From the NCBI GenBank assembly GCA_033964015.1, contig CM066913.1:20359854-20423853 (forward strand): a DNA stretch of 64,000 bases, given 5' to 3'. Origin of the DNA: Scolanthus callimorphus. Taxonomy: Eukaryota; Cnidaria; Anthozoa; Actiniaria; Edwardsiidae. The notes under the pieces were generated by a model, which saw nothing but the letters and a program-made list of their open reading frames with translations, did no database searches and was not told where the DNA came from. Shown piece by piece: positions 1 through 64,000 of the stretch; positions within the stretch are counted from its first letter, which is position 1, and each line of letters starts with the position of its first letter. The translations under genes and the position numbers were made by a program.

Positions 1-539
1 GAGGGCACATACATACTATCACACTCATACATACCAGTTATGTTGTAAAGCCGACAGTAAAGTAAAGCGACATAACGACATAAGGATCTTATGTTGCAAC
101 GAAAAAAGCACGGGGAAATAATTGAAACAATCAATATTTTCCATGGATCTGCCAAAGCAATCTTACAGGGGCGTAGCCAGCACTTATGAGAGGGGGGTTC
201 CAAAATTCAAAAAAAAACTCCACATAGATCTCGGGGAAAAACTAGCGTTTGAAGAAGTTGCTACATTTTATGTTATTTTTTGTTGACTTCAACTTCTTGA
301 AACCACTTAATTTTGTTCGTGTGACATGTTTCTTATGTTGCAAGTGTGCACCAGGCTTAAGTGAAGGCATGACGGCTATGAAAATAACAGCAAACAAAAT
401 GCACTAATTTACATGTATTCATTTATTTTCCTACATTTTTTATTTACTGGTATTTACTAGTAAATACATGCGTGACACGTCCATGCATGTTGATATCAGA
501 GTAGAGATACAATACTGCAATATTTTTTTTAAAAGTTGA
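1..539. other. Non-genic stretch, no feature recognised
   Basis: AT-rich sequence with many stops in all frames. No coding similarity, splice-flanked exon or inverted repeat could be supported here. It ends at the terminus of the dispersed repeat that starts at 540. Confidence 0.5.
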
Positions 540-755
540 AGGCCTTTAAAGGACAACTGAAGGCTAAAATCGGCCAAATTTGAAGTAAAAGTAGAAACTC
601 TGAAAATAACTTTGCCGTAGCCCGTTTTATCCAACTCTTTTCTATTTTTCGAGAAAATTCGATGTTTAGCCGCCATCTTGGCTGAATGCAACGCGGCTCA
701 ATTTCGAAAGCGGTCTTACCCATTAGGCTTTTCGATGACGTCACGCATGGGGAAG
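540..755 (-). repeat. Dispersed repeat A, copy 1
   Basis: The reverse complement of this stretch matches 16466-16690 over about 200 bp, including the GCCGCCATCTTGGC and GATGACGTCACGCATGG blocks. The outer edge reads TTTAAAGGACAACTGAAGG, so a TTAA target and a MITE-like terminus are possible. Open frames across it occur in both copies but reflect repeat identity, not a gene. Confidence 0.75.
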
Positions 756-2207
756 AAAACAAAATGGTCGCCACGGGTTCGATTCGAAATGATTCGTTCT
801 TTGGTTGGCAGAATTCTCCCCTAGTCTGCCCTCCTGTGCATGCATTGTGGAACATTAAATGCACTTGAAGCATCAAGAACGTGTTGGATGGTTAATTTTC
901 TTCATTGACGACGAACTCGACGATTACAGCTCGATCAGCTTCGAAGTGCGACTGACACATGCACATCCTACATCACGTCTTTGTCGAGCAGTTGTCCACC
1001 TTTCAAGATTTACGCCACCACAGAGAAGCGATATATTGTTCTGACAGCTCGTGTTTGTTTCGGGGAAACAGTAAACTTCCAGCAAGTATTTCTGTTCAAT
1101 TCATGAAACCCAAGAATGCACAGAACTGTAGAATATTTATTATGCCCAACAAAATTTAGTACGTCTAGTCTCAAGCTTTCTTTGAAATTTAATTTTATTA
1201 TTGACGCTAGATAGCAACACATGGTTTTTCCTTGCAAAGCCACCACAAATCAACAATTTTATTGAAGACAACGGAATATTTAATTTATCATTTAGTGGCC
1301 TTCAATCAGGTGAAATACCGAATGCGCTTGACCTACTGCATTTCAATTATTTTATTTGCTTTCTTTGTATACCGATTTCTCAGTTTGATGTTGACATTTA
1401 TTTTTTCAGCGGTCCGGTATCCATCAAATCGTGTGCTCTGATTGGTTTGCGAGCGGTCCGGAATCCTACGATCCAGACCCCGGGTCCGGATGAATGAAAG
1501 TAAAAAAATAAATATATTATTTACCAGCTTGGGGTCGGTCCAGACTGTGAAACTTATCAACCAAACTATAGGCATTCCATGCTCAACTGAATAGCACAGT
1601 TTTATTTTTTTTAGCAAAAACAAAAATGCTTGAATAAAAATGGTGCTTTAATGTAAACAACTAGTGGATACTTCATTAATTTTTGGTTGCAGCTCAAGTA
1701 TTGTGCTGTCTGGCCAATACAACTACAACCTTGGGCCTTGTTCATTAATGTAAATGCCCTTCATTTGAGTATTCTCGAAATGTCCTTCTGCCCTTTAAAA
1801 TACTGCATCCTTTAATATTATAAACACAGTACTGCATATGAATACATATGCTTGTATGCATCTAAGGTCAATACAGCCATGTGTTTTTGGTTTAGAGATT
1901 TTGCTTGCCATTTGAAGCTGAACACTTTTTTGGCTATTTTAGCATTTGACATCAAGTGTGTCTAGCCCCCCAACCCTATTACAAAACCATCTCCCCCCTT
2001 ACCTGTTTGACAAATCATCATATGTCAATGTCATCTTGGACTCTTTATCAGCACCAAATTATATCACCTTTTAAATTTTTTGTGTCACCATGTCTCATTC
2101 CATACGTCATCAGCAGCCATGACAAACGCCATGTAATGTGATCATAAAGTAGGGTGAGGTGATCGCAATACAACTCTAGTAACTCAGTTAAAAAAAAATT
2201 GAAAAAA
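756..2207. other. Non-genic stretch between repeats A and B
   Basis: No gene is supported. The only structure seen is a GGTCCGG motif recurring at about 1409, 1454, 1483 and, looser, 1536, around a CTGATTGGTTTGCG block, which looks like the edge of a decayed MITE. Short open frames here lack recognisable domains or splice context. Confidence 0.45.
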
Positions 2208-2330
2208 AAATCTAAGTGGTCAGGGGGAGGACATTGGGTGGTCAGTGGGGGATGCTCACGTGAAAGTGACGTCACATTACAGTGAACCCAAATACGGCAA
2301 ATATTATGCTTCATCACTGATTATTTAGAA
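2208..2330 (-). repeat. Dispersed repeat B, copy 1
   Basis: The reverse complement matches 17743-17870 almost exactly, including GTGACGTCACTTTCACGTGA, which holds a CRE (TGACGTCA) and an E-box (CACGTG). Similarity stops abruptly at GTGGTCAGGGGG. Both copies lie about 1.0-1.5 kb to the right of a copy of repeat A, but each pair is in the opposite orientation, so this is not one simple inverted segment. Confidence 0.8.
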
Positions 2331-2489
2331 AATCAGTTTCCATAATAAAATTTAGACCAGGGATAAGGAATACCCTGGCAATTATCTTTCAGAGACTTGG
2401 GCTTCGACTAGTGCATTCTACTTTTTGTACCTATAACGCAAGTTGTACAGGCTTAATGTGCTGCCTTTTCTATGCCTCAATGAGATATC

Positions 2490-2830
2490 TACAGGGTCTA
2501 CACAGCGCGAAAAGCCTTGTATTCGGGTCCGCATTTTGCTGAAAACGCTACGTAGTACTTCTCGTGTTCAAGGATTTACGGACGTTTCCGCTTCGCATGA
2601 CGTGACGTGTTCGGGGCGTGTGCGGCCCCGAACTCGCTCAGTTTGTCCATTTTCAAGTCCGCACACTGCACGAAAATTTCGCGTACAGCGAGTACGCACA
2701 CTTCTGAATACTAGCCGTTTACATGCGTTTTCGTTCTTGAACACCACTCAAAGCGTACACGCACACGCTTGAATACGTGTAGATTTCACGGGGTTTACGG
2801 GTTTGAAAACGACAACATCGCGTTGCACTT
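2490..2830 (-). repeat. CTTGAACACG-type repeat, copy 1
   Basis: GC-richer than its flanks. It carries degenerate repeated words built on CGTGTTCAAG, GAAAACGC and CGTACACG. It resembles 14893-15215 in reverse orientation. Probably a non-autonomous DNA transposon. Termini and target duplication could not be fixed. Confidence 0.5.
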
Positions 2831-3426
2831 TTTTTCTGGGGATGCACTTTTTTCTCGAATACACGCTAAAAAGTATTTTTTTTGGGAAAACTACAACGAA
2901 AACTACCACCTTACACAAGTAGTTTCGTGATTCATATCTTCGGTTGGGCAAATTTAGAACACAAAACGATCATATAGAGCATTCATTATCACTTAGGAAT
3001 GTGTAGTCATAGTTTATAGAGTGGAATGGTTCTGTTCATGTTTTCACCCCTGTGCAGGGCCACGGGACATTTGATTTCTGACGGGCTTTATAACCATTTT
3101 TATTACTCTATTAGAACTGTGACTATTACTATATTCTAAGCAAGTATCGACAACAATATTTCTATTCACCCAACATTTAATCAAAAATTGTAAGGAGAAA
3201 TACATGATTTTACAGCATATATTACATTATATTAATATTTACAATATGGAACAGTTGTCAAATAAAGAAATAAGAAAGCATGGTTCTCTATTTACAAGTA
3301 AAACATATTTGGTAGGATAAATAGATATATTATCTCGTCAGCAATAACCGTACGCCTACTTTGTTTAATCATGACTATCTACCAAACATGGTATTTCAAA
3401 ATGTTGCCCAAATGTTCTTTTTGACC
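2831..3426. other. 3' flank of the C14orf93-like gene
   Basis: AT-rich, no open frame of note. On the minus strand this would hold the 3' UTR. AATAAA in minus orientation (TTTATT) occurs near 3096. No CACTA-type terminus (CACTA or CACTG followed by a matching inverted copy beyond 13.6 kb) was recognised. Confidence 0.4.
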
Positions 3427-6398
3427 CTATTCGTCGTCACTACTTTCAAGAGCATGCCGAACTCTTCTCTCCTTTCGAGGACGGGGTTGCAACTCTACAT
3501 CGCTGTCCTCGTCCTCCTCGTCTCTCTGACGCCTCAAGGCCCACTCTACCCTGTTCCTTGGTATCCCTCTGTGAGACGGCCGTCCACCATCAACCCTTTC
3601 TTTCTTGGCGCGTCCTGAATCCAGGACGGCAGCATCCACCTTCCTCTGAAGTCGTGCCATTAATCTCTCTGCCAGGGACGACCTCCACATTGGTCGTTTC
3701 ACCACCCACTTCCCTCTCAGCTGCCCTTCACCATCTTCCTCATCACTCATGTACTCTTGAGTGAGCTCGGCCATGGCATTCTTCTCCTCCCCAACTGCTA
3801 CCTCAACTCTCCCATCATACAACTGAAACAACAAAGGGTTACAGACAATAAATATTTTGCATTTCATATTTTGCAGTGCTCCCTCTATCAATCTTGTTAC
3901 AGTTATAGCAATAGTTGCTATAGCTATTATTATTTAGTAGAAGCCCACTTGCATACTATCATGAATCCTGCATTCTGATTGGCTACGCTAATAGGGGACT
4001 ATTATCAATACACCTCTAGTAGCAAAAGCGCCGATTTTGAACATGAAAACAATGGCGGGCGCTTTTTTTGAGGTTTCTGGTGATTTTTTTAGACAATTTT
4101 TCACTTTTTTTTGTCCAACTAGTTGGGTGATACTAAAACAATTAGACCTCTCACCCTCAAGGGCCACGGGCCAAGCCCATTCGGCCTGCGACCTCATGGG
4201 CTATTGGCCCGTAGCCCTTTCGGGCTTGAGGTCTAATTGTTAAATAGATAGTGAGTTGTGAAATCCTGGCACAAAACTTTCTAAAACCATGAAAGTAAAT
4301 GAGTTTAGCAGCAATGTCGAAGGTAGTATGCTAGTGGGCTTCTACTAAAACAATTAGACTACTGGTTCTCAGTTTCTATGAGTCATAGAAAACAGAACAA
4401 GGTCATTTTTGGCTTGTCAATTGTTTCACTAAAGCCAAAAATATGCATATAAAAGTATGAGGCAAATTTTGAAACTACCCTTCTGCATTATGATTCATTG
4501 TCCTTGCAATATGGCCAAATTGTAACATACAGCTGTGCACAATCACTTTCTATTTTTAAACTTACTCTTTTTCTCCTTGATCTCAGTTTGTTGCTCTGCT
4601 GATCTTTTGCAGCTTTCTCAACATTCGCTGGTAGAGATGCCAGGTACAGACGGCGTTTTGTTTCATAATAGCGTGCTGCAGCACCTTCAAAAGAACAAAA
4701 TTCTACATTTAGTTTACCAGAGCAAAACAATGTATCAGAAGCTACTGCTGCTTTTTCCACAAGCAGCTGAAAAATTGTTTTGCTTCATGCAATTGTGGAT
4801 TCCAACCTTACCAAGAAACACTTTTCCTATTAATCAAAAGAATGAAAAATTGTTTCAGAGCTCACATAGGTAGGAATAAGGAAGACTCATCAAAACATGA
4901 AGACTGGAACTGGCACAAATAATATACAATGTATTATTTTGTAATTCACAAAATATCTAGCAAATTCACACTTACGCTTTACAAACTTCCTTGGGTATTC
5001 TTTTTCCTGGCTATTGACTTCATCTTCCAGCAGCTTCCTCACAGATGTGTTATGCTTGGATGTGAGGCTGTAAATATTTTATAGTCTTGTTACATGTATT
5101 ATAAAATTATAATTGCTGCTTGGCGAGTGCAAAGGGAAATGGCAAGGGTGATCAAGATGATGCAGGGAAGGATTAAAGAAGCGCTCCAGCAATTTATATT
5201 TTGGACAGTAAATCCCATTGGTAAAAAGCTGGATTCTAATCCAATTATACCACGAAGGACTTCACCACTTGCATACACAGATAACAAAAGCAATAATGGA
5301 CTAACTATTCTACTCTAGGGGGCACGCTTCATGTCTTTTGACTGTATACACCTAATTCAGAAGAGGTTGCTTTGGTCATTGGTCTTTGGTCATTGAACGC
5401 CTTTGTTTCGTGGTCACTGAAGCAAAGAATTCATTTGTTTCGTGCTATAATTGATAGACCAAAGACCAAAGCAACCTTCTTTTAAATTAGGTGTATGTCA
5501 AAATATCTATTATATAACAAGTCACTACAGCATACCTTTCTTCAGGGCGGTACTGTTTCTCCTCTTGTAAGTTATTGTGAACAAGATGGACATCAGCCTG
5601 TTGTGAAAAAGAATTAATAATAGCTTTTTGTACACTAATTTAACTTTCCCAAGAAGCACTGCACATTGACAACAAACACTTGGTAATAGCTGGAAACAAA
5701 GATTTTTTAAAGACATATTTCCAGAATTGTGTTAAAAAATCCTGCCAAGGAGTATTCATTGATATCTTGTTAATGTTGTGAGAGCAGGCTTTGGCAGGCA
5801 GCTATTTAAGACAAGTAGCTGGCCCAGTTTGGCTAATTTCAGTGACTCTGCTTTTGTCTGGGATCCGAAGAAAAGTAGCCAACAGTAAAATGCCAAAAAA
5901 AAGCTGCAGCAGTCACTGGCTTGTTCTGACAGCACTGTATGATGGTGCTGTTTTCCAGCATGCTCATCAAACATATGGGTCACTTAAGTTATCCCCTTTA
6001 AAAATGCTTACAGAAATTTCCGGAGGTATCTTGCTATCCTCGTCGCCTTTGCTTGTTGTCTCAAGACTGTTGAGTCTTTCATTTAGCGTCTTCTGTTCTT
6101 CCTGTAGATCCTCTACAATGGTTATCAGCTGCCTCTGTCTTTTGTCCATCTCATCTAAGACCTCCCTTTGTTCCTTTAATTGGGTACTGACAGCATTAAA
6201 TGCATCAAATATCTTATTGACTTCTGCTGTTGATAAGGTTGTAACCTCCCTCCGTCTAGCCACTGGTGTCTCATTGCTAAAGGTTGGTGATGGGGTCCTA
6301 GATTGAGAATTGGAGCTTGATGGAGTCCGTACCCGATTTTGTGGTGTATTTCGGCCTTGGTTGTTGCGGGTGTAAAAAGACCTGGCCTGGAGTGACAT
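3427..6398 (-). CDS. C14orf93-like protein, five coding exons
   Basis: Exons by GT-AG junctions and matching phases: 6398-6012, 5597-5536, 5067-4976, 4684-4566, 3822-3427, giving an open 351-residue protein. Residues 1-50 are Ser/Thr/Pro-rich. Residues 55-115 form a predicted coiled coil (EVNKIFDAFN through LNERLNSLE). Residues 130-260 carry the part shared with vertebrate C14orf93: YYETKRRLYL, KLRSRRKR, then MSDEEDGEG followed by W-V-x-R-P. The C-terminus is basic, then acidic. The ATG sits directly after an acceptor (TTATTCACAG), so a 5' non-coding exon upstream is likely. The gene is head to head with the Tnp2 transposase gene, about 980 bp apart. Molecular function is unknown. Either a host gene of an expanded family or the companion gene of a CACTA element; I favour the latter. 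Confidence 0.8.
3933..4350. mobile_element. MITE in last intron of the C14orf93-like gene
   Basis: Inverted ends: TTTAGTAGAAGCCCACT at the left and its reverse complement (AGTGGGCTTCTACTAAA) at the right, continuing with GCATACTA. An internal hairpin at about 4137-4241 pairs CAATTAGACCTC with GAGGTCTAATTG, with GGGCC/GGCCC blocks inside. The 16-base word ACTAAAACAATTAGAC occurs at 4132 and again at 4344, which hints that the hairpin is a nested insertion. Confidence 0.8.
5347..5495. mobile_element. Short palindromic MITE with TA ends, in an intron
   Basis: Near-perfect inverted arms: TACACCTAATTCAGAAG and GGTTGCTTTGGTC at the left against GACCAAAGCAACC and AATTAGGTGTA at the right. The pattern TA-CACCTAATT...AATTAGGTG-TA fits a TA duplication, as in Tc1/mariner-type MITEs. 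It lies in the intron between exons 2 and 3 of the minus-strand gene. Confidence 0.75.
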
Positions 6399-7377
6399 CT
6401 GTGAATAAATTCAACAAAATAAAATTAAAATGTTCAAGATAATGGGTTTTTAAGGCCTGCCACCAACCACCATCCTTCGCAAGCTTATGATTTTGTTTTG
6501 AATTGTTACGTCTAGCACTTTTGTTAAAGAAGTATTGCAAGAACTTGGATGAAAAATTGTTAGACTATCTGAAAAAAACATAAATACCTGGTAAAAACAG
6601 CATAAAATGGCAAGATTTAAACAGTTTGTTTCAAGTATCGCTATAAGTAACATTTCTGTTAACAAGAAAATGTACCTTGGGGTGCAAATGATTGTGGATG
6701 GTAAATTTAAGATTTTAACCCAAACCATCTCAATTCTAATGGTAACCCCTGGGCATTTCAGATTTGCATAAATCATGTTGTCACCCCTGAAAAGAGATGG
6801 TCCAACCCGCAGTGAGTCGAAGAACCCGCAGTGAGTTGAATACTCACACATTTCAGCTTATATAACCTTCTAGATTTCAGACGAAGAAACTCCAAAAACT
6901 ACTTTGGATTTTACATAATGCTTTTTAATTAGGTAAAAGCTTCGAAACATAAGAACAAGGAGTTTTAAAGACCTATGCGCCTCTCACGATATCTTATAAA
7001 GTAAACAAATGCACAAATACGAAGCGACGTTCCCCTTGCTGCCTTACGCTAAAATACTCTAAAAACTCACCTTTAAATTACTTTGTGAAGACAAGAGGTT
7101 ATTAACTTTCGCTTTGGCTAGTCTTCGCTACTCTGGAGGCAGTAAGAAAGGCAAGAAAGTAGAGCAAAATGTCCTGTGTGAGATGATCGGGCTAGAAGAC
7201 GACGCATAAAGTGAAAGGACGCCAATACTCCAGAAACAATAGAAGATTTCCCGCCGCTTCTGTTCGCTCATTTGATTGGCCAAGACAACAAAAGCTCGCA
7301 GGAGGACTCGTAGCCCGTGTTGCATGACGGTATTGGATCTTCGCACCGAGTCCTCCTCGACAGATTGGAAAAGCAAA
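6399..7377. promoter_or_regulatory. Shared divergent promoter region
   Basis: This 979-bp gap separates the starts of two divergent genes, so both promoters should lie here. The segment at 7110-7380 is GC-richer than its flanks and CpG-containing and is the better candidate. The part at 6540-6655 is a dispersed repeat, and an 18-base word (AACCCGCAGTGAGT plus GAA) is duplicated at 6806-6840. No TATA box at a useful distance was seen. Confidence 0.45.
6540..6655 (+). repeat. Dispersed repeat C, copy 1
   Basis: Matches 14605-14715 in the same orientation: AACTTGGATGAAAAA, TACCTGGTAAAAA, TGGCAAGAT, AACAGTTT and GAGTATCGCTATAAG-like blocks in the same order. The two copies flank the Tnp2 gene but are direct, so they are not its terminal inverted repeats. 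Confidence 0.7.
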
Positions 7378-10300
7378 ATGGCGGCGTCTAGAAGAATTTG
7401 TGTTGATTGTGGCAAAAGTTTCAGCAAGTCAGCGTATTACCTCCATATGCCATGTAGCAAAACGTCCAAGAACCAGTCCACGGGATCAGGTAAATACCGT
7501 GTACTTTTTTAAGGCTAAAGCCGGCAAACGTTTGGGATAAATGCGAAAATTTTCTGCGGTCGAAATGTGAGAAGACTTTTTGAGACCTAAGCTGAGCTTG
7601 TCAGATTCACAAGAATTGAACAAATAAATCGTCTAGGTTTGTTAAATAACCTTTCAGCTACAAGATGAGTACAAATTTGGAGTATTTTCGTGTGCTATCG
7701 AGCGGATGGAATTGGATTGTGATGACATTTTTAATTTCGTATCAGGCGGAACAGTTTTCAAATTTGGAAATTTGATAGCAAAAGCTGTTAAATCTTACCT
7801 AAATATGCCTATATAATTGAAGTTTCAGTTCCTTTTCCTTTTTGTTGGTATTTTATCAACAAAGTGTTTGTTAGCAAAGAGGTGTATGGCAAAGAAAGCT
7901 TTTTTTATTGTTAAAGGCACAGAATGTTTTGAACTTATACCCCTGAGGCTTTTAAAAATCTTAACAATAAAGAGCTGTCAGAAAATACCCTAGTGATGAG
8001 TCTTTACTCATAATCAGGCCCATAGCAAGCTCAAAGAGGCTGGTCCGCCTCGATTAGTTAGCCTATTTGCGGATCAGCCATTCCTGTAACTAATATTTCA
8101 ATGTAAGAATAAAAAAGTCTGAAGTGAGCGAGGCACTTAACTCGGTAAAAAATTCCAAAATGTTAATGTTTACTTGAGACTTTATAATTGGAAAATTGTA
8201 TAGAGGTTTTTTTTCTGGAAATCTGGCTCACTCTGCCTTGGTTGACAATTTTCTCTTGCTACAGGCCTGATAACTTGGATTGCACAATAAAGTATAGAAA
8301 TGTTTGTTGTTGTTTTTTTTTATGGAAAAAAAATGAATGTTTCTATTTCTAGGTGATTGCTTGACAAGACAAGATTACATTTTTTGCAGTCACTGCAATC
8401 AACGAGTTTCAAGGAGGACTTACAATGAGCATCGGAAACTACGATCAGATATTGGTGTGGCTGCCATTGCTGAAGGTTCTAGTTTGGCTTATTCTGAAGT
8501 TGAAGATGCTGAGTATTTTGATGTTTCTGAAGAGGAAAATGTGTGTCAAGAGGAATATTTTGATGCAGAAGATCAGGTATTCTTCAGCGAGTCAGAGAGC
8601 AGCTCAACAGAAAACACTGACATTGTAAGTATTTACGCAGAACAATTACTATTTTTCTGAGCAACTTTGATTTTCAAGGCTTACTCAGGCATTTGTTATG
8701 ATTTACAGTAAGAACTCTGGAGTTCTGAATAACAGTACATGTACGTTTTTTTGGAGAAAATTTTCCACTATATACAGCCCGTACGTTTATTGATTTCAGC
8801 CATGTCCACTCTATACACACCTTGTTCAGGCCTGTTCTGTTTATTGACATAAATTTTTGCAGAACTCACTTATTAAGACAGTAAGACAGATTTTTTTAGA
8901 ACTTCAAGCATTTTTGCCAGAAAGCGGCAAAAAATCTTGTTACTCGAAATAAAAAAAGTTGTTGCTTCAAAGGTCTTCATGGTAGTGTTCATGTATTAGC
9001 GCGCCGGTAAATAATTTCCAGAGGAAGCTACAAAATAAATTTTATTTTTTACAGATAGACATATTTTTCGCACCTAAAATGGTGATGTCAATCACAGCCT
9101 TTATAGATTCTATAGAATTTTTCCATTTTTGAAAGCTTATTTCTGTGGCGGCGCAAACCCAGTCCTCTGCCTTTTGTGATATTTCGAAATGTGGAACACA
9201 AGTCTACAAATTAGGATAGAAATCACTGAGCAACATTATTTTTTGCCAAAGGTTGCTCGAAGTTGTAAAATAACCTGTCCAAAAAGTATTTTGGTTTTCA
9301 AATCTGCCTTATAGTGGTGATATTTTTGCAATCTTCGAACAAAACTGCATTGTCTGCGAATGTGAGGTCAGCGGTTTTGCTCACAAATAGTGTTTTCTCC
9401 ACTGTATACTATTATACCACTCTGTACTATTATTACACAACTGTCATGGCACAGCAAAGGGGGCAACTGCAAAACACAAAAATCTCACAGCAAAACACAA
9501 TAATCTCATGGCAACACACAATAATAGTTTATTATATAAACACCAATGAAATACCGGGTTATCTCCGGCACGAAAACTTGATATCTTCACATGTGAAAAT
9601 AACAAAATAATATGTTATTTTCACATGTGATAATGTCACACTTGCCTTTGCTCGATGCTAGATTTTTGAGCTTAACTCAAATAAAATTAGAATTTGGTAT
9701 TTCATTGATGTTTATATAATAAACAGAACATTACATGACCGCTTGGAGATACAAATTTTATCTTCTCGTGTAAAAAATTTATCTCACTCGTGAGATAAAT
9801 TTTCAACACTCAAAGATAAAATTGGTATCTCCTCTATGTATTTTGCAGTGAATTGCTGTGAAAATATTGTATTTGGCAGTGGACTCTTTGTTTTGCCGTG
9901 ACAGTTTTGGGCCACCGTAATTATTGGCCCTTGGGTGTTTTTCCACTCTGTGCTATTATTCTGTTTCACTTGAAACATGTCACTGACGGACTTTGCACTC
10001 TTATCCTTGCAGAATGATGACCAAGATGAATCAGAGGAATATGAATATTGTGATGATGAAGAGGAAGATTTCACAGAAGTGCACGTTCAGGGTCGTTCTC
10101 CTGAATCAAAGGCTCTTGTAATGTTTCTGATGCTTTGGCAATCTATGTACAAAGTTTCTGATGCTGGTATCATCATCCTTCTAAAATTTCTTCGGTTATT
10201 TTTCATTACTCTTGGAACTCTTTCACAAGTACGTTATCTCATTGAATTTGCATCAAAACTCCCTACAACAATTTACATGATTAAAGCATGGTTAGGCCTT

Positions 10301-13300
10301 GAGGAAGATGAATTTGAGAAATGTGTTGGCTGTCCAAAGTGCCATACCTTGTATGACCTAAAAGACTGTACTGTGCAGAAGCCCAATGGACGTGTTGTTT
10401 CCAGGAGATGCTCACATGTAAGGTATCCAAGACACCCACACAGAAACAGGAGAAGGGAGTGTGGTGCAGTGCTGATGAAGACCATGAGATCAAAATCTGG
10501 TTCCCTGTTCCTTTATCCTAAACGGCTATATTGCTATAATAGAGTCAGCGAATCACTTCGTGGTCTGATCACTAAGCCAGGGTTTCTGCAGAAATGTGAG
10601 GAGTGGAGGAGGCTACCAAGAGAGCAGGACTGTATGACAGATGTGTACCATGGGAATGTATGGAATGGATTTACTGATGAAGATGGAACAAAGTACTTCT
10701 CCAAGCCTGGTAACCTTGGATTGATGCTGAACATTGACTGGTTTCAGCCTTATAAGCATACCAGTTACAGTTGTGGCGTTATGTATTTGGTAGTAATGAA
10801 TTTGCCAAGACATGAACGATTCAAAAGGGAAAACATTATTATTGCGGGCATAATCCCAGGACCTAAGGAACCAAAGGGCAATATTAACAGCTATTTGCAA
10901 CCAATTGTTGATGATCTTGGTGACCTCTGGGGAGGTATTATCTATGAGGATCAAGCACTCCCAAGTGGGCTGATCAAAGTTAGGGCAGCATTGCTTGCCC
11001 TTTGCTGTGATGTACCTGCGTCTAGGAAATGTGGTGGATTTGCTGGACATTCGGCAAAGCGAGGTAAGCTATACATATCCTTGAATTTCAGAATGTGATC
11101 ATCTACAGTATGTGCATGCATTGGTTTCATTGCAATGTCCTGCCTTTGCAACTCCTTTCGAGTACGTTTGGCATTCACTGTAGCACTTAGCGCAGCTGTT
11201 TAGAGTTGTGCTGACAAATGGTAAAAATTACCAGCTACATTATTCATGTTTTGAATATACTGTATACATGTTATTTACCGGCTGGATAGTCTGTATAGGG
11301 AAGAACTGTGACCGAGGGCTGGTAAATATTGACCGAGTCCTGAGGCCAAGGTCAAAATTTTCAAGGCCGAGGTCACAGTTTTTCCCTATTCACATAAGCC
11401 TTGTAAATGACGTATTTATTTTTTCCAACTTTAAAATTTGATTTTTTGTCAATGAAAACAAGGGCATGCAAATGGTTAGCGTGACCTAGGTCAGTAAATT
11501 GTAACCTAGCTAGTAAATTGTTATATAGCAAGTGCTCACAAATCAAATATTCCCTGATCAGTCAATATTTGGAAATGTTATTGATTGTTTGGGGAATATT
11601 GCTTTCACACGTCGCGTTTGAGAGCGGGGGAAAATAGCAGTAAATTTTCTGCTATATAACAAAACACTTAATGACTACTCCCTCTGGAAACACAGTTTTG
11701 TTTCCCTTGACTTCGTCTCGGGAAACATCGAGGTTGTCGGGAAACAAAATTGATGTTTTCCTCGGGGGCAGTCATTAAGTGTATAATATTGCCCCTGCGC
11801 ATGCTCTAAGAACCAATCAGAATGCAGAATTTGTTAGCATGCCCTCTAGGAAAAAAAGCAATTGGCAAGAACTCTAATATTACTGGTTTGTGATTTTCCA
11901 GGTTGTAGCAAGTGTCGTAAAGAATTTACCACCAGCTCATTCCAGTCAAAGACAGACTTCTCAGGATATGATATTGAGAACTGGGAGCCTAGAACAAATG
12001 AACTACATCGGCTACATGCAAACTCAGCTTGGAATGCAAGCTGCAAGACTCAGCAAAAACAAGTGGTTCGTGACACTGGTGCCAGGTACTCTGTCCTGTA
12101 CCAGCTTCCTTACTACAATGCTGTTCGATTTCTGGTTATTGACCCGATGCACTGTCTATTTCTGGGAATTGCAAAGCAGTGCCTGACACTGTGGAAACAA
12201 GAGGGGCTTTTGTCTGACAAAGACTTCCGCTTGCTTCAGATGAGAGTAGATGCAGTAGTTCCCCCACCTGAAATTGGCAGGATACCATCCAAAGTGGCCA
12301 CTGGTTTCAGTGGATTTTCTGCTGACCAGTGGAAGAACTGGGTATGCTACTACTCTCTATTTGCACTGAAGGGTATTCTACCAACAAGACATTATGAGCT
12401 GTGGTCGCACTATGTAACTGCATGCCGGTATCTGTGTAGTAAGAGAATCTCCCCTGACCAGTGTGCTAATGCCGAAGACGAGCTCATCCTGTTCTGCAAG
12501 GGCTTCCAGTCGATGTATGGTGCAGAGCATTGCACGCCCAACATGCACCTCAGTTGTCATCTTGGTGACTGTGTGAGAGATTATGGACCAGTCTATGGTT
12601 TCTGGTGTTTCTCTTTTGAGAGATTCAATGGGATAATGGGCTCTTACCACAAGAACAACCATAATATCGGTAAGGACTAATATAAAAATAAGAATTCAAC
12701 ACAAGGTTCCGGTATAAAAGGGATAACATCTCCCACTTTCACGCTTGAATCAGCAATTATAAATTGATAACCCAACAGAATGAAATCCAACAATGGACAT
12801 CCATATTTTTGGGATACCTCCATGGAATTTTGCCCAGGGCCAGGGTACACACTCTGGAATTCTACTGTTTTTGATGACTGGGGTGCGGATTTTTTATTGC
12901 CTCACCCCGCAGTCACTGTGGTCCCTGGGTCATTTCGTTTTTTTTTCTTTCGCTAGGTCTGCAGTTTATGAGGAAGTTCTCACGAGATACCAGATTACAG
13001 GCGATGCCATTCCCTGACAAGTGTGAGGAGATGTTTAGTGTCCTTTGCGCCCACAATGAAGGGTCGGTAGCTGATACCCTGCATGCAGATTCAAGTGACA
13101 CCAGTGTACAAGTGTCTCCTCTTCCACCCATCAAGAGAGTCGCTCTCGACTGCCAAGAGTCAGCTGCCATGGCCGACCTGTACACCGAACTATATCCTGA
13201 CAAGGAAATTCACTGCCCAAGACTATGTGACAGCTACTCCAAAGTTCTTCTAAATGGTGTTTTGTGTAGAACAACGCAAACAGTTGGAGTTATTGTTCGT

Positions 13301-13522
13301 TCTCCAGATGGGGAAAGCAGAGCTGCTAAGGTACAAAGGTTCATAAGACATGATGTCGTGGTGAAGAGCCCAAATGGAAAAAGACGCAGAACGACTGACG
13401 ATGTTGCAGAGGTGGAGTGGCTCAACAGTCACCCAGAAAGGCATTCCCGCTACCCTGCACCATTGGAAGTGTGGTCGACGGACACTGCTTGCCGTGCATA
13501 TGTTTCTACTTACCGAGATTAA
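7378..13522 (+). CDS. Tnp2 (EnSpm/CACTA) transposase, five exons
   Basis: Exons 7378-7489, 8353-8624, 10013-11063, 11902-12669, 12957-13522; all junctions are GT-AG with consistent phases (1,0,1,1), giving 922 residues. Residues 8-60 hold two small Cys/His motifs (CVDCGKSF..., CSHCNQRV...H). An acidic stretch follows. A zinc-ribbon-like block starts near 232 (CVGCPKC ... CSH ... C). The catalytic core fits the Tnp2/DDE pattern: D370 in MLNIDWFQPY, D559 in VIDPMHCLFLG, and E718 in SFERFNGIMGSY, preceded by NMHLSCHLGD. It cuts and joins transposon ends in the nucleus. The stop at 13520 follows a likely frame slip: the next frame stays open to 13619 and reads like the family's usual C-terminus. 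Introns 2 and 3 hold palindromic repeats. Confidence 0.85.
8700..9416. other. First part of Tnp2 intron 2
   Basis: No coding sequence seen. The intron runs 8625-10012. Its right half is taken by a palindromic element from 9417; this part shows only AT-rich unique-looking sequence. Confidence 0.5.
9417..9959. mobile_element. Complex palindromic element, copy 1 (in intron)
   Basis: Nested inverted repeats: GTTTATTATATAAACACCAA against TTGATGTTTATATAATAAAC (about 9530-9722), TGTTATTTTCACATGTGA, and ATTTATCTCACTCGTGAGAT. Outer parts carry repeated CACAGCAAAACACA words that pair with a TTTGTTTTGCCGTGACAG side. Both ends read CCACTCTGTACTATTATT (9417) and CCACTCTGTGCTATTATT (9942), 17/18 identical and direct, possibly a duplicated target. 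A second copy lies inverted at 14103-14445. Confidence 0.7.
11290..11395. repeat. Palindrome in Tnp2 intron 3
   Basis: AACTGTGACCGAGG at about 11305 pairs with CCGAGGTCACAGTT at about 11371. Likely the core of a decayed MITE. Confidence 0.6.
11665..11781. mobile_element. Palindromic MITE core in Tnp2 intron 3
   Basis: Arms CACTTAATGACTACTCCCTC and GTCATTAAGTG are inverted copies, and GTTTCCC words pair with GGGAAAC inside. Right-hand flanks hold the CCAATCAGAATGCAG block common to cnidarian MITEs. Confidence 0.65.
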
Positions 13523-14102
13523 GGCACAGTGCATATTGGTCAAGTACAAAGTAAAGTTTAATCACGGCAAAGAGACGGTGAATGTAGTAATTCCCTTGGT
13601 TGGAAGATTTATTTTGTAAGAGCTTTTATCTTCTTTTGGATACTATTTCAAATAACCTTTGATACTAATTCAAATAACCATTATTCATGTCTGGAGTGCG
13701 TAAAAAGTTATAATGAATAATAGGGTTTATTCTACTTTCATCAATTTCATCACTAGATGTTTCATTTTGCAATCTAGTGACTTCTGTTTTCACTACAAAG
13801 TGCTTGCTGCATGTTTGAAGGATTTGAGCTATTGCATGCATCTCATAAACTGTCTGTGGCAAGGGAAGACGGGGAAAAATTGCATGAAGCCAGGGGTGCG
13901 ACAATATTTTAGTGTAAAGTAGTTTTATTTCAATATATTTATTCTTGATGTTTATAAAATATGAACTTTCACATATAATAAAATTGAGAAATATTTTGTT
14001 CTACGGGTTTACCGAAATAGCTATTTCAAACTGCTATAGATTGTAATAAATAGAGGATATTACATGGCCGCGCGGATATACGAATTTTATCTTCGAGTGC
14101 TT
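13523..14102. other. 3' end of Tnp2 gene and AT-rich flank
   Basis: 13523-13619 is the out-of-frame C-terminal tail of the transposase. Beyond it are imperfect repeats (ATACTAATTCAAATAACC twice at 13635-13680) and no gene. No TAGTG-type CACTA terminus with a left-hand partner could be identified. Confidence 0.45.
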
Positions 14103-14445
14103 AAAAAACTGTCACGGTAAAACAAAGAGTCCACTGCAAAATACAATATTTTCACAGCAATTCACTACAAAATACATAGAGGAGATACCAATTTTATCTT
14201 TGAGTGTTGAAAATTTATCTCACGAGTGAGATAAATTTTTAACACGAGAAGATAAAATTCGTATCTCCAAGCGGTCATGTAATGTTCTGTTTGTTATATA
14301 AATATCAATGAAATACCAAATTCAAATTTTATTTGAGTTAAGCTTAAAAATCGAGCATTCAGCAAATGTGATATTTTCACGTGTGAAGATATCAAGTTTT
14401 CGCGCGGGAGATCACCTGGTATTTCATTGGTGTTTATATAATAAG
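14103..14445. mobile_element. Complex palindromic element, copy 2
   Basis: Inverted relative to 9530-9910. Shares GAGATACCAATTTTATCTTT, the CTCACGAGTGAG palindrome, CCAAGCGGTCATGTAATGTT and the TATAAATATCAATGAAATACC end. Here the element sits just outside the Tnp2 gene rather than in an intron. Confidence 0.75.
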
Positions 14446-14604
14446 ATAACATCATTAATATTTCAAATGAAATGTTCTTAAAAAGTGAAAAGAATAAAGG
14501 TCATGGACTGAACAATTTGCGTAGCGAAAGCCTTACACATTCCTTTAGAGGCCCTCCTTTGTGAGCTTGTGTTTTGAATTGCTAAATCACACTTTTTCGA
14601 AACA

Positions 14605-14715
14605 TCACAATAAACTTGGATGAAAAAACTTAAAATACCTGGTAAAAAACATAAATTGGCAAGATCAAAACAGTTTTTTTTTTTCGAGTATCGCTATAAG
14701 GAACATTTTCTGGTA
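14605..14715 (+). repeat. Dispersed repeat C, copy 2
   Basis: Direct copy of 6540-6655 with small indels and a longer T run. Past 14715 the two copies diverge. Confidence 0.7.
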
Positions 14716-14892
14716 TTGAGAAAATGTCCCTTGGCGCGGCGCAAAAGGGTGCCCCCGAATTTAACCCGCTTTGCCCCTGCGGAGATCATAACCCCATTGG
14801 GTGTGACCGCTGAGGAAATTCGTGGCTACTCCAATAACCGTGTGGAAACCCAAACTCAATTAACCCAATAAAACCTCTTGGTTTCATTTCGG

Positions 14893-15215
14893 CGAGGGCC
14901 CGCAAATGCTTGAACACGAGATTTCAAGTGTATACATTGTACGTCTCTGAACACGTCCGGAAGCTCAGTACGTGGAACGAGCTAGTTCCAATTTTAGGAC
15001 GTTTGAGTCGGAGAGTTGTACCACATGGTGAGGGCCCGCAAATGCTTGAACACGAGATATCAGTGTATACGTCTCTGAACACGCCAGGAAACTCCGTACG
15101 TGATGGCATGCGGGGATTTTCAAGGCGAACACTCTTGAACACGTGGCGTGGCGCGCACATCTTGAACACGCCCGTAACACGTAACGTGGTACAGGCATAT
15201 TCATGACTTGAACAC
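14893..15215 (+). repeat. CTTGAACACG-type repeat, copy 2, with internal duplication
   Basis: Contains two tandem versions of an 80-bp block starting GAGGGCCCGCAAATGCTTGA (14894 and 15029), each followed by CGTCTCTGAACACG. Further CTTGAACACG words follow at 15132, 15160 and 15207. GC-rich against AT-rich flanks. Related to 2490-2830 in reverse. Confidence 0.65.
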
Positions 15216-15428
15216 GCTTGAAAATGTACTATTTTGCGCTGTGCTACATGCTTGTTATCCCATACAAGGGGTGTGTGTTGGGGGTCATATCTCAAACACT
15301 TCCATTCTTGTTTGCACTGACACAAGGCTTACATGATACTGGCTTCCCTGATAGTACCAAAATGGTCTCTTATTAACCCAGGAAAAGAAAAGTTGAAAGG
15401 CAATTATAAGATAAAATGTATTTCAGGG

Positions 15429-15612
15429 TTCCAAAAAATTCATACCTCCCCCATGGAAGGAACTTGAACATTCAAGAGGGGTAGGGGGAGTCAGATGCCT
15501 TTATTTCAGATACAATTACAGTAGTTTTCACTGGAAAGGGTGGGGGATGGTGGCCATATCTCGCACCCCTTCATCCCTCTTCCGTGGGTGACATAAGGAT
15601 AATTTCTGGAAT
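15429..15612. mobile_element. MITE, TTCCAGAAA-type, copy 1
   Basis: Left end TTCCAAAAAATTCATACC and right end, read in reverse complement, TTCCAGAAATTATCCTTATG form imperfect inverted repeats, each followed by a CCC-rich, ATGGAAG- or ACGGAAG-like block. The same design occurs at 34580-34886. Confidence 0.55.
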
Positions 15613-16465
15613 CACACCGCTACTTCATCATTATGGGACACAAGAATGTTTATCTCTATTTATTTTAAAATAATTTTTATTTCAACTATCACATGCTGAG
15701 AATTGGCATGACATAGACATACACATTCTTGGTAAGTATGCTATTAAAACTGGATCTCAGCAATGCCGCACTAGCTGTAAAGTATTATTGGACAGGGTGA
15801 ATAAACCAGAACAACATGGTGACTGCTGTGAACAAGAAAACGCAAATTAGCTTAAAGGTAATTAAAATTAGCAACGAAATATTTTTACAAATAGTTTGAA
15901 ACTTTCATTTTTTGGAATTTTTTTATGATTGAGAATAGTTTTTGGATGACAAAACTTGTTGAATAGTTTTTGGATGACAAAACTCGGACTTAGATTCAAG
16001 TAAAATGAACGCGATGATGAAAATAGTCTGCTCGGAGTCTGAATAACTTGCAGTGTATTAAGTAAGTAACTGCCCAACTTTTCATTGATAATTTCAATGG
16101 AAAATTCCGTTCCTCCCATAGAAATTTGTTCCGAAATAGTAATCAAATAGCTTTAGAAGAAGAGGACATGTAGCTGAAAACACAACAAACTTACCTGAAA
16201 ACCGAACACGCTGCACGATCGTAGGTTTGCATCGAAATACCGATGAGCCGTGGGGTTTTCCCAACGAGAGCCTTGACCAACCACATTCCTGTCGCTTTTT
16301 TGCGTGAAAATTTCACTCCACGTACTCAGATATATGGTAAATAAATATACCTAGACATGTTCTCAATGAGATCGCAGCAAGGACTTTGATCAAAAGTAAT
16401 TTTCATTGAGAAAAGGCTGTCCACGTTCCAAATTCAAACAAAAACCTTCGGGCCTTCAAGAATCC
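15613..16465. other. Non-genic stretch
   Basis: No gene supported. A 24-base word (GAATAGTTTTTGGATGACAA plus AACT) occurs twice in tandem at about 15934 and 15961. The open frame on the minus strand here has no recognisable domain. Confidence 0.45.
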
Positions 16466-16690
16466 TTCCCCATGCGTGACGTCATAAAAACGACCGCTGA
16501 ACATTTCTGAGCCGCGTTCCATTCAGCCAAGATGGCGGCTAAACATCGAATTTTCTCGAAAAATAGAAAAGAGTTGGATAAAATAGGTTACGGCAAAGTT
16601 ATTTTCAGAGTTTCTACTTTTGCTTCAAATTTGGTCAATTTTAGCCTTCAGTTGTCCTTTGACGTTTTTTCTGCCCTTTTGTTGTGTACA
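16466..16690 (+). repeat. Dispersed repeat A, copy 2
   Basis: Inverted copy of 540-755, see there. Contains CCATGCGTGACGTCAT (a CRE) and a GATGGCGGC block of the type bound by YY1. Confidence 0.75.
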
Positions 16691-17742
16691 AGAAACACTA
16701 AGCAATACTTTTAAGTACCATAAGTCAATTTCTTGCCGCTTGGAAATCCAAGAGTAAAAAGATCAAGACTCCACCACCATCGATTGCCACAACAGGGATT
16801 TGCAGCGAGCAGAGATTTCCTCATCGTGTCGATCGAAAATTTCGTTTTGGTGGATGTTTGAATATCTGTGAATCAGAAAAGGATGTCTTGCTTTATGCAA
16901 AATGACAGGCGTTTTGTAGCTTTTCTCTCTAGCTTTGATTTTTGAATGCCACTTGCAGAAAATAAGCTGATGTTTTCCCTTTCCACGCAGGACGGAAGCG
17001 TTTTATTTAGCCTTCGTTGTTGAAAACTATAATAGTACTACTAGAATTCTCTAGATTTTTAGGGTCGCATATAACTGGAAAAAGCTAAAAACTTGAAAAA
17101 GCTTAAAACTGTCAAAAACAATTTGAGTCCCGACTAATCCGCGAACTTTTGGATTCACGTTCTGTTCGATAAACAAACATGACAAACTTTAGCTTACCTT
17201 TCTCCCGAGTAGCTTTTTCTCCCGTGTAGAAACAACTTCAGTGTTTATCCTGCTCGGAACTTGGGAATGTCCTGCCATCTCCCTATAAACAAAGTGTTAT
17301 CCAGGTCAGTCTTCTTGGTTTTTTTCCCGGGAGACGGAGCGAAAAATTTTCCGGAGACTTGACGTCCCCTGAGTTTGAACCACGAATGTTGCATGGCCGC
17401 CAAATAATTTCTCCACATCAAACAACAAGAAGCCAAACAACAAGTCGAACGAAAACTCACCTTTTCCGTGCCGTAGTTAGTTTTTCTCCTAAAAAAGCCG
17501 CTGTAAGGTTGCAGTGTATCTAAAATGCCACAGATTTGTCAAATGAAACCCCGAAGAATGGCGAATGACCAGTTACAACTTTACAACTTCGCCAGAAACT
17601 CTCACTTGTCCGCCTTTTTTTTGAACAAGAAGAAACGTTCTTGATTTCTACAGACACTTGTAGTCCCGACACACGGTTCTACGAGGTTCTCCAGTCGCTT
17701 GCAGTAGTATTTTATTCATTGGCGGCGATCGGAAAACCGAAT
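16691..17742. other. Non-genic stretch
   Basis: No gene or clear repeat boundary seen. Short open frames only. Confidence 0.4.
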
Positions 17743-17870
17743 AATCAGTGATGAAGCATAATATTTGCCGTATTTGGGTTCACTGTAATGTGACGTCACT
17801 TTCACGTGAGCATCCCCCACTGACCACCCAATGTCCTCCCCCTGACCACCGACTACCCTCCCCCCCTCAT
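17743..17870 (+). repeat. Dispersed repeat B, copy 2
   Basis: Inverted copy of 2208-2330. Here it runs into a GC-rich stretch holding duplicated CRE sites and a possible first exon, so it may act as part of a promoter. Confidence 0.8.
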
Positions 17871-17898
17871 TTTGAGCTTGTTTCGCCCGGCTCCATCT

Positions 17899-17946
17899 TG
17901 TGACGTCACGGCCGCGCGACGTTGTGACGTCACGGCCGCGCGACAG
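17899..17946 (+). promoter_or_regulatory. Tandem 24-bp unit with two CRE sites
   Basis: The unit TTGTGACGTCACGGCCGCGC plus GACG occurs twice in a row. Each holds a full palindromic TGACGTCA. With the CRE in repeat B there are three within about 130 bp, as in CREB/ATF-responsive promoters. Activity is inference. Confidence 0.55.
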
Positions 17947-17981
17947 CAAGCCAGGCGAAGGCGACTATAAAAAATCAGGAG

Positions 17982-18080
17982 ATGGCTGCGAAAGAGGCTG
18001 GCTTCACAGACACGCGCGGAAAATTCTGCTTGACGTTGAAAAATGACTTCGACCCCTCTGCGATCCTTTGCGTTATTCAG
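17982..18080 (+). CDS. Possible first coding exon, unrecognised
   Basis: ATG in GGAGATGG context, 33 codons open (starting MAAKEAGFTD), then CAG followed by GTATTGGG, a usable donor. It lies just after the tandem CRE units. I do not recognise the peptide and found no second exon. The TATAAAAA at 17966 is too close to the ATG to be its TATA box unless transcription starts inside the exon. Confidence 0.2.
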
Positions 18081-18154
18081 GTATTGGGTACCCTGTGGAT
18101 TTTATATCGTACACTCTCTATTTGCGATCATTTTGACGCTTTTTTATTAGGTAT

Positions 18155-18197
18155 GGTGCTCCGCTCTGCGGCCTTCGGCCGCTCAGGAGCTCCGCTA
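18155..18197. repeat. GC-rich hairpin
   Basis: GCGGCCTTCGGCCGC is a perfect 6-bp stem around TTC, embedded in GCTCCGC / GGAGCTCCGC words. Isolated; probably part of a repeat. Confidence 0.5.
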
Positions 18198-18213
18198 TAA
18201 ATCCATTCAAGAT

Positions 18214-18590
18214 TGTTCAAGAGACAAAAACATAATTATCATTGTAAAATTAGCAGCAAGATTGCTTGGTATTCATAGAACATTTTCACGTAGTATGGGT
18301 AAAAAACGTATTTGTTGGGAACTGGGCACGAAACATTAATTATGTATTAATGACTTGTGTGAGAGACAGACGTGATTGGTAAATCTAGAACAATTATTTC
18401 ATGGACAATAATTAACGGAACTCTGGGACCGCGATGTGTTATGAACAGACTTAGGATAGCGTGAGAGTGAAAAAGGATTGTAGCGTGAGCAGTGTGAGAT
18501 CGTGAATTGTGATTCCAAATATATATTGCAAAATCCAACCAACTGAGAGTCGTCGAGCACTTACGACAAAAGTGGCACCCCCGACGGGAC
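18214..18590 (+). mobile_element. 5' LTR end and primer binding site of BEL/Pao element 1
   Basis: TGGCACCCCCGACGGGAC at 18573-18590 has the form of a tRNA-3'-end primer site (starts TGG, ends GGGAC). The LTR would end about 18568 (ACGACA). The left border is uncertain; a TG at 18214 is only a candidate. No matching 3' LTR was found downstream, so the element is truncated. Confidence 0.5.
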
Positions 18591-18607
18591 ACTGAGGGAG
18601 CAACAAC

Positions 18608-19770
18608 ATGGGAGACAACATCAAAAGCATTGAAACAAAGCTGAAGCTTTTAAAGGGATGTTGTCACGCAACTGCGCAGCTGTTCTGCGCATCTCAAAAC
18701 AAGAAGCATCGTCCCGTAACGATAGCCAGCGAAGGCTGAAAACCACGAAAACAATCCGTTTTAATCTCACTATTTCTCGACCCATCCGACTAAATGTTTA
18801 CGTTTTACATATTCTTCAATAGTGTTCTGATGGGATGGTCTAAGTAGTTTTGCTCAGTGATCGTTCCTGGAGCATGCGCGTGTCGTGACAGCCTTCCTTT
18901 AAAGTTCACCACTAATCTATTCAAAATAGAAGGGAGTAGCCTTCACGCGATTGTAAGGCAGAGAGTTACGCTCAAATCAAAGGTAACAGACGTCCATCAG
19001 CTCAAGGTAAGGGAGACAGAGCAAAAGATCGAAAAGGGCGAAGATTTAGGAGAGTTAGAGGGGTGGACGAAGCAAATTGAGTGAGAGCTAGCGCCCTATG
19101 AACATGCCATGGAACTTGATCAGGCGATAAGGGGCTTTAAGAATGAACAAAAGGAACGGGAGGAAAGATAGGCTAAAGAAGCCAGACAAAACCTTTACGA
19201 TCAGGAAATTTGAGCAGAAGTTAAAGTTTGAAGGGAAATCAGAAGATCAAAAAATCTACCGCGCACGCGAAATTGCCTAAACTCGATATCTCGCATTTTG
19301 ACGGCTCACCCACAGACTGGTGCGTCTTTGGAGTCAATTTGAGGCTGAGATTGACAGCTCAAAGATACCGCAGATAACCAAGTTTTCTTATCTGGAATAA
19401 TTCATTTAACCCCAGTGAAGTCACTGATAAATGGCCTTCCGTTCACATCAGAAGTTTACGAAAGGGCAAAGAATATATTAAAAACAAGATATGGGAAGCC
19501 CAGTGTCATACTTAACGCTTATGTCACTACCTGTCATTCACGGCTCCAATCCTAACAAAGTCAATGGATTCTTTGAACAATTACTGCAAAATGTGCAGTC
19601 ACTCGAGACAATGGGCAAATTAAAAGAGGTTAATGGATACGCGCGCATGACCCTGGATAAGTTGGTAACAATCAGGGGGGATCTTGTTCGTCTTGACGAT
19701 GACTGGAAGGTGGGAATTCCCTCAACTAGTAGATGCATTGCAAAAGCGGACGCGACGCAACCCCAGTAAG
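18608..19770 (+). pseudogene. BEL/Pao element 1, gag (decayed)
   Basis: Starts MGDNIKSIETKLK after the primer site. It is cut by a 245-bp MITE at 18654, after which the reading frame resumes with a coiled, Lys/Glu-rich stretch. The gag core of the Pao type follows: KLPKLDISHFDGSPTDW near 19270 and MGKLKEVNGY...MTLDKL near 19610. There are several stops and frame shifts (for example TGA at 19081, TAG at 19170), so it is dead. Gag would form the particle that packages element RNA. Confidence 0.8.
18654..18898. mobile_element. TTAA-flanked MITE inside gag
   Basis: TTAA at 18650-18653 and 18899-18902 flank a 245-bp insert with inverted ends (AGGGATGTTGTCACG against AGGAAGGCTGTCACG). Removing it restores a continuous gag reading frame across the site. 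TTAA targets are typical of piggyBac and Kolobok superfamilies; the ends do not start CCC, so the superfamily stays open. Confidence 0.85.
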
Positions 19771-20175
19771 TTTGACGAAAAAACAGCGGAAAACAAATAC
19801 CCTGCGCAAGGGAAACAACCCCCTAGGACCAGAAACTTCCAGACCAAGCAGCGCGAGCAAGCACAATCTCCTCAATGTGTTTATTGCGACTCCATTGATC
19901 ACAAATCCGTCGACTGTATCAAGCACAGCAGTGCTAACGATAGGAAACGCCTACTTAGTCAAACGCATCTCTGTTTTAATTGCACTGGATCCTCACATCG
20001 AGCTTCTAGTTGTAAGTCGCGATCAGTGTGCAGAAAATGTCAAGCACGTCACCACACGTCCATTTGTGATCGATGGAATTCGAACAATGACACTGCAAAG
20101 TCCGAGCAACTACTGACAGCCCACGACGACAAAGGTCGCGTGATTTATCCCAGACAGCTAGCAAACCGCGCATAG
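19684..20175 (+). pseudogene. BEL/Pao element 1, zinc-knuckle region of gag
   Basis: Open stretch with three nucleic-acid-binding knuckles: CVYCDSIDHKSVDC and CFNCTGSSHRASSC match C-x2-C-x4-H-x4-C, and CRKCQARHHTSIC is a shortened third. This array is typical of Pao-type gag. It runs out of frame with the pieces before and after it. Confidence 0.8.
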
Positions 20176-20189
20176 GCAAACCCGTGGCA

Positions 20190-21475
20190 GAACTAACCAA
20201 ATTTGGTTGGACAATTCTTTCACCAGGGAAAGAAAATAGATATTACTAACGTTGTTCTCCTTACTCAAACAAGCGCAACAGATTATGAAGCCCTTTGTAA
20301 GCTCGATGTTTTGGGGTTGCGTGACTCAAATACAGATAGGGAAGTGCATGAAGAGTTCAAGGAGGAGTTGAAAAGAAACGAGGATGGCTCATATGAAACC
20401 GGGTTACCCTGGAAGGCAGGTCACCCCCCGTTGCCTAACAACAAGAACGGCAGCCTGAAAAGGCTCGAAGGAGAAGTTAGAAAAACAGGGAATGCTTCAA
20501 CGCTATGATGATATCATCCAAGATCAACGTGCGTAAGGCATCGTCGAACCAGCTGGAGACCACGTGACCGGCCAGGAGTTTTACATCCCCCATAAACACG
20601 TGATTCGTGAAAATGCTGAGTCATCAAAATGTCGTATTATTTACGATGGGTCAGCACGGGCAAACTACAATTCCCCATCGCTAAACGGTTGTCTGGAGAC
20701 TGGACCACCCTTACAGAATCAACTCTGGCGCGTGATGGTTCGCAACAGGTTCCATGCAGTGGGTGTGGCCGACGACCTCAAGCAAGCCTTCCTTCAAGTG
20801 AGAATACGGGAACAATACAGGGATGCGCTCCGCTTCCATTGGTTGAAAGATCTCAAGAGAAAAGAAGTAGAAGTTCTAAGGTTCACCCGAGCATTGTTTG
20901 GTCTAGCGCCATCGCCTTTCCTTCTCCAAGGAGTATTAAAGGAGCACTTAGAGTTATATAGGAACACGTATCCTACCACTGTAAACGAGATAGAGAAGTG
21001 TATTCATGTTGATTAAAATATCGGGAGCAGAAACCACAGCTAAGGAGCGCCAGTTAAAGCAAACAGCCATCAAGATTTTCGGAGACGGTAACTTTGTACT
21101 GCACAAATGGCACTCAAATGTGTCAGCCTTAGAAGCAGAAAAAGCCACGCCAGCAGAGACGAAATCGGAAGAACAGAGCTATGCTAAGCAGCAGCTAGGC
21201 GTTAAGAGCGGGGAACCTAAGCTTCCTGGGCTAACATGGGATACGGGAAGGGACACCCTTGACATTAGCTTCCCTCCTGAAGAAGCTAAGGCAACCAAAA
21301 GAGAGGTTCTCGGGAAGGTAGCGCGGGTCTAGCATCACCTATGACACTAACCGGCAAGTTGATTTACAGAGATGCTTGCGACGCTCGCATTGCCTGGGAC
21401 GCATGTTTACCAGCAGAGATAACGCTGAGGTTAAGGAGGTGGGAGTATGGCTTTCTTTCTGGAATTGCATGTTTA
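20190..21475 (+). pseudogene. BEL/Pao element 1, pol (RT to connection), truncated
   Basis: 20203-20508 is the region before RT (HEEFKEELKRNEDGSYETGL). 20564-21016 is the RT: KCRIIYDGSAR, GVADDLKQAFLQV, FTRALFGLAPSPFLLQG. The catalytic YVDD-like site is broken: only the first Asp of the pair remains (CIHVD) before a frame shift. 21006-21332 and 21341-21475 continue into the Pao-specific region (PMTLTGKLIYRDACD). Sequence similarity ends near 21475; RNase H, integrase and 3' LTR are absent. Confidence 0.85.
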
Positions 21476-22115
21476 TTGCACGTTTATAGAATTCAACCTC
21501 ACCCTGGATTCCCCGCTAAATGGCAACCGTTAAAAAGATTTGCAAAAAAGGGTACACATAACTGTGACTGAAATATAACTATAACTGCACAATGTAGGGA
21601 CATCTCATCGATAACTTCAAAATATCCTAAATCCTATAGCTGTTAATTAATATAGCCTTTAAACCCTGCTAGAACTCCCCATAAAAAAGACGGGGGTGCT
21701 CCTACTATCCCTTAGGGTATGAAATTAACCCACCTTAAAGAAAGAGAGAGAAAAGAGAGAAGAAAAAGGAGAGAAAAAAAAAATGAAAATCAGAAAAAGG
21801 AATAAGAAATGAAGATCATGAAAAAAGAAGAGTAATAACGTAAAGCAGAAAAAGAAGAAGGTAAAAGAGGAAGAGCTGCTATACATGCAAAGGGTTTCCC
21901 TCGCACAATTGTAAGACGATACGTCCTTGGCCTTGCGACATTTATTAACCCCAACAACTTTGCATAGCCTTTACATTTAAAACACGCTGGTATGTATGTG
22001 AATAAGAAGTTACAATAATCATAGTTACTTGAATAGTTACATCATAGTTTCATCAAACACATAAAATAAAACTTCAAGAGACAATTCTAATTTCATGAAA
22101 TATGTGGAACATGTA
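21476..22115. other. Non-genic; GA-rich low-complexity tract
   Basis: 21735-21880 is almost pure A/G (AAAGAGAG, GAAGAAGG words). No gene. The left inverted repeat of the next unit begins at about 22116. Confidence 0.6.
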
Positions 22116-22330
22116 GTCCATCACCTGAGAGGGTTCTAATACTCATCTCGAGACAAAAGCTGAGACTACCCTAGTTCCAAAGCTTATTTATCAAGGTTTC
22201 CAAAGAGGTATTGCGGACCAAATTGGTAGCCGTCATATAGAAATTCGAGCTTAGCGACGGCCGCCATCTTGTCTCCCAGAGGAAAGCCCGTGTTAAGGAA
22301 ACCTAGAGTCCAAACACTTGTCCTATTAAA
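22116..22330 (+). repeat. Long inverted repeat 1, left arm
   Basis: Matches the reverse complement of 29308-29565 over its whole length with indels: TCACCTGAGAGGGTTCT, ACTCATCTCGAGA, GGTATTGCGGAC, TTGGTAGCCGTCATATAGAA, GACGGCCGCCATCTTGTC, GTCCAAACACTTGTCCTA, in order. The right arm has about 40 extra bases, including a duplicated CCTTTTTGGAAA word. Confidence 0.85.
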
Positions 22331-23426
22331 GATTTCTTTAGATTATCTGATACACTTTTGGTGCTTGAAGTCCCAAACAAACATTTTTGGTGAAAAATTG
22401 TAACTACGTTTTGGGGAATATTTTGGCCTCCAAAAGTTGCGTGACCTTTGTTAGTACAGGTTCAATTTTGGTTAATTAAAAATTCGCTTTCTCATTTTAA
22501 TTCTGTCTTGATATTGATTTCTTGTGAACAGAGGAGACTCATTCCATATGATAGGTACATCCCTAAGCTTCTCAAAACGTATTTCGGGCAGTCCAAGAAC
22601 GCTATTTTTCATGTGGGAAACCTACACGAAGCCGAACTCGCTCTGCAATTCAAGTCCTTCTTGTCTGTTTGTCGTTAGGCGCCGCTAAGTGGAAACCCGC
22701 GCGTTCGGCTCAAAATATTCTAAGATAAATATAGAAAATTTAAGTCTGTTCCATTTCCAACACCATTGTTTTGGAGAAAAATAAACCTACCTGCTCAACT
22801 CTTTTCGGGAAAATAATGACACGTTTTCCAGTCGTATGGTTTTTAAGCTTATCCGATCGCGCGCTCTTTTAATAGTATTCAATTATCCCCGACTCAAATT
22901 CTATATTGCTAAAGAAAAACATCCAACGCGATCGCATATTAAATGAAATACATTGTAAGTCTAAATAGATTAGAATACTGGATAGCTAGATGGTAGCCTA
23001 AGGATAATGAGAACAAAAAACTTTGGAAAGGAAAAAATTCACTTGAGAGAAATAAAGCAGTCGGTGCAGCGGAACTAAAGAGGGAAATGAGAAAATGTTT
23101 ATTGTCTGGCAAAATCAAACACGGAACAGTTGCGCTTGAAATCATGAACATGTGTTTGTTTGTTTACTGTACATTACGTCTAATCACCTGTCTTTAAAAA
23201 AATACTGAGTTGAAATATAATATTGGCTCCCGCGAGGGAGGAGAGTTGTAGAGAAATGTTTTGCTTCGATGTATTACTCTTTGATATTTTACGCTCGCGC
23301 TTCTACGAATCATTAGCATATGAATGGGAGGTGAATTCACATTTTTGCGCTTAGTGACCAGACCTGCTAGACTCACAAAGTGGAATGTGTGGCGTCCATG
23401 TTGTCCACTAGTGCTTAGAATTTCTT
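22331..23426. other. Spacer inside long-inverted-repeat unit
   Basis: No recognised gene. An open frame at 22448-22678 includes a stretch after CTTGTGAACAG (possible acceptor) but has no known domain. The rest is AT-rich. Confidence 0.4.
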
Positions 23427-25344
23427 ATGAACTCTCATATGATGGATCGCTGTATAATTTGCAATGAGTTTGGTTCGAGATTATCGCTGTGCAAGGATGC
23501 GGAATCATGGGGAAGGCTGCATCGCGCGGCAGTTGTCAGGAAGAACCAAAAAGTTCTTGAACTTTCATCCGGTGAGGATGAGTATCCAACAACGCCCGTT
23601 AAGTATCATGTGGCTTGCAGGAAAGATTTCGTCAATCAAAAGAGTCTCGATAAGTAGCAATTTGTGCCACGGATTTGATAAGTAGTGAGGCTAAGTACCA
23701 TTCCTCTTGTTACTCTGCATTCACAAAAATTATGTATTCAAATCCTGGGAAGGGCGTATCAAGGGAGGATAACGCTCACAGTGGCCAAATTGACTTGATC
23801 TAAGAGGCAGTGATCTCTTTTTGCGATAATTTAATTGCTACGCCCAGAGTTATAGAATTCCGAGAGTTTCGCAAGGTAATGGCAGACGAGGCCGCCAAGT
23901 TAGACATTTCTATTTCTTAGTCACAGTATAAAAACTTATTACGCGTAGTGTCAAACAACTCTCCAGAACTTGAATTCATCATTATCAACAAAATAAAGTA
24001 CTTGTCTATCCCTCTACTATTGAAATGGAGAAGCTTGTCGTTCATAATTACGAGCTTCGATGAGAACCGGACGGCAGTGAGAAAAGTGTGACGGGCGTGG
24101 CTAGACTACTTCATGACACAATCGGTGATCTCTCGATAGAAATGCCTTGGAAACCGGAGGGAAGGACCTAACGCCAGAAAAAGTACAGCAATACGTCCCC
24201 GAAATACTAGACACTTTTTGCACAGTTCTTATTTCGTGTCAGCCGAAAGACTGCGATAGAAGCAAATCCCACAAAACTCTTCGTCTTAAAAACTCCCTTG
24301 CTCAGGATATCGTATGTGCGGAATCTAACGGTAGCAAGAGACCTCCTAAAAGCGTGCTATTCCCCGCTGTTGTAAAGGCGATATGCAAATATACAGAGGT
24401 AGTAAAGCTCATTAACAAATATGGACACGGGATAAGCTACAATTTGATAGAAGAGATAGATACGGAGTATGCCCTTAAGGTAATAAATGAGCAAGCGCTC
24501 AGAGGAGTGCGCATGCACGGAGAGTGAAAGCCCAGCCGTTGCTCTCATGGTTGCTAACAATATCGACAATCTAGAATGTACTGTCACTGCAGCAGGCATG
24601 TCTCACAAGGTCAACTCAATCCTGGTTCTCAAACGGAAGGTCGAGGAAATACAAGAGGAAGAAGGTGAAGAAGAAGAAGGGTCAGAACAGCTACCAGACA
24701 ATCCTACGGCAAAGCGGAAATGCCGGCGCGCCCTATTGTCCGACGTAGTTACAAGAGAAATTCCCGATTATTATGGCGGAAGACGGATTGGACCGGGAGT
24801 ACTTTCTCACATTCAATATCTCGGTGTCTCCTCCTCTTCCGCCGAACGCACGAAGAAGGTACGAGTACAATATCTTGTCTGGATGGAGATGCGCAAGCTT
24901 GCAACGCACCCCTTCATACTTGTTCCGGGATGGACTGGTTTTAACATCAAGATCCGTGATAAGATTGTCATCGTCGAAAGCACCATTGGCTACCTTGACA
25001 CTCTTGACTCTTCCGCCACTGATCTAAAAACGGCCTATGAGGTGATACGTCGAGGGTGCGAAATCAAAGAAAGGCTGAACCTGAAGTATGTAGCTTGCGT
25101 CTTCGATCAAGCCTTGTACGCCAAAGCTATGGAGGTCTATTGGATGCAGAAGGCACAATTCCAAGGAATAGTGATTATGATGGGTGACTTCTATCTTCTG
25201 ATAACGTTGTTGGCGATAATTGGCAGTCGGTTTGGGGAGGCTGGTCTCCGCGATTTAGCGATCCAAAGTGAAGTTATCGCCGAAGGTTCCGTGGATAGCG
25301 TACTAAATGGGAAACACTACAACAGGACCACCCGACTGCACAAG

Positions 25345-25500
25345 ATTATTCATATTATTCACCTGTTCATACATTTTGATATTTGTCATCCTTACACGGC
25401 TCTCACGAAAACCAATTCTCTTGTAAATTGATTAAATGTCCGTGTAGAAATACAGCTGTATGTATTTCTGTTTATGTATTTATGTATATAGATCACTTGT
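25345..25500 (+). other. Interruption in the unnamed gene
   Basis: After GKHYNRTTRLHK the conserved frame is broken by about 150 bp of AT-rich sequence (TTTATGTATTTATGTATATAG) and resumes at about 25505 with EAITRLLLDDFEVSL. It ends in AG but does not start with GT, so a small insertion or decayed intron is possible. Confidence 0.45.
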
Positions 25501-26837
25501 GAAGCCATCACACGACTTCTGCTAGACGACTTTGAAGTTTCATTAGGCGATGAAAGTATTGAAATTTTAATGGAAGCTAAGGATAAGCTCTCTCAAATTT
25601 TAAGTTCAATCTAAAAGCTTAAAAGCTTAAAAGCTGAATCTATGCCAAGAGGAGTATGAATGCACCACGGCTAGTCAAGAAATCTGCGACTGGGAATGCA
25701 AGCTCCAAGCATATGTTTCTAATCTAAGGGAGAACGGCAGTGATCTCAGCTATCAAGATCTTTGCGAGCTCCTGTTCAGCCTAGTATACGACACCCGAAC
25801 AGGGAGTTGGGAACTCTACCTCGCGTGTATTGATAAAGTAATCCCTTGGACATCTGCCTAAGACAGGCAAACTATGCACGATATTTTGTACCATATTTTG
25901 CTGACATGCGCGCACTACCAGAGACAATGCGCCGACGTCTATGCTGCAGGACACTTCAGCGTGCAAATAAGCAAGCATAACCCATTCGGTCAAAATGAAG
26001 CCGACAAGACCATCGAAAATACGATAAACCTGTAAGACATCAGAAGGTGATATCGGTTTCAGCGCGAATTTTCCCGCCACGCAGAGATGGGTTCTAAACA
26101 ACACCAGGCGAAGCGCATACAGGCGCCTAACGTGGGAACACTTGACTCAAGACCAGAACGAGTCTAAGACGATACATAATGATTTCACGCCATCTCATAT
26201 CAAAACCGACGCAGCAGCCGTGGCTAGAGTGACAGATGTTTTAGAGAAGGTGCTGAAAAATCCATGGAAGAAGGACTCGTAGCTCACTAGTCTGTCAACC
26301 GGACTGGTTGCGACCCCTAGTATCCGGGATGACCTCTTCCAGGCAAAGTCAAAAGGATTGGTCGCGAGTAGAGACCTTGTTCTTCAACGTTGTTCACAGA
26401 ATTCGACTGTTGATTTCTTTGGTACTCTCAAGAAGATGAAATTGAAAGGTTTCAAGTTGTGTCTACGATCCGAACAAAGGATGCCGTACTGCCGATTAGG
26501 CTAGATCGAGCTGTATTCGTGCGAATGACCCTGATTGGGCAGGTGCGAAAGATTGACATGAGAACAGTATTTTCCTTCCCGCAAGGGCCGCTTCCTTTGG
26601 CGCTCGCAGATCCATATGGATTTCCAAGGAAAACCGCTAATGCCTCGTTTGCGCTGCAGCTGGAAAAGGATGCGCGTGTTTGTGATAGGTACCCAGAGGA
26701 CGCCACTACCATCTTTGACGGAATGACCGTGCTACAGAAGTTCAAACCTCCTCCTGGCGCCACATTCGCGGTAGCAGCAGAGAAGCTATTTGACCTGTTA
26801 GTCGACGGATAGATGTTGTGTTTGACGTCTACAAGGA

Positions 26838-26998
26838 CATAATAATAATAGTAATATTTATTGCAATATCAGATCTCTAGACAGACGTAGAGATTTACAT
26901 AGCATAATTAAATTAAATAACTCAGATGTATTCAAATAACCATCTGTTAATAAACACTTTCTTGAAACGTTTAGTTTTTACTTTAGGGAGAATATACT
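26838..26998 (+). mobile_element. Small AT-rich insertion in the unnamed gene
   Basis: Starts with (ATA)n after a block reading VFDVYKD, and ends where the family sequence resumes with ISIKNVERSKR. About 160 bp, no clear inverted ends. Origin unknown. Confidence 0.4.
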
Positions 26999-27237
26999 GA
27001 TGTCCATAAAGAATGTGGAAAGATCAAAGCGCAATGCAGGAACTCAAGGAGTGACGTACAGGAATATCTTGCCTGGATACCAAATCAAGAACTGGAGCAA
27101 CTTCCTCATTGTCTCAGCGAATAAGACCGAGCTTGTGCGTTTTCTGGCAGAGGAATTGAAAGGGGAGTCATACAGAAACAAATTGAGTGCGAAAACAGTT
27201 TATGTGACGTCACAAGAGCAGTGCTGGAAGACCTCGT

Positions 27238-27545
27238 CTCGAGAGGCAAGCCTTGTTCCGGAGCTTCAGTCCACTCAAGAAGAGGCGGATACTCGCATGC
27301 TGCTCCACGCCAAGCACGCAAAAGGCAAGTGCGTAATTCAGTCAGATGACACGTACGTTTTAGTGTTACTCCTAGGACAGGCCCACGCGCTCTCGAGAGG
27401 CAAGCCTTGTTCCGGAGCTTCAGTCCACTCAAGAAGAGGCGGATACTCGCATGCTGCTCCACGCCAAGCACGCAAAAGGCAAGTGCGTAATTCAGTCAGA
27501 TGACACGTACGTTTTAGTGTTACTCCTAGGACAGGCCCACGCGCT
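27238..27545 (+). repeat. Perfect 154-bp tandem duplication
   Basis: 27238-27391 and 27392-27545 read identically by eye. The unit covers the STQEEADTRMLL and DDTYVLVLLL blocks. Because 154 is not a multiple of three, the second copy is thrown into another frame. Identity this high in a gene with much older damage implies a recent event or an assembly artefact. Confidence 0.9.
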
Positions 27546-28276
27546 TGATGAGTGCTATCTAAAGAAAGGGGCAGGGTCTAAGAGCAGGATCATAGAAATA
27601 GCACAAGTCGCACAAAGGCTAGAGAGGCTTGCAACTCCGGACATCGACACGCGAGACATTATAGACTCCCTGGTAGGATTCCATCTCTCACCGGATGTGA
27701 CTCAGTTTCTGCATTTTCACAAAAGGCAAATGGCGCCCACTTCAAAAAGTTATCAAGGATAAGAAGTTTGTAGATGCTATGAAAGATGTCGGAGCGAGCT
27801 GGACTGTAGCAGAGACGACTCTCGCTGCGATAGAAGAGTTCGTGTGCGTAATGTATGGAAAGGGAGGACCGAGCGTGAATAACCTCAGGTACGAGCTCCG
27901 CTGCGCCAAGGGAGGAAAGATCGAGCCAGATGCGTTACCACCTTGTCAATCATCCCTCCGCTTACACATTACTCGATCAAATTACCAGGCGGCAATTTGG
28001 CGGAGAGCGCTTGAAGCGTACCCAGATGTACCTCTCCCTGTCGGACAAGGATGGGTTCTTGACGATTCCAGCGAACTCACCTTTGAGTGGCTCGGCTCCA
28101 AATCTGCCCCAGAAGTGGTACTTGAGCTTCTCTCATGCACGTGCCGACGCACATATGTAGTAGAAACATGCTGCTGCCTAAAAGCGGGCTTGAAGTGTAC
28201 TGAGATGTGCAGCGCAGTATGCGACAACATGGTGAATGATGGCGATGAACTCAATGAGATGGGAGTGGTTGTTGAT

Positions 28277-28325
28277 GGTGACGATGATGATGATGATGGT
28301 GGTGATGATGATGATGATGACGAAT
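28277..28325 (+). repeat. (GAT)n microsatellite
   Basis: Runs of GATGAT with two GGT interruptions, encoding the Asp-rich tail of the unnamed pseudogene. Likely a slippage product rather than a conserved domain. Confidence 0.8.
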
Positions 28326-28327
28326 AG

Positions 28328-29307
28328 CTGTATACCCTGCCCGCCCAAAACGTAATAGCCACGTAAGTATTGGTTTACTGTTTAGACGTTGTTCCTAAAA
28401 CATTGTGTGTATTCTAAATCATTTTCAGAATAATGCAGAATGAGGTGAGCAGATTGAATTTGACAGATGTGCTAGCTGGGGATTGAATTTGACAAATGAA
28501 TATTGGACGTGAAAAGCAACGCTCTAGGTACGTAAGCTTAGCAGATGCTCTCCCATCCCCTTTAATTTCTAACAAGAAGAGCTAAATCATCACACCATGG
28601 CACTTGCTTTCAACAAAATGGTCTCTCTTTCTCTCTCTACAGAACCATACAGATTTGAAGTACAGTTTGTAACAACATGATGGGTTATGTCACGTTTTAT
28701 GAGAATATCCGTGTAAGTATAATTTCAACAGTTGGTTTCTGGCATTGGGGTCCGCTGAACGGATGGTGCTTCCTTTTTCTAGTGACGATTATTTTTAGGA
28801 CCGGATGCCTGAGAAAGCTTAAAGATGTGAAGTTACAACTTTGATTTTAGAAATTTGCGAAAGAAAAACGTTTATAATTGCCCGCTGAGATGCTTTAAAA
28901 AATGTGTAGTAACAAGCTTGATTTTTGAAATTTGCGTCGGGCCTCCTCCCTCCCCTTCCCCCCCCCCCCCCCCTTATTTTCATTTCCTGGATCCGCCCTT
29001 GCCAAACAGTACTTTTATCAATTTCAGGCGACAACACAAGCAGACGAGAACAGATTCTTAGGAAACGATGTGAAAAGCACTACATGTCTGTAAATTCAGC
29101 TGCTTTTCTTGTTGCCAAAAATCAAGACTATCGATCCAACTTTGGAGAACCGTGATCTAAGTTTGAAATAATTTATTGCTTTTGTTTTATTCTAAAGCAA
29201 AATTATTGGATGCATACACTACTAACCACTCATCTGTCTGCGACCGTTGTTGGCAATGTCGGGTTACAAACAGTGAAAAAATGTTAGTACTCAAAGTGAT
29301 ATAAACT
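28328..29307. other. Spacer inside long-inverted-repeat unit
   Basis: No gene. A duplicated degenerate block (TTTGATTTTAGAAATTTGCG near 28840; TTGATTTTTGAAATTTGCG near 28918) is followed by a C run (about 28960-28974) and CCTGGATCCGCCCTTG, a sequence often seen at ends of animal MITEs. Confidence 0.5.
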
Positions 29308-29565
29308 TTGGTAGGACAAGTGTTTGGACTTTGTTTATCGATATTTTCTCAACACGGCTTTCCTCTGGGGACAAGATGGCGGCCGTCGCTAAGTTCGAGT
29401 AGGTTGTAAACAACCTCGAATTTCTATATGACGGCTACCAATTTGATTTGTCCGCAATACCTTTTTGGAAACCTTTTTGGAAACCTCCGAACTAGGCTAG
29501 TAGAACTAGACTAGGCTGTTCTCTCGAGATGAGTATCAGAACCCTCTCAGGTGATGAACTAATTG
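29308..29565 (-). repeat. Long inverted repeat 1, right arm
   Basis: Inverted partner of 22116-22330, see there. Outside this arm the sequence (CTAATTGTGCCACAC) does not match the left outer flank, so any target duplication is not obvious. Confidence 0.85.
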
Positions 29566-30353
29566 TGCCACACTTTCTAATTGAGTGAAGAATGATTAAA
29601 AGAAACAAATACACTAATTCAAACATTTTTCAGGAGAAAAGAAAAGGCTCAGAAATTACTTTAAAAATTGAATGGGAGAATCCTGATAAAGCGCTGCCAT
29701 TTTTCATAGCGAAATGTGAATTTATGCAGCACATGGAAAGGCAGGAGCAATAACCTATCATACTTACTTACTTACTTACTGCGGCGGCCTCAGCCGAACC
29801 TCGCATCTCGAGCTCCAGTCGCTCCTGTTGAGCATACAGGAGCCAAGCTCAGTGGTATTGGCCGCACCGGTATCGCTCCGGAGAGTGTCAACCATAGTTG
29901 TCATACGTCCCATCAACTGCCTGTGGCTCTGGCAGTCATTGTCACACAACACTATCACTGCATGCATATTGTCCGCTATTACAATCATCCTTTAAATCAG
30001 TTACTTTTTTTTTCAAGAGGAAAAGCGGTTATCGATAAGCTATAACGAATTGGAAATACGCATTTTGTAAAACGAATCACAGAAACAGATGACAACTCTG
30101 TCGAGGAAGTGGGCTTATCTTGAAAGTATTTATAAAGATGTATGTATGTATTTCGAGCTGCAGATGAAAAGATTTCTGGTAAAAGGAATAGAAGCATCAA
30201 GAAGAATTTTTCAGTTTGATTCACCTGGTATGAATGAGGTTGTGAAAAACCCTCGAAATTTTCCCGCCGACATGGCGTCGGCAAGCTGTGAACAACAAGA
30301 CGACATGCCCTGTTGTTTTAATCTAAACTAACAAATAAATCGCCTTCCAGTTC
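29566..30353. other. Non-genic stretch with (ACTT)n microsatellite
   Basis: 29761-29780 is (ACTT)5. Open frames at 29716-30045 and 30089-30331 show no known domain. Confidence 0.45.
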
Positions 30354-30506
30354 CCCTCCACATGTGGTACTGCCACTCCAGAGATATATAATGAAACAAA
30401 ACAAAAGAAACCAACGAAGAAATCAGAAAGTACCTCCACATGTGGTACTGCCACTCCAGAGATATGCAATGAAACAAAAAGAAACCAACGAAGAAATCAG
30501 AAAGTC
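30354..30506 (+). repeat. 75-bp tandem duplication within a small open frame
   Basis: CCTCCACATGTGGTACTGCC begins both units (30356 and 30434), each ending GAAGAAATCAGAAAGT. The units lie in an open frame (30364-30633) whose peptide is Lys/Gln-rich. No family recognised. Confidence 0.7.
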
Positions 30507-30633
30507 CCTGCAACTGAAGCGGGAAAAGTTAATGAAGATGGACAATCAGATTCAAACCCAGATTCAACGTGCCGCAACAAAATCCAGGCATTTAGGTACG
30601 TGTGGAAATTGCAACTCTTCTGTAGCAATTTAA

Positions 30634-31400
30634 ATATCATCGCTTCTGCATCAGCGACGATTTCCTCTTACCCTTCTTTTTGTTACTAGCATAAACAGCA
30701 ACATAATAAAAGTGGGAATCACACTTTTGAATTTCTACTGCAAAAAGCATGCTTGCTTCTTTTCAATACTTTATCGATGTGATTTTCTCTTGTAATCAGC
30801 TTAATTCTAGTTTATGAAGTCGAGTTAAATTCGCGTTCATTTTGTTGGAAATTTGAAGTAATTCTCACTTAGACAAGCGCGCACTTGAATGAATACTGCC
30901 TACAATCAACGCAGCGACAATAGCTTCATAATTGAGGTCATGACCTTGTCAATCATGGGTATACGGCCAAATGCATCAGTCGTAGGAACACCTAGTCCTT
31001 CCTTCCCCTCCCAATGTGGAGCGAAATAGCTGGACACAATATTGGACAACATTAAAGGAGGACAGTGAATGAGTGTTCTCTCGTCAAAGTGTTCCAACAT
31101 TTAGCATATGATTGTAGCTTACTATAACAGGAATAAAGAAAGAAAAGTACGTCCAAAAGGGCGAACGCGGGCGGGCGACCCATGCGAGGCGCTTCCCTAC
31201 ATTATTTATCTAATACGATAATAATAATAATGAAGCTAAAAAAACGCATTATGCGCGGTAGCAAGCACAGCCTCGAGATAGAGACCAGGTACATAAGCAG
31301 CCATAAGTAGAGTTCAGAAGGTCACAATTTTGAAACAAATCCAAATATGGCCTAGGGAAACACTGTGGATACTACAAAGAGTCAACGACTTTGCTTGTCA
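30634..31400. other. Non-genic stretch
   Basis: No gene, repeat or RNA recognised. Confidence 0.4.
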
Positions 31401-31403
31401 TTT

Positions 31404-31743
31404 GCAATAACAATTATCATAAAGCAAACTGTTTTGCAGATGCTTGTCCAGCCCCGATGGCTATTGTTGCCCCAGGCCCGGGAAGTCGACGACCCTTGGC
31501 ATTATTGCCAAGATGCTGAGATCCACGAATGAGTCGCAGGCAACAGCCGAGATGATTCATACCATGTTAAGAGGTGCCATAGTGACGCCCTGGTGGGATG
31601 ACCATCTTACTCATCGACTGCTAAGTGTCCTCATTGGAGCTTTTGACTCGAAAGGGAAAGCCTATCAAATCGACGGATCAAGAAGTTTCCGTGACCAACG
31701 TCTAGCGGGCAACTTTGCGCTAGGCAATGCAAAAATAGTATGA
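31404..31743 (+). pseudogene. P-loop protein fragment, unassigned
   Basis: A peptide containing PGKSTTLGIIAKML (Walker-A-like) then TPWWDDHLTHRLL (a WDD motif where Walker B would be) and GAFDSKGKAYQ. The part before PGKS is in another frame (APMAIVAPGPG), so one base appears lost near 31485. CTGTTTTGCAG just upstream could be an acceptor. It resembles part of a multicopy cnidarian protein I cannot name. Confidence 0.45.
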
Positions 31744-32160
31744 CTCAAGAGGTCACCAAAGATCCGCAATGTTTATAGCCTGCGTATCAGGCGGAACTCT
31801 ATTTCTCCGTGAGAAAATGAGGGAGAAAAAATAGAATAACGCCTTGTGGTGGCGCCTGCCGCCCCCTTTCAAGGCGGCTATCAAAATCATATAAAAAAGT
31901 CAGTTGTCTCGCTCAAGTACGCTTCCGTCAACCAAAACCCAAATAGTCAAGCTTGCTTGTATCTTTCGTTTGTAAAATATTGTGTTTGTGAGCGCTGTGC
32001 CTTAGAGGCCGCGCGGGACTAAGTAGGACAAGAGAACACATGTAGAACACACTTGTAAGATTGGATTCTACAAGTAAAATTTGTTATCGTAAAATCGGTT
32101 GTTCTAGCTCTCCTGATTAAATCCGACGAATATACACTGGCGACGAGGATATTGAGAATA
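31744..32160 (+). mobile_element. LTR-like segment with Gypsy-type primer site
   Basis: The segment ends ...AATATACA followed by CTGGCGACGAGGAT at 32137-32150, a primer-site form often seen in animal Ty3/Gypsy elements. A TATAAAAAAG box lies near 31890. No gag follows directly, so it is probably a solo or truncated LTR fragment. Confidence 0.45.
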
Positions 32161-32249
32161 TTGGAGGTATTCTAGTGGAGTTATTATGGAGGTTTCGATC
32201 AACAAGTTACCGAAATTCTGTCGGGAAGTAAAGTAGACCGGAAACATAT

Positions 32250-32449
32250 CTACTCATATCACTAGTTTAGTTAATATATAATTATGTTCAATACGTAATT
32301 GGAGATCGCCAAAAAGGGATTGTGCCCCGAATTTGAGTTATGCAGGAGACGAGAGTATTCAGTGATACATAAAATAAATTGTAATTTTAAAGGATTTGTA
32401 GCGAGTTATTTGGTTGTTCCTGACACCAAAAGTGGCGACCACACCAAGA
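32250..32449 (+). mobile_element. 5' LTR end and primer site of BEL/Pao element 2
   Basis: TTCCTGACACCAAAAG followed by TGGCGACCACACCAAGAC at 32432-32449. The TGG start fits a tRNA primer site, and a Pao gag follows about 80 bp later. LTR left border not determined. Confidence 0.45.
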
Positions 32450-32529
32450 CAACAGGTTCTAGCAGCCCCAGCCGAAAAAATCGAGTGTTTGACAAGTTGT
32501 GAGCCGGATTTAGCGAGGATGTTCGTGTT

Positions 32530-33203
32530 TCATCCGTACCCGGTACGGTTTGCACAACATACGTGCGGTGAGAGAACATGAGAAAGGAACATGAGAAAGG
32601 AACTAAAAGCGAGATTGGAAGGCGCGATAAACAAGGAAAACGAGTCAAATTAGAGAAAGAATTGCCTCTCAAGAAAAAGCTAGGAACAAATCATGGAATG
32701 GCCGAAGGGAGTTCGGGACGCGGACAGGGCGGATCGATGCAAGCCGTGAAGTTAGAGAAATACAAGATCTCGCCATTTCAATGAGATTACAAAGACTGGT
32801 TAAGGTTTTGGAACCAATTCTCGGTCGAGGTTGACGAATCAAATATTGCAGAGATTACTTGTTAGAATATTGGGAGGATATTCCAGGCTTGCCTCATACT
32901 CCCGAGGGATACATGGAAGCCAACAAAATATTGGAAAGCACCTATGGAACGGGCATAAGGGGTCCACAGGGCCCTAATTAAAGATTTAGAAGATCTGCCG
33001 ACCATAACTAATGCACAACAGTTGGACACTATACATCATAACAAATTAGCCAGAATAGTGCGCACGCTAACGCCTATGGATAAGCTAGCAGTAGCTCAGA
33101 GCTCCGTTTATACATTGCTAGACAAATTAGGCCCAGTTCGGGAGGTGATGAGTGATGAGTGCAAAGGAATGATGATTGAGAAGGGTGGGGGCTTGTGCAA
33201 TTA
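32530..33203 (+). pseudogene. BEL/Pao element 2, gag (decayed)
   Basis: KLEKYKISPFQ followed after a TGA by DYKDWLRFWNQFSVEVDES, the Pao gag core; then LPHTPEGYMEANKILESTYG and MDKLAVAQSSVYTLLDKLGP. Stops at 32782 and elsewhere break it. It differs clearly from gag of element 1, so this is another lineage. Confidence 0.75.
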
Positions 33204-33289
33204 GTAGAAACCTTGGGAGGTATGTTGACAGAAACCCGATCTCACAAGTGGAAGATTCACCCATCGCGTCACCTGCTTAAGAAGCCCCA

Positions 33290-34062
33290 CGGGAGGCACT
33301 ATAATCGGAGGGATAACATGCTAACGCATCATGCTAACTATTCGGACTTGAGCAATAATGCTCATAAGTCAAAGGACTGCATGAAAGTGCTGGACGTAGC
33401 CAGTAGGAGAGAAGTCCTGAAACAACAGAAGCTATGCTATAATTCCACCAGGGGGGTCATATGGCTAACAAATGTACATCAGGTAACTGCGAGAGGTGTA
33501 GCTTAAAGCACCATACATCCATCTGTGATAGAATACCAAGCAGGTCTTCACTTCCAACCCCAGCCGCCCCTGGTAATTCCAAAGTCAGGTTCTATGGGGC
33601 AGTAGACCTAGTAAACACGACATTACATGCCACGGCCATAGACCATGTGAATGGCATCCCAGCTCGTATCATGCTAGATAGTAGGGCTGGGATCTCGTAC
33701 ATGAGCTCCAATTTACTAACCAAGTTAAATCTTCAACCAAGTAGGGTCAAGAGGAGGGTGATGGAACAAATGTATGGGACAGTTGAGAAGCAGGTGGAGA
33801 TCTACAAGATTCAGCTTGGCTCGACTGTGATCGACAGCTTCAGCATAGAGATCCAGTGCATCAACACAGAGAAGCCGATCATCACCAACCTCCCCGATTC
33901 AAGAATCCCTGAGCTGAAGCAGAAACATACTAAGCTCAGACGACTAACATTCAGCGATGAGGGCTCAACAGAGAAAAGGTTGCCCGTACACGTCATACTC
34001 GGCGCAGCTCAGCCTAGTCCCTGGCGTTCTGGGCTTCCAGTGGTAGAAGCGCGACGTCACAG
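33290..34062 (+). pseudogene. BEL/Pao element 2, zinc knuckles and aspartic protease
   Basis: SNNAHKSKDC and CERCSLKHHTSIC are the remains of zinc knuckles. The protease follows in a longer open frame (33461-34102): ARIMLDSRAGISYM carries the active-site Asp, but the usual Gly after it (D-S/T-G) is Arg here, so the enzyme would be inactive. LPVHVILGAAQ is the conserved second block of Pao-type proteases. Confidence 0.75.
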
Positions 34063-35545
34063 GAAGTTGACGTCACAGGAAAAGCCCTCCTCGAACGTCT
34101 AGTGAAAATCCAAGATGGCGGAGATTTTGAGGGATAATCAAGAAAGGTAGCTGAAACCAAACAAAAAGCGCCAAATCCGCAGAATATTTGGCATGAATAT
34201 GGAGATTGAATGAATATGAAGATAACAACTCGTGTACCAGGTCTGGTTATTCACTGAACATTGTTATGAATGGATCTATTTCGTGATTTTAACATTGTTC
34301 TTAATTCCTCTTCCGCGGTTGCATAACTTAGTTTATCAATCATGGTTGTTGCAAATATCCACTTCTACTTCTAGTACTCATTTTCCAATCGAATATTTTC
34401 TCATAGAGCTTACAAACCAAACATGGTCAAAGTTATAAACCATTAAAATTGTGGCAGAAGGTGTCACCACTTTTGGAGTTCTTTCTTTGATTAACGACAA
34501 GATCTCTGTATCCTGATTAAACAAAGATAAAGATACTACTGTACCAATCTAATTCACACTGGTTATCGAAATGTGCATAATTCCAGAAAAGATTCATACC
34601 CCCACCATGGAGGAAATTGGGGTGGCAGGTCAAAATGCACCTCTTATTTCCCATATAATCACTGTTAGTGATTTCAAAGTCAGTAAATGTATTTGGCTAT
34701 ATCTATAATTGGCATAAGTACCACTTGTGAAATGTCTAAAGTGTTTTGCAATTTCACTCACCTTTCAGCTAGTGAAATTACACTTTTCAGACGCATTACT
34801 TGCGGTGTTTATGCCAAATATCACTACAAATCATACAATTATCTACAGCTTCCTAATGTGGTGGAGTTATGGATCATTTCTGGAATTACAGTGGCATAGT
34901 GAATTGTATGAATAAGCATGGAGTTATCCAGTTATTATGTGGGTCCCGCATAATAACTCCATGGTATAAGTGATTAGTTTAGAAAGTTTACATTTAGATG
35001 TATTCTGCATGAAATAAGGCATCAAATTTCTACTGAACTTGAAGATTTTGTAGTGCTATCATCACTAAATACTCAGAAGGGAATTCGGTTTCTCAATCAC
35101 ATAGCATGAGGCACAATTCACTGAGGTATTAGCAGGACTAACACACCTGCTGGTAATGAACGATGGGAATTTTTACAAACAGCAAAATGGGGTCTGCACA
35201 ACTTACAGATAATTCAAATACTCAATATTATTCATGAGCTAATCAGCCAACCAAGCTCTCATTTTGTACCACTTGCAGTACCTTGAAATCCCAGGAAGAT
35301 ACTGCAAGTGGACTTTTGAACTATGAATATTCATAATATTTGAAGGTCCTCCCCCTCGAAAGATTGTTCTACCAGGCAGACTGTAGGAACCGCTCCGTGA
35401 AAAGACACAGGTCTACTCTCGGAGAACTCGATACAAAGGATTTTTGTTCCAGACTATATGCATGGCCACCGCCAACTTTCATGTGGGACAGGCTTTATGG
35501 AAACAATCTTGACCTGTTCACTCGACCTGCGCATGACTAGTTCTA
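34063..35545. other. Non-pol sequence splitting BEL/Pao element 2
   Basis: Similarity to Pao stops after HVILGAAQ and resumes as RT at 35546. Between them are a duplicated GACGTCACAGGA word (34053-34080), a MITE (34580-34886), a hairpin GTTATTATG/CATAATAAC (34934-34962) and unrecognised sequence. Confidence 0.5.
34580..34886. mobile_element. MITE, TTCCAGAAA-type, copy 2
   Basis: Inverted ends ATTCCAGAAAAGATTCATAC at the left and ATTCCAGAAATGATCCATAA as read from the right. Same design as 15429-15612. Confidence 0.65.
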
Positions 35546-35953
35546 GTGACGGGAGAGCACGTTCATTATATCGCACATACCATGGTAACCAGGGACCACG
35601 CCCAAACGAACAAGCCTCGTATCGTGTATGATTGTTCAGCAAGGGAGGATGACGACACCCAATCTCTCAACGACTGCTTAGAGGTAGGTCCTCTATTGCA
35701 ACCCATGTTGTTTGACATACTATTACAAAATCGCATGAAAAGATTTTGTCTCGCAGGAGACATCCAGAAGGCCATCCTCCAAATTAAAGTTGATCCCCAG
35801 GATAGAGATTGCATGAGACTTTTCTTGTACGACAACCTCAAAAAACGGAACATTGTAGAGTATAGATTTACTAGAATTATCTTTGGTTCGGGCCCAAGCC
35901 CCTATATTCTCGGTGCAACCCTTCAGAAGCATGTGTCCGAGTATATTGTATAA
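35546..35953 (+). pseudogene. BEL/Pao element 2, reverse transcriptase fragment
   Basis: KPRIVYDCSAREDD, SLNDCLEVGP, CLAGDIQKAILQIKVD, YRFTRIIFGSGPSPYILGAT: the Pao RT up to about 40 residues before the catalytic YVDD-like site, which is missing. Sequence then switches to Gypsy within about 20 bp. Confidence 0.8.
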
Positions 35954-35970
35954 GTACCCCGAACGTTTTA

Positions 35971-36282
35971 AGGGATCCACAAGCGAAACCTGTTGCTCAA
36001 CCTTATCGAAGAATTCCGTTCAATCTCCAAAAGAAAGTTTAGGAGAAGATTTCAGAACTTATAGACTTAGACATTGTAGAACCAGTTGAGGGTCCAGCAC
36101 CTTGGGTACACCCTGTGGTGGTTGTCCCTAAGAGTCAAGGGGAGATAAGACTTTGTATTGACATGCGACAGGCGAATCAAGCAATAACACGTCGCCGGTT
36201 CCCCATACCAAGAGTAGATGAGTTATTGCATACTATGAATGGGTCAACAGTATTTAGTAAACTACTCTTGAACTTGTCCCAA
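35971..36282 (+). pseudogene. Ty3/Gypsy reverse transcriptase fragment
   Basis: A 100-codon frame with one TAG: PVAQPYRRIPFN, LDIVEPVEGPAPWVHPVVVV, LCIDMRQANQAI, FPIPRVDELL, GSTVFSKL. This is the N-terminal half of a Gypsy RT. It stops abruptly at TAG 36280. It is in the same strand as the Pao pieces around it. Confidence 0.85.
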
Positions 36283-36595
36283 TAGAAGAGAGAGTAAGGG
36301 CCATACTGGAAGCTGAGAAACAACAGAACAACACTGAGATACGGAGCTTTCTCGAGACGGGTAACAGCAACGACCATCAGGCCTTTTTCTGGAGAACTAT
36401 GCGTTATTGGCAGACTAGTACTGCGGGGAACTCGGATTGTAATTCCAGGAACGTTAAGGGCTAAGGGATTTGGGGTTTGGCTCAGTGACATGGACGATGG
36501 TAAAATGACGGGCGTGGTATTTCTCGATATCCGAAACGCTTCTGAAAAGCTCTTGAGAACTGTTGATAGAACCGTTTTTGATTGATAGAACTGAA
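36283..36595 (+). pseudogene. Mosaic of short Gypsy and LINE fragments
   Basis: 36285-36350 reads RVRAILEAEKQ (Gypsy RT/RH linker type). 36395-36465 reads ELCVIGRLVLRGTRIVIPGTLR (Gypsy region before the integrase). 36498-36545 reads DGKMTGVVFLDIRNA, the start of a non-LTR RT palm. Each piece is too short for a full assignment; the succession implies repeated deletion or template switching. Confidence 0.5.
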
Positions 36596-36672
36596 AATCC
36601 TAGTGAGTGTCCCCAGGTGAAGTTTCAGAAAGAAACAGAGCAAGATTAGAATCACTGAGGCAAAACGAACTA

Positions 36673-37211
36673 CAGTCGAAGCTCTCGTAAGCGACCACCT
36701 CGGGAACTGAAAATTGCGGTCGTTAACGGAGCTGGTCGCTTACGAGAACGGCTCTCGTAAGCGACCACCAAGCGGCTTTCTACTTGAACAATAGACGTTG
36801 GTCGCTAACGAGAACTTAGTACAATAAATCTAGAAAAAAAACGTGTGATACTAATGCTTAAAATAGTTTGATTTATTTCCCGACTTTAATTAAGAATAGA
36901 TAACCGCATGTACATAGAAAATAGCATTTCACCGGTGCAGCTTTTATCATTTTAGATATTTATGAGGTGATGACTGATGATTTAAAGATAAAAAGTACTA
37001 TGGTCGCTTACGAGAGCTTAAAAACAATAGAAAATCTCTGTTGGTGATTTGAAATTGTGGTCGCTAACGGAGCTGGTCGCATCGATAAGGCGGTCGCTTA
37101 CGAGAGCTTGAAATAACAGAGTTTATGTGACATTTCAAACGGGGTTTCGGGAAAATGGTCGTTATGGGAGCTGGTCGTTTACGAGAGCGGTCGCACGGAG
37201 AGCTTCGACTG
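36673..37211. mobile_element. TA-flanked palindromic MITE (539 bp)
   Basis: TA at 36671-36672 and 37212-37213. Ends CAGTCGAAGCTCTC at both sides in inverse orientation. The word CTCTCGTAAGCGACC and its complement recur about ten times along the element, so it is built largely of one inverted motif. TA target and CAGTCGA ends fit the pogo/Tc1-mariner group. Confidence 0.85.
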
Positions 37212-37340
37212 TACCACTACAATAACCAAAATACGACTGAACTTCGAAAACACGGAAACTTCACCCTGGGACCAGGGTATCTGAAACTGCGTGCAAATTG
37301 CTTTATTGCTGTACACAAAATACAGTTTCAGAGACGAATC

Positions 37341-37495
37341 ATGCCTGCGCCGTACAGTGAAGATCTTCGTTCGCGAATAATATCGCTTCCTCTTTTTTCG
37401 GTGCTTTCTACACGAGAGAACTGTTGATAGAACCGTAGCGAAATATTTTGAATCCTCTGAGGCAAAGGCTCTCTAAGCACGTGCCAACATGAATT
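37341..37495 (+). pseudogene. Tc1-like transposase N-terminal fragment
   Basis: MPAPYSEDLRSRII matches the start of Tc1-family transposases, followed in another frame by TVDRTVAKYFESSEAKAL, like the first helix-turn-helix. The catalytic DDE part is absent. A 20-bp word (GAGAACTGTTGATAGAACCG) at 37416 also occurs at 36555, on the other side of the MITE. Confidence 0.5.
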
Positions 37496-38600
37496 TAGGT
37501 TGGAGAAATAATTAGAGCACGCATTTGGAAACAAGCTTTTTTTTCTCAAACACATTTCTCGGTAGCGGAGAAAATCAAAATCTGCTTATCAAAAGTAAAA
37601 ATCAAGGAAATAAATTTTCTGAAATCTATTCTATTACGTCTGTGATATTTAAAAATATATATATTCACTGTTCGTGCCCACTTATTACTCTAAACAAATG
37701 ACCACGCAGTCCCATGATCACTTTCGGTCTACTCTTTGGTCTTTTCTCTTTTCTCTTGGGCACCGACAACGTTTCTTGAAAAGGCTATAACTTCAATAAA
37801 AATACTAAATACAGACACTGTAGAACCTAGTAGTCCATCCATGGAGCCAGAATTGAACAGTGAACCAGTGAACTAAGGTATCTGTTCCCAAGGGTGGGAA
37901 TATCGGCGAGCGGGTCTCGGAAAGAAAATTTGTACTACAGAGCTGCACATCACGAGCTCAACGGACCGTTTTCTCGGTTGAAAAGTGCAAGCGAAAGCCT
38001 GAGTTGGGAGAGGATTTAGAGTACCGCATTCAGCGCTGCCGAGCAGGGATTTTATCCGAAGTGCCTTTCACTTGGATCGACGGAGGACGGTCAAGCATTC
38101 CAAGTATTTACAAAAGGCATAGTGTGACAATAATATTGTAAAAAAACATTGTCCCATTCCACCGGCCTCGCCTTAAGATAGAGAATTTTTAGGCTATTTA
38201 ATTTAGCTTATTTGCTCAATTTATTTTCTCTCTTTTTCCAGGTTTTACAACAGCTAAGTGGAACTGCAGTGACAGCCTTATCAAAGCTCCTATGCGCAAC
38301 AAGATAACCAGCCTGGAATCTAAGGCAAAAACTACTATCACCCTGGACTAAGTTAAGGAATCCAGGGTGATAGTAAAAAAAAAATGTCCAGGACATTTAA
38401 GGAACATCTATTACGCAGCTTTAATATACAAGTAGTAATAGCTCTCTTTGGACTGCCTTTGGCCTATTATTATATATATTCTATTTTGTCTATAACAAAG
38501 TCTTTTGCACAAACATGACAACGAAATCAACAGAAATTATTTAGCCAATTAGAAAGCCAAGAAAGAAGACATCAAGAGCAATCAAGAATATTTCCAAAGC
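37496..38600. other. Unrecognised stretch splitting BEL/Pao element 2
   Basis: No gene identified. One hairpin, ACTATCACCCTGGA / TCCAGGGTGATAGT, at 38333-38373. Confidence 0.4.
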
Positions 38601-38605
38601 GAAGA

Positions 38606-39371
38606 TGTCTAGCCACAGTAGCTCAACTGTGGGATCCCCTCGGTCTGGTCATAGCAGTCACAGTGAAGTTCCGGATAGATCTACGAGATCTGTGGGCCTC
38701 TGGTTTCAAGTGGGACGAAGTTCTACCTGACGACCTACAGCACAAGTGGACAGCGAATATACAGCATCTCACACATCTTCTGAATTTCACAATCGATCGC
38801 AAGATGAAACCACGCGACGCGGTAGGCGAACCAGAGTTACACGGATTTTGTGACGAAGGCGAATTAGCATACGGAGCTGTCGTATATCTCAGATGAAAGC
38901 TACGAGATGGAAGTTATAGTTGCACTCCAATCATGGTCAAGCCATTCGTAACGTCCTTAAAAAAAGCCAATCCAAAGATTAGAATTGCTTGGATGTTTGG
39001 TCCTTTCCCGCCTTTACTTCGCTTGCGCACAAAGTTCACTCACATTGAAAAATGGCAAAATTATACTGGACCGACTCCAAAACAGCTTTATCCTGGATCA
39101 AAACGCCTGCGCGAAAGTTTAAGCCCTTCGTCTCTGCAAGAGTCGCAGAAATTCTTGACAATATAGATGTTGAGCATTTCAAGTACGTGATGTCCAAGGA
39201 TAACCCAGCCGATGCTTTAACTAGAGGAATTGATCTAAACCAACTACAAACCTGGATCGCTGGACCGAGTTTCTTACTGAGCGACGAGACAGCAAAGATG
39301 GTGATGATCTTGAATCTGAAGAATACAGAAGTGAACTCAAAGACAAGGAAATACACATTGTCACGCATCTG
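38606..39371 (+). pseudogene. BEL/Pao element 2, Pao-specific and RNase H region
   Basis: VAQLWDPLGLVIAV, LRDLWASGFKWDEVLPDDL, ELHGFCDEGELAYGAVVYLR, then after a frame change KLYWTDSKTALSWIKT, VEHFKYVMSKDNPADALTRG, WIAGPSFLL. These blocks come in the normal Pao order. TGA at 38894 and frame shifts break it. Confidence 0.8.
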
Positions 39372-39589
39372 AGAATACTGTACTCAAGCACCTCATGACG
39401 TCATGCTCAACCTATGTGAAGGCACGACGAACGTTAGCATATGTACAGAGATTTATCCACAATACAAGAAACAAGAGAAGCAAAAAGTCGGGTCGGATCA
39501 CTGTTCAAGAGTTGAAGGACTCCGAAACCGTACTTTTTCGATAGTGCCAACAAGACCTGAAACCTGAGACCCTAGACAAAAAGGTCAAG

Positions 39590-40360
39590 TGAGAAGAGCA
39601 CGCATATGGCTTATTGCGCGTCCATGGCAGATTGGACAACATCATGACTCTTCCATCAGATATGCGTCAACCTTTTATACTGTCGCGTGACCATCCACTT
39701 GTTTACTACTTTTTCGCCGTTTGCACAAACAAAGAGGGCATTGTGGGTACAAAAGTTTGGTCTATGAAGCAAGGAGAAAATTCAGGATCATTGGTGTGCG
39801 CAATTCTGCTAAACACCTTACAGCTAATTGTATCATATGCAAGAAACTTCGCAAGAGACCACTGAAACAGCTTATGGGACAAGTACCACGCCTACGCGTT
39901 ACCACAGGGTTCCCAGCAAATACAGCATTAGACATGTTCGGTCCCATACATATCAGAATGAATCGCAAGATCTGTAAAGAGGCGCAAGTGATAATTTTTA
40001 TTTGTATGACCACAAGAGCAGTAGGCTTTAGAACTAGTGTCTGAGATTTGCGTGTGCACGAGGGCACACAAATGTATGTTGGTCTGACCGAGGAAGCAAC
40101 TTTCTTGGAGCGCAACGCTATCAGAAGAATTTCAAATGGCAATTCAATATCCCGCGTGCAAGCCACCAGAATGGGGTCGTAGAAAGTCTTATGGATGCTA
40201 CATGCAAAAATCTACCATACACCGAAGAGCAGTGGAACACATTCTTGAGTGAGATTACTTATATGGCGAACGGTTGAATGCTGTATCCAGCATCAGATGA
40301 AATCTGGGACTCCCCGCCGATAACTCCCAATGACCTACTGATTGACCTACTTATCTACAA
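39590..40360 (+). pseudogene. BEL/Pao element 2, integrase
   Basis: Start LLRVHGRLDNI; zinc-binding part with H-x4-H and CIIC (HKQRGHCGYKSLVYEARRKF, NCIICKKLRKR); catalytic core with LDMFGPIHI (first Asp), SDRGSNFLGA (second Asp) and ASHQNGVVES (Glu). At least four frame breaks. No 3' LTR recognised beyond it. Confidence 0.8.
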
Positions 40361-40689
40361 CAACTGTAACGTCTGTAATTAGATCATTAAAATGTAGTGC
40401 AAAACTGTTAAGTGGATCTAGCTGGTCGGATGTGGTGGCATAATCTTTTCCAATGTAAAAAAGTCAATAAATGGCAAAACAATAAGTTTGTTAAGAAAAA
40501 TGTATTTTAACACTGTTTTTTACCATACTGCAGGTGCATTGGATGATCGGATGATTTTCTAGTGGTATTGAGCCCAGCCAACTGATCAACATAACACTCA
40601 ACCCATACCACTTTATAACCATCATATTAGCTTAAAGAAAGCCTGTCGACCATCATGCATTGCGGCCACATGCATGTTGATAAACAATA

Positions 40690-41840
40690 AAACGATGACC
40701 AGAAGGGGTAAAATGGGAGCTGGGATTGGCCTTTTTTTAGGCTGGGAAAATGGGATTGGGGTCACTGGGACTGGGATTTGACCACTGGGAATGGGAATTA
40801 ATGTCCAATAAACTGGGAATGGGATTCTATATTATTTCCCTTTTCCTTGTAAAACGATATAAATCGTCGTTTCAAAATAATTGTAAGGATAACTCAGTGT
40901 ACGTAAACATGTGAAAAACACATAAAACAGATAAACACAAAAATAATTAACTGTACAGCGGTTTCTTGTTTGGTTACCAGTCTCACATTTATCCATCTAA
41001 TATGACTCTTCCAATATCGGCGGCTTTGGCTGAAACCTCGGGCGGAGGGGGGAAGAAAAATAGATGGGGAGGGAAAGCAAATTGGGTGTGGTCAACAGAT
41101 ACTTTTACCCCTAGGTGGTAGCAAATTGGACGGAAAATTGCAAGAGAAGCCCCTTTGACTTGTACGTGGAACTGGGAAAATAATCTGCAAGAAGGCAGGG
41201 TAGAAGAATCGAGCAAGACACGTGGCCTTGCAGACCTCGCTTTGGAGATCGATTAACCACATAGAACCTGGAAGCCAGAAAAAAGCTCAAATGTTGTCTT
41301 AGCACGGTTGATCGAATGATAATGTTTGTCAAAAGTGAATCAATATCGCTTATCGTTCGGGTCATTCAAAGACTTGTAGACTTTGAGAAGGGCTCCACTA
41401 TAAACATATTTAATACATACATAATACATTACTATTAGCAGTAAAACCACTATGGATCTGTGGACTCCGCAGTTAGCAGAACCGCTCAGAAAAGGATGAC
41501 TGAAACACAGATAGCTGATAGCCACATGCGTTTAAGTGAATTCTTTACAAACTTTTGCTTGTATTAGAGTGGTTTCAATAAATCCATAAAACACATTGGA
41601 ACTATCAAAGAGTGATAGTCAAGGCAACACATTAAAAGAGAACAATTGAGGTAGAGCGTAATAGTGTGTAATACTATCTGCTTCACGGATTAATTGAAAC
41701 CACTCTAGAACAGTTTACACAACACTTTTTAATCACTGGGATTTTCAAAAGTCTGACTGGGATTTCTGGAAAAAACGTTACTGGGACTGGGATTTGGCGA
41801 AAATTTACACTGGGAATGGGATTGGGACCCCACCTTCTGG
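40690..41840. mobile_element. Possible element with CTGGGATTGG-rich ends
   Basis: Both ends carry CCAGAAGG-type termini (CCAGAAGGGGT at 40700; ACCCCACCTTCTGG at 41830) and are full of ACTGGGACTGGGATT-like words (40717-40835 and 41735-41825, same orientation). Between them no coding sequence was recognised. Boundaries and class uncertain. Confidence 0.4.
41567..41705. mobile_element. TA-flanked MITE (139 bp)
   Basis: TA at 41565-41566 and 41706-41707; inverted ends GAGTGGTTTCAAT...GGATT / complement. Tc1/mariner-type by target. Confidence 0.85.
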
Positions 41841-41845
41841 ACCCT

Positions 41846-43550
41846 GATAAAAACGTGTAGGTCATTCATCGCTTCTCATCACCAAAAAGCACAGAACTCA
41901 TGAAAAGCAAAATCCTACCAACATGGTCAGAACATTTTGTGGGTACAACACAAACTTGTGTTCTGAAACATAGCCTGCATTGCATTGCATGGTCAACAGG
42001 CATTCTTTAATCCATTTTATACAACAGTGCTGTAAAAGGCAAGCTCTGGTTGGCCAGCAGACCGTGTGAATGATAGCAAACCCGAGTTTGAAATGCACAC
42101 CCTGTTAGGGCTTTGTTGTTGTATAGAACAAATAAATCTTAGTTTTCCGTTCATCTGTCCAGCTCATTAGATGCACAGAAGGTCAAAGTGGGTCATGAAC
42201 AACAGTCACACCACTTGACTGCTTCTTGTGGCATACTTTTTTCTTCACGACACACTGTGACATCAACTGTGTATCTATCAGTTAGAGGACAGATGCAAAG
42301 AAAAATAATGAGAACCTTAAACTAAAATCTAACCGGAACTTAAATCTAACCCGAAGGCTAAATCTAACCCTAACACTGGCGGTAAGCCTGAGGGTTTGCC
42401 TATAACAACCGCATAGATTTGTCTATTGTTTTGAATTCAAAAGAGCTTTTCATCCTACCTGGCGCATTGATAACCCTTTCTAGCCCGAATTTATTTCTGT
42501 CATACTTCGCTTATTTAGAGGGCCACAGTTTGTGTAACTTGGACAGGGCTTCCTGGTAACAAGACATACCACTCATGGGCTCATGAAAACCTTTAGTCGC
42601 TTGGAGAACAAGAAAATGAGGCATGAGTTCAATAAACGTCGCTTTATAAGTGCTTTTTCCGAGTCATTTTCTGCTACAGGAGCCACTTTGCTTGCATCAT
42701 CAAGCAAACAAAGTCGATAGAGGCCAGCTTCTGGAAGAAGTCAGAAGTGGGGAGCACATTAATTTATGAGCAAAATCGAGGTCACAAACAATTTGCAGGC
42801 CGTGTGATGGCTCTCAAGTATATGAAGCTCTCCTGGTTGTTTTGTAGCAGGATTTCAGCACTGCCAAGACAATTTGGGTTAGTTTTGAATCCAAAAGAAT
42901 GCATTCGGTGCAATATATCAAAAAATATCTAAACCGGGGATTAGGGGCGAAGTGCTGTCAATTTTTTTCAGTTTAACCCACAATGCTTTGCGCTTGAAAA
43001 ACGGGAAAAGATGTGAATGCGTTAGTAAGCCAAATCAAATGGCTGCTGCTTGGCCCGTTGCGGCATTGGGATGGAATAAGCGAAGGAAATTACATGAAAT
43101 ATGATGGAATTTTGCTTTGAACATTGGGTTTTGACTTTTAACTGCCTTTTGCCATTAAAATTGGAGTTCAAAAATGATGTTTTCCAGACTTATTATATGG
43201 CATAAAAACGAATATTTTCCAATTCTCCAGTAAACAAACCATTATACCCGCTATAACAACTTGGACTTGGTGACTTTCTGGTAGTATAAATTGGAGGAGT
43301 GTACTAGTTGTCACTTTTCGTTCTCTCAGGTTCAGAATGATGTGATTTTTCAAAGCACACCAGATGATACAGCCACTGATTAGAGGCGGTTTTACGGCGG
43401 TCTCGCAGGGTTTTTTTGGGGAAAATACAGAGAGGCTAGTTTTAGATTTTACCAAGGTTTCTGCAGTTTGTTTCTCAAAAATCGTAAAATCGAAAAACAG
43501 TCTGAATAGTCACTTAAGTTGTTATTGCCCCAACCCCGTCATATATTATA
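41846..43550. other. Non-genic stretch
   Basis: No gene supported. 42320-42375 holds three degenerate repeats of ATCTAACC-type words that recall, but do not equal, telomere repeats. Confidence 0.4.
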
Positions 43551-43555
43551 TAAAT

Positions 43556-43687
43556 ATACAATATGATAAGAAAATAATAAGTATACTTCCCATGGAGTAT
43601 TATTTCCAGTGTAGTATATTATAAAACATATAATATGATAAGAAAATAATAAGTATACTTTCCATGGAGTATTATTTCCAGAATACT
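43556..43687 (+). repeat. Two-copy tandem repeat, period about 75 bp
   Basis: AATATGATAAGAAAATAATA and CCATGGAGTATTATTTCCAG occur in both units (43558 and 43633). Nearly identical. Confidence 0.8.
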
Positions 43688-43699
43688 TTGGTGTAGTGT

Positions 43700-43885
43700 A
43701 CTTTAAGTAGACTTTTTTAGATGACAAAAAGTTTGATACTTTCAGTTTACTTCTTTTCTGCCCTCGACCACCAAATTTTGTTTGCCTGCTGTTTAAGTAC
43801 ACAAACTTGTACCGGTCTGAGCTTTCACATGGTTACCCCGGAGGTTTGAACTTTATTGTAATGTGCATTTTGTTGTGATCGGATG
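43700..43885 (+). repeat. Long inverted repeat 2, left arm
   Basis: Pairs with 50840-51020: CTGCCCTC, ACCACCAAA, TTTGTTTGCCTGCTGTT, GTCTGAGCTT, CACATGGTTACCC, TTATTGTAATGTG, ATTTTGTTGTGAT in the same order on opposite strands. The pair encloses the LINE nest. Confidence 0.8.
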
Positions 43886-44400
43886 TCGCTCGCTACAGAA
43901 ATAATCTACATGAAAGGTACAACAGGCGAAAGCAAAGTACAATGAAAAACCGGGTCAAGCAAACCAAAAGAGTAATGAAGTTTAGATTTTTTTCTCTGTG
44001 CCTTAAAATACTTCAATGTACTCAAGACTTTGGTTTTATCTTTGGTACACAATCAATAATAATTTACAGAAGTTTCAAAAGAATTGACATATGGGGTTTT
44101 TGTCAGGGGAGAAAAACGCAAGATTTAGAATTCTGGCCAAAATTTATCAACTTTTGCAGTTTACTTGTCGATATTTTAACACATGCCAAACAAAATCAAA
44201 AGCATTCTAAGAACGGAAATTTGGCTGGCACATTGCATTGGGTTTGTAGATAAGTGGGGCGGCAAGAATCTTCTAATTACGCAAATATCAGCCATTCTTT
44301 TTACAGGAAATCTTTGCGGCATAATAATTTTGACATTTTGGAGCTTTAAAAAGTCCTCTCGAATAACCTAAAATTGGCTCAATGAATTCTCTCCAAACTT
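43886..44400. other. Interior of long-inverted-repeat element 2
   Basis: AT-rich; open frames at 43942-44253 and 44183-44371 without recognisable domains. ATTCTCTCCAAACTT at 44386-44400 is the left copy of the LINE target duplication. Confidence 0.5.
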
Positions 44401-44408
44401 TTTTTTTT

Positions 44409-44700
44409 GTCCATCTTTAATTACAAAGCCATATTATTACATATACATTTTTACAGGATAGACAGTATGTTGCTTCTTCCCTCAACCCCCCCCCCCCCCT
44501 ACACCCCCCCTCCCCCAACCCCACCCCCTACACCCTCCAGCCCCCCCCCCCCCCCAACCTTTTTTTCCACAGAGGCACCCCCCCCCACACACACACACAC
44601 CCATACTCTCTCGATAACACCATACACTAAAATACAAAACACACAATACAACAAAAACAAACAATACAATACACAGACACCTCCACACCAACATAACCTT
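44409..44700. repeat. Simple repeats in LINE 3' UTR
   Basis: Poly(C) runs at 44487-44500 and 44540-44556, (CA)n at 44587-44600 and degenerate ACAATACAA words to 44680. Confidence 0.8.
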
Positions 44701-44722
44701 GGCGCTTGGTAGGGAAGAGCAT

Positions 44723-45778
44723 TTAGGACTCAGATTGGGTTAATGGACTGAGAATATTTGAAAGAGGATCCCATTTTTGAAAGTGAAAAGCTAAGTTACC
44801 CTTTTCTCTAGAAAGGCGAAGTTCAATTTCATGTACATATCTTAATCTGCTTTTAAAGTTTTGTGAGCGTAGGTGGTTGATCACGTATTTTACAAGAAAA
44901 AATGTGATATTTTGCAAGAATTATTAAATGGTTCAGCAAAATAAGAAATAAAAGGGTGCCATCTTCAGCAAACAAGTCTCCAATTTTATTTATACCTTTA
45001 AAAGACATCCACTTATGGTACACGGATTTTTTTCCTAGACAAATTAACTTGTTATTCCATAATAACTGGTTTGCGATATCCTCCGCTGTTTCTATTTTAA
45101 CTGATTGTTTTAGCTGAATCCAGGCTTCCAATGCCTCACGATAGAAGGCGGGGAAATTACTGTTCAAATTTAACTTATCCACTTCGAAGTTACAATGAAA
45201 AAGAAACTGTCCGCTTACACTTTTTAAATAACAATTTAGTATTGTTTTCCAAAAAGACATCTCTCCGTTGATGAATTTCTTGATGCACATAACTCTTTGA
45301 GCCTTGATCATGGAAATGATGTCAGGCATTTTCAACCCACCATTTTCGATATCATTTATTAGTGAAAGTCTTTTTACCTTGTCTTTTCCATTCCAAACGA
45401 ATTCAAACAATAACCGATTTACTTCTTTGAGAAAGTCCTTATCACACGAGGTAACAGAACAAATGTATAAGATCTTAGGTACTATAAAGGTTTTAATAAT
45501 TTGAATCTTCCCAATAATAGACAAGCCTCTCCATTTCCAGGCATTAAACTTGTTTCTGATAAATTCAAATACTGAATCGAAGTTAAGCGTTTTTAGCAAT
45601 CGATCATGGTTTGTAAAATACACGCCAAGAATTTTGACAGCAGATTTGATCTCTTTGACCATTAATTCCGCTTCAGTAATTTTGATGGATCCTAATCGTA
45701 AAACCTCTGTCTTATCTTTATTAACTTTCAAACCAGAAACAACGCTAAAACGGTTTAGAGTCGAAAACAAATGAATAT
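44723..45778 (-). pseudogene. LINE ORF2, end of RT and C-terminal domain
   Basis: Reads FSTLNRFSVVSGLKVNKDKTE, ILGVYFTN, LSIIGKIQIIKTFIVPKILY, FVWNGKDKVKRLSL, GGLKMPDIISMIKAQR: the thumb and C-terminal part of an L1/Tx1-like non-LTR RT. A frame slip in an A-run near 44900 moves the last 50 residues (LRYVHEIELRLSREKGN) to the next frame. The piece joins the RT core at 50275 once the transposon is removed. Confidence 0.85.
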
Positions 45779-46438
45779 AAGAGGGTCATTCCACAGTATT
45801 GTGAGCCTGAACATCAAATTCTGAAAACAACTATCTCTGACTTAATTTGGTAATAAACTTAAAGAGTGATGCCTGAAGTTTATTTTACAGATGTTTGTTT
45901 TTGAATAGTAGTCGGCAGACATGAATAAATTACAATTGTTTATGCAAATTCGGAAAATGACTGTTGCGGAGTCTACATTTTGATTTTTTGTTAAAAAAAG
46001 AAAGGCCAAAAAACATTAATGGAACTTTTCATAGACATTACCTACCATTGGTTTGCCTTGTAAAAATACCTTGCAATCTGGGATGTGCTGCTAAAGTGTG
46101 ACAGAATTTGCTGTCCAAGGCAGGTCTGTAGACTCCGCAACAAATTTGGCACTTTAAGTTTTAGTAAAATACTAAAAAATATAGATATTTGACTGAAAGT
46201 TTGTTAACTTCTAATTTATTAAGACTGCAAACATTATCATAAAAATATTCAGTGTAAATATATTTCCTTGCAAATAAAAATGCAATTGTTTTTTGTTCTA
46301 CAACTGGCCCTAGCAACTCTAGGAGACTGGGCCTAGAGAACTACTGAGCATGCTCTGCCTAATTTCCCAGAGAATTGTGGGTAATATAGTGACTGCACTC
46401 ACATCTAGTTGTGTAATGTGATTAAGATTGCTTTGAAA

Positions 46439-48400
46439 ATGTCTACAAGTACTGAAAGAAGCAGAAAATGTAGAGAAAAGTTGAAAGGTGACAAAGAAAA
46501 GCTTTCAGAGTATCAAAGAAAGGATTGAGAGAGAAAAGCTAGGGAGCTTGCTAACTTCAAAGCAAACAAGAGTGAAAAAGAGAAGGCAGTGGACAGGTTA
46601 AAGAGGGCAGAAACACAAAGGCGCTGGAGAGCTAAAGCAAAGGGAAAAGGAGAGGGTAAACAAAATGTTATGGCTAGTGCTGCTAAGGACTATAAGAGTC
46701 CCCAAAGTTTAGGAAAGGCTGTAAGACGAGTGCAAAAGCACTTACCAAAGAGTCATCTAAAGTGCCTCATGTGCTACTCAGGTAGATTAAGGCATGGGTC
46801 AATGCTTGATTTTGACCTAAAACTAAGGGGGGTGGTCATCTCCTTTTGAAATTGCACAATCAAGGGAATAACTTGTTCATAAGATCGGTATGGATAAAAT
46901 CTTTCAATAACAATGATGTACACTCTTCATCAACTCATCATGTGACCTATCACATTTCTTAACACCAAAAATTCGAATTGTCAACATATTTGTCAAAAGT
47001 CTGAGCGCTAAACGCAAGTTTTCTTGAAACCTTTTCTTATGAATAGATTAAGGCCATCAACATGTACAACTTGTCATCTGAAAATTTGAAGAAATTTCTA
47101 AAATACGTTAAATATTCACGATTATATTTTTCAGGGGACTGGGTCGAGTAAGTAATTATTGAATTTCTCAGTAAAAATAGATTAAGTCCTAATTATCCAG
47201 ATGCAGTTTTATGGGTATTGCCATTAGACACGTTAAAAGTTAAAAGGTGTTTAGTTTCATTGGGGTTTTCAACTCAGACTTTTAAGCCAAACAATATGAA
47301 AGGGATACTTGCGTGACACCAGAAGGTTAAATGTCACACACGCAAGGTCAGTTCTGATGTCATCATTTTATGTAAAGTAACAAACATAAAAGTTTTCATG
47401 AAGCAAGATACATCATAAACAACATTTTGACCACCCCCTCACATTTTTGATAAAGAAGACGAGACCCATGCCTTAATCTGCCTGAGTAGCAAAGGTTGTA
47501 GAGGCAATGTCACCAGGCAAAAGAAAGTCAGTCCTGGAAGCAGTTGACAGTGCTTCAAAGCGAAGAAAACAAGCTGAAGACCCCAGAAAGCAGCGATCGG
47601 ATGCCTTGTCAGAGAAGTGCATTATGGAAGTTGAAGAATTTTATAGAAGAGATGACACAAGTAGAATGTGCCCGGGGAAAAAAAAAACTGTGTGTCTGTA
47701 AAAAACTAGCAAAGGGCGAGAAGTGAGGCAGAAGAGATTGTTACTTTATAATATTGCTGAGGTGCACCAGATGTTGAAGAGTGAATCACATACAGGCATT
47801 GGTTTATCGACGTTTGCATCTCTCAGGCCACCTCAGCCAAGGAGTTTGCAGATACAGCGAAACAGCTGTGTAAGAAGATAAAGGTTCTCTACTGCTCAGA
47901 GGATCAAGTAGAGTTGGTAACTGCTTACTCCCCGATGGGACAGTTGCAAAGCGATCCCTTCCACGCACTCAATTCACTTTGTGGCTAAGGTAGATGACGT
48001 AACCATTAAAGTTGCTAAGAACTCTCAGTTCTCCCAACAAGATTGGTGTCAAGAGCATGTCCTGATATCAAAGAGTTCCCTGTCTCGCCAGCCTAGTGGA
48101 AAGGATCCAAGGCAAGTTCCAACAGCAGTAAAACAAGGTCCAGGGCAAAAAGCTGCAACCAGAGTTAGTGGAAAAGATTCCAAACAAGTACCAGCATCAG
48201 TCATAGAACCAGATCCAGGCCAAGTGAAGACACCTAATCTAACAACTGAATTTGGTTTGCTTGCAATGTTAAAGGCTAGATTCAGACATCCTGGTCATGT
48301 CACTGCTATCCCTCACAAGGCTCAGCTATTGGCTGGGATTATGAATGGTCAAGTGAAATTCAAAGGCAAAGGAGTCATATCACGGAATGACCTACAGTAA
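46439..48400 (+). pseudogene. N-terminal and middle part of the transposon protein
   Basis: Starts MSTSTERSRKCREKLK; an in-frame TGA follows after 25 codons; the frame continues ARELANFKANKSEKEKAV and RRWRAKAKG, a highly basic, helical stretch. After the nested MITE: MSPGKRKSVLEAVDSASKRR, MEVEEFYRRDDTSRMCPGKK (frame shift in a poly-A), LLLYNIAEVHQMLKSES, then 47981-48400 with VAKVDDVTIKVAKNSQFSQQ and KARFRHPGHVTAIPHKAQ, GQVKFKGKGVISRNDL. I know these blocks from multicopy proteins of corals and fish but not a domain name. It may be DNA binding by its basic start. Confidence 0.6.
46777..47486. mobile_element. TA-flanked MITE (710 bp) inside the transposon gene
   Basis: TA at 46775-46776 and 47487-47488; ends CTCAGGTAGATTAAGGCATG and its complement with one change. 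GGTGGTCA and TGACCACC form a second inverted pair inside. The host frame reads through cleanly if it is removed. A related right end (GACCACCCC...GACCCAGGCATTAA) occurs at 59203-59265. Confidence 0.9.
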
Positions 48401-48419
48401 CATCGCTCCACGGAGGGCA

Positions 48420-49245
48420 TGCAAAGAAAGAAGATAACTTTCTTACTAACTTTGTCATCGACATGTACCTGCAAATGCTCCAAACTGTTTCGCCTAACAT
48501 TGTTGTATTTCCTTGGGAACAATTTGAGAAGTCCTCAATCACCGGACGCCAATTATTTGCTAAAGGAAAACTCCTTGAAAAAGACCTTATCATCACACCT
48601 TGCTGCCCAGTTGGAGGTGACCACTGGTTTCTGGTGGCAGCTATGCCCAAGGAAAAGTCCATCTTTGCTTTTGATAGCCTGGCAGGGTCATTTGTTAAGC
48701 CCACAGCTGAAGTTGCTATTTGCAAAATGTGGCATGTCCTCAAGAAGGCTGACAGCAGCTTGGATAAATGTATGTGGAGATTTGTAGCAAACAAACCAGA
48801 AGATTTGCCACAACAAGCAAATGAAATTGACTGTGGTGTATTTCTTTGCATGTATGCTAGGTGCTTGGCCACTGGTGCCCCAATGCTCTGCAAAGATCCT
48901 GACATCCCAGCAGTTAGAGAGCAGATGCTTTTTGAGCTTCACTATCAAGCCTTGCTTCCCCCACAAACAAGCATCATTGAAAAAGATCAGTATTATGCAG
49001 TGGATTATGTGAAGAAGTACTACATAGGCAGAGCCTTAGATGCCTCCAGTGATGGATCCCTTATACCATTCAAGTTCCTCTATTATGTTGGAGCACAGAG
49101 GTTTGGTTGGCCAATCAGAGATGATGTAGAAAGTGTCCACCCCTCTTGTATATTCCATGGCCCACTGGCATTGCAAGGGAATGGGCCCTTTGAGATCCCT
49201 AACTTAGATGAGGTAGAGGCTGTTTTCAAGTTGCTGAAAAAATAA
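48420..49245 (+). pseudogene. Ulp1-type (C48) cysteine protease domain of transposon
   Basis: Open from 48463 to 49245 (260 residues), with the first part (KEDNFLTNFVIDMYLQML) starting out of frame at 48420. Catalytic pattern is complete: His in GDHWFLVAA, Asp in FAFDSLAG, Gln/Asn in QQANEIDCGVFLC with the Cys at DCG. Ulp1-like proteases cleave SUMO-type tags; several animal and plant DNA transposons carry one. This domain is the only long uninterrupted part of the gene, so the protein broke in its N-terminal half. The tail after 49090 is unassigned. Confidence 0.8.
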
Positions 49246-50274
49246 AATGACCTGATTGACCATTTTCATGCTGATAACTTTATTATTCTAGCATTCATGT
49301 TGTTGCATATTTATCTGCTACATTGTGCTCCTTAGCACCAAGTACTGTTTGGCTCTGAACTATGAGAAACATTGCATATTAACAATTGGCTTACTAATTG
49401 CCCAGTCTTGAAGAGATATCTTAGTCATAAATAGCTTGTCAGTTTGATTGATAACTGAAGTTTGAATAATGTTTGTCTGAAGCACTGACGCTTTGAAGTG
49501 TTGATTTTTACGAGGCAACATTCCCTGCTATCAAAGTGCAGGTCATGCAACTTAACTAGGTGTAAATGTGTTGTACTATTTGAAGGAGAGCTAGTGTTGA
49601 ACTGGATTTAAAATTAAAAGTGACTGCTACAAAAAAGTTAGACTGTAATAATTTAGTAAACTTTAAAACAGTAGATTCCGCAAAAATTTCCCATAATCTA
49701 TTTATGCTGGGATATGATTATCTAACGTACTGAGATTATAATGAGATCTGTTTATAATGAAATCTGTTTTTAAAATATTTCCTTTGCTTTTGAGTGCAGT
49801 AAGCAGCATTTTTGTGGTTCTTGCCTTATTTGTATTTTAAGTGCCCTTCTGTAGACTCCGCAACGTAGACTCCGCAACGATACCAGTCTTTCTAAAACTA
49901 GCAATTTCCCCAAGAAGACAATACAAAAGAAAAAAAAATTTTTTTGCTTAAATCAACCAGAAGAATGTTGTTCCTTTTTATTCAAACCCAATTTTAAAAT
50001 GTTTAAATAGTTCACAGAGTTTTCAAGGTGAAGTTAATTTCTAAAAAAAGATTAATTTTCTGAGTAGACTCCGCAACAGTCATATATTTTCAGAAATCTC
50101 AGATGCATTTAAACTTTGCAATATCCTCTATGTTACAGTTTGTAGTACTAATACCCCTTGGCCCTATAAGTTAATTTTTATTTAGAATAACATTCTAAAT
50201 TAAAAGTTGTAATGTCTCAAATCCCTCTAAATGTAGACTCCGCAACATACAATTTACAGTGGAATGACCCAAGA

Positions 50275-50702
50275 TCTTTTATCCCTCAAAAAAGCGGTGA
50301 TGTCATCCGCAAAGGATACAAGCTTTATTTCATTTCCTTCAACATTGATACCTTTGATCTGAGGGTCATCTCTAATTTGGATAGCCAAAAGCTCTAAAAC
50401 AATAATAAACAAAAAAGGCGAGAGGGGATCTCCCTGGCGAACTCCAGATGAAATATTAAAAAAGGGTGTGGCGTATCCATTATTCGTTACACAGCTGGAT
50501 AAATTTTTGTAAAACATACTTATCCAAGAAATGAACGAGCTTCCAAAATTGAACTTTTCAAGAGCTCTCAACAAAAAATCCCGATTTACTGAATCGAAAG
50601 CTTTTTCGAAGTCTATTGTAGTTAACAATGAATCCACCTTATTGTGATTTGTATAATGTATAATATCATTGATAGTTCTTATTGCATCAAAATTAGTTCT
50701 GC
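50275..50702 (-). pseudogene. LINE ORF2, RT palm core
   Basis: Reads NFDAIRTINDIIHYTN, LLTTIDFEKAFDSVNRDFL, NGYATPFFNISSGVRQGDPL, VSFADDITAFLRDKRS. FADD is the catalytic site and the pattern is intact. The 5' end is lost at 50702. Confidence 0.9.
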
Positions 50703-50839
50703 ATTCTCTCCAAACTTGCTGGGATTATTGTCTGCTACTTACTCTGGATTAAGTGTCATTATAAAAGTCTAGATCGAGCAACACATCTACTGTCACCCTA
50801 ATAATAAACAAGGGCGTGGCTATTATGTTGCTATAGCAA

Positions 50840-51020
50840 CTCCAATCACAACAAAATACACATTACAATAATCCTCAAACCCTCCAGGGTAACCATGTGG
50901 AAGCTCAGACTGAACAGCAGGCAAACAAAGTTTGGTGGTGGAGGGCAGAGAAAAATTGTAGGCAGCCTTCTTCCAGTATACTGGAACATTTTGATGCATC
51001 TTAAAAGTATACTTAAAGTG
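50840..51020 (-). repeat. Long inverted repeat 2, right arm
   Basis: Inverted partner of 43700-43885. Outer parts share CTTTAAGTA-ACTT words (43707; about 51003-51016). Confidence 0.8.
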
Positions 51021-51025
51021 TTCTT

Positions 51026-52263
51026 GATTTCCATAAGGGTCATTACCAGCTTAATTGATACAATTGATTTTCACTCCCTGAGTTTGCGGAAAAGACAGGA
51101 GCTTTTAAGGGCATGTTGCTATGGTTACTCTTGTCAAATGGTCATTCCTTGCATTGGACAATTTCAATAATCCAAACCTTCTATTGAGGTACAGTATTCA
51201 TTCCAAATGTTGTGTGAAAAAACTTCCAGGTCTTCTTTGATCCAGTAAATGCTAGTGGTGGGAATTACTTTAACATTATTATTGTATTTTTCTGTGCAGT
51301 AAATTTGCATATTTCATTGCAAGAATAGTAAGGTAAACAGTGTACTTTTACTTTTAAATTGCTCGTTGCTCATATAAATTTCAGCACAATTTGAAATGTG
51401 TTTATTTTGAGTACTACTCTCAAAATATTTAATTCAATATGGACATATAGGGGCCTGTTCTTATGGCACAGGAAGTGTATGTAATAGGCAGTGTTTTTAT
51501 TGTGCAGCATTCACTTGTTGTATTAACCGTGTTACCTAGTCACAGTTAATTTTGTAAAAACTGTATAATTTACAACCAAGAAAATCAGGTTTGAATGACG
51601 CAAAGGGAAAGGGAGAGTGGTGCAGTATCCAGTTTACAGGTTTTCACCCACACAAATGAAAAGGACATTATACTACCGCTACACCAGGGGCCGAGGATAG
51701 TGGGACGGGAGACTCATTTTCAAACATGTACATTGTATGTGCTGCAACAGCAACACGAACAAGCATGGCTCGAAAATCAGCAGCTGGAAAATGGAAAGAA
51801 TGCTAGTGCGATGAGAATAGAATTACAGAAGCTGAAGGAAAAGAATGTAGCACTAGAAGTTCAACTGAACGGGACCTGTGTTTTCTTGTTGCCTCATGAT
51901 ACTCGTTGCAACACCCAAGGACAGCTTCACAAGAACACAAATCTCTCTTCACAGGAAAATCACTCCATCAAAGAGCTGAGTGATTCTTCAGGGAGAAGGA
52001 GCTGAGCCATTTTCTCTGCACAATCAACAAACTTTTCCACATACTTTGCTCCAAAAATTCCACCCTACCAGACGATTGCGAAATTCTAAAGGAGTAGCTC
52101 AAATTACTAGGGAAAAGACTCCATGGGACTAGAGAAGAAAAAGAACAAATCGCAGGGATTGTTACATAACACATAGAAAATCGATGGGTTCAATGGAAAT
52201 CCAAGGAGTACAGTGTTGATTCCCTCAACTGGGAAAAGCACTTGATAAAGAAATCCAAGAGGG
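51026..52263. other. Non-genic stretch with one unassigned open frame
   Basis: 51595-52005 could encode 136 residues with a heptad-like, Gln/Glu/Lys-rich middle (ENQQLENGKN). No family recognised, no splice signals that would tie it to a gene. Confidence 0.35.
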
Positions 52264-52273
52264 TGTATTAAGG

Positions 52274-52400
52274 CGGCAGGTACAAAACGCAGGTCACAGG
52301 TCACAGGTCAACAATAGAACGAGTCTACTTGTGACCTGTGATCTGTGACCTGCGTTCTATTGTTGACCTGTGACCTGTGACCTGCGTTTTGTACCTGCCG
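52274..52400. mobile_element. 127-bp hairpin MITE with 10-bp target duplication
   Basis: TGTATTAAGG at 52264-52273 and 52401-52410 flanks two 46-bp arms that are perfect inverted copies, around a 35-bp loop. Each arm carries AGGTCACAGGTCACAGGTCA, three AGGTCA half-sites spaced by one base (DR1). A 9-11-bp duplication fits Mutator-like or related superfamilies. Confidence 0.9.
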
Positions 52401-52410
52401 TGTATTAAGG

Positions 52411-55219
52411 TGTTGCCCGAGTATTTATTGCACAAATAGATTTCAACTTCTAGCATATTTTTGACCATAAAAAATTATTCTGATTTCCACAATTGTTGGC
52501 ACAGATCTTTAGCAAGCTCTGGACTACCAAACAGTGTAAATTTCTAGCTAAATTAGTCTTGTCTGTTTGGGATAATATTTCAAATTTACCAAAGGAGGTG
52601 TTTTTTAGAATAAATGATATAACTTGAAAATTTGACTGTGAATTGTTTTATTACCAGCTAAAATCGCATCCATAGTAACAAGGGTTTCCTCAGATAATTT
52701 TAATATAGTGGCGCTTCTGTATGGTGTGCCGAGAGCAGATATCAGTAAAATAGGGGAAAATTATAAATTGCTTATGTTCATTCTCTCTTATTTAAAAGGG
52801 AGAGTCCTACAGAAAGCGACATTTCATAAAACGAACAAGAGCAATGTCTTTTCCATATTGTTATAATATTCAATTCAAGCTTGAAATAACTAAATTGCTG
52901 GAATTGTTTTGCAAGTCTCTTTCATGAGAGGTAGAGCACAACCAACTGAGGACTTACCAAGTTTGGGCTTGTCATTCCCATACTGTATTGAGAACATTAT
53001 CCTAAAGAAGTCAATGTTTCGTCACTCCAACTCAAATGCCAAGAACACCCATATGTTATGAACTCAGTGTGCTTGCCTCAGCGCACTTGGTGCTAAATTC
53101 TTCATGTGCATGTGTTTAGATTCTGCAATCCTACCGGAGTTTGAATCCACGCACATGAAGAATTTAGCACCAATTGAGCAAACCATGTGGGTATGTCTAC
53201 AAAGACGTACCCCAAGTTTGCTATTAACAGTTAAGACATCAACTTTTACTTGTTTGATTGGTAGGGACTAGCAGCATAGCAATGTCCATAGAAATGTAGC
53301 ATTATTTTGTGCCTTCAAAACACAACTTTTCAGTGCCCAAAACAACACCAAAAATATTTTGTGGCCAAGTCGGAGAAATGGATATGGTTTAAGTTATCAG
53401 TGCCGTTTGTGCCAGAAACCAATTTGAGAGATGAAGGTCATTAAGAAATGAGGATAATAAGCTTAAAGTAAGCTTAGGTTATTCTAAGCAAAGGTCTGTC
53501 TACAGAGTTCGAAACCTGATGTCAGTGGATTGTAAGCTTAATTTGTTTCATATAACGCGCATTATCCAAATGAATAATGCAGTAAAAGCCGACAAAGAAA
53601 GACGGACCTTTAAATTAGCACACTGTGCAAAACTGTTGAGCTCTCAAAACTACTGTTGAGATCTCAAAACTGTTGAGCTCTACAAAAGGTATTCGACACC
53701 TAACGTAAAATTTACCAAGATAAAGCTCATTTCTCACCTCTTAAACGCTGACGGTTTTCCTGTAGTAGTTGAACACCTCGTTGCCCATGTGCTTAAAACA
53801 GCTGTGTGCTCGAAGCATGATAATTTTTGAAGATTCACAAGGGAAATCACACAATGACTTGCACGAGCATCTCGCTCGTTCCTTCGCGCCTTTCACATAT
53901 TTCCCAGGATTCCTTGCGCATCGCTCCCAGGAATCCCTCGCGACGCGAGCTCGGTATTATGGGTAAATTAGGGGTAGAGTTCATTCACATGTACTCGTAA
54001 CCACTCGCTAGCGTTTAATCAGATTTTCGAATAAATTGTAGCATATAAAAAAACGATACGAAGGCACTCTGCCAAATTTCATCACTTGGTCACGCAACAC
54101 CAGTCACGTACTTTGCGCGAAATTCCGACTGAGTTCTTTCTTTGATGCTTGCTATGTTTGAATCAATCTTGAAGGATTTCAATGACGGTTTGATCAATAT
54201 TGTCATTGTTATAGGCTTTTGAAAGAGTCCCTCGGTGTGGACTTCGACATATATCACATATGCCGCTTGACATGGCGAAGTTAATAAAATAAAATAAATA
54301 AAATATGGTATATTCCTTGGGAAGACATACTATTGGTTGCACAGCATAAAGTATTCCTTTATATTACTCGATTGACGTAACAGGTCCCTATAAGAAGAGT
54401 ACTCCAGCACCCTGACAACAGACACTTTTTTCCTTGCATGTTCCATACAAGATGATTTCTCATTTTTATTCCTCTGTTATGGGGTGATAAATTTTTTTCC
54501 AATAAGAAAGAAGGGTTTTACACACAATTTTGCTGTGTAGGGATTTTATCTGTAGCTGTAGAATAAATGGCTAAATGGTCGACCCTTAACAGGTGATCTG
54601 GGTGATTTCACGCAGGCTTTGATGCGGTGTTTTTTTTTAACCAAAGGACTAGCTCGGGCTTCAAAACCAAATTTCCAACATAAAATGCAAACGAAACTTA
54701 AAAAAGGGCAATGTGCTTACACATGAGTGGATTACCAAGAGTTTCAATATTTACTATGAACGCCCGAATCACAGTCAGAAAAGTGTCTATTTTTAGAACT
54801 AGGATGCCCGCGAAAATTCGTCATCCACAGGGTGCCCACATTCTCGCCACGCGAACAGTTGTGAGATCCAGCCTAAAAGTAAATCGCAGATCAATGGAAA
54901 AACCGTTAAAATCGCAAAGATTAGGTAGGATATTCTCTATTTTGTTGTGTATTGGGTATACGAACATTCGAACCTGAGCATTCGAATACTTTCGCGCGCG
55001 AAACTCAAATCTAAAAATAGACACTTTTGTTTGCTGGATGGAAGCTAAAACACATTTGGCGTGCGGAATGTAAAGAAGGAGTTCACAGAGTAATGAAAAA
55101 TGACAGTGAAATACTGATACTTGGATGAATAAAGTACTACTGCGCTCAATACCAGAAACGAAGCAAAATACACCCAACGTGGCTGTTTATAGTGTTTATT
55201 TTTTTTTAAATGACTGCAC
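52411..55219. other. Non-genic stretch with small palindromes
   Basis: Inverted pair TTGGTGCTAAATTCTTCATG / complement (53089-53174). Three tandem CTGTTGAGCTCTCAAAACT-like words (53634-53690). Inverted pair AAAAGTGTCTATTTTTAGA / TCTAAAAATAGACACTTTT (54779-55029). AT microsatellite (AATAA)n near 54285. No gene recognised. Confidence 0.45.
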
Positions 55220-58200
55220 TTATGGTTGAAATTCTTTCTTGTGATGCTCGAGCTCTTCGGGGTCCATCATGATATCCCCTTCAAACAAATTCAGCCCCTC
55301 ACCTGAAAAAGTCAACAACAAGGAGCGTCGAAAGGAAAGAATCGCTTGCATTTGTTTATGAAACAGGTTCATTATGGACACTATTTGTTTTCTGAGTGCC
55401 ATCAATCTGAAAATAGTGTGTTCCCTTTTCTTTGCCCCATATCACACCCAGAGCTAGAACGGATAAACAGGGTGCACGTCCTATCCCTTAAGGTATAAAA
55501 TTCATCCATGTGCTATCTCTTAGTGGTGTCCAAAGAGTCTAGTTTCAGCTTGCTGGTAATTTATTAAGGACCTCAATAACATTAGGATTTTCCGCGTCCA
55601 ATTTGCTATCTCTTAGGAGTAAAATTCACTGTTGAATTCACCCCCCTCCCCCCTCCCTTCCCTGCGAGCAGTGGTTTCCTCCTCTCTTAGGCTCGCCGTC
55701 GGCATAAAAGAGAAGGAAACCACTGCTTCGCAGGGTAGTACCTGGGTGTTTACATCTCCAGCACGTTAAACTGGGCTAAACAATGCGAAGAGGTCAAGAA
55801 GAAAGCAAACAGAGTCCTGGGCGTCCTACAGAGAAACTTGTCTTCCTGTAGCAGAGACATCAAGGCGCGGGCGTATCTGAGCTTAGTAGACCCATAGCCG
55901 AATACGCCACCACGGCTTGGTCACCCTACACAAAGAAAGACTGCGCCGCCATTGAATCTATTCAGCGGCGCGGGGCTCGCTTCGTTACCGGCAACTACAC
56001 CCGAACGAGCAGCGTCACTAGTATGCTGGAGTCGCTGGAGACTAGGCGTTTGTGGTGGGACTTAGATATGTTCTTCAAAATAAATTCTGGGCTCGTGTCT
56101 ATACCGTTCCCAAAAGAAATAGTTCCAGGGTAATCAGGCACAAGAGACCACCAATATAAGTTTAGAGCTATTGGCGCTAATATTAATGCCTTCAAGTACA
56201 CGTTCTTTGTAAGAACAGTTCCGCATTGGAATGACCTCCCAGCGGACGCGGCGGAAGCCGACAGTTTAGCCGCCTTTAGAGCAGCAAGGTAGTGGGTCAC
56301 GCTGACCCCATTGCAATATTAGTATCATGCTAAGGGCAATTATTTAAATTAAAGATTGAAGATTTCATTTTGATTGATTTCGTCGACTCACTGAACTAGC
56401 GTTTTGGTTTGACTGACATCGTCATGGTTTTGGTCATGGTTTTGGTCAGCAGTTTTGTGTCAAAAACAAAACAAAATGGCGGACATCCACGGTGACTTAT
56501 CGCAAAGGTAAGACTTGGATTTTCCATTTCTTCGCATCATATCCTGCATTTTAAGCCAAGTCTGCGTTTTATACCAAGTCTGCAGTCTGCATTTTATACC
56601 GAGTCTGCGTTTTACCCCTAGTCTGCAGTCTGCAGCCCGCAGTCTGCAGTCTGCGTTTTATACTGACCGCTCGCCGTACTCAAAAAGTGAGTCCATTAAA
56701 CTCCGCCGTCTTACCCAGACAACTTTCCAACTTTCCCGGGGGGGGGGGGGGGGGGGACTCCCACTATTTTTTGGTCGGGGATGATCGTCATATCTTTTAG
56801 GGGTTAAATCATGATGGTTTGGTCTCTTTTATACGAAAGCCGAGAAGGAACATTGGATTTCGGTGTTCTTAAAATGAACTTCAGTGTTCTTAAAGTGAAC
56901 TTCAGTGTTCTTAAATTTCGGTGTTCTTAAAATTGACTTCAGAGTTCTTAAATTTCGTTGTTCTTAAATGAGGCGGTGCATTCGGCCTCTGACAACGTTG
57001 TTTTTGAAGCTATTTGCATAGCAAATCGCTTCTTAGTCATCGCTCAGGCACTTTAATGCCTGGGTCAAAGGGACCACGCCCTGTTTAGCATTCGATTTGT
57101 TCTTAGTTAACATACGTCCAACTTATCCTTCCAATTCCCTTACAATATTAAAGACCTCAACGTCCTTGATAATTTCATAAGTTGCTGTTACCATAGAAAC
57201 AAAAGCCCGACCTTTGACCTCTGTTTCAAAAATTTCGTTTCAAAGCTTGACGAGGAGTGGAAAATGCAAACAAACCTGCAATTAAACTAAATGAAGTAAT
57301 AGGGCATACCTTGAAGTTTATCAGTCCAACTAGATATCGTGCATAATGTTTTCATTTACGAAGTTATTAACTACTTACTAACCGAGAGTGAGGGCATTAC
57401 GTGAAATATCAAACTGAGGTTTTGGCGTATCGACCGAGCGATAGCGAGGTTGATACGCCAAAACCGAGGTTTGATATTTCACGTAATGCCCGAACGGTCG
57501 AGGTTAGTAAGTTGTTTATTATATGGCACTTTTTGTACAAGCGTTTTACGAACCGGAAGTCGCCTCGTTAATTTTCCCGCCAAAATAACTCAGACACGCG
57601 CCCGCGTCGCGCTCGAGTTCTGAGTCAAATTGATAGAACAAACCCGTGTGTGAAAACCACGCCAGACTTGCTCTAAAGTAATCAATCTCTTATGGATATC
57701 AAATACTTCGGAATCCTTTCTTTTACAGATATTTTATAATGTTGTTTAGTCATTTGTGAGAAACTTTTGAGGGAGGTTACAGAAGTTTCAAACGGCAAGC
57801 AACCGGGAAGCAAGTCTTCGACGTCAGCTCAACTTTTTTAGCACCATTGGGGAAAACATTGCTCCTTTTGCACTAGGAAACGGCCTTTAATAAATACGGA
57901 AGAAGAGTTAAACCTGAAGAAGAAGCTATCCTCCAGAAAATTGCAATGGTTATCTTATTTGTGCAAAAGCAAACGTAAAAGTAAGAATGAATTTAGCTCG
58001 AGGAGATGGAGAGAGAAAAGAAATCAACGACTTCACTATCAGTTATCGGTAAGCACAAAGTTTGAACTCGCTTTCTGTTATTATTTTTAGCTCTCAAGTT
58101 TCTTGAATTCCCAATAAATTTTGACTTTACATGTAGCTTTTACCTTTTGCTGCTATTTTGACTCCCTTAAGTTATCATTTTCTCCGGATAGACTCGAATT

Positions 58201-61200
58201 TCTTAGAGTAACTTTTTGGCTCTGCTTTGTTTTTGTAAACAGGTCATTTCTGATATTCAGGCCTTTATTTTCCTCTTGTCACTACAAGTTATATTTGTGT
58301 TATACTGTGTCAAGTATTCCTTGTTGTGAATTTCGCTGAAAATCTTTTTGAATTTGTGTTATTTCAAGGAGATGATTTTTTGTCAGTCTTGAACTGCGAG
58401 CGGACATTAAGAATTTCCATAATGCCCGTGGGCATTACGGAGAGTTACGCCCGCTCGTTAGCCAATCAGAGCGCGCGTACTATCGTTGCCATATAATAAT
58501 AAGCAATTATTGGATGAGGTTTTTGTGATTTCCAGAATAAACAATGTCGAGACAAGTGGAATCAGGCGAGGCCGTAAGGCCGAGCCTGATTCCACTTGGC
58601 GAGATATTGTTTATTCTGGAAATCACAAAAACCGAATTCAATAATTGTTTTATTATACATTGATTCAGTGAAAATACTTTTTTTCTGTCAAGCAATTTCT
58701 TTTACACAAGCGCCTTGTTAAAAGGGGAAACATTCAAAGGGCTGTAGTCCCATGAAACATTGCGCGCGTAGGATCAAGAATCAGCTAGCTGATTCTTCAA
58801 GAATCAGCATGCTGATTCTTGGAGACCCTTAAAGTGCGTGATTCCCAAAGTAAAGCACGCGCTTTTAGCCAATCAGAATCGAGATAGTGAGTACAATGTA
58901 TAATAATAGCAGATATCATATTTCAGAATGTCCAAAAATAGGTTTCCTGATGAAATGGACATCATATCTAGTTGGACCAGTGATACTTGTCCTAGCATTA
59001 ATTACATAACATCTTGATATCCTTAAAATTTTTTGCCTTTCCTTTCCTCGCGAGGCAGTTTTTAAAATTTCTTTTCTTTGGAGTTCAAAGGTCACATTCC
59101 ACGTTGCCATGGGGATGTCAACTGGAATTTGTTTAACTTTTGCCGAACAACAATTCTAAATAAGAAATGAATGGTAAAGAGTAAAAGTTCTCGATATAGA
59201 CCACCCCCTAAGGTTTTTGAGCCGCCATTTTGAAAGCAACTGAGACCCAGGCATTAACATAGCTGAGCGCCCTCGACTATGTGACTATGTATGTATGTCA
59301 CTTCGCGGGAATCGTCCAGCTTGCACTCCATGTTGCTCCTATTTGTACATTGATTATACTTAAGTCGCACTAGAATCACGGGTCATGAAGTTTCTGCCTT
59401 TCAAATATTTGAATTTAGCCAATCATAGCCCTACAATCCTTTACCCTCCCCTCCCTTGTTACATCAGTACATTCCCCCACCACCCCATCCCTTGTAGCAT
59501 AATGGCAGCCAGTCGTCCATGTGGGACGACAAGTTTCTTCTTGGAGGTGATGTGAATTGAGCATGCTCTCGGTATCACGTCATACATGCCCACCATCGTG
59601 TATTATTTAGGGTATTTCCATTACGACAAATAAATAAGTATGCTAAGATAGAAAAACGCGTTAACAATATTAAAGTTGCCGCTGAGCATGCGCAATATGT
59701 TTTCTTAATTTTATTGCTACAAGAGATCAAATCACGCCGGACGTGCTTGAAAATAAACCTCTCCTCAGTTTTGTGCTGGATATTTTCAACGTCGTGCTGC
59801 TTTGTTCCAATCACCTAAAGTATACGAGGTGGATGTTTGTGAATTTTGTCTGACAGTGATGCGATCGAGTCATGTATCGAGCGTGGAATTCAGCAAGCGC
59901 CGGTCGAAATTGACAAGAGACTCTCAGTAAAAGTACAAGACATAGACAAATATGAATGAAACAGATGAAACTGAAAGGTGAAAAACCTTACAGGTGAGAA
60001 ATGGGAAAGAACAAGTCCAAGAAATGAGTCCTTAGTTCGAAGTCTTATCGAATATTCGAGCAAGACGTATAAGTAAATAAAACGATCCCTTAAGTCACGT
60101 GATCTCCTCGATGGCTCATCGGCAGAATCCCGCTTTGCAAATGGAAGGTCCGGGTTCGAATACAGGGATGTCAATGTTTTTTTTTTTTCTTTTTTTTTGC
60201 GTTTTTCTCAAAGAATAAAACATTTCCTCGATCTTGTGTAGCAAATTTTCAACGTCGTGCTGCTTTGTTCCAATCACCTAATTTACGAGGTGGATGTTTG
60301 CGAGTTTTGTCAGTGATGCGATCGAGTCATATAATCGAGCGTGAAATTCAGCAAACGCCGGTAGAAATTAACAAGAGACTCTCAGTAAAAGTACAAGACA
60401 TAGACAAATATGAATGAAACAGATGAAACTGAAAGGTGAAAAAAACCTTACAGGTGAGAAATGGGAAAGAACAAGTCCAAGAAATGAGTCCTTAGTTCGA
60501 AGTCTTATCGAATATTCGAGCAAGACGTATAAGTATTAGGGACCGATCGTTGATTACGTCCCCAGGGGGGGCGGTGGTTTTCTAAATTTATTGAATGTTA
60601 AAATTCGCACCCCCCTCATTAAAAAGGCGACGCAAAAATAACCCCCCATAACATCGATGTTCTTAAAAGCTTACCCCCACCCTGTAACCAACCATTAACC
60701 CTGTTTGAACTAATGGAAAACAATTTACAAAAATTCTCTTTTGTTGCGCGCGAAGCGCGCTCTAATTTTTATGCATGAACGCATTTCACCAAACCTCAAA
60801 GAAAAGGTATATGAACTAATTCCATTTGCTGTGTGTAGTAAACAAAGATCGCAAATGACGTGCGTGAAGCAGGGTCCAAATGACGAAGCTCTATCCTCGT
60901 AACTTCGAACTCACGCTTGCCTAATAATAAGGCCTTCTTTTTTCGAACTGAGACAGTTCCGATGCTTTTACTGCAGAGCGTCTTTTTGGGGAGAGTTAGT
61001 TTTTTCTCCTGGCTAAGATACATTTCCTTGTAATGACATTCGTAAACATTCCATTGCGCATGTTCTCAAAAACTGTACTGTACATTCCTATGCGCGCGAA
61101 GCGCGCCGAAATTGGCGAACTCGCTATAGGGCTTGGCGCGCCCCCCTGTATGCCACGACACGATAGCTTGTACATATTATTATTTAGTTTGAACCACAGT

Positions 61201-62573
61201 GTCTCTGAAAAAATTACCCCCTGTTTTGAGAGAAGATGCCAAAAAATTACCCCCCTAAAATCTATGTCTTCTAAATTTTTACCCCACCCCAAATTCCAGC
61301 CCCCCCCCCCCCCCCCCCCCCCATAGAAGAATTTCCGCTTTGCAAACGGAAGGTCCGGGGTTCGAATACCGGGATGTTTTTTTTCTTTTTTTTTTTTGCG
61401 TTTTTCTCAAAGAATAAAACCTTTCCTCGATCTTGTGTAGCAAATTTTCAACGTCGTACTGCTTTGTTCCAATCACCTAATTTACGAGGTGGATGTTTTC
61501 GAGTTTTGTCAGTGATGCGATCGAGTCATATAATCGAGCGTGGAATTCAGCAAACGCCGGTCAAAAAAGAACAAGACATAGATAAATATGGATGAAGCTG
61601 AAAGGTGAAAAGACCTTAAAGGTGAGAAATGGGAAAGAACAAGTCCAAGAAATGAGTCCCGAGTTCGAAGTCTTATCGAATATTTAAGCAAGACAATATA
61701 TAAGTAAATAAAACGATCCACCATGTCACGTGGTCATCCTGATTGCTCATCGGTAGAATCCCCGCTGAAGGTCCGGGGTCCGGGATGTCAAGGTTTAAAT
61801 TTTTTTTTTGCGTTTTTCTCAAAGACAAGCACTTTTTGTGTTTTGTTACCGGAAGTGTGTGATTTTTTTTTAATCCGAGTCGACGGGAAAAGGTAGAACT
61901 ACTTAGACAATAAGTTGCCACTGAGCATATACACAATAGTTTCTGAAATTTATCGCTTGCTTTAAGCAGGGACGTCCCTGCTTTAAGAGGCAAAACTAAA
62001 ACCCAATATGAGAATCAACACCGCATTGCTTTAACCGGTGACGTCATCGAAACAATTCCCACCTCTTTTCTCGTCACCTCGCGGGGACGAGCCGGGGAGT
62101 TCTGGGTTCGAGAATGGCACACGGCCAGCCCGTCCCACCCTGTAGAACATCAGCAAATAGCTTCCCGTACGCTCTGCGTACCTATGTTTTTTAATAGCTG
62201 TATGGTACCGAGGATGATACCATTCATTCTCGAACCCAGAGCTCCCCGACTCGTAACCTCGCGGGGGAGGCTCTGGTGACAGCCACTGACGCATGCGCGA
62301 GATTTAATACAGAGCCGCTGAGAGAAAGACCTCTCAGCGCATGCTCCAACGCTCAAAATCAGCCAATCAGCGACGGCCCTCAAATGGATGTCCCCAGAGC
62401 CTCCCCTGCGAGCAGACGAGCCGGGGAGCTCTGGGTACGAGAATGGATACCATTGGATACCATTGGGTTCTACTTACGTTCGTTAATGTCCAGTTCATTC
62501 ACGAATCCATCGTCTGCTTGGTTTTCGATACCGTAATCAACTTCTCCAAGCTCTAGTTTAGCGGCGGGTTCAT
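55220..62573 (-). CDS. Astacin-type metalloprotease prosequence, two exons (partial)
   Basis: Exon 62573-62478 has acceptor (CATTACAG) and donor (GTAAGTA) and reads DEPAAKLELGEVDYGIEN then NELDINE. Exon 55302-55220 follows an acceptor (CTTTTTCAG) in matching phase 1 and reads EGLNLFEGDIMMDPEELE, then stops after nine more codons. The LFEGDI block is the conserved FxGD motif of astacin propeptides, whose Asp holds the catalytic zinc until activation. The signal-peptide exon should lie right of the window. The catalytic HExxHxxGFxHE domain is not in the window, so this is a short isoform, a broken copy, or the stop is an error. The 7.2-kb intron is packed with repeats. Confidence 0.6.
55661..55736. 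repeat. Short hairpin at LINE 5' junction
   Basis: CCTGCGAGCAGTGGTTTCCT pairs with AGGAAACCACTGCTTCGCAGG around GGCTCGCCGTCGGCATAA. The LINE fragment starts within 3 bp of its right arm. Confidence 0.7.
55739..56292 (+). pseudogene. Non-LTR retrotransposon C-terminal fragment
   Basis: YLGVYISSTLNWAKQCEEVK, RAYLSLV, then after a one-base loss IAEYATTAWSPYTKKD, AIESIQRRGARFVTG, SVTSMLESLETRRLWWDLDM, and after a TAA FFVRTVPHWNDLPAD. This is the thumb and end of a CR1/L2/Jockey-like RT polyprotein, a different lineage from the LINE at 44.4 kb. 5'-truncated; its tail ends near 56370 in ATTGAAGATT-like words. Confidence 0.8.
56549..56760 (+). repeat. AGTCTGC minisatellite and G run
   Basis: About eight units built on AGTCTGC(A/G)TTTTATACC to 56665, then a run of 18 G at 56739-56756. 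Next to it 56870-56970 has five copies of a GTTCTTAAA(A)-(T/G)-AACTTCA(G)-like word. Confidence 0.75.
57374..57512. mobile_element. Large palindrome, MITE core 1
   Basis: Arms with TTACTAACCGAG, GGGCATTACGTGAAATATCA, GGTTTTGGCGTATC and their complements, around CGACCGAGCGATAGCGAGG. A GCCCGTGGGCATTACG word near 58430 may belong to its other end. Confidence 0.75.
57513..58503. other. Non-genic stretch
   Basis: No gene supported; includes CCAATCAGAGCGCGCGTACT at about 58460, a MITE-type border. Confidence 0.4.
58504..58647. mobile_element. Large palindrome, MITE core 2
   Basis: Arms of about 60 bp: CAATTATTGGATGAGGTTTT, TGATTTCCAGAATAAACAAT, GTGGAATCAGGC and complements, around GAGGCCGTAAGGCCGA. 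Outer flanks TTATTATACATTG (58650) and TACAATGTATAATAATA (58892) are inverted too, so the element may extend to about 58910. Confidence 0.8.
58911..59740. other. Non-genic stretch
   Basis: No gene. 59203-59265 resembles the right end of the MITE at 46777-47486. The rest is unassigned. Confidence 0.4.
60106..60174 (+). ncRNA. tRNA-like head of SINE-like unit
   Basis: GATGGCTCATCGGCAGAAT resembles a D-arm/box A, CGCTTTGCAAATGG an anticodon arm with TGC in place, and GGGTTCGAATAC a box B. Acceptor ends do not pair, so it is not a working tRNA gene. Partial copies lie at 61321-61376 (box A lost) and 61733-61791 (anticodon arm lost). Confidence 0.5.
60539..61320. other. Insertion between SINE-like units
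   Basis: C- and G-rich edges: AGGGGGGGCGGTGG near 60567 and a 22-base C run ending at 61322. Inside, ACCCCCC and ATCGATGTTCTTAAAA / ATCTATGTCTTCTAAA words repeat. Likely a decayed MITE; no gene. Confidence 0.45.
62225..62445. mobile_element. 221-bp MITE with 9-bp target duplication
   Basis: GATACCATT at 62216-62224 and 62446-62454. Ends CATTCTCGAACCCAGAGCTC at the left and CATTCTCGTACCCAGAGCTC read from the right, continuing for over 40 bp. A third partial end lies at 62081-62116. It sits in the intron of the astacin-like gene, 32 bp from the exon donor. Confidence 0.85.
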
Positions 62574-62663
62574 CTGTAATGACACATACAGATGCCGCTA
62601 TATATACGTTTATTTATACACACGGTAAGAGAAGGAAAAACCAAAACAGAAACGCAAAATTTG

Positions 62664-62702
62664 CCAACATTTCGGACCTTTATTTCGGTCCTTCTTCAGG
62701 GC
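62664..62702 (-). ncRNA. Degenerate hammerhead-ribozyme-like motif
   Basis: Minus strand reads CTGAAGAAGGACC, loop GAAATAAA, GGTCCGAAATG. The 5-bp GGACC/GGTCC stem followed by GAAA is the hammerhead layout, with CTGAAGA in place of the consensus CTGATGA. Such motifs accompany Penelope-like and other retroelements. Cleavage is unlikely with this change. It lies just upstream (in transcription sense) of the prosequence exon. Confidence 0.35.
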
Positions 62703-63596
62703 GACACACGGTAAAATCATCAAAATACACTCGACAGATAACTAAATAAGACAGATATACACACATTTACGAGTTTAAACTGGTTCCCATGATTGCCGTG
62801 TGAGCTTGCATTATTAAAAATGTTCGCTGACTTTTCGTTTTTCGTAGCTTTTTAGATACAGAATATCTTGATGAAGGTTGTTCAATAAAGCTTCTCCACA
62901 ATACTAAAATTATTTTTCAGGTAATTTGTTCTTGGTTTAACACGCACCGTGTTAACGCGTGACAAGGCTTCACGCCGTGTATTTTAACAACTATTCTCCG
63001 AAGGGGATAGGTGAATCGTGTGGGATATCTACTAAAGGAACAAATCAGAGCGCGCGAAAATGACCTCGCTGATTTGATATATACTAAAATGTCTTATGAG
63101 CTAAATGAGCGTTTGGACGCATTTAGGATTTACTTATCAATGAAGACCGTTAGGTACCTAGGGTGAGGATTGCAGTAATGTCCCACAAAATAACGTGCAA
63201 GCTTCTGAGTTAGAAAAAACATTCCACGAGCTGTTGACAGCTTCTCTCGCAAAAAAAAATTATGGCGCTCCTCTAGTGAGCCAGGAAAGAAATTTCCTGC
63301 ACAAGAAAAACCTGAAACCATCCGTGGAAACATCAATTGTCCGTCCCTTACCACTTACGTCAACTGCATCAATTATTCTTGCATAACATGTTCACTGTTT
63401 TAGATACAAGAACCTGCTTTAAATAAACTTAACTTGTCAACTTGTTTAGAACGTCGAGTAAAGAATGAAAGCACTTCGGAACATCGCAAGATACGCCGCG
63501 ATAGTTCAGGCAGCTTATCATTTTATTCACTATTATTTCTACATCACTTTTCTCGTCTTTTCAAACATTAATGTCAACAGATGACGAGAAATCTAA
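62703..63596. other. Non-genic stretch at right side
   Basis: No gene supported; the upstream exon of the astacin-like gene was not found. 62938-62990 has a GTTAACGCGTGAC palindromic word typical of MITE edges. Confidence 0.4.
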
Positions 63597-63991
63597 GGCA
63601 TTGTCCACACTAACGCGTTTTCAACACTAACGCGTTTCCACACTAACGCGTTTTCGTTTGAATCCGTATACTTTTTGATACGTTTAGGCCTTCCGTCCAC
63701 ACTAACACGCTGATCGTTTTCACCGAATCCGTATAAGTTTGAAAACGCTCTCGCAAGTCAATAAAAACGAATCCGTTTTAGTGTGGACGGTCGAATTCGG
63801 ATAAAAATGAAAACGATGACGTTACTGTACCACTTATTTGAGACTGTCCTTGCACACGTCAACATCAAATAAAATCTTATCGCTTTTTGTGTAGCTAAAT
63901 TTTCCGTATCTCCCGTCCACACTAACACGCTGCGAATCCGTATAAGTTTGAAAACAAAAACTTTTGAAAACGCGTTAGTGTGGACAGGGCC
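63597..63991. mobile_element. PIF/Harbinger-like MITE (395 bp)
   Basis: TAA at 63594-63596 and 63992-63994. Ends GGCATTGTCCACACTAACGC at the left, GGCCCTGTCCACACTAACGC read from the right. GTCCACACTAAC(A/G)CG and GAATCCGTATAAGTTTGAAA words are repeated inside. A 3-bp TAA/TTA target with GG ends is the Harbinger pattern. Confidence 0.85.
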
Positions 63992-64000
63992 TAAACTAAT

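Follow-up and report, generated by a model that had tools for sequence, protein, structure and literature searches.

Analysis of the 64-kb window (the whole stretch of DNA under study) revealed what is very probably a mobile element, a DNA transposon, for which the best explanation, and in our judgement a highly likely one, is a decayed autonomous cut-and-paste element of the Academ superfamily, AcademX lineage. Membership of AcademX is strongly suggested, the match being made to the published description of this lineage. Between two inverted arms lie the remains of one large gene with a predicted DDE transposase domain and a predicted FEN/XPG-like nuclease domain, arranged as follows:

22114..29561, + strand: likely whole element, 7,448 bp, with limits taken from the arm alignment and a comparison with the ends of the relative L003
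22114..22334, + strand: putative 5' terminal inverted repeat, from the arm alignment and the choice of terminus
29303..29561, - strand: putative 3' terminal inverted repeat, from the arm alignment and the choice of terminus
23442..28261, + strand: remains of a single large gene, disrupted by frameshifts and stop codons, one stretch being missing and two inserted (tblastn comparison to P0001 and P0003)
23442..23713, + strand: N-terminal Cys/His clusters CIIC, YHVAC and YHSSC (alignment to relatives)
24502..26029, + strand: predicted DDE transposase domain with helical insertion (alignment, fold model of a relative)
24550-24570, + strand: D1 region of the DDE domain, reading ANNIDN, first Asp lost
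25099-25119, + strand: D2 region of the DDE domain, FDQA retained
25997-26029, + strand: E region of the DDE domain, EADKTIE retained
26711..27708, + strand: predicted FEN/XPG-like nuclease domain (fold model, alignment)
26711-26725, + strand: FDGM, nuclease domain
26818-26838, + strand: VFDVY, nuclease domain
27237..27544, + strand: exact tandem duplication of 154 bp within the nuclease domain, repeating the EEADTR region
27279 and 27433, + strand: EEADTR, two copies, nuclease domain
27342 and 27496, + strand: DDTY, two copies, second Asp of DTD lost, nuclease domain
27679-27708, + strand: last Asp region, nuclease domain
28136..28228, + strand: C-terminal Cys-rich motif (alignment to relatives)

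When P0001 was compared with the window by tblastn, the gene came out as 12 pieces, 46-82% identical, with shifting frames and some with stops, which bears out the decayed gene that an initial annotation, made from the sequence alone, had placed between the arms; all the motifs that it quoted are found in the window sequence. Residues 71-163 of P0001 have no counterpart in the window copy, and two stretches of the window gene (approximately 25342-25494 and 26839-26999) are without homology by tblastn. A CxxC pair, conserved in relatives between the N-terminal Cys/His clusters, is likewise absent from the window copy, and the C-terminal Cys-rich motif at 28136-28228 is one that we take to be CXC-like. 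A Pfam search with eight open reading frame pieces of the window returned only matches with E values of at least 0.03, all under the cut-offs. Because the reading frame is broken and one catalytic Asp has been lost from each active site, the window copy is dead. The gene is large, as had been proposed, but the estimate of 1,200-1,400 codons was somewhat short, since relatives with an unbroken reading frame measure about 1,550 amino acids.

Relatives were collected by searching with a joined read-through of the window gene, which gave 14 proteins, and with a profile, which gave 15 proteins, eight of them new, for a total of 22; both searches scored only the candidates with the most words in common (7,990 and 7,993, respectively), so that the collection is no full census. 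Seventeen of the 22 are 1,379 to 1,719 amino acids long. Some represent clusters (90% identity) of 126, 92, 87 and 27 sequences, which suggests recent multiplication, although the cluster members may be separate copies in one genome or repeated assemblies. The close relatives of the window protein have no family name in Pfam or NCBIfam. A peptide pattern matched 150 stretches in viral contigs, none (0) encoding a relative. A pattern scan of GTDB gave 33 matches, and relatives are encoded at two of these: L002, in the record of a Planctomycetota metagenome-assembled genome, and L003, in that of a Bathymodiolus gill symbiont. We infer that both are probably animal or other eukaryotic contamination in the GTDB records. 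In L002 a frame of 1,466 amino acids begins inside the gene and stays open to the gene end; this locus is cut at its 5' side, the inverted pairs seen in it are all short (18-26 nt), and its comparison with the non-coding parts of the window gave low-complexity matches only. The single match of two arm patterns in viral contigs, L001, was rejected as a chance match, essentially the 18-mer alone matching.

With regard to the first catalytic domain, the motifs VANNIDN, VFDQA and EADKTIE belong, as modelled, to a separate DDE transposase core. The structure model of P0009 displays an RNase H-like DDE core with a helical insertion, whose fold matches the P element, Hermes (hAT) and RAG1/Transib transposases; these matches came from a VIA second look, after Foldseek had returned nothing significant for the DDE model. 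The residues D467, D643 and E888 are invariant among the relatives wherever the position is present. In the 20 relatives scanned, the Pfam models of the P element, hAT and RAG/Transib gave no match at E 0.1, while DUF6589 (PF20231) was matched by 6 of the 20 at E 0.1 or better, over the DDE region and its helical insertion (P0013 scoring 32.7 bits, the cut-off being 27). P0012, P0013, P0014 and P0022 have their DDE region covered by this entry, and it gave no match to P0001 and P0003, two near relatives of the window copy. As DUF6589 overlies the DDE region of relatives, this entry, annotated as of unknown function, probably represents a portion of a transposase domain, judging from these alignments; it is not mentioned among the literature matches listed.

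For the second catalytic domain, the initial annotation had suggested that the EEADTR and DxxVLVLL pair might be an acidic nuclease-type site and had advised a structural comparison with PIN/FEN folds. That suggestion agrees well with the model of this domain, for which all 50 of the 50 fold matches listed are FEN/XPG (PIN-like), and with a conserved acidic cluster: D1126 is kept in 20/20 relatives, D1166 in 20/21, E1264 in 18/19, and E1265, D1267, D1287, D1289 and D1353 in 19/19 each. A profile comparison with the PDB returned human EXO1 at an E value of 0.34, which is suggestive only, with two of the expected Asp places aligned. Pfam did not report the nuclease domain in the 20 relatives.

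Self-BLAST of the window aligned the inverted arms, 22103-22334 against 29303-29572, with an E value of 3e-47; the alignment has 274 columns, of which 201 are identical and, among the rest, 46 are gap columns, so that the arms are 88% identical over ungapped columns (201/228). The pair scores 176 bits; among 293 other pairs of 400-bp window pieces lying at about the same spacing, the median was 17.5 bits, and the highest score, 107 bits, occurred twice. The inverted arms claimed by the initial annotation are thus real. The two control values of 107 bits we infer to come probably from another inverted pair, 43751-43883 and 50841-50955, also about 7 kb apart and 76% identical by self-BLAST, and owing to the presence of this second pair the arms by themselves are no proof of termini or of a mobile unit. 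A window rich in repeats, with another inverted pair at such a distance, might also accommodate a decayed host gene that an unrelated MITE, present in two inverted copies, happens to flank, but the protein models as a transposase, the distant relative L003 has its own, different inverted ends, and no third copy of the arms was seen within the window by self-BLAST, which leaves the host-gene reading very unlikely. The arms are most likely the terminal inverted repeats of a DNA transposon.

Support for the ends comes from L003, the sole relative with both flanks present, of which the gene comprises only the C-terminal part, with a frame change. This locus measures 3,282 bp from one end to the other, its inverted ends carry an identical TAGTAGGGTGCCC, and TTA stands directly outside each of them; the initial annotation had asked whether relatives have matching inverted repeats, and here they are present. 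Inner pieces of the L003 arms gave two matches (E 2e-6 and 2e-5), and the gapped alignment of the arms, which extends beyond the proposed ends, scored 189.5; none of 500 Markov resamples scored above 149.0, and none of 500 window pairs above 145.0. The arms of L003 and of the window element have TAGT at the matching place, and past TAGT they show no likeness (score 107; resamples up to 136). By matching the L003 ends, we placed the likely termini of the window element at 22114 and 29561 (TAGTYCATCACC); both of its ends begin with TAGT(C/T)CATCACC, and the outer limits proposed earlier (22116-29565) lie within a few bases of these positions. The similarity of the arms extends 11 bp outward beyond each of the termini so chosen.

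The flanks directly outside these ends are ATG and ATT, and a scan of 38 registers found no perfect 3-bp or 4-bp repeat flanking the window element. The argument for a target duplication therefore depends on one relative, L003, with its 3-bp direct repeat. The conditional reading in the initial annotation, of arms that are the termini of a mobile element, is supported in that mobility is very probable and the arms are most likely terminal repeats. According to PMC10045372, AcademX elements have target duplications of 3 or 4 bp and AcademH elements of 9 or 10 bp, and this difference seems to go with the enzyme encoded, nuclease or helicase. If 22112 and 29563 are taken as termini, the window element has 9-bp flanks that agree at 7/9 positions, and another register gives 7/10, as would suit an AcademH-type element with an Academ transposase, a helicase and 9-10 bp duplications; but the 7/9 agreement was the highest among the 190 comparisons listed and falls in a stretch that is almost a palindrome, and Pfam found no helicase in the roughly 1,550-amino-acid proteins of the 20 relatives save a stray XPD-arch match (E 0.036), the nuclease domain being there instead. 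We consider an AcademH-type element barely credible.

Other repeats and elements were observed in the window. Remains of a Transposase_21 (tnp2) gene occupy 9974-13522 (+), with an E value of 1.2e-17 for 9974-11095 and a weak DUF4218 match at 11850-12677 within them, as a CACTA-type element. Zinc-knuckle and polyprotein-like pieces at 19669-21571 (+) and 33443-34102 (+), the latter with a Pfam match to gag-asp protease below the cut-off (33443-34099), are presumably BEL/Pao retrotransposon remains. A reverse transcriptase piece lies at 50254-50724 (-) (RVT_1, E 4.9e-21), and 44853-45785 (-), for which Pfam gave no match, may be another non-LTR piece. At 48391-49245 (+), among transposon remains, an open frame encodes a protease domain of the Ulp1 (Peptidase_C48) family (E 1.4e-17). 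Self-BLAST also showed long imperfect palindromes of the MITE or hairpin kind (52274-52400, 57366-57519, 58492-58657, 62222-62448 and others), and direct repeats in several copies, each about 320-470 bp long and with identities of 78-92%, between 59755 and 61825. In the 64-kb window, neither Rfam nor a tRNA scan gave a match.

The Academ superfamily is said to go back to Kapitonov and Jurka in 2010, and the nuclease of AcademX was reportedly recognized as of XPG type by Kojima in 2020. The combination of a transposase, a nuclease and the 3-bp repeat at L003 agrees with AcademX. A DDE and nuclease transposon of a separate, unnamed superfamily outside Academ would account for the lack of a name for the close relatives in Pfam and NCBIfam, and no description of Academ together with XPG was found in the literature searched; however, a nuclease-encoding lineage with target duplications of 3-4 bp is already described in PMC10045372, and a 3-bp repeat flanks L003, so that we hold a separate superfamily to be unlikely. 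The proposal of an enzyme not yet described is not supported, AcademX, with its transposase, nuclease and short duplications, being in print (PMC10045372) and Academ having been so since 2010. In a survey of bivalves (PMC10294476), 100 curated Academ consensus elements had a mean length of 5,565 bp.

If the AcademX reading is right, a single protein of about 1,550 amino acids would bind the terminal inverted repeats, and its Cys/His and Cys-rich ends may be what makes the contact. The RNase H-like DDE domain, so assigned by its modelled fold, would then cut the element ends and join them to target DNA, and the FEN/XPG-like domain, similarly assigned, might cleave a structure formed at the ends, for example a flap, a hairpin or the strand left by the first cut. 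Insertion would leave a short target duplication, 3-4 bp long, the one example observed being the 3-bp repeat at L003. We put forward only tentatively, as a possibility rather than an expectation, that labour is divided such that the DDE domain would cut one strand and carry out strand transfer and the FEN/XPG domain would cut the other strand, or the flap or hairpin that arises, so that the short duplication would be set by the nuclease and not by the DDE domain. If true, cleavage of the second strand by a repair-type nuclease built into the transposase would be mechanistically unusual, and this family offers a protein for testing the role of a nuclease in transposition. An animal-type protein family mostly unnamed in Pfam and NCBIfam can now be read as the fusion of a predicted transposase to an EXO1/FEN-like nuclease, for which candidate residues of the active sites have been assigned, and the probable recognition of DUF6589 as part of the DDE domain could let annotators mask such genes as transposons.

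Compared with known systems, the P element, Hermes (hAT) and RAG1/Transib have in common with the window family, by model, the RNase H-like DDE core and helical insertion, at an identity of 9-11% or less, and none of their matched chains is listed with a FEN/XPG domain. DUF6589 corresponds to the same region in part of the family. The EXO1, FEN1 and XPG nucleases have, by model and alignment, the fold and acidic cluster in common with the window family at 11-12% identity, the nuclease here being one domain of a transposon protein. AcademH, which would belong to the same superfamily if the Academ assignment holds, has a helicase and 9-10 bp duplications (PMC10045372), whereas the window family has a nuclease and no helicase found. 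With AcademX, the window family, whose copy here is dead, has in common the transposase and nuclease, terminal inverted repeats and, as far as L003 shows, a short (3-bp) duplication, and by description it shows no difference from this lineage.
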